Below, one piece after another: positions 1 to 40,368 of a stretch of DNA of 40,368 nt. How positions within the stretch are numbered: the stretch's first letter is position 1; each line of letters begins with the position of its first letter. The position numbers and the translations under genes are program-made. The notes under the pieces were generated by a model. That model worked only from the letters and a program-made list of their open reading frames with translations. It had not been told where the DNA came from and did no database searches. Location: NCBI GenBank assembly GCA_903876715.1, contig CAIRBF010000321.1, positions 1 through 40,368 of the forward strand. The letters run 5' to 3'. This stretch comes from an uncultured beta proteobacterium (GTDB taxonomy: Bacteria > Pseudomonadota > Gammaproteobacteria > Burkholderiales > Burkholderiaceae_C).

Positions 1-1
1 G

Positions 2-220
2 CAGTGGGCCGAGGCCGTGCGCCGCCGCGGCGGCCACGTGGACATCGCCTACTTCGAAGACATGGCGCACAGCGCCTGGTACGGGCCGCTGCAGCGCCAG
101 CGCGCCACCTGGGGCAACGGCCAGACGCTCGGCGCCTCGCTCGGGGCCACCGATGCGGCGCGCCAGCGCTTCTTCCAGCACATGCGGGAGTTCATCGCCG
201 CGCACGCCTTGCCACGTTGA
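2..220 (+). CDS. C-terminal fragment, possible alpha/beta hydrolase
   Basis: The reading frame is open from the window edge to a TGA at 218-220, so only the last 72 residues are visible. The piece contains YFEDMAHSAWYGP followed by a helix-like tail (RQRFFQHMREFIAAHAL). This resembles the end of an alpha/beta hydrolase of the dienelactone-hydrolase type, where a histidine in such a loop closes the catalytic triad. With no nucleophile elbow in view this is only a suggestion. It converges on the flavoprotein gene, with 25 bp between the two stop codons. Confidence 0.45.
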   Translation, partial: QWAEAVRRRGGHVDIAYFEDMAHSAWYGPLQRQRATWGNGQTLGASLGATDAARQRFFQHMREFIAAHALPR

Positions 221-245
221 GCGCCCATCGACCCGGGGCGCGTGC

Positions 246-1466
246 TCAGGGCGGCAAGGCCATCGCGCAGGCGTGCGCGCTCGACCAGGCCCACTGGAAG
301 TTGTAGCCGCCCAGCCAGCCGGTCACGTCGACGACCTCGCCGATGAAGTACAGGCCGGGCTGCTTGGATTCCATCGTGCGCGACGACAGGTCGCGCGTGT
401 CCACGCCCCCCAGCGTCACCTCGGCCTTGCGGTAGCCCTCGGTGTCGACGGGCTGCAGTTCCCAGCGCGTCAGCCTCTCGGCCAGGAGCATCAGCGCCTT
501 GTTGGACACCTCGGCCACGGGGCGCTGCCAGTCGGCCAGCATGTGCACCCAGGCGTCGGCCAGGCGGCTGGGCATCAGCGTGGCGAGTTCGTTGGCGACC
601 CGGCGGCGCGATGTGGCCTTGGCGCGCAACAGCGCCGCCGCCAGGTCGGTACCAGGGGCCAGGTCCAGTTGGATGGTCGTGCCCGGCTGCCAGTAGCTGG
701 AGATCTGCAGCACCGCCGGCCCCGACAGGCCGCGGTGGGTAAAGAGCAGGTCCTCGACGAAGGCACCGCGCGCGGGACCGGCACCAGTGGCAATGCCCAC
801 CGGCAAGGCCAGCCCGGCCAGGCCGGCGTAGGGCGCCCAGCCCTCGCCGTCGAAGGTCAGCGGCACCAGGCCCGGGCGCGGCTCGACCACGCGCAGGCCG
901 AACTGCCGCGCCACGCGGTGGCCGAAGTCGGTGGCGCCGATCTTGGGGATGGACAAGCCGCCGGTCGCGATCACCAGCGCGCGGCTGCGCACGCTGCCAC
1001 GTTCGGTGTCGAGCGAATAGAGCGCATCGACCCCATGGCGAATCGCCGTCACCTTGCACGGCTGCCAGCGCTGCACGCCTCCGGCGTCGGCCTCGCGCAG
1101 CAGCATCTGGATGAGGTCTTCGGCGGACCGGTCGCAGAAGAGCTGACCCTTGTGCTTTTCGTGAAAGGCGATGCCATGGCGGCCGACCAGGCCGACGAAA
1201 TCAGCCGCCGTGTAGCGCGACAGCGCGGAACGGCAGAACTGCGGGTTGGCGCCGATGAAGTGCCGGTGCGGCGCTTGCGGGTCGAGGTCCCGGTTCGTGA
1301 AGTTGGCGCGGCCGCCGCCCGAGATGCGGATCTTCTCGGCCACCTTCTCGCTGTGGTCCAGCAGCAGCACACGCAGGCCGCGCTGGCCAGCAATGCCGGC
1401 GCAGAACAGCCCGGCGGCGCCCGCGCCGACGATGACCACGTCCCATGGGGTGTAGCTGCTGCTCAC
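246..1466 (-). CDS. BaiN/YhiN (HI0933) family NAD(P)/FAD-dependent oxidoreductase
   Basis: A 406-residue cytosolic flavoprotein of the HI0933 family (YhiN/BaiN). The N-terminal dinucleotide motif VVIVGAGAAGLFCA is followed by the family hallmark KIRISGGGRANFTN, then ALVIATGGLSIPKIGATDFG and a C-terminal FIGEVVDVTGWLGGYNFQWAWSSA that closes the FAD site. The length matches the usual ~400 aa. The frame runs upstream to an ATG at 1535, but those 23 extra residues look non-homologous. The GTG at 1466 with an upstream GGA puts the start just before the flavin motif. Members are broadly conserved; BaiN reduces bile-acid intermediates in clostridia, but most have no known substrate, so none is assigned here. 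Confidence 0.88.
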   Translation of the reverse strand: MSSSYTPWDVVIVGAGAAGLFCAGIAGQRGLRVLLLDHSEKVAEKIRISGGGRANFTNRDLDPQAPHRHFIGANPQFCRSALSRYTAADFVGLVGRHGIAFHEKHKGQLFCDRSAEDLIQMLLREADAGGVQRWQPCKVTAIRHGVDALYSLDTERGSVRSRALVIATGGLSIPKIGATDFGHRVARQFGLRVVEPRPGLVPLTFDGEGWAPYAGLAGLALPVGIATGAGPARGAFVEDLLFTHRGLSGPAVLQISSYWQPGTTIQLDLAPGTDLAAALLRAKATSRRRVANELATLMPSRLADAWVHMLADWQRPVAEVSNKALMLLAERLTRWELQPVDTEGYRKAEVTLGGVDTRDLSSRTMESKQPGLYFIGEVVDVTGWLGGYNFQWAWSSAHACAMALPP

Positions 1467-1957
1467 CGGAGTTCCGCCCTGTCCGGCTCCGACGCCCGGG
1501 CTCCCGGCGTGCTGGGGGCCGGCCAGTGCGCCCACGAACCGGGGCGAGGGCTGTGGCGTCGTGGACCGTCCATGCGACTGGAGGCAGCCCGAGCGCGGTC
1601 GCAGGCCCGGCAGCTGCGGGCCCGCCGCGGCTTGAGCCGTGCCGACCTTTCAATGTCTTGGCGATGGCCGTCCGACGGCCCACGCTTGGACGGAACGCTG
1701 AGTTCGTGCATGGCGCAAGTGTGCCCGGTCGCAGGCCCGAAGCAACGGCCTTCAGGGCGACGCGCCACAGCTTGCGGCTCTCGCCCTGCATCAGCCATCG
1801 CCACACCACGGGTACGCGCCGGTGCCCGACCAGGACGAAGCAGCCCCTCGTTCAGCGAGAACATCCACAGGCTGCCGCCGACGTGCACGCAACCCCGTAG
1901 GCTGCAGCCGGCACGCGATGCACCCACCACCGCAGCGGTCAAGGCTGCATCAAACCC
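1467..1957. other. Gene-free stretch of 491 bp
   Basis: No convincing gene is seen between the flavoprotein start and the acyl-CoA synthetase stop. The minus strand has a 159-codon open frame (1463-1942), but its translation is Arg/Ala-rich, lacks any recognised motif and has no ribosome binding site. The 13-mer cggtcgcaggccc occurs twice (about 1598 and 1728), which suggests a decayed repeat or gene remnant. Confidence 0.5.
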
Positions 1958-3652
1958 TCAGGCCGTCTTCTGCTCCGCCACCCCCAGCTCCTGCACCATC
2001 TGCTGGCGCATCAGGAACTTCTGGATCTTGCCGGTGATCGTCATCGGGAAGGCGTCGACGAACTTCACGTGGCGCGGGATCTTGTAGTGCGCGATCTGAC
2101 CGCGGCAGAACTCGCGGATCTCCTCGGCCGTGGCCTGCTCGCCGTCGCGCAGGCGGATCCAGGCGCAGACCTCCTCGCCGTACTTCGCGTCGGGCACGCC
2201 GATCACCTGCACGTCCTGCACCTTCGGGTGGCGGTAGAGGAACTCCTCGATCTCGCGCGGGTAGACGTTCTCGCCGCCGCGGATGACCATGTCCTTGAGC
2301 CGGCCGACGATGTTGACGTAGCCCGCCTCGTCCATCGTGGCCAGGTCACCGGTGTGCATCCAGCCGCCGGCGTCGATGGCCTCGCGCGTCTTGTCCTCGT
2401 CGCCCCAGTAGCCGCGCATGACCGAGTAGCCGCGGGTGCAGAACTCGCCCGTCTGGCCGCGCGGCACCACCCGGCCCTGCGCATCAACGATCTTGATCTC
2501 GATGTGCGGCTGCACCCGGCCGACCGTGGACACGCGCCGCTCCAGCGGATCGTCCACCGAGCTCTGCGTGGACACGGGAGAGGTCTCGGTCATGCCGTAG
2601 GCGATCGTGACCTGGCGCAGGTTCATCTGCGACTGCACGCGCTTCATCACCTCCACCGGGCAGGGCGAGCCGGCCATGATGCCAGTGCGCAGCGTGGCGA
2701 GGTCGAACTCGGCGAAGCGCGGGTGGTCGAGTTCGGCGATGAACATCGTCGGCACGCCATACAGCGCGGTGCAGCGCTCCTCCTGCACCGACTCCAGCAC
2801 GGCCAGCGGATCGAAGGCGTCGGCCGGGTAGACCATGGTGGCGCCGTGCGTCAGGCAGCCCAGGTTGCCCATGACCATGCCGAAGCAGTGGTACAGCGGC
2901 ACGGGGATGCACAGGCGGTCCTCGTGGGTGAGGCGGATCGCCTCGCCGACGAAGTAGCCGTTGTTCAGGATGTTCTGGTGCGTCAGCGTCGCGCCCTTGG
3001 GGTAGCCGGTCGTGCCCGAAGTGAACTGGATGTTGATCGGGTCGTCGAACTGCAGCGTCGCGGCCAGCTCGGCCAGGCGCGCGTGCTCGGCGGGACCGCC
3101 GCCGTTGGCCACCTCGTCGAAGTTCAGCATGCCGGGCGTACGCTCGGCGCCCAGACGCACGACCGTACGCAGGTGCGGCAGCGTACGCGAGCGCAACGCC
3201 CCGGGCGGGGCGGCCGCGAGCTCGGGCGCGAGGTCGTTGACGATCTCGAGATAGTCGCTGGTCTTGAGCGCCGGGGCCAGCACCAGCGCCTTGCACGCCA
3301 CCTTGTTGAGCGCGTACTCGAGCTCGGCGCGCCGATAGGCCGGGTTGATGTTGACAAGGACAAGCCCGGCCTTGGCGCTGGCGAACTGCGTCAGCGCCCA
3401 CTCGGCGCAGTTGGGCGCCCAGATGCCGATGCGGTCCCCCGGCTCCAGACCCAGCCCCAGCAGGCCGGCGGCGAGCGCGTCCACGCGCTCGCGCAGCTCG
3501 CGCCAGGTCCAGCGTACCGCCTGGTGGCGCACCACCAGGGCCTCGCGCTCGGGCCAGCGCTCGACCGTCCGGTCGAAGCACTCGCCGATGGTCTGGCCGA
3601 GCAGGCGCACCGAGGAGGCGCCGTGGTCGTAGGAAGGGGCAGCCGTGGGCAT
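1958..3652 (-). CDS. Acyl-CoA synthetase (AMP-forming, ACSF2/FadD-like)
   Basis: A 564-residue member of the ANL superfamily that activates a carboxylic acid to its CoA thioester through an acyl-adenylate. The P-loop [10 protein letters not shown] lies at residues 211-220. The A5 motif is YGMTETSP, the A7 motif is [16 protein letters not shown], and the C-terminal catalytic lysine sits in TGKIQKF. Length and motifs fit the ~560 aa ACSF2-like group of proteobacterial fatty or aryl acyl-CoA synthetases. The ATG at 3652 is preceded by AGGAGA; the frame reaches 3739, but the extra 29 residues overlap the LigB gene and look spurious. It lies 64 bp downstream of the LigB gene on the same strand, so the two may be co-transcribed. 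The substrate cannot be read from sequence. Confidence 0.9.
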
Positions 3653-3716
3653 CGAAGTCTCCTGAGTGTTGGCGCGCGAGCCGCGGCAAGCCCGTACCGC
3701 CCGGCCACCGGGGCGC

Positions 3717-4784
3717 TCAACAGGCGCGGTATACCGCAAACACCTTGTTCGAGTTGAACACGTGGGTCTCGACGAAGCGGCTCCAGTCCAGGCCCGCGCC
3801 CATGGCCTGCATCGCGCCGACCAGCGGGCACCAGTTCAGCAGTTCCTGCTGGCCGGCGGCCTCGAAGTCGGCCGTGGTGCAGCGCCGCCAGGCCGCGGCA
3901 TCGCCCGCCTGCAGCGCGCGGTACAGCGCCCGGTCGGCCGCGATGTCGGGGAAGAGACGGAAGGTGTGGTCGCACAGGAAGGCGTGCGACCAGCTCGACG
4001 AGGCCACGAGCGCCACGCGCCAGGGCGACTCGCGCAGGATGCGCGCGGTGGCTGCGCCCAGGTCCATGCAGCGTGCCGGGGTCGGGCCCGGCGGGTCCCA
4101 GTCCAGCGGCACGCCGTAGGGGCTCATGAAGCCGCGCGCCGAGATCACTCGCCGGCCGTAGCAGTTGATCGGCACCGCGATCGTCGGCCAGGGCCAGCCC
4201 TGGCGGTCGTGGTCGAGGTAAAGGATGGCATTCGTGAAGGCATGCGCCAGACTGGGGTGGTGCAGCGGCTTGTAGGCGTAGGCGACGTCGAAGCCTTGGT
4301 CAATGAGCCCGGTCACGAGCTGCCGCGCCACGTCGCGCCGGCCGCGTACACGGTAGTGCTTGTCGGGCCCCTCACCCCAGGCGTTGGGCTTGCCAGCCAT
4401 CATCGACGAGCCCTGGGCGTGGCGCCAGGGATGAACGTCGATGTCGTCATAGGCGCAGACCGTGAAGGCCGGGATCACGTCCTCGCGGAAGTTCTCGTAC
4501 TGGTCGTCGCCCCAGATGAGCACGACGTCGGGGCGGAAGTCGTCGAGGGCGCGCCGTATCTTGCGGAACTCGGCCACCAGGGCCACGCGGTGTGCAGCGG
4601 CGGCCGCCGTGCCCTCGTCCACACCCCACTCGGCGCGCGCGGCCTCGGGCCAGACCCGCGGATCCTTGACATCCTCGGGGATGCCCGGGTCACGCAGCGT
4701 GGCGCGCAGGATGGTTGCCATCTGCGCGTCGGGCAGCGACAGCGGCGGGTAGTGTGACAAGCCCAGTCCCAGCAGCTCGGCCAT
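3717..4784 (-). CDS. LigB-type class III extradiol dioxygenase
   Basis: A 355-residue protein resembling the catalytic subunit B of class III (LigB/DODA) extradiol ring-cleavage dioxygenases, which use non-haem Fe(II) to open catecholic rings. It begins with a [10 protein letters not shown] segment carrying an early His, a typical metal-ligand position. Further features are [22 protein letters not shown] and an SSSWSHAFL segment with a second conserved-type His. The C-terminal half has an [19 protein letters not shown] helix seen in this family. The start is ATG 4784 with AGGAGA just upstream. No ferredoxin or small alpha subunit is adjacent. It may serve ring cleavage late in an aromatic pathway, given the neighbouring CoA ligase and the cluster upstream, but its substrate is unknown. 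Confidence 0.82.
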
Positions 4785-4819
4785 GGCCGTCTCCTATCCG
4801 TCGGATCATCGACGGGGAT

Positions 4820-4836
4820 GCAGGCCGGCGGCCTGC
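4820..4836 (-). terminator. Stem-loop after the LprI-like gene
   Basis: A perfect 7-bp stem (GCAGGCC/GGCCTGC) with a 3-nt loop lies 10 bp past the stop of the LprI-domain gene and before the LigB ribosome binding site. There is no T tract, so it may be an attenuating hairpin or an mRNA 3'-end stabiliser rather than an intrinsic terminator. Confidence 0.3.
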
Positions 4837-4846
4837 CCCCGCCGCT

Positions 4847-6265
4847 TCAGCGCAGTTCCGCCAAGCGCTGCCGGTAAGCGCGCGCCAGACAGTCCCTGTC
4901 AGCGCAGGGCCGCATGGACTCGCGCAGCCAGCGCAGCTGCTCCTGCCGCAACTTGTCCTTGTCTACGGCCGCGTCGCGCGCGCGCCGGTAGGTCTGGCTG
5001 AGCTCCACGTCCAGGCCGGCGAGCTCGCGGTCGGCGCAGATCATCTTCTCGGTGGCGTGCGTCGCCTTGGCGCAATCGAAGCTCGGACCCGCCGGCGCGG
5101 CAGCGGGGGCGGGCGCAGGCAAAGGCGCCGCGGGCACCTGGGCCGGCGCCGCGGCGACGATCGGCGCGGGCACCGGCGCTTGGGCCGGCGCAGGCGCCGC
5201 AAGGGGCGCAAGGGGCGCGGGCGCCGGTGCTGCAAGGGGCGCGGGCGCCACCGCAGGCGCGGGTGCCGGCCGCTGGGCCACGACTGGCAGAGGAGCCGCA
5301 GGCGGCGGCAGCGTGGCCACCAAGGGCACCTTGCGCGTCACCGCAAACGTCCAGTTGGCCCGGTTTTCGGGCAGGTAGACCGCCGTGCAACGCTCGTTCT
5401 CGGCCTGGCCCGAGACATGGTCGTCGCGCACCTCGCGCTTCCACTGCTCCTCGCTCAGGCCGCACAGGCCGTTGATCGCCTGGCGGATACGCGCCACCGT
5501 CGTCACCGTACGGCTGGAGCTCCCTGCGAACTCGACGACGTTGCCATCGCGGTCATAGCGCAGTTCCACGCTGCGCAGCTCGATCCCGAACCAGCGGTTC
5601 TGCCGGTCCAGCCCGCCAGATTCCTGAAACGGCGCCCATGCGCTCTTGCGCCCGCCGAAGGGCGAGGTCGCAGCCTCGAGCGCGTTGGACGCCCGCCCAG
5701 GTGCCGCGGCTCCCGGGCGCGCTCCGGGCGAACCCACAGCGTCGAACTGGAAGATGAACTCGGGGCTGGAGATCTTCCCGCTCAGCGTCATGCTGCCTTC
5801 GCGCAGGCAGTCGCCCTCAGTGCCGGGCAGGAAACGACCCGAGAAGCTGATCGTCTGCCCCTTCTTCAGCGCCGAGGCGGCCTGGAAGACCTCGCTCGCG
5901 GGGTCGATCAGCGTCTTGTCCAGCATGTCGGAAAAGGCGTTGTTCCAGGTCTTGACCTGCACATTCGGCGCGATCTCGATGCCCAGGACGCCTTTGCCGT
6001 CGCTGTTGGCGTCGATCGTCGTGACCTTGCCCGTCCAGCCACTGACCTCGCGCTCGGGCAGCAGCTTGCACAGCGCGCTCTCACGCCGCTGCTTGGCGCC
6101 GCCCTTCTGCATTGCGTTGTCGGCGCGCTTGAAGTCCTGCTGCGCCTGCGCGACGATCTCGAGAAATCGGCGCTGCTCCGGCGGCTGAGGGGACTGCTGG
6201 GCCCATGCGGGCGCTAGAAATGCACTGAGGAGCAGGGCAGCCAGGCTGGACAGCGTGTGACGCAT
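4847..6265 (-). CDS. Exported protein with Ala/Pro-rich linker and C-terminal LprI-like (DUF1311) domain
   Basis: A 472-residue secreted protein. Residues 1-22 form a Sec signal peptide (basic MRH, hydrophobic core, AWA cleavage site before QQ). Residues ~25-310 are an unrecognised region with scattered cysteines. Residues ~312-390 are a low-complexity Ala/Pro linker encoded by reiterated GC-rich repeats. The C-terminus from ~395 (SFDCAKATHATEKMICADRE, then LDVELSQTYRRA) matches the lysozyme-inhibitor LprI N-terminal (DUF1311) domain, with its paired cysteines. Such domains are periplasmic, and in Mycobacterium LprI inhibits lysozyme. The linker suggests two folded modules held apart in the periplasm. 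It follows the MarR gene by 64 bp but has no obvious link to catabolism. Confidence 0.82.
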   Translation of the reverse strand: MRHTLSSLAALLLSAFLAPAWAQQSPQPPEQRRFLEIVAQAQQDFKRADNAMQKGGAKQRRESALCKLLPEREVSGWTGKVTTIDANSDGKGVLGIEIAPNVQVKTWNNAFSDMLDKTLIDPASEVFQAASALKKGQTISFSGRFLPGTEGDCLREGSMTLSGKISSPEFIFQFDAVGSPGARPGAAAPGRASNALEAATSPFGGRKSAWAPFQESGGLDRQNRWFGIELRSVELRYDRDGNVVEFAGSSSRTVTTVARIRQAINGLCGLSEEQWKREVRDDHVSGQAENERCTAVYLPENRANWTFAVTRKVPLVATLPPPAAPLPVVAQRPAPAPAVAPAPLAAPAPAPLAPLAAPAPAQAPVPAPIVAAAPAQVPAAPLPAPAPAAAPAGPSFDCAKATHATEKMICADRELAGLDVELSQTYRRARDAAVDKDKLRQEQLRWLRESMRPCADRDCLARAYRQRLAELR

Positions 6266-6329
6266 CGGTGGACGGCGAAGGGTGGGCGGCCGGGTTGGCG
6301 CGATTGAAGGTGGAGCTTGGCGCGAGATC

Positions 6330-6869
6330 CTAAGGTCCTGAAGGCCTGCGCCGCTCGACCAGCCCGCGCAGCGTGGCCTTCAAGGCCTCGGCCTGCTGCA
6401 GCCCGAAGGGCGCGAGCACGCGCGCCTCGTGCTCGCGTGCCAGCTCGATGAGCGCCGAGACCGTGCGCTGGCCATCGAGCGTGATGCACACACGCGTGAT
6501 GCGACGGTCGGCGGCATCGCCCCGCCGCTGAACCTGGGTGCGCGCCTCCAGGCGATCGAGCATGCGTGTCAAGGTCGGACCCTTGATCAAGGACACCTGG
6601 GCCAGACGGCCCGTGGTCAGCGTGTGGCCGCCCGAGAGCGTGGCGAGCACGCGCCACTCGGCCACCGACAGCCCATGGGCCCGCACGATGCGGTGAAACT
6701 CGCCCGAGATGAGTTCGCTGGCCTGCGCCAGCAGGGCAGGCAGGTAGGTGTCGACAAAGGGCCGTCCGCTGTAGGGCGGCTCCTGGCTGGCATCTGGCGC
6801 CGCTGCAGCGGCAGTCGGCGCCTCCGCCGCAACCGGGCCGCCCTGCGCCGCCGCCTGCACCTTCGACAT
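6330..6869 (-). CDS. MarR-family transcriptional regulator
   Basis: A 179-residue winged-helix regulator. After an Ala-rich N-terminal tail, the dimerisation helix (FVDTYLPALLAQASELI) leads into GLSVAEWRVLATLSGG. The recognition helix region is TTGRLAQVSLIKGPTLTRMLDRLE and the wing is RRGDAADRRITRVCIT, the MarR hallmark DxRxxxVxLT in slightly altered form. ATG 6869 is chosen; a longer frame would need a TTG at 6971. It lies at the 3' end of the catabolic block, 191 bp after the SDR gene. MarR regulators commonly repress aromatic-catabolism operons and release DNA on binding the substrate or a CoA ester; those in iad auxin loci sense auxin. A possible operator is noted at 18697-18714. Confidence 0.9.
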   Translation of the reverse strand: MSKVQAAAQGGPVAAEAPTAAAAAPDASQEPPYSGRPFVDTYLPALLAQASELISGEFHRIVRAHGLSVAEWRVLATLSGGHTLTTGRLAQVSLIKGPTLTRMLDRLEARTQVQRRGDAADRRITRVCITLDGQRTVSALIELAREHEARVLAPFGLQQAEALKATLRGLVERRRPSGP

Positions 6870-7060
6870 CACACGCGAATCGTCCACCACGGCTGGCCTC
6901 CGTGGCTGAGGGCTTTTCCGACATGCCCGAAGGGCGCATCGAGACGACCCATATTCAGGCGCGAACGGCAACCATGGCCCAGGCTGTGGCGAGGATACGC
7001 AACGGCGGGCCAGGGTGTCTTGGCGTGAACGGCGGGCATGGGAGAAGAACGCTCAACACC

Positions 7061-7831
7061 TCAGATGGTAAGCGTGCCCACGCTCGCGCCGCCACACACG
7101 TAGAGCACCTGGCCGGTGACGAAGCCCGCGCCGGGATCGACGAAGAAGTCCACGGCGCGCGCCACGTCCTCGGGCGTGCCCAGGCGCTGCACCGGGATGG
7201 CCGCAGCCAGGCGCTGCTCACGCTCGCTCTCGGCGGGCACGACGGCATGGAACATCTCGGTGCCGCGGATCGGGCCCGGTGCGACGACGTTGACGGTGAT
7301 GCCCTCGGCCGCCAGCTCCAGCGCCCAGGTCCGGCCCAACCCGATCATGCCGGCCTTGGTGGCGGCGTAGGCGCTGCGCGTGGCCAGGCCGAGTGCGCCG
7401 CGCGAAGAGATCAGCACGATGCGGCCGAACCCGCGCGCGCGCATGCCCGGGCGCACGGCCTGGGCGATGGCGATCGCGCTGCCCAGGTGCAGCTCGGTCA
7501 AGGCGTCCAAATCGTCCAACTGCACGTCGGCCAGCAGCGCTGGGCGGATCACGCCAGCGTTGTGGACGAAGGTACCGATGGTGTGCCGCTGCGCCAGCTC
7601 GGCGGCGACGGCCTGCGTGGCCGCGCGGTCGCCGAGGTCAACCTCGACGCTGATCAGGCGCGGGTGAGCGATGGGCGTGGGTCGCCGCGCCAGCGCCAGC
7701 ACCGTCAGGCCGCGCCCGAGCAGGTGCTCGCAGATCTTCAGCCCGATGCCGGTGCTGGTGCCGGTGACGAGCGCGCAAGCGTCGTCCGAAGAAGGAGCCA
7801 GATCACCCGCCGGGTGGGCAGAGAGGGTCAT
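7061..7831 (-). CDS. SDR family NAD(P)-dependent oxidoreductase
   Basis: A 256-residue classical short-chain dehydrogenase with intact machinery. It has the cofactor motif VTGTSTGIG, the structural HNAG, catalytic Ser in VLISSRGA, and Tyr/Lys in SAYAATKAG, followed by VNVVAPGPIRGTEM. It should reduce or oxidise a carbonyl/alcohol in the cytoplasm. It sits 89 bp downstream of the cyclase gene and before marR, so it is probably part of the catabolic operon. In an isatin-forming pathway it could interconvert dioxindole and isatin, or act on an upstream hydroxy intermediate; this is inference. It has all the catalytic residues that the SDR domain of the DUF35 fusion gene (8747-9997) has lost. Confidence 0.88.
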   Translation of the reverse strand: MTLSAHPAGDLAPSSDDACALVTGTSTGIGLKICEHLLGRGLTVLALARRPTPIAHPRLISVEVDLGDRAATQAVAAELAQRHTIGTFVHNAGVIRPALLADVQLDDLDALTELHLGSAIAIAQAVRPGMRARGFGRIVLISSRGALGLATRSAYAATKAGMIGLGRTWALELAAEGITVNVVAPGPIRGTEMFHAVVPAESEREQRLAAAIPVQRLGTPEDVARAVDFFVDPGAGFVTGQVLYVCGGASVGTLTI

Positions 7832-7920
7832 GCGTGGGCACTCCGTGGGACGGTGTGGTCAAGGACGGTGGAAGACGGGGTCAGTCCGTGTGCCAGGGCC
7901 GGCGGCGACTGCTCCGACGC

Positions 7921-8742
7921 TCAGGCCCCCGGCACCAGCGCCAGCACGCGCAGCGGGCTGCCGCTGCCGTGCTCGATCTTCAGCGGCGGGCAGATCAGCA
8001 CGCTGCCCGTGGGTGGCAGCTGGTCCAGGTTGCACAGGCACTGCAGGCCGTAGCGCCCGGCCCCGTGCATGAAATAGTGGCACGGGTAGGGCGGGCGCAG
8101 GTGGTAGCCCTGGCCGGCATCGGTGCCGATGGCCTCGGAGCCGAAACCCAGCACGTCGCGCCGCTCGACCAGGAACTGCACCGCCTCGCTCGAAGGGCCG
8201 GGCGTATGCTGGCCGGTCTCGTCGAAGTTCTGGTAGGCCTCGGGGTCGCGGCGGCGGCTCCAGTCGGTGCGCATCAGCACCCAGGCGCCGGCCGGAATGC
8301 GGCCGTGCGCGCGCTCGAAGGCCTCGATGTCGGCCACCGTCAGCAGGTAGTCGGGGTCGGCCGCGGCCTGCTCGTGGCAGTCGATGACGCAGGCCGGCGC
8401 GACGAAGTGCTGCACCGGGATGGTGTCGACTGCGTTGTTCGGCAGGTGCCGGCCCGAGATCCAGTGGATCGGGGCGTCGAAGTGGGTGCCGGTGTGCTCG
8501 CCGCAGGAGAAGTTGTTCCAGTACCAGCCGGGGCCGCGCTCGTCGTAGCGCGAGACCTCCTCGATGCGGAAGGGCCAGCACTGGCCCATCTCGGGCGGCA
8601 GCGCGATCTGCGGGAACTCCGGGCTCAGCGTCTGCGTCAGGTCGACGACGCGGATGCTGCCACGGCCCAGCGCGCCCGCCAGGGCAGCCAGCAGTTGGGC
8701 CGGCGAGAGCTGCGGCGCTGTCGCGTATGCGGTGTCGGTCAT
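7921..8742 (-). CDS. Cyclase-family metal hydrolase (isatin hydrolase / kynurenine formamidase-like)
   Basis: A 273-residue PF04199 protein. The metal-binding signature HTGTHFDAPIHW (residues 83-94) is complete and preceded by GWYWNNFSCGE. Known members include kynurenine formamidase and the manganese enzyme isatin hydrolase, which opens the lactam of isatin to isatinate. It starts 4 bp after the stop of the DUF35-SDR gene, indicating tight co-expression. Between a CoA-ester-cleaving pair and an IorAB-type 2-oxo acid oxidoreductase, isatin hydrolysis is the best fit: isatinate is an aryl 2-oxo acid. Formamidase or another cyclic amide hydrolase remains possible, since no kynurenine-pathway gene (TDO, kynureninase) is nearby. 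Confidence 0.88.
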   Translation of the reverse strand: MTDTAYATAPQLSPAQLLAALAGALGRGSIRVVDLTQTLSPEFPQIALPPEMGQCWPFRIEEVSRYDERGPGWYWNNFSCGEHTGTHFDAPIHWISGRHLPNNAVDTIPVQHFVAPACVIDCHEQAAADPDYLLTVADIEAFERAHGRIPAGAWVLMRTDWSRRRDPEAYQNFDETGQHTPGPSSEAVQFLVERRDVLGFGSEAIGTDAGQGYHLRPPYPCHYFMHGAGRYGLQCLCNLDQLPPTGSVLICPPLKIEHGSGSPLRVLALVPGA

Positions 8743-8746
8743 GTCC

Positions 8747-9997
8747 TCACCCCCCTGCGGCGAGTTCGCGCTCGAGCACGCGCGGATCCTCGCGCCAGCG
8801 CTCCAGCCACTCCTGCGCCACGTCGCCCGGGTAGACGTCCTCGACCCCGTCCTTCAGCGCCTGCACCACGGCCCGGGCCAGCGTCTCGGGCGCCAGCTTC
8901 GGCGGCGGCAGGTTCTGGTTCCATTCATCGTCCACCGGCCCCGGGAAGACATTGACGACACGGATGCCGGCCGGGCGCATCTCGGCACGCAGGCACTGCG
9001 CCAGCGAGTGCGCGGCCGCCTTGCTGGCCGAGAAGGTGCCGTGCGGCGGGAAGTTCGCCAGCGCGTAGATCGACAGCAGGTTGACCCAGGCCGTGGCGTG
9101 CGTCGCGCCGTCGGACGAACGCCCCTTGAGCGCCGGGCCGAACTCCTGCGCCAGGCGCAGCAGGCCGAAGTAGTTGACGTCCATCTCGGCACGCGCGGCG
9201 TCGGTGCCGCGGCGTGCGCCGATGCCGTGCGCGCGGTGCACCTCGGCGTTGTTGACGACGATGTCGACCTTGCCGCCGATCTCGCCGGCCAGTTCCACCA
9301 CCGAGCGCCCGTCGGTCACGTCCAGCGGCACCAGCGTGACCTGCGGCAGCGCGCGAAGCGCGTCGAAACCGGGCAGCTTCTTCCAGGGCTCGGCGTGGCC
9401 GACCCAGACGATGTCGGCCCCGGCGGCGACGAAGGCGCGCACCAGGGCCTGCCCCAGCGGCGTCTTGCCGTCGCTCACCAGCACCTTGCGGAACTTCGGG
9501 TCGCTGCCCATCTCGCGCAGCATCTTGTCGTCGGCCATGTGCGGGGTCTCCGGGTCGGGAAGGGCGATGACGACGGCGCGGCCGGCGCGGTCGAGCCGCG
9601 CCGTCAGGCGCACCGCCTGGCCGGGTTCGTTGACGTCGCCATGCAGGTGAACGACGAGCGTCGGGCCGCTGTCCAGCCGCACCAGGCCCAGGCGCCAGGG
9701 CAGGCGCTCGCGGAAGAACAGGTCGTTGCTGTGGTGCAGTGTGGTCGCCGCCAGCAGCCGCCCGGCGCCGGACTGCACCCGCCAACGCAGACGCGCCGAG
9801 ACGCAGGCGTGGCAGGCCTCGCGCGGTGGGTACTGCACGGCGCCGCAGTCCTGGCACACCTGCAGTTCGAGCCGGCCCTCGGCCGCGGCGGCCGTCAGCC
9901 CCAGGGCGACGCGGCCGCGCGCCCACGGCGGCAGGTTCATCTGCGGCGTGCGCAGCACCGGGTTCTTGCGCGGCGGGCGCATCAGCGGCATCGTCAT
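8747..9997 (-). CDS. DUF35 OB-fold zinc-ribbon protein fused to a degenerate SDR domain
   Basis: A 416-residue two-module protein. Residues ~30-150 are a DUF35/ChsH2-type domain: a zinc ribbon with Cys48, 51, 62 and 65, then an OB fold (WRVQSGAGRLLAATTLHHS ... VVIALPDPE). Residues ~170-405 look like a short-chain dehydrogenase, but the TGxxxGxG motif reads SDGKTPLG and the catalytic Tyr of YxxxK is Phe322 (FSASK); Ser309 and Lys326 remain. Redox activity is therefore doubtful. The start codon overlaps the stop of the thiolase-like gene (ATGA), so the two are translationally coupled. DUF35 proteins pair with thiolase-fold partners, and in steroid degradation the Ltp2/ChsH2-DUF35 pair is a retro-aldolase. 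ATG 9997 is preferred; a second ATG lies 6 bp downstream. Confidence 0.88.
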   Translation of the reverse strand: MTMPLMRPPRKNPVLRTPQMNLPPWARGRVALGLTAAAAEGRLELQVCQDCGAVQYPPREACHACVSARLRWRVQSGAGRLLAATTLHHSNDLFFRERLPWRLGLVRLDSGPTLVVHLHGDVNEPGQAVRLTARLDRAGRAVVIALPDPETPHMADDKMLREMGSDPKFRKVLVSDGKTPLGQALVRAFVAAGADIVWVGHAEPWKKLPGFDALRALPQVTLVPLDVTDGRSVVELAGEIGGKVDIVVNNAEVHRAHGIGARRGTDAARAEMDVNYFGLLRLAQEFGPALKGRSSDGATHATAWVNLLSIYALANFPPHGTFSASKAAAHSLAQCLRAEMRPAGIRVVNVFPGPVDDEWNQNLPPPKLAPETLARAVVQALKDGVEDVYPGDVAQEWLERWREDPRVLERELAAGG

Positions 9998-11169
9998 GCG
10001 GGCGTCCCCAGGATCGCGGCGCCGGTGCACAGGCAGCGGTCGTAGGTGACCATGCCGTAGCCGCCGACCAGGCCCAGGCGCGCGCCCGCCACCTCGCGGC
10101 CCTTGGCCTGGCCGGTGAGCTGGCGCAGCGCCTCGTTGACGTTCATGAAGCCCCCTGCCGCCCCCGCCTGCCCCGACGACAGCTGCCCGCCCGAGGTGTT
10201 GAGTGGAAAGCTGCCGTCGTGCGTGAAGCGGTGTGCACGCACGAAGGCTGGGCCCTCGCCCAGCTCACAGAAGCCCAGGCCCTCGAGCTGCATCATCACG
10301 ATGACCGGGTAGTCGTCATAGGCCTGGACGAAGTCGATGTCGTCCGGCTGCGCGTCGGCCATGGCAAAGAGCTCAGGCAGGTCCACGCGCCAGCCGCCAC
10401 GCACCATCACCGGGTCGTCCTGGTAGGCGTTGTGGCGCTCGATCGTGCCCCGCACGGTGGCGTAGGCCAGGCCGAGGTCGCGCGCGCGCTCTTCGCTCAT
10501 CACGAGGAAGGCCTCGGCACCGGCGCAGGGCATCACGCAGTCGAACAGGTGGATGGGCTCGGCGATGGGGCGCGCAGCCAGGTACTCGTCCAGCGTCAGC
10601 GGCTTCCTGAAGAAGCGCGAACCGTAGGCGAGCGCGTTGGCGCGCTGGTCCACGCACAGGCGGCCGAAGTCCTCGCGCCGGGCGCCGCTGCGCGCCATGT
10701 AGTTCGCGGTGATGAAGGCGAACAGCGCGTTCGGTCCGCCCGAGCCGTAGGGGTAGGTCGCGTCGCGCGCGAACTGGCTGAACGAGCCCAGCATCAGGCG
10801 GAAGGAATCGACGTGGTTGGTGTCGGCCGCCACGCAGGCCACGACGCTGGCGTCCCCGGCCTGGACCGCGCGCGCGGCGCGGCGCAGCGCCATCACGCCG
10901 CTGGCGCCGCCGTTGGGCAGGTGGTCGAGCCAGCGCGGGCTCAGGCCCAGGTGCTGGGTCACGCCGACCGCGGTGTCGGGTCCGAGCGAGAAGCTGCTGA
11001 CCGTCAGGCCGTCGATGTCGTCCTTGCGCAGGCCGCTCGCGTCCAACAACGCACGCACCGCGCGGCCGAGGAACCAGTGTGCGCCGCGCGTCGAGTAACG
11101 CACGTAGGGCACAGTCACCGGCACGCAGACGGCGACCCCCTCGTAAGCGCGGCGGGCGCGGATGGCCAC
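9994..11169 (-). CDS. SCP2-thiolase-like protein lacking the nucleophilic Cys (putative retro-aldolase)
   Basis: A 391-residue thiolase-fold protein of the SCP2/lipid-transfer (Ltp) branch. Where true thiolases have the acyl-accepting Cys (CxSG), this one has NGGASG (residues 86-91), with Gly88 at the Cys position. The downstream loop has AYDDYP (Tyr284), LNTSGGQLSSGQAGAAGG (323-340) and a C-terminal GGYG. Ltp2-type aldolases have lost the same Cys and use tyrosines to cleave tertiary beta-hydroxyacyl-CoAs, with a DUF35 partner. The next gene supplies exactly such a partner through an ATGA overlap. It begins with GTG 4 bp after the CoA-ligase stop. The predicted role is carbon-carbon cleavage of a CoA ester releasing acetyl-CoA; a ketothiolase is unlikely without the Cys. 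Confidence 0.85.
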   Translation of the reverse strand: MAIRARRAYEGVAVCVPVTVPYVRYSTRGAHWFLGRAVRALLDASGLRKDDIDGLTVSSFSLGPDTAVGVTQHLGLSPRWLDHLPNGGASGVMALRRAARAVQAGDASVVACVAADTNHVDSFRLMLGSFSQFARDATYPYGSGGPNALFAFITANYMARSGARREDFGRLCVDQRANALAYGSRFFRKPLTLDEYLAARPIAEPIHLFDCVMPCAGAEAFLVMSEERARDLGLAYATVRGTIERHNAYQDDPVMVRGGWRVDLPELFAMADAQPDDIDFVQAYDDYPVIVMMQLEGLGFCELGEGPAFVRAHRFTHDGSFPLNTSGGQLSSGQAGAAGGFMNVNEALRQLTGQAKGREVAGARLGLVGGYGMVTYDRCLCTGAAILGTPA

Positions 11170-11173
11170 CGCC

Positions 11174-12853
11174 CTACCCCACCCGACGCTTCAGCGCGCG
11201 CGTGTCCACGCAGTGCGCCTGCCCGGGCAGGGCCTGCGCCAGGGCCTTCAACTCGCCACGCTGGATCTTCTGCGAGGCCGTCAGCGGCAGCGCGTCGACA
11301 AAGGCCACCCAGCCCGGGGCCTTGTAGTAGGCCAGGCGCTGCAGCGCGTGCTCCACCAGCGCCGCCGCCAGCGCCGCCCGTGCCGCGGCATCGGCACTTT
11401 CGTGCAGCACCACGCAGGCCAGCACCTCGTCGCCGCGCACGGCATCAGGCGTGGCTGCCACGGCGCAGGCCTTGACGGCCGGATGCTGGTTCAGCACGCC
11501 CTCGACCTCGACGGCCGAGATGTTCTCGCCGCTGCGACGGATCACGTTCTTGCGGCGGTCGATGAAGTGCAATTGGCCGTCGGTGTCGCGGCTGACGATG
11601 TCGCCGGTGTGGAACCAGCCGCCGGCCCAGGCCTCGGCCGTCGCCTCGGGGTCCTTGAGGTAGCCGGCAAAGAAACCGTCGCGCGGATCCGGCCCGGCAT
11701 GGCGCACCCACAACTCACCGGGCTCGCCGCGGGCCGGGTCGCTGCCGTCGTCGGCCACCAGCCGGACCTCGACGTCCGCGCCCTCGCGGCCGAAGCAGTT
11801 CGTGCCGACCTGGCGCGGCTCGCGGTTGGCCATGACGACCGCGCCGGCGCCGGTCTCTGTCATGGCCCAGGCCTCGAGCAGCGGGAAGCCGAAGCGTGCT
11901 TCGAACGGTGCGTGCAACGCACGCTCCACCCCGGCGCCGAAGCCGAAACGCACCGCGTGCGCGCAGTCGTCGTCGCGCGGCGGCGCCTTCATCAACATGG
12001 CCGGCATGACGCCCAGGTAGTGAACGACGCTGGCGCCGCAGGCGCGCACGCTGTCCCACCAGGTGCCCGGGTGGAAGCGGTCGAGCAGGATCAGGCAGCC
12101 ACCGGTGAGCACCATCGCCATCACCGAGTAGGCCTTCGCGTTCATATGGACCAGCGGCAGGGGCGTCAGCATCCGCTCCTGTCCCAGCCGCAGCGCCGCC
12201 ATGCCGCCGACGCCGGCATACCAGGCGCCGGAATGCAGGTAGTAGCGGTTGGTCAGCACGCAGCCCTTGGGCCGGCCCGTCGTGCCACTGGTGTAGAGCA
12301 GGCCGCACTCCGTATGCAGGCCGGACTCGGCATCCGCGTGCGGCGGCGGCAGCACCGTCGGCGGCGGGGCATCGGTGTAGGTCATCAGCGCCAGCGGGCG
12401 GCCGGCGGCACGGGCCGCGGCAGCGAGGTCGGCATGGCGGCGCGGCAGTGCCACGGCGAGCACGATCTCCGAGTGCCCGACCAGGTACTCGAGTTCGGCC
12501 GAGCGCAGATCGGCATTGATCGGCACGACGGAGACGCCCAGCGCGTTCAGCGCAAACCAGTGCAGCAGGAAGGCGGGCCGGTTCTCCAGCAGCAGGCCGA
12601 CACGGTGGCCAGCCCCGTAGCCGGCGCCGGCGTAGGCCGCCCGCAGCGACTGCACGCGCGCCAGCGCCTGCGCGTAGCTGAGCTCGCCGGCTTCGATGCC
12701 GTAGACGGCGGCGGTCTCGGGCAGCACCTGGACGAAAGGCCGGTCGCCCCAGCGCGCGGCCGCGGCCGCGAAGGCGGTAGCGACGGTGGGCTGGGCTGCG
12801 GGCTCGAGACCGGCGGCGGTAGAGCCAGGAAACGGATGTGAAGAAGCGCTCAT
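11174..12853 (-). CDS. ATP-dependent acyl/aryl-CoA ligase (CaiC-like)
   Basis: A 559-residue ANL-superfamily ligase. The P-loop is TSGTTGRPKG (188-197), the A5 motif EAWAMTETG, the A7 motif GWFHTGDIVSRDTDGQ and the A8 hinge RRKNVIRRSGENIS; the C-terminal lysine sits in TASQKIQRGEL. The layout resembles crotonobetaine/carnitine-CoA ligases and plant-compound CoA ligases. It starts 15 bp after the dioxygenase beta subunit stop and ends 4 bp before the thiolase-like gene, so it belongs to the operon. It should make the CoA ester that the thiolase-like/DUF35 pair cleaves. In an auxin pathway the substrate would be dioxindole-3-acetate; this is inference. No strong ribosome binding site is seen, so translation may be coupled to the upstream gene. 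Confidence 0.9.
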   Translation of the reverse strand: MSASSHPFPGSTAAGLEPAAQPTVATAFAAAAARWGDRPFVQVLPETAAVYGIEAGELSYAQALARVQSLRAAYAGAGYGAGHRVGLLLENRPAFLLHWFALNALGVSVVPINADLRSAELEYLVGHSEIVLAVALPRRHADLAAAARAAGRPLALMTYTDAPPPTVLPPPHADAESGLHTECGLLYTSGTTGRPKGCVLTNRYYLHSGAWYAGVGGMAALRLGQERMLTPLPLVHMNAKAYSVMAMVLTGGCLILLDRFHPGTWWDSVRACGASVVHYLGVMPAMLMKAPPRDDDCAHAVRFGFGAGVERALHAPFEARFGFPLLEAWAMTETGAGAVVMANREPRQVGTNCFGREGADVEVRLVADDGSDPARGEPGELWVRHAGPDPRDGFFAGYLKDPEATAEAWAGGWFHTGDIVSRDTDGQLHFIDRRKNVIRRSGENISAVEVEGVLNQHPAVKACAVAATPDAVRGDEVLACVVLHESADAAARAALAAALVEHALQRLAYYKAPGWVAFVDALPLTASQKIQRGELKALAQALPGQAHCVDTRALKRRVG

Positions 12854-12868
12854 CTCGTCGGCCGCGAC

Positions 12869-13357
12869 CTACATGAAGAGTTGCATGTTGCCGAAGGTGG
12901 CATCGCAGTTGACCAGGTCCACGCGCTTGAGCCGGATGCGCAGCCCCGCCGGCGTGGCCACCAGGGTGTGCGTGGCCCAGCCGGCATACAGCTGCTGCTC
13001 GTCACGCCGGGTCTCGACATAGTGGAAGGCGCAGCGCGTCAAATAGACCCCCGCCGCCTCGTCGCGCGACTCCACCGTCGGCGCCTGCAGCAGGTGGTGA
13101 CAGCGGCTGGCAGGCTGCTGCGAATAGGTGCGCGCGCCGCGCAGCCGCTCCACCCGCACCTGCAGCAGCAACTTGTCCTCGTGCATCAGCGAGGCGTGGA
13201 GCCGCGCGTCGGTCTGGCCCGGGGCGAGCGGCATCCAGTAGACGCCGTCCTCGGCGAACAGCGCCAACCAGTCCTCGAAACGCAGTTCGTCGAGCAGGCG
13301 GGCCTCGGCGTAGACGAAGTCGGTCAGTTCGCGGTCGGTGGGAAGGGGGGTGCTCAC
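12869..13357 (-). CDS. Aromatic-ring-hydroxylating dioxygenase, beta subunit
   Basis: A 162-residue small subunit of a Rieske non-haem iron oxygenase. It has the cone-fold pattern: ELTDFVYAEARLLDELRFEDWLALFAEDGVYWMPL, then a central ARTYSQQPASRCHHLL segment and a C-terminal IRLKRVDLVNCDATFGNM. These subunits hold the alpha3beta3 hexamer together. An ATG at 13411 is in frame but lacks a ribosome binding site. The GTG at 13357 has GGAGG at 13366-13370, 8 nt upstream, and gives the usual subunit length, so it is chosen. It lies 61 bp after the alpha subunit stop. In iad clusters this corresponds to the small subunit of the indole-acetate dioxygenase. Confidence 0.88.
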   Translation of the reverse strand: MSTPLPTDRELTDFVYAEARLLDELRFEDWLALFAEDGVYWMPLAPGQTDARLHASLMHEDKLLLQVRVERLRGARTYSQQPASRCHHLLQAPTVESRDEAAGVYLTRCAFHYVETRRDEQQLYAGWATHTLVATPAGLRIRLKRVDLVNCDATFGNMQLFM

Positions 13358-13418
13358 GGCAGGGGCCTCCGCAGGTCCGGGCGATGCGATCGTGGGGCGA
13401 ACCAGGGGCATGGCAAGT

Positions 13419-14792
13419 TCATGCCACGGCCCCGGCCGGCGGCGCCGGTGCCGTTTCAGACGAGCCTGCGTCCATGGAGGCCGTCATGTAGCGCACCCAG
13501 GCGCGCATCTGGTTGCGCATCTGCCATTCGTTCGTGCCGTTGGTTACGGCCGTGGCCTGTCCGCGCTCGGCCGGGTCGTACAACCGGCCGAGGTTGACCC
13601 AGTCGGCGCCGCGGCTGCGCAGGCCTTCCTGGGAGCGCTCGTAGACCTCCAGGTCGTCGTGACCGACGACCGAGGTCGGCGCGTTGATCAGGCGGTTGTA
13701 CATCAGCGTGCGCTCGAACAGCAGGTCGGGCGCGCCCACGGGACGGAAGGTCCAGGACTCCACGAGCGTGCGGTCGGCCGCCAGCGGCTTGAACAGGCGC
13801 AGCGTCTGGATCGGCCCCTTGACCATGATGTTCGGGAAGTAGATGGTGTTGTGGCGCACCTCGCCGAGGATGCGGCCCGCGCGCTCCTCGCCGTAGGCCG
13901 CGACCATGGCCTCCCAGTAGCCGGGGATGGGCGAGTAGCCGGCGTGCAGCGAGTCGGCCACGCCGGTGTGGCCGTGGCCGTTGTCCCAGACGCGGATACC
14001 CATCTTCTCGAAGAAATCGTAGGGGTTGACGAAGGGCGCGAACAGTTCCACCGCCATCGGCTTGGGCGTGCCGGGCGGCGCCGCCTGCCACACCCGCACT
14101 GCCGTGCCGGCCGAGGACTGGTGCGCCACCATCGGGTGGCAGGTGTCGGTCTGGTTGTCGACCAGCATCTTCCAGTTGCAGCGGTGCAGGTAGCGGAAGA
14201 CGCCGCCGGCCACCTCCAGCCGCCCCTCGGGCGAGCGGTCGACCATGTTGTCCAGGGTACTCAGCGAGTCGCCGAAGAAGTCCTCGAAGCTCACGCCCTC
14301 GGGGTTCAGGCGGCAGAAGACGAAGTCGCGGTAGACGCGCAGGGCACCCACCGGGGCGAGCCCGCGCTTCGCCTCGGACTGCTGGAAGGCCGGGTTGGCA
14401 TAGCCCTCGCGCAGCGGCGTCGCCAGCAGCGAGCCGTCGGTGCGGTAGGTCCAGGCGTGGTATGGGCAGCGGAAGATATTGCCCACGTGCGCTGGCCCGT
14501 CGGGCACGAGCTGCACGCCCTTGTGGGCGCAGCGGTTGTGCAGCACGCGCAGGCTGGCGTCGGCCTGGCGCACCATCACCACCGGCTGGTCGCCCACCGT
14601 GGTGGCATAGGCGTCGCCGGGCTGCGGCGCCTGGCTCGCGTGACCCACGTAGACCCAGGTGTTGGCGAACAGGTGCTCCATCTCGAGCGCGAAGATCTCG
14701 GGGTCGGTGTAGCAGTCGCGGTGGACCTCGGTCTCGCGCACCAGTGCAGCGATGGCTTCAGGATGGTCGCGGTAGCGGGAGGTTCGGGGCAT
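13419..14792 (-). CDS. Rieske aromatic-ring-hydroxylating dioxygenase, alpha subunit
   Basis: A 457-residue catalytic subunit. The Rieske [2Fe-2S] centre is bound by Cys88/His90 (RCAHKG) and Cys109/His112 (CPYHAW). The mononuclear iron site follows the D/EN..D..H....H pattern in DNQTDTCHPMVAH, with Asp216, His219 and His224. The length and the beta subunit downstream mark a two-subunit oxygenase. It inserts O2 into an aromatic or heteroaromatic ring using electrons from a reductase, but no reductase or ferredoxin is encoded next to it, so electrons must come from elsewhere. ATG 14792 has TGGAG upstream. In the proposed pathway it would oxidise the indole ring of indole-3-acetate; benzoate- or anthranilate-type substrates cannot be excluded. 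Confidence 0.92.
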   Translation of the reverse strand: MPRTSRYRDHPEAIAALVRETEVHRDCYTDPEIFALEMEHLFANTWVYVGHASQAPQPGDAYATTVGDQPVVMVRQADASLRVLHNRCAHKGVQLVPDGPAHVGNIFRCPYHAWTYRTDGSLLATPLREGYANPAFQQSEAKRGLAPVGALRVYRDFVFCRLNPEGVSFEDFFGDSLSTLDNMVDRSPEGRLEVAGGVFRYLHRCNWKMLVDNQTDTCHPMVAHQSSAGTAVRVWQAAPPGTPKPMAVELFAPFVNPYDFFEKMGIRVWDNGHGHTGVADSLHAGYSPIPGYWEAMVAAYGEERAGRILGEVRHNTIYFPNIMVKGPIQTLRLFKPLAADRTLVESWTFRPVGAPDLLFERTLMYNRLINAPTSVVGHDDLEVYERSQEGLRSRGADWVNLGRLYDPAERGQATAVTNGTNEWQMRNQMRAWVRYMTASMDAGSSETAPAPPAGAVA

Positions 14793-14834
14793 GGCGGGCT
14801 CCAGCAGGGTGGCAGCGGTCGCGTCGGCTCGTCT

Positions 14835-16451
14835 TCAGGCGGCCAGACCGTGGCGGCGCAGTGCGGCCTGCAGCGCCCGCCCGTGCTCGTCGGCCAGCGC
14901 CGCCTCGCGCAATTCAGCCAGCAGCGCCGGGGCGGTACGTGAAGAGCCGCACCAGGTGGCGCGAAGCGTCTCGAAGTTGCGCCAGCCGCGCGCGTGCGTG
15001 TCGCCATAGCCCTTGACCAGGCGCTGGCAGCGCGCGATCTCGACCGCGAGCGCGGCGTCGGCCGGAGCGACAGCGCGCAGGTCGGCCAGCCAGGCCTCGA
15101 TGCGCGCGTTCTCCAAGGAGTAGCGCAGGGTCGAGCGGCGCCAGCGCCGCAGCGAGGCCACGGCGGCGAGCATCAGGTAGCCGCGCAGCGAGCTCGTCTC
15201 GACGACGCGCCCGCGCGCGGCCAGGCGCTCGACCCAGCGCCGCGGCGTGCCCGAGGCCAGCAGCCAGCGCCCGAGCGGCGCGGGCATCGTCTCGGCGATC
15301 TCCTGCAGGCGCGGGTGCAGGTACTCCTGGATCGCGAGCACCTGGTCGGCGCCGGCGCGGACCTCGCCGCGCACGCGGGCGAAGCGCGAGTCGCGCGTCT
15401 TCAGGTCGGCCACGCGGATGGTGTCCTCCCAGCTCATCCACAACGCCAGGTGGCGCGCCACCTCGCCCAGCAGCACCGTCGTCGCCACCTGCGACGCCGC
15501 ACCGCGCGCCGCGGCCCGCACGGTGTCGAGGCGATCGAGGTAAAGGCCGGCGTAGGCCAGGTCCTGGTAGTCGATGCTGCGTCGCAGTCCCTCGAGCACC
15601 AGCTCCAGGGTTTGCGCGTCGTCGGCATGGGCTCGCGCGGCGCGGTCGATCAGCGCCTGCACCGCCGGCTCGGTCGCCCTCGGCAGCGGGGCCGGCACGG
15701 CGGCAGGGACCTGCGGTGGCGTGGCCGATGCGTGGGCGCCCAAGACCGCCGACGCAGCCTCGGGGCCGCCCACAGACCCGGCCCGGTCGAACGCCGCAGC
15801 AAAGGCCCGCAGGCTGGCCGCCACGCCCACCCCGCCTTGCTCGATCGTCGCTTCGAACTGCGCGCGCGTGAAGGGCAACTCGCCGGTGGCGGCCAGGGCG
15901 CCGAACAGCACCGCGCTGATCACGCTGCCCGATGCCTCGGCCGCCTGCGCCATGTCGAAGCCGACGAAGCGCCGGGCCGCGCCGCGTGCCAGGTCCAGCA
16001 GCGCGGCGCTGTCGGCGCGCCCGTCACCCATGGCCGTCTTCTCGGCAATGGCGTAGACGCGGTGCGTCGAGGTGACCAGCGTCGTGCGCTGCGGCGTCAC
16101 CAGTCCGCGCTGCACCGCGCGCCCGGCTTCCATCAGCTCGGAGGCCAGCACCACGTCGACATCGCCCGGCATCGGCATCAGCGCCATCACCGGCGCCTGA
16201 CCGGCCTGCTGCGCCGCAACGGCCGGGAACATCTCGACGTAATAGATCGTCGCGCCCGTGCGCTGCGCGACGCCCGGCACCGAGGTCGTCTGCGCCAGGT
16301 GGCCATGCTGCTCGGCCAGGCTGACGAGCCAGTCGGCCAGCACGCCGCCGCCCTCCCCGCCCATGGCCAGGATGGCAATCTTGATCAGGCGCGGCCCGGC
16401 GTTGTCGGGCCCGGCCTGCGTCGCGGGCGCGGCCTGGGACTCAGAACGCAT
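14835..16451 (-). CDS. Indolepyruvate oxidoreductase beta-like subunit (IorB-like) with C-terminal extension
   Basis: A 538-residue protein. Residues ~20-230 are the gamma/beta domain of 2-oxo acid:ferredoxin oxidoreductases, opening with IKIAILAMGGEGGGVLADWL and including VPGVAQRTGATIYYVEMFP. After an Ala/Pro linker, residues ~250-538 form a helical domain of the kind (DUF6537-like) found at the end of proteobacterial indolepyruvate ferredoxin oxidoreductases. The chosen start (ATG 16451) overlaps the end of the iorA-like gene by 11 bp; an ATG at 16475 is possible. Together the two subunits oxidatively decarboxylate an aryl 2-oxo acid. Placement with a Rieske oxygenase and cyclase hydrolase suggests an arylglyoxylate such as isatinate rather than indolepyruvate. 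Confidence 0.87.
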   Translation of the reverse strand: MRSESQAAPATQAGPDNAGPRLIKIAILAMGGEGGGVLADWLVSLAEQHGHLAQTTSVPGVAQRTGATIYYVEMFPAVAAQQAGQAPVMALMPMPGDVDVVLASELMEAGRAVQRGLVTPQRTTLVTSTHRVYAIAEKTAMGDGRADSAALLDLARGAARRFVGFDMAQAAEASGSVISAVLFGALAATGELPFTRAQFEATIEQGGVGVAASLRAFAAAFDRAGSVGGPEAASAVLGAHASATPPQVPAAVPAPLPRATEPAVQALIDRAARAHADDAQTLELVLEGLRRSIDYQDLAYAGLYLDRLDTVRAAARGAASQVATTVLLGEVARHLALWMSWEDTIRVADLKTRDSRFARVRGEVRAGADQVLAIQEYLHPRLQEIAETMPAPLGRWLLASGTPRRWVERLAARGRVVETSSLRGYLMLAAVASLRRWRRSTLRYSLENARIEAWLADLRAVAPADAALAVEIARCQRLVKGYGDTHARGWRNFETLRATWCGSSRTAPALLAELREAALADEHGRALQAALRRHGLAA

Positions 16452-18585
16452 ACCGAGCCCGTCGCGCCGCCGCACGACGCTGCAGCCAGCCGATCACGCG
16501 CCCGCGCAGGGCCTCGCGCCAGCGGTCGCCCCGCGTGGGGTTGCTGACGATGCGCGCCTTGTAGAACGAGGGGCAGAGCACCGCCGCGTGCGAGACCTCG
16601 CCACACAGCCCGCAGCCGACGCAGGAGTCGACCACCGCGGCCACCGGGTCGGTGCGCAGCGGGTCGGGATTGGGCTTGACCGTCAGCGAGGGGCAGCCCG
16701 AAAGCCGGATGCAGGAATGGTCGCCGGTGCAGGTGTCGGGGTCGACGCCGAAACGCTCGCGCACGACGCGCTCACCGGCGGCCGCACGCTGGCGCTGCAG
16801 CGGCTTCTCACGCCGCTGGCGGTTGAGCATGCATTCGCTCTGGGCGACGATGACCTTGGGGCCGCGCTCGCGCGTGGTCAGCGCCTCTTTCAAGGCTGCC
16901 TTCATCTGCGCCAGATCGTAGGTGTGGGTGACGGTGCGCACCCACTGCACCCCCACGCCGCGCACTGCGGACTCGATCGCGTGGCCGGTGCTGCGCGTCG
17001 GGTTGACGGCCTTGGACGACAAGATGTCCTGTCCGCCGGTGGCCGAGGTGTAGCTGTTGTCGACGACAACCGTCAGGTTGTCCGAGCGATTGAACACCGC
17101 ATTGGCGATGCCGCTCGTCAGGCCGTTGTGCCAGAAGCCGCCGTCGCCCATGACGCTGATGGCGCGCTTGGAGGCGGGCACGTTCAGCGCCGCGGCGCCG
17201 GCCGTGCCCAGGCCGTAACCCATCGTCGTGTTGCCCAGGTTGAACGGCGGCAGGATGGAGAACAGGTGGCAGCCGATGTCGGCCGAGACATGGTGCTCGC
17301 CGAGCTCGCGCTCGACCAGCTTCATCGCGGTGAAGATGGGCCGCTCGGGGCAGCCGGTGCAGAAGCCTGGCGGACGCGCATGCACCGTCGCCCCCGCGGG
17401 CAGCTCGATCGGGCCGGAGTGCGGCGCTGCCAAGGCCTGGGGCGGCAGGCGGCCATGGCGTTCGAGGAAGGCGCGTACGCCGCCCAGCACCTCGGCGGCC
17501 GTGTACTCGCCCGCCACCGGCAGCACGTCCTTGCCGTGCAGCACCGCATCGCAACCCCCGGCGCGCAGGATCGCCGCCACGTTCTGCTCGAGGTAGTTGG
17601 GCTGGCCCTCCTCCACCATCAGCACCGCGCGCTTGCCGCGGCAGAAGCGCAGCACCTCGTCGTCCACCAGCGGGTAGGTGACGTTCATCACGTACAGCGG
17701 CACGCGGCTGCGGCCGAAGACATCGGCCAGCCCTACGCGCTCGAGCACACGCAGCAGCGTGTTGTAGTGCCCGCCCTGCACGACGATACCCACGTCGTCG
17801 AAGCCGCCGGGCGCGGCGTCGAAGAACTCGTTGAGACCACGCTCCTGGATGAAGCGCACCGCGGCGGGCCAGCGCTGCTGGATCTTCTCCTTTTCATGCA
17901 GGAAGCTCGCCGGCGGCAGCACGATGCGGCTGGTGTCGCGGCGGGGCTGCTCCATGGCCTCGCGCAGCGTGAAGGCCGGACGCTGGTTGGCGCTGGTGAC
18001 GAACTGACCGTGCACGTGGCAAGCGCGGATGCGCAGCTGCAGCATCACCGGCGTGTGGCTGGCCTCGCTGAGTTCGAAACCGTCCTTGACCGCCTTGACG
18101 ATGGAGGGCAGGTTGGGCCGCGGGTCGAGCAGCCAGATCTGCGACTTCATCGCGAAGGCGTGGCTGCGCTCCTGCATGATCGAGGAGCCCTCGCCGTAGT
18201 CCTCGCCGACGATGATCAGGGCGCCGCCCGTGACGCCGCCTGATGCCAGGTTGGCCAGCGCGTCGCTCGCGACGTTCGTGCCCACCGTGCTCTTGAAAGT
18301 GCAGGCGCCGCGCAGCGGGTAGTTCACGCTGGCGGCCAGCGTGGCCGCGGCCGTCGCCTCGCTCGCGCTGTGCTCGAAGTGGATGCCGTGCTCGGCCAGG
18401 ATGTCCTGGGCGTCGGCCAGCACGTCCATCAGGTGCGAGATCGGCGCGCCCTGGTAGCCCGAGACATAGGCCACGCCCGACTCGAGCAGGGCCTTCGTGA
18501 CGGCCAGGATGCCCTCGCCGTGGAACACCTCGCCCTCACCCAGGCGCAGCTTGCGGACTTCTTCGACGAAGGATCTTTCGGCCAT
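16441..18585 (-). CDS. Indolepyruvate ferredoxin oxidoreductase alpha-like subunit (IorA-like)
   Basis: A 714-residue thiamine-diphosphate, iron-sulfur enzyme. The N-terminal pyrimidine-binding domain (GEGILAVTKALLESGVAYVSGYQGAP, EHSASEATAAATLAASVN) is followed by a transferase-C-like segment. The TPP-binding domain carries VMGDGGFWHNGLTSG and VVVDNSYTSATGGQD. The C-terminus has a cysteine-rich ferredoxin region (CTGDHSCIRLSGCPS, then CVGCGLCGEVSHAAVLCPS). The reaction is aryl 2-oxo acid + CoA to aryl-acyl-CoA + CO2 with ferredoxin as acceptor. It is the first gene of the catabolic transcript: a good promoter lies ~100 bp upstream, and GGGAGC precedes ATG 18585. The likely in-pathway substrate is isatinate, giving anthraniloyl-CoA or anthranilate; this is inference. 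Confidence 0.92.
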   Translation of the reverse strand: MAERSFVEEVRKLRLGEGEVFHGEGILAVTKALLESGVAYVSGYQGAPISHLMDVLADAQDILAEHGIHFEHSASEATAAATLAASVNYPLRGACTFKSTVGTNVASDALANLASGGVTGGALIIVGEDYGEGSSIMQERSHAFAMKSQIWLLDPRPNLPSIVKAVKDGFELSEASHTPVMLQLRIRACHVHGQFVTSANQRPAFTLREAMEQPRRDTSRIVLPPASFLHEKEKIQQRWPAAVRFIQERGLNEFFDAAPGGFDDVGIVVQGGHYNTLLRVLERVGLADVFGRSRVPLYVMNVTYPLVDDEVLRFCRGKRAVLMVEEGQPNYLEQNVAAILRAGGCDAVLHGKDVLPVAGEYTAAEVLGGVRAFLERHGRLPPQALAAPHSGPIELPAGATVHARPPGFCTGCPERPIFTAMKLVERELGEHHVSADIGCHLFSILPPFNLGNTTMGYGLGTAGAAALNVPASKRAISVMGDGGFWHNGLTSGIANAVFNRSDNLTVVVDNSYTSATGGQDILSSKAVNPTRSTGHAIESAVRGVGVQWVRTVTHTYDLAQMKAALKEALTTRERGPKVIVAQSECMLNRQRREKPLQRQRAAAGERVVRERFGVDPDTCTGDHSCIRLSGCPSLTVKPNPDPLRTDPVAAVVDSCVGCGLCGEVSHAAVLCPSFYKARIVSNPTRGDRWREALRGRVIGWLQRRAAARRARYAF

Positions 18586-18682
18586 CGACAGCGCTCCCTG
18601 CGTCGGGGCGACCCGGAACGGGGACCCTCAGACGGTGCGCAGCGGCGCTGCAACCCACGGCCGCGCCGACCTGCACACACAG

Positions 18683-18711
18683 AGTGTAGGGAGCGATATT
18701 TCCAAAGTCAA
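18683..18711 (-). promoter_or_regulatory. Sigma70-like promoter of the iorA-led catabolic operon
   Basis: Reading the minus strand, TTGACT (18711-18706) and TACACT (18688-18683) are separated by exactly 17 bp. Transcription would start near 18676, leaving a ~90-nt leader before iorA. It lies in an AT-rich island in an otherwise GC-rich intergenic region and is the best promoter match noticed in the window. Confidence 0.72.
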
Positions 18712-18714
18712 ATA
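18697..18714. promoter_or_regulatory. Candidate MarR operator overlapping the -35 box
   Basis: TATTT (18714-18710) and AAATA (18701-18697) form inverted arms around an 8-bp centre. The dyad covers the -35 element and part of the spacer. AT-rich dyads of this size are typical MarR sites, and a MarR gene ends this block. The arms are short, so this is a candidate only. Confidence 0.4.
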
Positions 18715-18748
18715 CTTCCGGACGGCACGAGGCCCCACGCAAGGCAGG

Positions 18749-19888
18749 TCAACTCGACAGCGGAACCGTCCAAGCGTCGTAGCCGTAGACCCAGTCGGCG
18801 TTGCCCGGCCCTTTCATCCACTCGTTGCCGCGTGAGGCGATCTGGATGCGCGCGGTGCGCTCCCGACGCGCCGCCTCGTAGGCTTGGAGTGCCGGCCCGA
18901 TGCGCCCGCGGTCACGCACACCGGCCAGCGTCCGACCGAGCACGACGGCGTCCTCGATCGCCATGCCGGCGCCCTGGGCCATGAAAGGCAGCATGGGGTG
19001 GCAGGCGTCGCCGAGCAGCGTGACCGTGCCCACGGTCCAGGACGGCAGCGGCTCGCGCTCGTACAGGGCGCTCTTGAGCACGCGGTCGCAGGCGTCGAGC
19101 AGGCGCCGGGCGTCGGGGTGGAAGTCGCGGTAGACCTCGCGCAGCTCGTCCACGCTGCCCTCCGTCGTCCACGACTCCTCGGTCCAGCGCTCCTGGCCGG
19201 TGGTGGCGAAGACAAAGGTCTCGCGCCCCTGGTTGAGCGGGAAGGTGACGATCTGCGTCTGCGGGTTCGGGCCCCACCACTTGGTGAAGGCGTCGATCTC
19301 GGGCACGTCGCGCACACGCTCGGTGGGCACCACGGCGCGGAAGGAGACCACGCCGGTGAAACGCGGACTCTCGGGCCCGAACAGTGCAGCGCGCACACGT
19401 GAGTGGATGCCGTCCGCACCGATGACAGCGTCGTGCCGGCCCTGCCTGCCGTCCTCGAAGGAGAGCATCACGCCGGCTTCGTCCTGCGCCAGGGTGGCCA
19501 CGCGGCGGCCGAGGTGCACGTCGGCCGCGGGCACCTCGGTGGCGAGTGCCGCCAAAAGGTCGGCGCGGTGGATCGTCACCTGCGGCGCGCCGTAGCGCTG
19601 CTCAGCCTGCCCGCCCATGCCCAGGCGGGAGGTCTCGGCGCCGCTCAGGCCATCGCGACTGATGCGGAAGGTCGGCTGCGCGCCGTCGCGCCGGATGGCT
19701 GCGCCGACCTGGCCACCCAGCCCGTCCAGGGCCTTGACGACATTGGGGGTCAGGTTCACGTCGGCGCCCACGCGCGTCCACTGCGATGCCTGCTCGTGGA
19801 CCGAGACGCGATGCCCGGCCCGGCGCAACGCGATCGCGGCCGTCAAGCCGCCAATGCCGCCGCCGACGATACCAATGTCCATTTTCAT
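18749..19888 (-). CDS. FAD-dependent aromatic monooxygenase (salicylate / 3-hydroxybenzoate hydroxylase-like)
   Basis: A 379-residue class A flavoprotein hydroxylase. It has the FAD motif IGIVGGGIGGLTAAIALRRAG at the N-terminus, the DG motif AVIGADGIHSRVRAALFG, and the GD motif LLGDACHPMLPFMAQGAGMAIEDA. These place it with salicylate 1-hydroxylase and 3-hydroxybenzoate 6-hydroxylase, which hydroxylate phenolic or anthranilic acids using NAD(P)H. ATG 19888 has GGGAG upstream. It is 163 bp before iorA and separated from it by the operon promoter, so it forms a unit with the upstream SDR. It may feed the same pathway, for example at an indolic acid or at anthranilate, but the substrate is not resolvable. 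Confidence 0.87.
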   Translation of the reverse strand: MKMDIGIVGGGIGGLTAAIALRRAGHRVSVHEQASQWTRVGADVNLTPNVVKALDGLGGQVGAAIRRDGAQPTFRISRDGLSGAETSRLGMGGQAEQRYGAPQVTIHRADLLAALATEVPAADVHLGRRVATLAQDEAGVMLSFEDGRQGRHDAVIGADGIHSRVRAALFGPESPRFTGVVSFRAVVPTERVRDVPEIDAFTKWWGPNPQTQIVTFPLNQGRETFVFATTGQERWTEESWTTEGSVDELREVYRDFHPDARRLLDACDRVLKSALYEREPLPSWTVGTVTLLGDACHPMLPFMAQGAGMAIEDAVVLGRTLAGVRDRGRIGPALQAYEAARRERTARIQIASRGNEWMKGPGNADWVYGYDAWTVPLSS

Positions 19889-19958
19889 CGCGTGCTGCTC
19901 CCGTCCCGACCTGAAGGCGGCGTGCCCGATTCGACCGCAAGCGGCTCGAACGTGGACT

Positions 19959-20765
19959 TCAATGCTCGGCAGTTCCCCCCAGCCCGCCCCGCCGCAGCGT
20001 CGGCAGCCCCACGCCGCTCGCGTCGAAGCCGCCATCCACGGCCAGCGTCTGGCCATTGATGTAGCTCGCCTGCGGGCTGCACAGGAAGCCCACACCCTGG
20101 GCGATCTCCTCGGGCGTGCCGTAGCGGTTCAGCGGGATCGTGTCGTGGTAGTCGCTGCGGATCGCCACCGTGTGCACGAGCTTGGCCATCTCGGTGTCCA
20201 CCGGCCCGGGGGCGATGCAGTTCGCGCGGATGCCGGCGTTGCCCAGCTCGATGGCCTGCTGCTTGGTCAGGTGGATGATCGCGCCCTTGCTCGTGCCGTA
20301 GGCCACACGCATGGTGCTGGCACGCAGGCCGGAGATCGACGCGATGTTCACGACCGCACCGCCGCCGCCGCGCTTCATCACCGGCGCGCAGGCCTGGGTG
20401 CACAGGAAGGCCCCGTCGAGGTTGGTGCCCATCACGTGGCGCCAGTCGGCCCAGGTGGTCTCCTCGATGCGCTTGAACACCGCCACGCCAGCATTGTTGA
20501 CGAGTGCGTCGATGCGGCCGAAGCGCGCGTCGACGGCCGCCACAGCCGCCTCGACCTGGTCTGGCTGGGAGACGTCGGCATGGACGGTGAAGACGCGCTG
20601 CGCTTCAGCCAGCGAGGCCTCGGTCGCGGCCAGGGTCACGGCATCGACATCGAGCAACGCCACGCGGTAGCCGTGCGCGAGGAACCAGCGCCCGCAGGCC
20701 AGACCGATCCCGCGCGCACCGCCGGTGACGAGGGCGACAGGGGAAGGAGCGTTCGAAGGGTTCAT
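19959..20765 (-). CDS. SDR family oxidoreductase
   Basis: A 268-residue classical SDR with VTGGARGIGLA, NNAG, catalytic Ser in NIASISG, Tyr/Lys in VAYGTSKGA, and the C-terminal INGQTLAVDGGF. All catalytic residues are present. ATG 20765 (MNPSNAP) is preferred over an in-frame ATG at 20810, because it sits just before the nucleotide fold. It lies 70 bp upstream of the FAD hydroxylase on the same strand, probably in one transcript. It is likely a dehydrogenase for a hydroxylated intermediate, with unknown substrate. Confidence 0.87.
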   Translation of the reverse strand: MNPSNAPSPVALVTGGARGIGLACGRWFLAHGYRVALLDVDAVTLAATEASLAEAQRVFTVHADVSQPDQVEAAVAAVDARFGRIDALVNNAGVAVFKRIEETTWADWRHVMGTNLDGAFLCTQACAPVMKRGGGGAVVNIASISGLRASTMRVAYGTSKGAIIHLTKQQAIELGNAGIRANCIAPGPVDTEMAKLVHTVAIRSDYHDTIPLNRYGTPEEIAQGVGFLCSPQASYINGQTLAVDGGFDASGVGLPTLRRGGLGGTAEH

Positions 20766-20873
20766 GAGCGTCAACCAGACCACCTGGTGTTCAAGGCATG
20801 CTTGGGGCAACCGTTCGGGCTGAGTCCTCTGGCGAAGGCCATAGACAAGGAGGGGTGACCCATCGGGCAGGAA

Positions 20874-21716
20874 TCAGGCCGCTGCCCGCGGCGTGCTCAC
20901 CGGCGGCGCCAGGTCGGAATGCTCGGCCAGCCACCGCTCGGCCTGGGTGCCATCGCCCTCGGACGGATGGAAGTCCGCGTCCAGGTAGCGGCGCCAGGTG
21001 CGCCAGTGGCAGCGCACCAGCCCAGCGGTGCCGAACAACGTGGCCCAGGCGCTGCGCCAGGTGGACAGCCGCCAGAGCGCGCCATCGCGCCACAGGTTGT
21101 GCAGAGTCTGACGCACCAGGTCTGTGGAGAAATGCCACGTGACCATCAGGAACAGGCGCCGGCGCCATTTCTCGTTGCCGCCAAGCGCGCGGTACAGATC
21201 AAAGGCCGTGCAGCGGTGCTCGCTCTCTTCGCTCGAATGCCACAGCCACAGGTCGCGCAGGCGCGGCTCGGCGCCCTCGAGTTGCTGCGGGTGTGTCAGC
21301 AGGTGCTCAGCCAGGATGGCAGTCAGGTGCTCCGTGGCGGCTGTGACAGCCAGCCAGGCGCGCGGCTCCTGCCCGGACATCTTCTCGAGCCGCCGGATGC
21401 GCCGGTGGATGCGCGGCTCCCAGTGGTTGACGAAGCCCTGCTTCTCCAGGTGCTCGTTGAACAACTGGTGGATGCGGCGGTGCGTGGCTTCCTGGCCGAT
21501 GAAGCCGCGGGCTTCAGCCTCGAAGCGCTCGCGCGCCGGCCCCTCGAGCCGGGCCAGACCCTTGCGCACCGAGTCGATGAACACCTGCTCCCCGGCCGGG
21601 AAGCTCATCGACAAAGCGTTGAACATCGCGCTGCGGAAGGCATCGCCGCCATTCCAGCGCCGCGGCAGTGGCGTCTTCAGGTCGACGAGGAGTCGGCGGA
21701 TCACTAATTCAGACAT
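20874..21716 (-). CDS. Predicted metal-dependent hydrolase (PF10118 family)
   Basis: A 280-residue, mostly helical protein matching the PF10118 predicted metal-dependent hydrolase family. Two Glu/His clusters in helices, GQEATHRRIHQLF and SSEESEHRCTAFDLY, look like a ferritin-like di-metal centre. WEPRIHRRIRRLEKM and a Trp-rich C-terminal region are also typical. ATG 21716 (MSELVIRR) is the likely start; an in-frame codon at 21752 would overlap purL. It starts 13 bp after the purL stop, so it may be read through from purL. The biochemical role of the family is not established. Confidence 0.8.
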   Translation of the reverse strand: MSELVIRRLLVDLKTPLPRRWNGGDAFRSAMFNALSMSFPAGEQVFIDSVRKGLARLEGPARERFEAEARGFIGQEATHRRIHQLFNEHLEKQGFVNHWEPRIHRRIRRLEKMSGQEPRAWLAVTAATEHLTAILAEHLLTHPQQLEGAEPRLRDLWLWHSSEESEHRCTAFDLYRALGGNEKWRRRLFLMVTWHFSTDLVRQTLHNLWRDGALWRLSTWRSAWATLFGTAGLVRCHWRTWRRYLDADFHPSEGDGTQAERWLAEHSDLAPPVSTPRAAA

Positions 21717-21729
21717 GACGTCGATTCTG

Positions 21730-24700
21730 TCATCCCACCCAGCGCCGCGCATTGCGGAACATGCGCATCCACGGGCTGGGCGCGGACTTGTCGCCGCCGC
21801 TCCAGCTCATCTGCACCTCGCGGAACACGCGCTCGGGGTGCGGCATCATGGCCGTGAAGCGTCCGTCGGCCGTGGTCACGGCCGTCAGCCCGCCGGGGCT
21901 GCCGTTCGGGTTGAAGGGGTAGGCCTCGGTCGGGCGACCTTGGTGATCGACAAAGCGCATCGCCGCGCGTACCGCGGCAGCATCACCGCGCTGCGAGAAG
22001 TCAGCCCGGCCCTCGCCGTGCGACACCGCGATCGGAATTCGGCTGCCCGCCATACCGGCGAGGAAGAGGCTCGGGCTGTCCAGGACCTGCACCAGCGACA
22101 AGCGGGCCTCGAACTGCTCACTGCGGTTGCGGCGGAAGCGAGGCCAGTGCTGCGCGCCGGGGATCAGGTCGGCCAGGGCCGCCATCATCTGGCAACCGTT
22201 GCACACGCCCAGCGCGAAGGTGTCGGCGCGCCCGAAGAAGGCGGCGAAGTCCGCGCGCAGCGCCTGGTTGAAGAGGATGGAGCGGGCCCAGCCCTCGCCG
22301 GCGCCAAGGGTGTCGCCGTAGCTGAAGCCACCGCAGGCCACCAGGCCCTGGTAGCCGTCGAGCCGCGCGCGGCCGGCCTGCAGGTCGCTCATGTGGACAT
22401 CCCAGGCCTCGAAGCCGGCCTGGTCGAAGGCCCAGGCCATTTCCAGCTGCGAGTTCACGCCCTGCTCGCGCAGGACGGCCACACGGGGCCGCGCGATGTG
22501 GACAAAGGGCGCGGCCACATCGTCGGCAGCATCGAACGACAGGTGCACGTGCAGCCCGGCGTCATCGGCGGCAGCGACGGCGGCATGCTCGGCATCGGCA
22601 CAGTCGGGGTCGTCTCGCAGGCGCGCGATGCGCCAGCTCACCTCGTCCCAGGTCGACAACAGTTGCGCGAGCGGCGCGCCGAACTGCAGCTTGGTGTCGC
22701 GCCAGACCTCGACGACCCCGCGGTCATTGGGCTTGCCGATGAAGTGGGCGTGCCGGCTCAGGCCGTGGCGGCGCAGCAGCGCCATGACCTCGTTGCGGGC
22801 CGCCGTCGGCACCTGCATCACGGCGCCGAGTTCCTCGTTGAACAGCGCGCGCAGCGTCAGCTCGTTGCGCCGCTCGCCCACCTGGCTGGCCCAGTTCTTG
22901 GAGTCGCCGTACTCGGCCCGGCTGTCGCCGATGCCGTCGCCCTCGGTGACGAGAATGTCGATATTCAGGCTGACGCCCCGCCGCCCGGCGAACGCCATCT
23001 CGCACACCGCCGCCCACAGCCCGCCGTCGCTGCGGTCGTGGCAGGCCAGCAGCCAGCCACGCGCGCGGATCTCGTCCGTAGCGGCGAACAGGGCCTTCAG
23101 CGCGCCCGGGTCGTCGAGGTCGGGCACCTCGTCGCCAAAGGCGCCGAGCACCTGCGCCAGCATCGAGCCGCCCAGGCGCGCCCTGCCCTGCCCCAGGTCC
23201 ACCAGCACGAGCGTGGTGTCGCCCGGCTGCAACTGCGGGGTGACGGTGCCACGCACGTCCTCCAACGTCGCGAAAGCGGTGACAACCAGCGACACCGGCG
23301 CCGTGACCTGGCGCGGCTGGCCGTCATCGCCCGTCCAACGCGTGCGCATCGACAGCGAATCCTTGCCCACGGGGATGCCGATGCCCAGGGCCGGACACAG
23401 CTCCAGGCCGACGGCGCGCACCGTGTCGTACAGGGCCGCGTCCTCGCCCGGCTCGCCGCAGGCTGCCATCCAGTTCGCGCTGAGCTTGACGCGGTCGAGC
23501 GCAACCGGCGCCCCGAGCAGGTTGGTCAGGGCCTCGCCGACCGCCATGCGGCCCGAGGCCGGCGCGTCCAATGCGGCCAGCGGTGCGCGCTCGCCCATGG
23601 CCATCGCTTCACCGGCGAAGCCCGCGTGGTCGGCCAGTGTGACGGCGCAGTCAGCCACAGGCACCTGCCACGGACCGACCATGGGGTCGCGGTGGCTCAG
23701 GCCGCCGACGGTGCGGTCGCCGATCGTGACCAGGAAGCGCTTGCTCGCCACCGTCGGGTGGCGCAGCACGTCCAGGGCCACCCGCTCCAGGGGCACGCCC
23801 GTCAGGTCGAGCGCGCGACCCTGGCGCGCCAGGCGCTGCACCTGGCGGTGCATCTTCGGCGGCTTGCCCAAAAGGACATCCATTGGCATGTCTATCGCGC
23901 GCGCTCCGCCGGGGCCGTCCTCGAGCACCAGGGCGGCCTGCGCGCTCGCGGTGCCGACGACCGCGTGGGGACAGCGCTCGCGCTCGCAAAGGCGCTCGAA
24001 CAGCGCCAGGCTGCCAGGGGCGATCGCCAGGACGTAGCGCTCCTGGCTCTCGTTGCACCAGATCTCCTTGGGCGCGAGCCCGGTCTCCTCCAGCGGGATG
24101 CGCCGCAGGTCGAAGACCGCGCCGAGGCCGGCGCCGTCGACCAGCTCGGGGAAGGCATTGCTCAGGCCGCCAGCGCCCACGTCGTGGATGGCGAGGATCG
24201 GGTTGTCGGCGCCGAGCGTCCAGCAGTGGTTGATGACCTCCTGCGCCCGGCGCTGGATCTCCGGGTTGCCGCGCTGGACCGAGTCGAAGTCCAGCTCGGC
24301 GGTGTTGGTGCCGGCAGCCATCGAGCTTGCCGCCCCGCCGCCCATGCCGATGCGCATGCCCGGCCCGCCGAGCTGCATCAGCAGCGTGCCCGGAGGAAAG
24401 ACCACCTTGTGCGTCTGCGCGGCGTCGATCTGCCCCAGACCGCCGGCGATCATGACGGGCTTGTGGTAGCCGCGCTGCACGCCCGCGACCTCCTGCTCGA
24501 AGGCGCGGAAGTAGCCACCGAGATTGGGACGCCCGAATTCGTTGTTGAAGGCCGCGGCGCCCAATGGCCCCTCGGTCATGATCTGCAGCGGGCTGGCGAT
24601 ATGGCCAGGGCGGCCCACCCCGCCGCGCTCCCAGGGCTCGTCGGTGCCGGGCAGGCGCAGGTGGCTGGTCGAGAAGCCGGCCAGCCCCGCCTTCGGACGC

Positions 24701-25740
24701 GCCCCGCGCCCGGTCGCTCCCTCGTCGCGGATCTCGCCGCCCGCGCCGGTGGCCGCGCCCGGGAAGGGCGAGATCGCGGTGGGGTGGTTGTGTGTCTCCA
24801 CCTTCCTCAGCACGTGGGTCTCACCGGCGAGCGCGCGGTACGGCGCCGGGCCGTCACCCGAACCCGGGCGCCATTGCACCGCCACGCCGCCCTGCATCAC
24901 CGCCGCGTTGTCGCTGTAGGCCACCACCGTGCGCTGCGGGGACATCGCCTCGGTGTGGCGGATCATCTGGAACATCGACATCGACTCGTCGTGGCCGTCG
25001 ATCGTGAAGCGGGCGTTGAAGATCTTGTGCCGGCAGTGCTCGCTGTTGGCCTGGGCGAACATCATCAGCTCGACGTCGCCGGGGTTTCGGCCCAGGCGCG
25101 TGAAGGCCTGTGCAAGGTAGTCGATCTCGTCATCCGACAGCGCGAGACCGAATTCGGCGTTGGCCTCCTCGAGCGCCGCGCTTCCGCGGCCGAGGACGTC
25201 CACCTGCGCCATCTGCGCGCCCGGGCGCGCTTCGAACAAGGCGCGTGCACCGTCACGCTCGAAGGCCACGTTCTGGGTCATGCGGTCGTGCATTTCCTCG
25301 GCCAGGCGCGCGCGCACGGCCATCTCGAGCGGTCGCGGCCCGCTGCCGAGCATGCCCTGCAACACACCCGCCTTGCGCTGCAGACGGAATTCGGTCACGC
25401 GCTCGATCCGGCGCACCGGCAGCGCGCAGTTGCGCGCGATGTCGCTGGCCTTGCTGGACCAGGGGGACACCGTGCCCAGGCGCGGCATCACGACGATCAG
25501 GTCGCCCGCGACCTGATCGTCGGCGCCAGCGGCAGGCGCGCTGTCCAGCAGCGCGGCCAGACGCTGCTGCAGGCCCGCGTCGGGCGCCGCCGGGGTGGAC
25601 ACCCAGTGCACGTGCCGAGCGCGCAGCGCTTGCAGCGACGGCTCGACCGCCTGGAGACGCTCGAGCAGAGCGCGTGCGCGCGAGCCGGACAGGGCGTCGC
25701 CGCCTTCGAAACAGGACAGATGAAGAGATGTTTGGGGCAT
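21730..25740 (-). CDS. purL: Phosphoribosylformylglycinamidine synthase
   Basis: A 1336-residue large-form PurL (FGAM synthase), the fourth step of de novo purine synthesis: FGAR + ATP + glutamine to FGAM. Order: an N-terminal PurS-like domain; a linker; two AIR-synthase-like halves containing [23 protein letters not shown] (split by residue limits here as [12 protein letters not shown]) and [17 protein letters not shown]; and a C-terminal class I glutaminase with nucleophile Cys in GVCNGCQMM, the [16 protein letters not shown] oxyanion region and the His/Glu of HGEGRAD. Length fits proteobacterial PurL (~1300-1340). ATG 25740 starts the MPQTSLHL N-terminus; upstream frame extension to 26550 is antisense to map. 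It is divergent from map with a 72-bp gap. Confidence 0.96.
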
Positions 25741-25812
25741 GGTCGGCAAGGCGGGGCCGCAATGCCCTCGGTGCGGCGGCAATTCTAGGGACCGGGTGGG
25801 ATAATCAATGCC

Positions 25813-26652
25813 ATGCCGACCGCGATGAAAACTGCCGAAGAAGTCGAGGGGATGCGCCTCGCCTGCCGACTGGCCTCCGAAGTGCTGGACATGCTGAGCC
25901 CGCACGTGAAACCGGGCATCACCACACGCGAGATCGATCGCCTCGCTCACGACTACATCACTCAGGTGCAGCGCGCCGTCCCCGCGACGCTGGGCTACCA
26001 GCCGCAGGGCTATCCGGCCTACCCGGCGTCGCTGTGCACCTCTCTCAACGAGGTGGTCTGCCACGGCATCCCCGACGACCGGCCGATGAAGAATGGCGAC
26101 ATCGTGAACATCGACGTCACCGTCATCAAGGACGGGTGGCACGGCGACAACAGCCGCATGTACCTCGTCGGCGAGGCCTCGATCGCGGCGCGCCGGCTGT
26201 GCGCCATCACCTACGAGGCGATGTGGAAGGGCATCCTGAAGGTGCGCCCGGGCGCGCGCCTGGGCGACGTCGGCCACGCGATCCAGGTCCATGCCGAGCA
26301 CCACGGTTACTCGATCGTGCGCGAGTTCTGCGGCCACGGCGTGGGGCGCAAGTTCCACGAGGAACCGCAGGTCCTGCACTACGGCCGTCCCGGCACGCTC
26401 GAAGAACTGGTGCCGGGCATGACCTTCACGATCGAGCCCATGGTCAACGCCGGCCGGCGCGACATCAAGGAAGACCGTCGCGGCAACCGCCCCTACGACG
26501 GATGGACCATCGTCACGCGCGACCGCTCGCTGTCGGCCCAGTGGGAGCACACCGTCCTCGTCACCGAAACCGGCGTCGAGGTGCTGACCTTGTCGGCCGG
26601 CAGCCCGCCGCCGCCCGCCTTCGCCCAGGCGGCGGGTCTGGTGCCGGCCTGA
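25813..26652 (+). CDS. map: Type I methionine aminopeptidase
   Basis: A 279-residue enzyme that removes the initiator methionine from nascent proteins. All five dinuclear-metal ligands are visible: two Asp in [18 protein letters not shown], His in [11 protein letters not shown], Glu in FTIEPMVN and Glu in WEHTVLVTE. The substrate-side [18 protein letters not shown] segment is also conserved. Slightly longer than E. coli MAP (264 aa) because of a Pro/Ala C-terminal tail. ATG 25813 is taken, with ATG 25825 possible. GATAAT lies 7 nt upstream of the start, so the mRNA may have almost no leader. It is followed by glnD, as in many Burkholderiales. Confidence 0.95.
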
Positions 26653-26700
26653 AGCCCTCCGGCCCAGCCGGAAGCTGCGGTGGAACAGGTCCCGAATTCG

Positions 26701-29310
26701 ATGTCGGCCGTCGCGTCGGCCCCGAACCGGGCCCCGGCCGGTTCGGCCGACGGGCTGGCCCGCCTGCGAGCCGGGTTTAGGGACGGCAAGGCGGCGCTGG
26801 TGGGCGAGTTCCTGCGTTCGCCGCCGACGGCGATGGCCGCACAGCGCCTCGTGCGCGGCCTGTCACGTCATGTCGACGCCACACTGCGTTCGCTGCTCGA
26901 GCTCAGCCCCCTGCCTGAGGGCGCCACCCTGGTGGCCGTGGGCGGCTATGGCCGTGGCGAGTTGTTCCCCCATTCCGACGTCGACGTGCTCGTGCTGCTG
27001 CCGCCGCAGGCCGGCACCGACGGCCTGGGCGACTTCATCACCGCCTGCTGGGACATCGGGCTGGAGATCGGCTCCTCGGTGCGCACCATCGACGACTGCG
27101 TTGCCGAGGCGCAGCGCGACGTCACGGTGCAGACCGCGCTGATCGAGTCGCGCCCGGTCGCCGGCCCGCGCCGCCTGCACGAGTCCATGATGGCCGCCAC
27201 GCGGGCCGTGCTCGACCCGCGCACCTTCCTGCGTGCCAAGGTGCTGGAGATGCAGCAGCGGCACGTGAAATACCAGAAGACGCCGTATTCGCTGGAGCCG
27301 AACTGCAAGGAGAGCCCGGGCGGCCTGCGCGACCTGCAGGTGCTGGCCTGGGTGGCGCGGACGGCGGGCTTCGGCAAGTCGTGGAGCGAACTGGCCGCCA
27401 GCGGCCTGCTGACGCCGTTCGAGGTGGCCCAGCTGCGGCGCCACGAAGGCACCTTGAAGCTGATACGCGCCCGGCTGCATGCCGTGGCCGGCCGGCGCGA
27501 AGACCGCCTGGTATTCGACCTGCAGACCGCCGTGGCAGAAAGCTGCGGCTACACGGCCACCCGCGCGCAGCGTGCCTCCGAGGTGCTGATGCACCGCTAT
27601 TACTGGGCAGCCAAGGCGGTGACGCAGCTCAACCAGATCCTGCTCCTGAACATGGAGGAGCGCATCGCAGGCAGCGCGGACGCGCCGATGCGGCGCATCA
27701 ACGAGCGCTTCCTCGACCGCGGCGGCATGCTCGAAGTCGCGCGCGACGACCTGTACCTGCAGCAACCGCACGCCATCCTCGAGACCTTCCTGCTGCGCGA
27801 GCGCACGCCCGGCATCCAGGGCCTGTCGGCGCGCACCCTGCGCGCGCTGTACAACGCGCGCGCCAGGATGAACGGCGAGTTCCGCCACGACCCGGCAAAT
27901 CGCCGCATGTTCATGCGCATCCTGCGCCAGCGCACCGGCGTCACGCGCGCCCTGCGGCTGATGAACGAGACCTCGGTGCTCGGCCGCTACCTGTGGGTCT
28001 TCCGCCGCATCGTCGGGCGCATGCAGCACGATCTGTTCCACGTCTACACCGTGGACCAGCATATCCTGATGGTGCTGCGCAACGTGCGCCGCTTCTTCAT
28101 CCCCGAGCACGCGCACGAGTACCCGTTCTGCTCCCAGCTGGCGTCGCAATGGGACGACCCGGCGCTGCTGTGCATCGCCGCGCTGTTCCACGACGTGGCC
28201 AAGGGGCGCGGCGGCGACCACTCCGACCTCGGCGCGCGTGAGGTGCGGCGCTTCTGCCAGGACCACGGCGTTGCGCGCGAGGGCACGGCGCTGGTGGAGT
28301 TCCTGGTCCAGCACCACCTGACGATGAGCCGTATCGCGCAGAAGGAAGACCTGAGCGACCCCGACGTCATCGCGCGCTTCGCACGCCTGGTCGGCAACGA
28401 GCGGCGCCTGACCGCGTTGTACCTGCTGACTGTGGCCGACATCCGCGGCACCAGCCCGAAGGTCTGGAACGCCTGGAAGGGCAAGCTGCTCGAGGATCTC
28501 TACCGCCACACGCTGCGCGCGCTCGGCGGCGCACGCCCCCACCTCGAGGCCGACATCGAGGCGCGCAAGCTCGAGGCGCGCAACCTGCTGGCGCTGCACT
28601 CGGCGCTCCCTGGCACCGAGGAGCCGCTGTGGAAGTCGCTGGACCTGAGCTACTTCGCACGCCACGACGCGGCAGAACTGGCCTGGCATGCGCGTGCGCT
28701 GTGGCGGCACCTGAAGACGGCCGAGCCGGTCGTGCAGGCACGTGTGTCCTCGGCCGGCGAGGGCCTGCAGGTGCTGGTCTACTCGCCCGACCGGCCTGAC
28801 CTGTTCGCCCGCATCTGCGGCTACTTTGACACCGCCGGGTTCAGTATCCAGGACGCGCGCATCCACACCACGCGCGCTGGCTATGCGCTCGACACCTTCC
28901 AGGTCGTCTCCGCCGTCCACGCCCCGTCGTCGCCCGCCGACTACCGCGACCTGATCTCGCTGGTGGAGACGCAGGCAGCCCAGGCCCTGTCCTCCAACGG
29001 GCCGCTGCCCGAGCCGGGGCGCAGCCGCGTCTCGCGCCGCGTCAAGTCCTTCCCCGTCGTCCCGCGCGTCGCGCTCAATCCCGACGAACGCGCGCAACGC
29101 TGGATCCTGAGCGTCAGCGCGAGCGACCGCGCCGGGCTGCTGTACGCCATCTCGCGCGTGCTCGCGCGTCATGGCGTCAACCTGCAGCTCGCCAAGGTCA
29201 GCACGCTGGGCGAGCGGGTCGAGGACACCTTCCTCGTCGACGGCCCCGCGCTGCAACAGACACGGCTGCAGTTGCAGATCGAGACCGAACTGCTCGACGC
29301 CGTGGCTTGA
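26701..29310 (+). CDS. glnD: PII uridylyltransferase / uridylyl-removing enzyme
   Basis: An 869-residue GlnD that senses glutamine and modifies PII, controlling nitrogen assimilation. The nucleotidyltransferase motif [15 protein letters not shown] is at residues 81-95. The helical linker has [16 protein letters not shown]. The HD hydrolase domain shows [18 protein letters not shown]. Two C-terminal ACT domains start near [17 protein letters not shown] and [18 protein letters not shown]. Length fits the family (~850-890). ATG 26701 is selected; GTG 26680 in the same frame with CGGAAG upstream is an alternative. It lies 48 bp after map on the same strand, probably co-transcribed. Confidence 0.95.
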
Positions 29311-29333
29311 GAGGCTCGCCACCGCACGCCACC

Positions 29334-30440
29334 ATGCCTTTGAACCGGATCGACATCGACGCCGCGCTGGCGCGACTGCAGGAGTTCGACGCCGTCATCG
29401 ACGCGCGCAGCCCGAGCGAGCATGCGCTCGACGCCCTGCCCGGTGCCGTCAACTGGCCCACCTTGGACGACGCCGAGCGCCACGAGGTAGGCACCGAGTA
29501 CAAGCAGGTTTCCGCCTTCGATGCGCGCAAGCTCGGCGCCATCCTGGCAGCCCGCAACATCGCCCGCCACCTGGAGCGCGAGGCGATGCCGCTGCCGCGG
29601 CAGTGGAAGCCGCTCGTCTACTGCTGGCGCGGCGGACAGCGCTCGGGAGCGCTTGCGCTCGTGCTCGGCCAGATCGGCTTCGAGGCGCACGTGCTCGAGG
29701 GTGGCTACCGGGCATTCCGGCGTCGCGTCGTGACCGACCTCGAGTCTGCGGCAAAGGGCCTGGCGCTGCGTACGCTGTGCGGGCCGACAGGCTGCGGCAA
29801 GAGCCGGCTCCTGGGCGCGCTGCAGCACGCAGGCGCGCAGGTGCTGGACCTGGAGGTGCTGGCGCAGCACCGTGGCTCGGTGCTCGGCGCCCTGCCCGAC
29901 GCGCCGCAGCCTTCGCAAAAGCGCTTCGAGACGCGCCTCTGGCAGGCGCTGCGCGAGTTCGACCCCGCGAGGCCGGTCTTCGTCGAGAGCGAAAGCCGCA
30001 CGATCGGCCGCCTACGCGTGCCCGAGGCCTTGCTGCAGCGCATGCGTGCCGCGCCCTGCCTGCGCCTGTCCATGCCCGACGCAGCCCGGGTGGACCTTCT
30101 GCTCGAGGACTACGCCCACTTCGCCGCTGATCAGGCGCTGCTGGCGCAGCGGCTGGACACGCTGCGTGAAGCGCGTGGCCATGCCGTGGTCGACGCCTGG
30201 CAGGCGGGGCTGTCTGCCGGACACCTGCGCGAAGTCGTCCAGGCCTTGCTCGTCGAGCACTATGACCCGGTCTACTTGCGCTCGATGAGCCGAAACTTCA
30301 CCGCCTTCGAGTACGCGCCCACCATCGAGTTGACCGACGGGTCCGAGCTCTCGATACGGTCTGCGGCCGAACAGGCGCAACAGCACGCGCAGGCGGTGGC
30401 AAGCGCAGTCGCGACGGCCGTCGAGTCTCCCGGCACCTGA
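29334..30440 (+). CDS. mnmH: tRNA 2-selenouridine/geranyl-2-thiouridine synthase
   Basis: A 368-residue MnmH (SelU/YbbB), which converts 2-thiouridine at tRNA wobble position 34 to 2-selenouridine by way of a geranylated intermediate. The N-terminal rhodanese domain has DARSPSEH and the catalytic Cys in YCWRGGQRS. A P-loop, CGPTGCGKSRLL, marks the second domain, followed by the family motif HRGSVLGALP and FVESESRTIG. ATG 29334 is preferred to an upstream TTG. It lies 23 bp after glnD. selD, often adjacent, is not in the window; without selenophosphate the enzyme would make the geranylated form only. Confidence 0.93.
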   Translation: MPLNRIDIDAALARLQEFDAVIDARSPSEHALDALPGAVNWPTLDDAERHEVGTEYKQVSAFDARKLGAILAARNIARHLEREAMPLPRQWKPLVYCWRGGQRSGALALVLGQIGFEAHVLEGGYRAFRRRVVTDLESAAKGLALRTLCGPTGCGKSRLLGALQHAGAQVLDLEVLAQHRGSVLGALPDAPQPSQKRFETRLWQALREFDPARPVFVESESRTIGRLRVPEALLQRMRAAPCLRLSMPDAARVDLLLEDYAHFAADQALLAQRLDTLREARGHAVVDAWQAGLSAGHLREVVQALLVEHYDPVYLRSMSRNFTAFEYAPTIELTDGSELSIRSAAEQAQQHAQAVASAVATAVESPGT

Positions 30441-30496
30441 GCGCCTCAGCGTCTCAGCGCCTGCGCTTGATGCAGATCAGGAGCGGCGTCGGCGCC

Positions 30497-30526
30497 TTGC
30501 CCAGCCGCGCAGGCTCGACCTAGACT
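30497..30526 (+). promoter_or_regulatory. Candidate promoter of the DUF2189 gene
   Basis: TTGCCC (30497-30502), an 18-bp spacer and TAGACT (30521-30526) precede the ATG at 30534 by 7 nt. Transcription would start at or next to the ATG, giving a leaderless mRNA. Confidence 0.45.
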
Positions 30527-30533
30527 GCCGGTC

Positions 30534-31331
30534 ATGGAACGCATGCGGGCGGCGGTGGAGTCAGAGCAGTACGGGGTGCGCGAGGTCCCGCTGACGCAGC
30601 CCTTGATCTGGCTGGCGCGAGGCGCGAGCGATCTCGCACGCTGCCCGCTGCCAGGGCTCGCGCACGGACTGGCCGCCACGGTATTCGCTGCCGTGATGTT
30701 GGGCATCGCGCACGACCACTTCTGGCTGCTCAGCGGCGCGTTCACGGGCTTCCTGATCGTGGCACCCATCGTCGCCACGGCGCTGTACCGCATCAGCCGC
30801 AGCCTGCAGCACGGCCAGCGCACCACGCTCGTGCAGGCGGCATCGGTGTGGTGGCCCAAAGACGAACGTCTCGTCGTCTTCGGTGTGCTGCTGGCCTGCG
30901 CCGGTACGGGGTGGGTGCTGACGTCGGCGGCTTTGATCACCGGCCATGCAACGGCCCCGGTGGAGCGTCCCGCCGACTTCCTCCGCCACGTCGTGCTCAA
31001 CGAGGAGACGCTGCTGTTCGAGTTCTGGCTGCTGCTCGGCGGGGTCATGGCCGCGCCGGTCTTCGCCTCGTCCGTGATCTCGATACCGATGCTGCTCGAC
31101 CGGCCGGTGAGCGTGATGACGGCGGTCTTCACGAGTTGGCGCGTGGTGATGCACAACCCCGGGCCGCTGGCGCTGTGGGCCGGCTTGCTGCTGTCGCTGA
31201 GCGCCTTGGGCATGCTGGCCGCGCTGCTGGGCCTGATCCTCGTCGTGCCTTTGCTCGCGCACGCGAGTTGGCACGCCTACCAGGATCTGGTGGACACCGA
31301 AGGCCTGCCGCCGCCTGCGCCCAGGCCCTGA
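30534..31331 (+). CDS. DUF2189 integral membrane protein
   Basis: A 265-residue inner-membrane protein of the DUF2189 family. After a short cytosolic N-terminus (REVPLTQPLIWLARGASDL) there are about six hydrophobic segments, including LAATVFAAVMLGIAH, GAFTGFLIVAPIVATALY, LVVFGVLLACAGTGWVL, LFEFWLLLGGVMAAPVF and a final long LWAGLLLSLSALGMLAALLG. It ends with HASWHAYQDLVD, the conserved family tail. The function is unknown. It is followed by the DUF2788 gene after 21 bp, an arrangement suggesting one transcript. Confidence 0.88.
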   Translation: MERMRAAVESEQYGVREVPLTQPLIWLARGASDLARCPLPGLAHGLAATVFAAVMLGIAHDHFWLLSGAFTGFLIVAPIVATALYRISRSLQHGQRTTLVQAASVWWPKDERLVVFGVLLACAGTGWVLTSAALITGHATAPVERPADFLRHVVLNEETLLFEFWLLLGGVMAAPVFASSVISIPMLLDRPVSVMTAVFTSWRVVMHNPGPLALWAGLLLSLSALGMLAALLGLILVVPLLAHASWHAYQDLVDTEGLPPPAPRP

Positions 31332-31352
31332 GGGGCCGAGAGGTCTTACCCC

Positions 31353-31568
31353 ATGTTCGGATTCGGCGAGGAAGACATCGCGCAGTTCGGGCTGACCTTC
31401 GGAGTCGGCGCCTTCATGCTTTACATGGTCTTCATCATCATCCAGCTCGCGCGCGAGTCGCGGGCTGGAAGGTTCGGGACCTTCGTGCTCTTCCTGGCGC
31501 TGGGTTTCGGCCTCGTGGGCTTCGCAGCCAAGGGCCTCATCAAGTACTTCATCGGCGGAACCGGCTGA
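31353..31568 (+). CDS. DUF2788 small membrane protein
   Basis: A 71-residue protein with an MFGFGEEDIAQFGLTFG start and two transmembrane segments (GAFMLYMVFIIIQLA and TFVLFLALGFGLVGFAA) joined by a basic loop (RESRAGR). This matches the short DUF2788 family of beta- and gammaproteobacteria, whose function is not known. GAGAGG lies upstream of ATG 31353. The tandem hairpin repeat begins 20 bp after its stop. Confidence 0.85.
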   Translation: MFGFGEEDIAQFGLTFGVGAFMLYMVFIIIQLARESRAGRFGTFVLFLALGFGLVGFAAKGLIKYFIGGTG

Positions 31569-31588
31569 GCCGGCGCCACGGGCTTCCA

Positions 31589-31644
31589 GAGCTCGCCCGG
31601 TTCGGCAGGCACAGGACCGTCCGCAGGGACGGTCCTGTGTCCAG
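31589..31644. repeat. 56-bp hairpin repeat, copy 1
   Basis: First of two identical 56-bp units (gagctcgcccggttcggc... to ...gtgtccag). Each unit contains a perfect 13-bp inverted repeat (CACAGGACCGTCC / GGACGGTCCTGTG) around the loop GCAG. It lies between convergent genes. No T tract follows, so it resembles a REP/REPIN-type element, possibly acting as an mRNA 3'-end block in both directions. Confidence 0.9.
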
Positions 31645-31665
31645 TCCTCTCCCCGCGGGCTCGCG

Positions 31666-31721
31666 GAGCTCGCCCGGTTCGGCAGGCACAGGACCGTCCG
31701 CAGGGACGGTCCTGTGTCCAG
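31666..31721. repeat. 56-bp hairpin repeat, copy 2
   Basis: Second unit, identical base for base to copy 1 and in the same orientation, separated from it by 21 bp. It ends 2 bp before the phaB stop codon (31724), so the 3' end of phaB mRNA runs straight into two strong hairpins. Confidence 0.9.
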
Positions 31722-31723
31722 CC

Positions 31724-32461
31724 TCACCCCATGTGCAGGCCGCCGTTGCAGCTGAAGTCGGCGCCAGTGGTGAAGCCGGAGTCGTTGCCAGCCAACCAGG
31801 CGACGATGGAGCCGATCTCCTCGGGCGAGCCCAGGCGTTTGACCGGGATGGTCGCGACGATCTTGTCGAGTATCTCGGGCTTGATCGCACGCACCATGTC
31901 GGTGCCGATGTAGCCCGGGCTGACGGTATTCACCGTCACGCCCTTGTTGGCCATCTCCTGTGCGAGCGCCATCGTGAAGCCGTGCATGCCGGCCTTGGCG
32001 GCCGAGTAGTTGGTCTGACCGGCCTGCCCCTTCTCGCCGTTGACAGAGGAGATCTGGATGATGCGGCCCCAACCGCGCTCGACCATGTCCGGCACAACCT
32101 GCTTGGTGACATTGAACATGCTGTTCAGGTTGGTGTCGATGACCGCATCCCAATCGTCACGCGTCATCTTCATGAACATGCGGTCGCGGGTGATGCCGGC
32201 GTTGTTGACCAGCACGTCGATCGGACCGTGTTCGGCCTTGGCCTTGGTGAAGGCGTCGACTGTCGACTGCCAATCCGCGACGTTGCCGACCGAGGCGTGG
32301 AAGGTGTAGCCGTCGGCCTTCTGCTCGTCCAGCCACTTGGTGAAGTCGCGTGTCGGCCCGCAGCCAGCGATGACCTTGAAGCCCTCCTTGGCCAGGCGTC
32401 GGCAGATCGCGGTGCCGATGCCGCCCATGCCGCCGGTGACGTAAGCCACTTTCTCAGCCAT
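31724..32461 (-). CDS. phaB: Acetoacetyl-CoA reductase
   Basis: A 245-residue NADPH-dependent SDR that reduces acetoacetyl-CoA to (R)-3-hydroxybutyryl-CoA for PHB synthesis. Motifs: VTGGMGGIGTAICRRLA, NNAGITRD, catalytic Ser in IQISSVNGEKGQAGQ, Tyr/Lys in TNYSAAKAG, then SPGYIGTDMVRAI, which is characteristic of PhaB. The C-terminus is TTGADFSCNGGLHMG. AAGGAGAGAG precedes ATG 32461. It lies 81 bp downstream of phaC on the same strand; no phaA is between or beside them. Confidence 0.95.
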   Translation of the reverse strand: MAEKVAYVTGGMGGIGTAICRRLAKEGFKVIAGCGPTRDFTKWLDEQKADGYTFHASVGNVADWQSTVDAFTKAKAEHGPIDVLVNNAGITRDRMFMKMTRDDWDAVIDTNLNSMFNVTKQVVPDMVERGWGRIIQISSVNGEKGQAGQTNYSAAKAGMHGFTMALAQEMANKGVTVNTVSPGYIGTDMVRAIKPEILDKIVATIPVKRLGSPEEIGSIVAWLAGNDSGFTTGADFSCNGGLHMG

Positions 32462-32542
32462 GCTCTCTCTCCTTGGATTGTCGTTGCGAAACTTCGTTGC
32501 CTGGCAGCCCGCGGGACGGTCGGTTCCGCGGCGCTGCGCCGA

Positions 32543-34246
32543 TCAGGCCTTGGCCTTGACGTAACGTCCGGGCGCCGGCTCGAGGACCGGATGGGCGCGG
32601 CTGCCGTAGCGCTTGGGTGCGGCGACCATGGCGCCGCCATGCGCCACGAGCCAGCCTGTCCAGTCCGGCCACCAGCTACCCTGGTGTTCGGTGGCACTGG
32701 CGAGCCAGCCCTCGGAGTCCGACGGCAGGTTTTCGTTCGTCCAATAGCTGCGCTTGCGCTGCGCCGGCGGGTTGATGACACCGGCGATGTGGCCGGAGGC
32801 CCCGAGCACGAAACGGCGCCGGCCCTTGACCAGCCGCACCGAGCGGTAGGCCGCGGTCCAGGGAACGATGTGGTCCTCACGCGAGCCGTAGATGTAGAAC
32901 GGCGCCTTGATCGCGCCCAGGTCCAGCTTCTGACCGCACACGGTCAGCGCGCCAGGCTTCTTCAACTCGTTCTGCAGATACATGTGTCGCAGGTACCAGC
33001 AGTATATCGGCCCGGGCAGGTTGGTCGCATCACCGTTCCAGTACAGCAGGTCGAAGGGCGGCGGCGCCTCGCCTTTCAGGTAATTGCCGACGACGTAGTT
33101 CCAGACCAGGTCGTTCGGACGCAGGAAGCTGAAAGTCGTCGCCAGTTCCTGACCGCGCAACAACCCCGGCCCGCCAGGCGCTTCGGTGCCGATGGTCATC
33201 TCGCGCATGCGGACCAGCGACTCGTCGACGAAGATGTCGAGGATGCCGGTGTCGGAGAAATCCAGCAGCGTCGTCAGCAGAGTCACCGACTGCGCCGGCT
33301 GCTCCCCGCGGGCGGCGAGCACCGCCAGCGCAGTAGCCAGGATCGTGCCCCCAACGCAGAAACCAAGCGTGTTGAGCGTGGGCGACTTGGTGATCGCACG
33401 CACGACCTCGATCGCGCGGATCGGCCCTTGGGCAATGTAGTCGTCCCAGGTCCTATCTTTCAGGGACTCGTCCGGGTTACGCCAGCTGAGCACGAACAAC
33501 CGATGCCCCTGCTCCACCGCATAGCGGATGAGCGAGTTGGACGGCTGCAGGTCCATGATGTAGTACTTGTTGATGCACGGCGGCACGAACAGCATGGGAC
33601 GCTCATGCACCTGGGCCGTCAGCGGCTTGTACTCGATCAGTTGGAAGAGCTCGTTCTCGTAGACCACCGCGCCCTCGGTGCTGGCGACGTTGCGGCCGAT
33701 CTCGAAGACACTCTCGTCGGTCTGGGACACGTGTCCCTTGCGCAGGTCACCCAGCAGTTGCTGCATTCCCTTGCTCAGGCTCTCGCCGCGGGTGCTCAGG
33801 GCGCGCTGCAGGGCCTCGGGGTTGGTGGCCAGGTAGTTGCTCGGGCTCGCGGCATCGACCCACTGCTGCACCGCGAAGCGAATGCGGCTCTTCGTCTTCG
33901 GCTCGGCCTGCACGCTGTCCGCCATCTCCATGAGCGTGCGCGCGTTCAGGAGATACATCTGCGCCACGTAGGCCGCCAGCGGATTCGCAGCCCACTCGCC
34001 CGCGGCGAAGCGCCGATCCTTGAGGGCCGGCTGGGGCGTCTTGGCGCCAGCCACCGGGTTCAAGCGCGCCAGCGAATCGTTCCACAGCCGCGTCGCCTCG
34101 CTCAGGTACTGCGACTGCAGGGTGGAAAGACTCTGCGGGGAGACCGACAGCCCCTGCATGGATTTCCACATCTCGGACATCGCCGCACCCATGGCCTGGG
34201 CGCCCTGCAGGGGGTCGTTCATCGAAGGGGGGGGTTTCGCGCTCAC
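32543..34246 (-). CDS. phaC: Class I poly(3-hydroxyalkanoate) synthase
   Basis: A 567-residue PHA polymerase that forms PHB granules from hydroxyacyl-CoA. The alpha/beta hydrolase core has the lipase-like box GFCVGG with nucleophile Cys297. The catalytic Asp is in GSREDHIVPW and the His in GASGHIAGVINPP. The N-terminal granule region is helical (ATRLWNDSLARLNP). VPPCINKYYIMDLQP and LSWRNPDESLKDRTWDDYI are class I signatures. A GTG at 34246 with GAGG 5 nt upstream is chosen; ATG 34222 has no ribosome binding site and is the alternative. With phaB it makes the last two steps of PHB synthesis. It could use the acetyl-CoA released by aromatic breakdown. Confidence 0.95.
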   Translation of the reverse strand: MSAKPPPSMNDPLQGAQAMGAAMSEMWKSMQGLSVSPQSLSTLQSQYLSEATRLWNDSLARLNPVAGAKTPQPALKDRRFAAGEWAANPLAAYVAQMYLLNARTLMEMADSVQAEPKTKSRIRFAVQQWVDAASPSNYLATNPEALQRALSTRGESLSKGMQQLLGDLRKGHVSQTDESVFEIGRNVASTEGAVVYENELFQLIEYKPLTAQVHERPMLFVPPCINKYYIMDLQPSNSLIRYAVEQGHRLFVLSWRNPDESLKDRTWDDYIAQGPIRAIEVVRAITKSPTLNTLGFCVGGTILATALAVLAARGEQPAQSVTLLTTLLDFSDTGILDIFVDESLVRMREMTIGTEAPGGPGLLRGQELATTFSFLRPNDLVWNYVVGNYLKGEAPPPFDLLYWNGDATNLPGPIYCWYLRHMYLQNELKKPGALTVCGQKLDLGAIKAPFYIYGSREDHIVPWTAAYRSVRLVKGRRRFVLGASGHIAGVINPPAQRKRSYWTNENLPSDSEGWLASATEHQGSWWPDWTGWLVAHGGAMVAAPKRYGSRAHPVLEPAPGRYVKAKA

Positions 34247-34396
34247 ACTCGCCTCGTCGCGGTCGGTTCGTGGGTGCTGCAAGTCGGGGGTGCGGTCATT
34301 GCCGCCCGCCTCAGACACCTGCAGAGACGTCACTGTAGGATGCAAAGCTTACCACGATATGACATTTCATTCCACATTGAGAAAGGTCATTTCACA

Positions 34397-34627
34397 ATGT
34401 ACCTCGTTGCCATCGGCTGGATGTATGTGGTCCTGATGATGACGGTGGCTGAGGCCCTGTCTTCCCAGGGAACGCTGCTCGGTGCCTTCTTCACGTTCGT
34501 GCTTTATGGCTGCCTGCCGCTGGTCGTCGTGCTGTACCTGCTCGGCACCCCCGCCCGTCGCCGCGCCCGACGGGCCGCGGAACAACAGGAGGCTGCCGCA
34601 GAAGAAACGGGCATGCCTCGCCCTTGA
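34397..34627 (+). CDS. Small two-helix membrane protein, uncharacterised
   Basis: A 76-residue protein with two hydrophobic segments (LVAIGWMYVVLMMTVAEA and LGAFFTFVLYGCLPLVVVLYLLG), then a basic and acidic tail (TPARRRARRAAEQQEAAAEE). AAAGG lies upstream of ATG 34397 in an AT-rich region. It is divergent from phaC with 150 bp between. Similar small membrane proteins are common in Burkholderiales genomes, but no function is known to me. Confidence 0.72.
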   Translation: MYLVAIGWMYVVLMMTVAEALSSQGTLLGAFFTFVLYGCLPLVVVLYLLGTPARRRARRAAEQQEAAAEETGMPRP

Positions 34628-34632
34628 CACCC

Positions 34633-34690
34633 GACCCTGCGCTTGACGCCGGGCGGGCGTCAGGCGGGACTCGCCGCTTGTCGCAGGGTC
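34633..34690. terminator. Nested dyad between convergent genes (possible bidirectional terminator)
   Basis: GACCCTGCG (34633-34641) pairs perfectly with CGCAGGGTC (34682-34690). Inside lie a 7-bp hairpin (TGACGCC 34644-34650 / GGCGTCA 34656-34662) and a smaller GGCG/CGCC hairpin (34663-34675). The element starts 5 bp after one stop codon and abuts the pgeF stop. There is no T tract. Confidence 0.5.
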
Positions 34691-35458
34691 TCAGTCGCGC
34701 AACCAGATGGCCGCAGCCATGCGGCCTGTGACGCCGTCGCGGCGAAAGGAATAGAAGCGGGCCGTGTCGCTGACCGTGCACCACTGACCGCCCGACACCC
34801 GCTCGACCCCGGCGCGCGTCAAGCGCGCGCGCGCCAGCGCGGGAAGATCAGCCAGCCAGCGCGGGCGGCCGTCGGGGTGGGTGCATGGCGCAAACGCCGT
34901 ACCGCCGCCAAAGGCCTCGAACACATCAGCGCCGACTTCGAACTGGCCTGGCCCGATGCAGGGACCCAGCCATGCGTGCAGTTCCGACCGCGCGCACCCG
35001 GCTGCGATGGCCACTGCGTCCACCGCGGCCTCGACGACCCCTCCGGCCAGGCCGCGCCAGCCGGCGTGCGCGGCACCCACGGCCCTGCCATTGCCTGCCG
35101 CCAGCAGCACGGGCAAGCAGTCGGCCACCTGGACCGTGCAGGCCACCCCCGGCGCGGCCGTCCAGGCGGCATCGGCCTGCACCATCCCGGAGTCCGGGAC
35201 GGACGCGGCCTCGATCGCACGCACGCCATGCACCTGACGCAGCCAGACCGGACGTGCTGCGATCGCCCGACCGAAGGCTGCCCGGTGCTCGGCCACCGTC
35301 TGTGCGTCATCGCCGACGTGGTCCCCCAGGTTCCAGCCCGCCCAGGGACCCGTGCTGCGACCGCCGACGCGCGTACTCATGAACGCACCCACCTGCGCGG
35401 GCGCAGCCCATTCCACCGCCAGACCGGTGCCCGGCGCCAGGGCCACCTCAGGCCGCAT
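34691..35458 (-). CDS. pgeF: Peptidoglycan editing factor / multicopper-like laccase-domain purine nucleosidase (YfiH family)
   Basis: A 255-residue YfiH/PgeF-family protein. Motifs: FMSTRVGGRSTGPWAGWNLG, WLRQVHG, QVADCLPVLLA, AHAGWRGLAGGV and WLGPCIGPGQFEVG, which hold the His/Cys/His metal site. Family members remove wrongly incorporated L-Ser peptides from UDP-MurNAc precursors in E. coli, and show purine nucleoside phosphorylase/deaminase activity in other reports. ATG 35458 overlaps the end of maiA by 11 bp, so the genes are coupled. A longer frame to 35620 lies wholly inside maiA and is rejected. Confidence 0.92.
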   Translation of the reverse strand: MRPEVALAPGTGLAVEWAAPAQVGAFMSTRVGGRSTGPWAGWNLGDHVGDDAQTVAEHRAAFGRAIAARPVWLRQVHGVRAIEAASVPDSGMVQADAAWTAAPGVACTVQVADCLPVLLAAGNGRAVGAAHAGWRGLAGGVVEAAVDAVAIAAGCARSELHAWLGPCIGPGQFEVGADVFEAFGGGTAFAPCTHPDGRPRWLADLPALARARLTRAGVERVSGGQWCTVSDTARFYSFRRDGVTGRMAAAIWLRD

Positions 35459-36080
35459 CGGGGCAGGCTTCAGGCCGGGTCTTCTCGAAGGCGTCCAGTG
35501 CCATGCAAGCATCGAAGACGCGCATGACCTGCGGCACGTGATCCAGTCGGCAGTCGAAGCGCCGCGCGTTGAAGATCTGCGGCACGAGCACACAGTCGGC
35601 CAGCGTCGGGGCATCGCCATGGCAGAAGCGCGATGGCGCTGCCAGCAGGCGCCGCTCCACGACCTCCAACCCCGTCTCGACCCAGTGCCGGTACCAGCGG
35701 TCCTTTTCCTCTTCCGCCACCTTCAGCGACTGCACCAGATAGCGCAGGACGCGCAGGTTGTTCAGAGGGTGGATCTCGCAAGCGATATCGAGCGCGAGCG
35801 AGCGCACCCGCGCCCGGCCGGGGGCGTCGCGCGGCAGCAGCGCCGGCTCGGGATGGGTCTCGTCCAGATACTCGATGATGGCCAGAGACTGCGTCAGCAC
35901 CTGATCGCCGTCGCGCAGCAGCGGTACCAGGCGCGCTGCCGAAACCTCAGCATAGGACGGCGCGAGCTGCTCGTTGCGCTGCAGGTGCACCGATCGGTAG
36001 TCGTAATCCAGGCCCTTGAGCGCGAGCGCAATGCGCACGCGATACGAAGCCGACGAGCGGAAATAGTTGAAAAGCTCCAT
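35448..36080 (-). CDS. maiA: Maleylacetoacetate isomerase / zeta-class glutathione S-transferase
   Basis: A 210-residue GST. The zeta-class N-terminal signature SSASYRVRIALALKGLDY carries the glutathione-activating serine; LTQSLAIIEYLDETHP completes the thioredoxin-fold site. The C-terminal domain has EIHPLNNLRVL, typical of MaiA. It isomerises maleylacetoacetate (or maleylpyruvate) to the fumaryl form in tyrosine, homogentisate or gentisate degradation. GGAG lies 7 nt upstream of ATG 36080. It is in an overlapping pair with pgeF and divergent from the Nudix gene. The 3-hydroxybenzoate-6-hydroxylase-like protein at 18.7 kb would need such an isomerase if it made gentisate, but they are far apart. 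Confidence 0.9.
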   Translation of the reverse strand: MELFNYFRSSASYRVRIALALKGLDYDYRSVHLQRNEQLAPSYAEVSAARLVPLLRDGDQVLTQSLAIIEYLDETHPEPALLPRDAPGRARVRSLALDIACEIHPLNNLRVLRYLVQSLKVAEEEKDRWYRHWVETGLEVVERRLLAAPSRFCHGDAPTLADCVLVPQIFNARRFDCRLDHVPQVMRVFDACMALDAFEKTRPEACPDAA

Positions 36081-36194
36081 GCGGGACTCCGACAAGGCAA
36101 GACGCCCCCCCGGCGGCGGCCGCCGGGGAAGGGGATTCGCGGTCATGATGCCATGCCGGCGCCGATGCCCACGCCCGCTCGCTACACTGCGCGA

Positions 36195-36740
36195 ATGTTG
36201 ACCCGCCCGCGTATCCGCCACTGCCGCGCCTGCGGTAATGAGGTAGCCTACCGGGTCCCGGCCGACGACAACCGGGAGCGCGCTGTCTGCCTGCGCTGCC
36301 AGCACATCGACTACGAGAACCCGCTTAACGTTGTCGGCACCGTGCCGGCCTGGGAGGATCAGGTCCTGCTGTGCCGTCGCAACATCGAACCCCGGCACGG
36401 CTTCTGGACACTGCCCGCGGGCTTCATGGAACTCGGGGAGTCCACCGAGGCGGGCGCGTTGCGGGAAACCGACGAGGAAGCCGGCGCGCGGATCGAGTTG
36501 CAGGGACTGTTCTCGGTGCTGAACGTTGTGCGCGTCGGCCAGCTTCACCTGTACTACCGGGCACGGCTCTTGGACACGGACTTTGCCCCGGGCCCCGAGA
36601 CCATCGAAGCCCAGCTCTTCCGGGAGGACGAGATTCCCTGGGAGTCCCTGGCCTTCCGCACCGTGCGCGTCACCCTCGAGCGCTACTTCTCCGACCGGCG
36701 GTCCGGTCACTTCGGCATCCACTGCGCCGACATCGGCTGA
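36195..36740 (+). CDS. Nudix hydrolase with N-terminal zinc ribbon
   Basis: A 181-residue Nudix protein. Residues 10-35 form a zinc ribbon (HCRACG ... CLRCQ), as in NADH-pyrophosphatase-type Nudix enzymes. The Nudix box GFMELGESTEAGALRETDEE (with AG following) fits GX5EX7REUXEEXGU. It should hydrolyse a nucleoside diphosphate linked to another group, perhaps ADP-ribose or NADH. TACACT lies 6 nt before ATG 36195, so a leaderless mRNA is possible. Its last 34 bp overlap the 3' end of the convergent GGDEF-EAL gene. Confidence 0.9.
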   Translation: MLTRPRIRHCRACGNEVAYRVPADDNRERAVCLRCQHIDYENPLNVVGTVPAWEDQVLLCRRNIEPRHGFWTLPAGFMELGESTEAGALRETDEEAGARIELQGLFSVLNVVRVGQLHLYYRARLLDTDFAPGPETIEAQLFREDEIPWESLAFRTVRVTLERYFSDRRSGHFGIHCADIG

Positions 36741-38422
36741 TATGCCATGGGCTTCTGGCGTGCTTCAGCCACACCGGATGTCGCCACGGCCTGACCGCTG
36801 AAGGTGTCGAACCCCGCTTCGCGCAGCCACGCCAGATCGGCCGGATCCGTGATCTCCCGGGCGTGCAGCCCCCAGCCCAGCGCCTTCGCCAGCAGCGCCA
36901 GTTGCCAAACCAACGCCAGGGCGCCAGCGTCCGCCCCGGCCTGGCGCAGGAAGCGCGCATCCACGGCCAATTGGCTCACCCCCTGATCGGCCAGCGCCTG
37001 CAGGCACGGCCAGGTGCCGCCGCGTAGCAGGAGCGAGACCGTGGCGCCCGCGGCAGCCCAGGGCAGCGCTGCCGCGCGCAGCCCGACCGCCGTAAGCGGC
37101 GGGACCGCTTCGATGTCCAAGGTCAGGCTCGCCGCCGCCAGCGGCATGGCGACCAAGCGACGGGTCACACTGGCCACGAAGTCGGTGTCGACCGCCGAGG
37201 TTGCCGACAGTGGCACGATGAGCCGGCCGGCCGTCTCCGCCGAGGCGAGCGCCAGAACGACGGTGGCGAGTTCGGCCTGCGCCAGCAAGCCCGCGGGGCC
37301 GAGTCGGGGACGCCAGCAGCGTGGGGCGAGCCAGGCGCCGCCCGGCGCGCTGCGCAGGCGCAGAGCACACAAGCGCGCCACGGCGTGCCCGCCCACGTCG
37401 ACGACGGGTGCGAAGCCGAGGTCCAGTTCGCCCGCTGGGCTGCAGGCCATCCGCCAGAGCTCGCCGGCGTCGACTTTCTCGGCTGGCGCCGCGCGGACTC
37501 TTGGCGGGACGCCGGACTCGCCGCGTACCGCAGGATTGAATGCACCGGCCTCCACCTGGGCCAGCATCTCATCGGCCTGCGCCAGCGCGTGGGACGCATC
37601 CGGCGCACGCAGCGCATCGACTCCTGCCAGAAGGATCTCGGCGCCGCCGTAACTCGCCTTCGCCGCCGGTTGGAGCGCGTCGTGCAGCGCGCCAGCCGTC
37701 TCCTCGGCCAGGCCCGCAACCGGCAGCAGCAGGGCGAAATCGCCGCCAGCGAGCCGGCCGGCGAGTGCGCCGGGCACCCGGTCGTGGTAGCTCCTCAGGG
37801 CCCCACCAACAGCCGCGAGCAGCCCATCGCCGGCCTCGCGTCCGGCCCGACGGTTGAGCCGATCCAGTCCGCGCACGCGCAGCAGAAGCAAGGCGCCGGC
37901 GGGATCGGGCGGCAGGTCTGAACCGGCCAGCGTCCCCGCACCCAGGTGAACATCGAGACCCGCCACGAAGCTGCGCCGGCTCGGCAGCCCCGTGAGGGGG
38001 TCGGTGCGGACCTGGCGCCACATGCGATCCAAGAGTTCCTGCTGGCCCTGATGCCAGACCAGGCGCTCGGCCTCGATCTGCGCCAGGCGATCGGAGTCAT
38101 GAACCCCGCTGCGGCGCGGCATGTCCTCGCGGCTCACGGGTCCACGCCCGTCACCCTGCCACCCAGGACGGCACGGTCCGTCGTGCGCACGCCGCAGCCG
38201 GTGCCGCAGCGGCCACGAAATCCCTGCCGCACCGACGAGACACCCGGCCAGGAAAGCCAGCAGCCAGGTCCCGGCGCTCTGCAGCGTCGAATGTGCCGCC
38301 ACCGATGCTGTCACCGACGGCACAAAAGCACATCCGGCCACGAAAGCGCAAACGCTGCGGCCGCAGTCGGTCGGCGTCGCGCCAGCGCCATGGGCCAGCT
38401 GTGGATCAGCCCGTCGATTCAT
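36707..38422 (-). CDS. Degenerate GGDEF-EAL membrane protein
   Basis: A 571-residue protein. One or two hydrophobic segments (residues ~22-45 and 52-72, TWLLAFLAGCLVGAAGISWPL) anchor it. A GGDEF domain starts at the canonical RTDPLTGLPSRRSF (139-152), but the active loop is RLAGGDFALLLP (223-234) in place of GGDEF. The EAL-like domain from ~335 has LGFAPVVDVGGHAVARLCALRLR, with CAL (352-354) where EAL should be. Both c-di-GMP synthesis and hydrolysis are probably lost, pointing to a c-di-GMP sensor or scaffold of the LapD kind. ATG 38422 is the best guess for a start but lacks a ribosome binding site. Confidence 0.82.
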   Translation of the reverse strand: MNRRADPQLAHGAGATPTDCGRSVCAFVAGCAFVPSVTASVAAHSTLQSAGTWLLAFLAGCLVGAAGISWPLRHRLRRAHDGPCRPGWQGDGRGPVSREDMPRRSGVHDSDRLAQIEAERLVWHQGQQELLDRMWRQVRTDPLTGLPSRRSFVAGLDVHLGAGTLAGSDLPPDPAGALLLLRVRGLDRLNRRAGREAGDGLLAAVGGALRSYHDRVPGALAGRLAGGDFALLLPVAGLAEETAGALHDALQPAAKASYGGAEILLAGVDALRAPDASHALAQADEMLAQVEAGAFNPAVRGESGVPPRVRAAPAEKVDAGELWRMACSPAGELDLGFAPVVDVGGHAVARLCALRLRSAPGGAWLAPRCWRPRLGPAGLLAQAELATVVLALASAETAGRLIVPLSATSAVDTDFVASVTRRLVAMPLAAASLTLDIEAVPPLTAVGLRAAALPWAAAGATVSLLLRGGTWPCLQALADQGVSQLAVDARFLRQAGADAGALALVWQLALLAKALGWGLHAREITDPADLAWLREAGFDTFSGQAVATSGVAEARQKPMAYQPMSAQWMPK

Positions 38423-38727
38423 CAGGAATGAGGCAGCAGCAGGTGGACCTGCGCGCGCGGGGCGACCGGGCGGCATCGGTGGGGGGACAGCGCAGAGCCC
38501 GGATCTTGCCGGGCCCAGCCGCTGCCAGCCTTGAGGAAACCACGCCCGGGCGCAATTCCTGTGCGGCCGGGTGGCTCGCTTGTTTACCAGGACGCTCGGC
38601 TTTTCGCCGCAGGTCTCACCCGCTATAGGTGCATACTTCGTCCGGTAGGCTCATTCGACGTCAGCGCGCGAGCAGCGGCCGCAGCAGACGCCTGGGAAAC
38701 CCGCCGCTGATATCCAAGGACTTCAAG
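38423..38727. other. 305-bp intergenic region upstream of the HiPIP gene
   Basis: This region separates two divergent genes and should hold both promoters. A TATAGG at 38624-38629 is a possible -10 element for the HiPIP gene, but the hexamer 17 bp upstream (TTTTCG) is a weak -35. An open frame from 38629 runs in-frame into the HiPIP gene, but its translation looks non-coding. Confidence 0.35.
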
Positions 38728-39033
38728 ATGCAAACCCGTCGCCAATTCATCCAGATCGTCCCCGTCGCCGGCGCGACGCTGATGGCCGGGCGCGAAGCGC
38801 TGGCCAATGCCAAGCTCGACGAGAACGACGCCCAGGCCAAGGCCCTGGGTTACGCGCACGACGCGACCAAGGTCGACGCCAAGAAGCAGCCCAAGTGGGC
38901 CAAGGGCCAGATTTGCTCGGGCTGCCAGCTCTACCAGGGCAAGGCCGCTGACGCCTGGGGTGGTTGCCCGTTGTTCGGCGGCAAGCAGGTTGCCGGCAAG
39001 GGCTGGTGCAACGCCTGGGTCAAGAAGGCCTGA
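38728..39033 (+). CDS. hip: High-potential iron-sulfur protein (HiPIP), Tat-exported
   Basis: A 101-residue periplasmic electron carrier. Residues 1-25 are a Tat signal (QTRRQFIQIVPVAGATLMAG, then an ALA-type cleavage site). The four [4Fe-4S] ligands are Cys63, 66, 80 and 94, in the spacing CX2CX13CX13C. The surrounding aromatic residues (W57, Y69, W77, W93) fit the HiPIP core. AAGGA lies 7 nt before ATG 38728. HiPIPs carry electrons between the bc1 complex and terminal oxidases or photosynthetic reaction centres in purple bacteria and many Burkholderiales. A strong terminator follows, so it is likely monocistronic. Confidence 0.95.
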   Translation: MQTRRQFIQIVPVAGATLMAGREALANAKLDENDAQAKALGYAHDATKVDAKKQPKWAKGQICSGCQLYQGKAADAWGGCPLFGGKQVAGKGWCNAWVKKA

Positions 39034-39078
39034 GCGCTCAAACCCTCCTTGGGGCCCACATCGGGCCAGCAAGCACAC

Positions 39079-39104
39079 AAGGGCCCCGCGGGGCCCTTTT
39101 CCAT
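39079..39104 (+). terminator. Rho-independent terminator of the HiPIP gene
   Basis: A perfect 20-bp palindrome (AAGGGCCCCG / CGGGGCCCTT, 39079-39098) runs directly into TTTTCC and, after it, ATTTTC. It lies 45 bp after the HiPIP stop and is the clearest intrinsic terminator seen in the window. Confidence 0.85.
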
Positions 39105-39163
39105 TTTCTTCAAGCTCCCCAGGGAGGCAGACACCGCCGCCCCCGGGCGCCTGGAGGCTTTTC

Positions 39164-40368
39164 TCACTTGCGCGCCGGTGGCAGGTCGGTGCATGAGCCA
39201 TGCGCCACCTCCGCCGCCAGGCCGATGCTCTCGCCCAGCGTCGGGTGCGGGTGGATGGTCTTGCCGATATCGACCTCGTCGGCGCCCATCTCGATGGCCA
39301 GCGCGACCTCGCCGATCATGTCGCCGGCATGCGTGCCGACAATGCCGCCGCCGAGGATGCGGTGGGTCTCGGCGTCGAACAGCAGCTTCGTGAAGCCCTC
39401 GTCACGCCCGTTGGCGATGGCGCGGCCCGAGGCCGTCCACGGGAACAGGCCCTTCTTGACCGCGATGCCCTGGGCCTTGGCCTCGTCCTCGGTCAGGCCG
39501 ACCCAGGCGACCTCGGGGTCGGTGTAGGCCACGCTCGGTATCACGCGCGCGTCGAAGCGCGCCTTCGCGTCGCCGGCCGCCACCTCGGCCGCCACGTGGG
39601 CCTCGTGCACGGCCTTGTGCGCCAGCATGGGCTGGCCCACGATGTCGCCGATGGCGTAGATGTGCGGCACGTTGGTGCGCATCTGCACGTCCACCGGGAT
39701 GTAGCCGCGCTCGTTGACGGCCACCCCCGGCCTTGTCAGCGCCGATCTTGCGCCCGTTGGGACTGCGGCCCACGGCCTGCAGGACGAGGTCGTAGATCCC
39801 CTCGCTGCGCTGCCCGTCCAGGCCCTCGAACTGCACGCGGATGCCGTCGGCCGTGGCTTCGGCACCCACGGTCTTGGTTTTCAGCATGATGCGGTCGAAG
39901 CGCCGCGCGTTCATCTTCTGCCAGACCTTGACAAGGTCGCGGTCGGCGCCCTGCATCAGGCCGTCCATCATCTCCACCACGTCCAGGCGCGCGCCCAGCG
40001 TGGAGTAGACCGTACCCATCTCCAGCCCGATGATCCCACCGCCGATGACGAGCATCTTCTTCGGTGCCTGGCGCAGTTGCAGCGCGCCGGTGGAGTCGAC
40101 GATGCGCTCGTCGTCGGGCAGGAAGGGCAGGCGCACCGCCTGCGAGCCGGCGGCGATGATGCACTGGCCGAACTTCACGACCTGGGACTTGCCGGTCTTG
40201 CCCTGGCCCTCGCCCGTGGTCTCCTCGACGGCGACGTGGTGCGGCCCGACGAAGGCGCCACAGCCACGCACGACCGTGACCTTGCGCATCTTGGCCATGG
40301 CCGCCAGGCCGCCCGTGAGCTTGCCCACGACCTTGTTCTTGTGCGCGAGCAGCTTGCCCAGATCCACC
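39164..40368 (-). pseudogene. lpdA: Dihydrolipoyl dehydrogenase, 5'-truncated by the window and frameshifted
   Basis: The E3 component of 2-oxo acid dehydrogenase complexes, which reoxidises dihydrolipoamide with NAD+. The N-terminal FAD motif and redox-active CxxxxC lie beyond the window edge. Visible parts: the NAD motif MLVIGGGIIGLEMGTVYSTLG, VLQAVGRSPNGRKIGADKAG, FAD motif HIYAIGDIVGQPMLAHKA, and catalytic HPHPTLGES. The reading frame breaks at the run of five C at 39724-39728: removing one base joins KIGADKAG to VAVNERGYIPVD exactly. Upstream sequence is in one frame and downstream sequence in another, both well conserved, so this is a single-base indel, either a sequencing error or a recent mutation. 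Confidence 0.9.

Follow-up and report, generated by a model that had tools for sequence, protein, structure and literature searches.

A cysteine-less thiolase-fold protein and its DUF35 partner as a probable retro-aldolase in an iad auxin-degradation locus

Introduction

Bacteria that carry the iad genes protect plant roots from excess auxin, and the step at issue in this pathway is removal of the acetyl side chain. The only published assignment of IadG and IadH found in the open-access literature is a 2025 preprint, which describes IadG as a ketothiolase (EC 2.3.1.16) and IadH as an alcohol dehydrogenase and reads side-chain removal as a reductive step. The projected intermediates had gone undetected in that study, and the step therefore had to be assigned from annotation. 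No naming of IadG as an aldolase was found in the passages of open-access literature consulted, and the main texts of PMC12633357, PMC10374108 and PMC9613470 contain no word beginning with 'aldol'. Which reaction, then, does the iadG-iadH pair catalyze? An earlier note on this locus had proposed a retro-aldol cleavage. The question was addressed with a window of 40,368 nucleotides (the whole stretch of DNA analyzed) from an uncultured beta proteobacterium, in which all of the features described here lie on the minus strand.

Results

The window contains the gene order D-E-F-G-H-I-J of the iad auxin-degradation locus, together with a MarR-family regulator (6330-6971) and the iadA and iadB markers, and the CL14 genes, as numbered in PMC10374108, run in the same order. 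iadA (16441-18585) and iadB (14835-16475) encode indolepyruvate-oxidoreductase-like alpha and beta subunits, while iadD (13419-14792) and iadE (12869-13411) encode the large and small subunits of a Rieske oxygenase; no iadC gene was present between iadB and iadD in the window. iadF (11174-12853) encodes an AMP-forming acyl-CoA ligase, for which activation of dioxindole-3-acetate is proposed, and iadJ (7061-7831) encodes an SDR dehydrogenase with intact motifs that forms dioxindole-3-acetate according to the preprint.

The iadG gene (9994-11169) encodes a thiolase-fold protein of 391 amino acids, the proposed dioxindole-3-acetyl-CoA retro-aldolase. It is annotated as a "thiolase family protein" in the plasmid annotation. 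Alignment with thiolase 7yvy placed Gly88 (codon 10906-10908), part of an NGGASG motif at residues 86 to 91, at the position of the nucleophilic Cys, and rechecking of the translation located Tyr284 within AYDDYP (residues 283 to 288), both as the earlier note had claimed. The codons for Tyr284-Asp285-Asp286-Tyr287 (10309-10320) correspond to Tyr302-Asp-Cys304-Tyr305 of the aldolase Sal and to YDHF of the aldolase Ltp2. In the alignment to 7yvy, the thiolase HDxF motif is replaced by Y284-D-D-Y and the GHP His by Gln334 (GQA). All of the hallmarks of thiolases (EC 2.3.1.9 / 2.3.1.16), namely the CxS/G Cys, HDxF and GHP, are absent from IadG, and the hallmark of the Sal/Ltp2 aldolases, a YDxx Tyr combined with Gly in place of Cys, is present. 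Gly88 was retained in 114/114 distinct IadG homologues (the remaining member of the set of 115 being cut by its contig at this point), and Tyr284, Asp286, Gln329 and Gln334 were each found in 115/115; invariance across 115 distinct homologues indicates that these features, including the loss of the Cys, are not due to chance. Other cysteines of IadG (Cys112, Cys211, Cys215 and Cys301) vary little or not at all; two of these, Cys112 and Cys301, are shared with Sal and Ltp2, whereas Cys215 is aligned to a 7yvy Cys that is not its nucleophile.

The best solved match to IadG was Sal 9myr, both by sequence (E 3.4e-48) and by fold (Z 47.4, rmsd 2.9, 374 residues aligned). Ltp2 ranked second by fold (Z 45.0, rmsd 2.8, 366 aligned) and third by sequence among solved relatives. 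Other thiolase-fold chains scored about 1 to 3 Z units below Sal/Ltp2; the scores of TbSLP, 4u4e and archaeal thiolases differed from that of Ltp2 by no more than about 1 Z. The model of IadG has a low-confidence stretch at residues 124 to 144, in the region of a loop partly disordered in Sal, which is at most suggestive of a complex with the DUF35 domain. Residues of Sal mapped one to one onto IadG (Gly89-Gly88, Tyr302-Tyr284, Cys304-Asp286, Gln347-Gln329 and Gln352-Gln334). Mutation showed Tyr302 and Cys304 of Sal to be essential, and Gly takes the place of the thiolase Cys in that enzyme (PMC12329534). The second catalytic residue of Sal (Cys304) or of Ltp2 (Tyr344) is not found in IadG, which has Asp286 and Gln334 at these positions; judged by its predicted catalytic residues, IadG is a third variant, neither Sal nor Ltp2 proper.

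Phylogenetic analysis placed IadG, a CoA-transferase-linked YDDY pair, a YDDF group and the main Sal group in one branch (support 97/94), apart from the Cys thiolases, while two YDCF rows were placed with Ltp2. A single clade of all YDC and YDD rows was ruled out by the AU test (p 0.016). On this alignment and tree, IadG falls in a distinct YDD[Y/F] branch, with Asp at the site occupied by Cys in Sal and by His in Ltp2. The kinship with Ltp2/ChsH2-DUF35 put forward in the earlier note held with respect to the fold ranking and the DUF35 partner but required modification, as Sal is nearer and the motif is neither YDHF nor YDCY.

iadH (8747-9997) overlaps iadG by four bases, with the ATGA at 9994-9997 supplying the iadG stop and the iadH start, a junction that had been correctly described. 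A DUF35 gene had been predicted at this position; the N-terminal part of IadH (9518-9997) does contain a C4 zinc ribbon (Cys48/51/62/65) and an OB fold, with Pfam zf-ChsH2 and OB_ChsH2_C both exceeding the gathering score, but a C-terminal SDR domain of 250 residues (8750-9502) had been overlooked, the product being a 416-amino-acid fusion. All four zinc Cys residues were present in 110/110 distinct IadH homologues. The closest solved chain to the DUF35 part was ChsH2(DUF35) of 6ok1, and PhlB also turned up as a DUF35 partner in this sequence comparison. The fold list for IadH represents the SDR half, and the absence of a DUF35 chain among the best 50 matches listed is no evidence against the DUF35 part. 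A DUF35 gene followed iadG within 200 bases in 115/115 loci with a contig running on (same-genome copies counted) and in 8 of ten further loci (L152-L163 minus two duplicates); the other two, L152 and L153, had a same-strand DUF35 gene about 440 and 1,190 bases after iadG.

Neither the TGxxxGxG nor the YxxxK motif of active classical SDRs was detected in the C-terminal half of IadH. The glycine motif (residues 175 to 182, 9452-9475; register taken from alignment to 3m1a) is degenerate and the catalytic Tyr position is occupied by Phe322 (9032-9034), giving FSASK at the YxxxK site, unlike IadJ in the same window, which keeps a TGTSTGIG cofactor motif. Among 106 distinct homologous domains, the first cofactor glycine was kept in none and the second in 4, while YxxxK (Tyr plus Lys) was intact in 10 and lost in 96; in locus L007 both the glycine motif and YxxxK were gone, and 4/110 distinct homologues lacked the SDR domain and consisted of DUF35 alone. 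Cofactor binding by IadH is possible, since 5u4s, the closest SDR of known structure, carries NADP despite having Leu at the Tyr position. A main role for IadH as a working alcohol dehydrogenase was nevertheless rejected due to loss of the cofactor and catalytic motifs. The SDR half is probably a degenerate, inactive appendage, in which case IadH would serve as an obligate DUF35 subunit rather than an alcohol dehydrogenase.

The next gene, iadI (7921-8742), encodes an isatin hydrolase with a GLQC signature, an HTGTHFD metal motif and WYW, matching the patterns of this family (GLQC/GLAS, a metal site HxxxHxD, and WxW or FxW). These patterns were found in 79/79 complete IadI homologues (77 GLQC and 2 GLAS). 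iadI was located downstream in 77 of the 80 loci having at least 3 kb after iadG, and for the remaining three it was present elsewhere in the genomes or record, with 85, 84 and 61% identity. Locus L145 had no isatin hydrolase nearby, its genome containing only a 39% relative. Assignment of IadI as a kynurenine formamidase was rejected, as the GLQC signature occurs without the glutamate motif that marks those enzymes according to PMC6117287. With a signature isatin hydrolase encoded downstream, isatin is the expected product of IadG, in line with the suggestion in the earlier note that isatin release would feed the enzyme encoded next.

Discussion

The combination of kinship with Sal and Ltp2, replacement of the Cys and two His residues, the adjoining DUF35 gene and the isatin hydrolase supports the probable retro-aldolase of the earlier note: IadG and the DUF35 domain of IadH very probably form a thiolase-fold enzyme converting dioxindole-3-acetyl-CoA to isatin and acetyl-CoA. 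In the proposed mechanism, IadF would generate the CoA thioester of dioxindole-3-acetate, Tyr284 of IadG would remove the proton from the tertiary C3-OH, and the C3-CH2 bond would break with departure of isatin. The resulting acetyl-CoA enolate would be protonated, probably by Asp286 in the place of Sal Cys304 and the Ltp2 His. No acyl-enzyme would be formed, as Gly88 occupies the nucleophile position. Cleavage within the putative IadG-IadH complex would be redox-neutral, and IadI would then hydrolyze isatin to isatinate.

Metabolite data in the preprint fit this scheme to differing extents. Only four ring deuteriums were left in later intermediates, as if the CH2 leaves as acetyl-CoA. Strains lacking iadF, iadG, iadH or iadI all accumulated C10H9NO4 and had lowered anthranilate; as the iadI deletion is among them, this read-out is not specific for G and H. 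C8H7NO2, which has the formula of dioxindole (isatin plus 2H), builds up in the iadI deletion and in an iadCDEFGH-J-K2 strain. The direct product of a retro-aldol reaction, isatin, is C8H5NO2, a poorer fit, and agreement requires the assumption that isatin is reduced later in the cell.

This accumulation, along with detection of dioxindole in Variovorax (PMC9613470), would be accounted for if the retro-aldol reaction were followed by a true reduction, with the SDR half of IadH reducing isatin to dioxindole or transferring hydride in a reductive side-chain removal. The retention of YxxxK in 10/106 domains and NADP binding by 5u4s without the Tyr point the same way, but none of the 106 domains retains the first cofactor glycine, 102 have lost the second and 96 lack YxxxK, the domain is absent from 4/110 homologues, L007 has neither motif, and the gene that follows encodes a member of a family that uses isatin. 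A reductive role is accordingly unlikely.

We consider it very unlikely that IadG is a ketothiolase acting on dioxindole-3-acetyl-CoA or ring-opened 2-formamidobenzoylacetyl-CoA. This assignment is in keeping with the plasmid annotation, the EC number in the preprint, a Pfam match to the thiolase C-terminal domain, the formula C10H9NO4 shared by the ring-opened free acid and dioxindole-3-acetate, and a 2-formaminobenzoylacetate route proposed earlier for Bradyrhizobium (cited in PMC8383072). It was rejected because the nucleophilic Cys and the His residues of HDxF and GHP are replaced, the replacements being invariant, and because dioxindole-3-acetyl-CoA is a tertiary alcohol and not a beta-ketoacyl-CoA; the GLQC protein encoded next also lacks the formamidase glutamate motif. 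Other CoA chemistry, either PhlC-like acyl transfer or decarboxylation as reported for TbSLP, is barely conceivable: PhlC and TbSLP share the fold and appear in the fold list, and PhlB is a DUF35 partner, but PhlC-type acyl transfer relies on a nucleophilic Cys, which is absent from IadG (one fold match is titled as the C88S variant of CsATase, a related enzyme), and the pathway has no need to decarboxylate an acetyl thioester.

If the retro-aldol assignment is true, aldolases of the Sal/Ltp2 type are not confined to steroids and include a form with a new catalytic residue. A redox-neutral cleavage would explain the need for IadF, IadG and IadH together, would supply isatin to a known isatin hydrolase and would correct two annotations used in pathway engineering. 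The sister groups suggest a wider picture. In the YDDF group, genes for an enoyl-CoA hydratase, the aldolase and DUF35 lay side by side in 4/4 loci (two from one genome; genes assigned by Pfam, or by similarity for L150), which is the neighbourhood expected for cleavage of beta-hydroxyacyl-CoAs, and the YDDY pair outside iad was linked to a class III CoA-transferase in 2/2 loci. We lean towards a joint reading in which a third catalytic class (Tyr-Asp, YDD[Y/F]) operates outside steroids, comprising an auxin-degrader branch with a decayed, captured SDR and sister groups acting on other beta-hydroxyacyl-CoAs, produced by enoyl-CoA hydratase (YDDF) or through class III CoA-transferase activation. 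The captured SDR would be a non-enzymatic appendage of IadH, perhaps a scaffold passing isatin to IadI.

Among known systems, CtSal-CtShy(DUF35), the bile-acid aldolase of Comamonas testosteroni (9myr), shares with IadG the thiolase fold, Gly for Cys, the Tyr base, two Gln after GGQ, a DUF35 partner and an acetyl-CoA product (proposed for IadG). It differs, at about 30% identity, in having Cys304 instead of Asp286, a C22-OH steroid substrate instead of the proposed indolic tertiary alcohol, and a partner in which DUF35 is combined with a MaoC hydratase and a C3H1 ribbon, whereas IadH combines DUF35 with a degenerate SDR and a C4 zinc ribbon. The cholesterol side-chain aldolase TcLtp2-ChsH2(DUF35) (6ok1) resembles IadG-IadH in its fold, Tyr base, Gly, C4 zinc ribbon DUF35 and tertiary alcohol substrate (C17 in Ltp2, proposed for IadG), but has His for Asp in YDxx and Tyr344, a second catalytic Tyr, for Gln334, and lies in a separate branch of the tree. 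TbSLP, the SCP2-thiolase-like protein of Trypanosoma brucei (5ab4-5ab7), has the same fold and, according to PMC12329534, carries YDCF and has lost the Cys residues of thiolases; unlike IadG it has no DUF35 partner, and it is absent from the tree built here. SCP2-type and other thiolases (7yvy and 6hsj) share the fold and CoA-thioester chemistry with IadG but depend on Cys and His residues missing from it (comparison made with 7yvy). The isatin hydrolases of Labrenzia and Ralstonia (5nna, 5nmp and 4j0n) represent the step after IadG, and IadI is a signature member of their family.

Gene assignment and homologue sample

The gene numbers published for V. paradoxus CL14 give the order C-D-E-F-G-H-I-J (PMC10374108), by which 9994-11169 (minus strand) was assigned as iadG, encoding the thiolase-fold protein, and 8747-9997 (minus strand) as iadH. 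The iad-type auxin locus of the window also contains, on the minus strand, the indolepyruvate-oxidoreductase-like iadA and iadB (14835-18585), iadD and iadE for a Rieske oxygenase, iadF for an AMP-forming CoA ligase, iadI (cyclase family), iadJ (SDR) and a MarR regulator gene. No iadC was found between iadB and iadD in the window, nor did an iadC-type reductase gene adjoin iadD; a PF01494 flavin monooxygenase gene (18749-20095) adjoins iadA. The pair at 14835-18585, which lies inside the locus, is IorA/IorB-like and might convert isatinate, a 2-oxo acid, to anthraniloyl-CoA, although iadC-K2 is reported as sufficient for anthranilate formation in a 2025 preprint (PMC12633357).

Genome searches, in which the window's own genome was counted, detected IadG homologues at E 1e-60 within the class in 6 of 369 genomes and within the family in 23 of 299, and at E 1e-100 in 11 of 199 genomes of another order of the phylum; a profile search at E 1e-60 detected them in 19 of 398 genomes of the phylum. 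A scan of named genomes kept 80 loci of 587 relatives, among the matches listed, and five of 44 plasmid records were used. For the first count (117 IadG and 115 IadH rows), a row needed at least 58% identity, and cut genes and two duplicates were removed. The second count (127 and 123) added ten IadG rows, one at 52%, and eight IadH rows, with two duplicates and two cut IadH genes excluded. As some genomes occur in two sources, distinct sequences were counted (115 IadG and 110 IadH).

Active site and fold of IadG

The features read in the earlier note, namely, Gly88 in NGGASG, Tyr284 in AYDDYP and an ATGA overlap between iadG and iadH, were all present in the sequence. In an alignment with thiolase 7yvy, Gly88 occupied the position of the nucleophilic Cys, Tyr284 that of the His of HDAF and Gln334 that of the His of GHP. 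Gly88 was present in all 114 distinct IadG sequences having that position, with a Cys there in none of them, and Tyr284, Asp286, Tyr287, Gln329 and Gln334 were present in 115/115. Four other cysteines (Cys112, Cys211, Cys215 and Cys301) were invariant or nearly so and matched no catalytic position in the alignment; Cys112 and Cys301 are common to Sal and Ltp2, the bile-acid and cholesterol side-chain aldolases. Judged by this predicted active site, IadG is not a thiolase.

The best sequence match among solved structures was 9myr (E 3.4e-48), titled as the Sal-Shy(DUF35) aldolase, followed by 4u4e and by 6ok1, the Ltp2-ChsH2(DUF35) aldolase. By fold, the closest match to an AlphaFold model of IadG built from 43 sequences (mean pLDDT, 85.2; pTM, 0.89) was Sal (Z 47.4, rmsd 2.9, 374 aligned), ahead of Ltp2 (Z 45.0, rmsd 2.8, 366 aligned). 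TbSLP, 4u4e and archaeal thiolases came next, within about 1 Z of Ltp2, and hence the fold by itself cannot tell an aldolase from a thiolase; the residues, unlike the fold, appear to do so.

The partner protein IadH

A DUF35 gene followed iadG within 200 bases in all 115 loci in which the contig continued, with a 4-base overlap in 73; in three further loci outside the 115 the contig ends before the next gene. Eight of ten additional loci had the same arrangement, while L152 and L153 had gaps of ∼440 and ∼1,190 bases between the two genes. The four zinc cysteines were present in 110/110 distinct IadH sequences, and the spacing in the window, C-x2-C-x10-C-x2-C, is that of ChsH2, unlike the C3H1 finger of Shy. 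ChsH2(DUF35) was also the best solved match of this part (E 1.5e-5). The zinc ribbon of the earlier note is present, but it had been overlooked that the same protein continues with an SDR domain (residues 172-363; Pfam adh_short).

In this SDR half, residues 175-182 (SDGKTPLG) aligned with TGASSGFG of the SDR 3m1a. The first Gly was present in 0/106 distinct SDR domains, the second in 4/106 and YxxxK in 10/106 (0, 5 and 11 of 119 raw rows). Both motifs are gone from L007, and four homologues (L008, L143, L161 and L163) have DUF35 without an SDR domain. IadJ of the same window has both motifs intact (TGTSTGIG and YAATK). From its motifs, the SDR half of IadH is degenerate; caution is imposed by 5u4s, the nearest solved SDR, which by alignment has Leu at the catalytic Tyr position yet is described as NADP bound, and whose branch may include further non-classical members.

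Reaction and product

The hydroxyl of dioxindole-3-acetyl-CoA is borne by C3, which is quaternary and lies beta to the thioester; the compound suits retro-aldol cleavage. As a thiolase substrate, it would be impossible without rearrangement. In the preprint (PMC12633357), IadG was assigned as a ketothiolase and IadH as an alcohol dehydrogenase, both from annotation; deletion of iadF, iadG, iadH or iadI reduced anthranilate and raised C10H9NO4, four deuteriums were retained in later intermediates, and side-chain removal, termed reductive, gave C8H7NO2. In our reading, the iadG and iadH deletions stop at one compound, as those of two subunits would, although the iadI deletion raises C10H9NO4 too, and the CH2 deuteriums are lost as acetyl-CoA. 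That C8H7NO2 represents isatin, reduced later, is our assumption and the weakest link. A study of a different organism, Pseudomonas sp. LY1, identified isatin (C8H5NO2) and isatinate among the compounds formed from IAA (PMC8383072), and dioxindole, isatin and isatinic acid are reported for Variovorax (PMC9613470).

IadI matched solved isatin hydrolases at E 1e-110 and carries GLQC, HTGTHFD and WYW, in agreement with the published isatin-hydrolase signature (PMC6117287); these patterns occurred in 79/79 complete homologues, same-genome copies counted. With a hydrolase of this signature encoded downstream, isatin is the expected product of the cleavage. Among the 80 loci with at least 3 kb downstream of iadG, iadI lay there in 77 and elsewhere in the genome or plasmid in three (L070, L087 and L143). 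On the Novosphingobium plasmid L143, the DUF35 partner is at 10161-10490, iadI, iadD and iadE were not detected within 9 kb, and a 61% iadI homologue lies at another place. In L144, a longer form of L007, iadI shares the contig at a distance of 13 kb, and for L145, a longer form of L008, the sole relative in the genome (39%) is elsewhere. The Shinella plasmid L141 has an F-G-H-I module (7361-12205) beside LysR, tyramine-oxidase subunit and FAD-oxidoreductase genes; Rieske genes were not found in the 19 kb seen, and the module is perhaps supplied by some other oxindole source.

Relatives and comparison with known aldolases

A tree of 46 proteins placed the IadG sequences in one clade (100/99), with two YDDY proteins and then three YDDF proteins as sisters. 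This YDD branch joined the main Sal group (97/94), with Ltp2 and the YD[AS]F group outside. The YDDY genes (L009, 714-1874; L033, 1492-2655) lie in non-iad loci, where the gene before each encodes a class III CoA-transferase and the one after it a DUF35 protein (Pfam); TauD-type dioxygenase and IclR regulator genes are near that of L033 (same place in L146). In 4/4 YDDF loci examined, the aldolase gene (L134, 1486-2652; L147, 9672-10838; L148, 9560-10729; L150, from 1501) has an enoyl-CoA hydratase gene upstream and a DUF35 gene downstream, called by Pfam in L134, L147 and L148, with the zinc-ribbon match under its cut-off in the latter two, and by similarity in L150; L134 and L148 are from the same genome. 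As the hydratase makes the beta-hydroxyacyl-CoA needed by a retro-aldolase, this context supports aldolase chemistry with an Asp in the motif. The window's own genome encodes two more thiolase-fold proteins in which the nucleophilic Cys is missing; their motifs are YDHF, which is Ltp2-like (L002, 1435-2592), and YDSF (L003, 466-1683).

Mutation showed that Tyr302 and Cys304 are essential in Sal, and the catalytic residues of Ltp2 are given as Tyr294 in YDHF plus Tyr344 (PMC12329534). Gly89, Tyr302, Gln347 and Gln352 of Sal correspond to Gly88, Tyr284, Gln329 and Gln334 of IadG, while Cys304 is replaced by Asp286. From their positions, Tyr284 would be the base and Asp286 the proton donor. The retro-aldolase proposed for this gene pair is thus favored by Sal/Ltp2-like residues and a DUF35 partner, with two amendments: the partner is a DUF35-SDR fusion and the putative second residue is Asp. 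IadG is predicted to work like Sal and Ltp2, but it stands on a branch of its own, and its putative second catalytic residue is unlike theirs.
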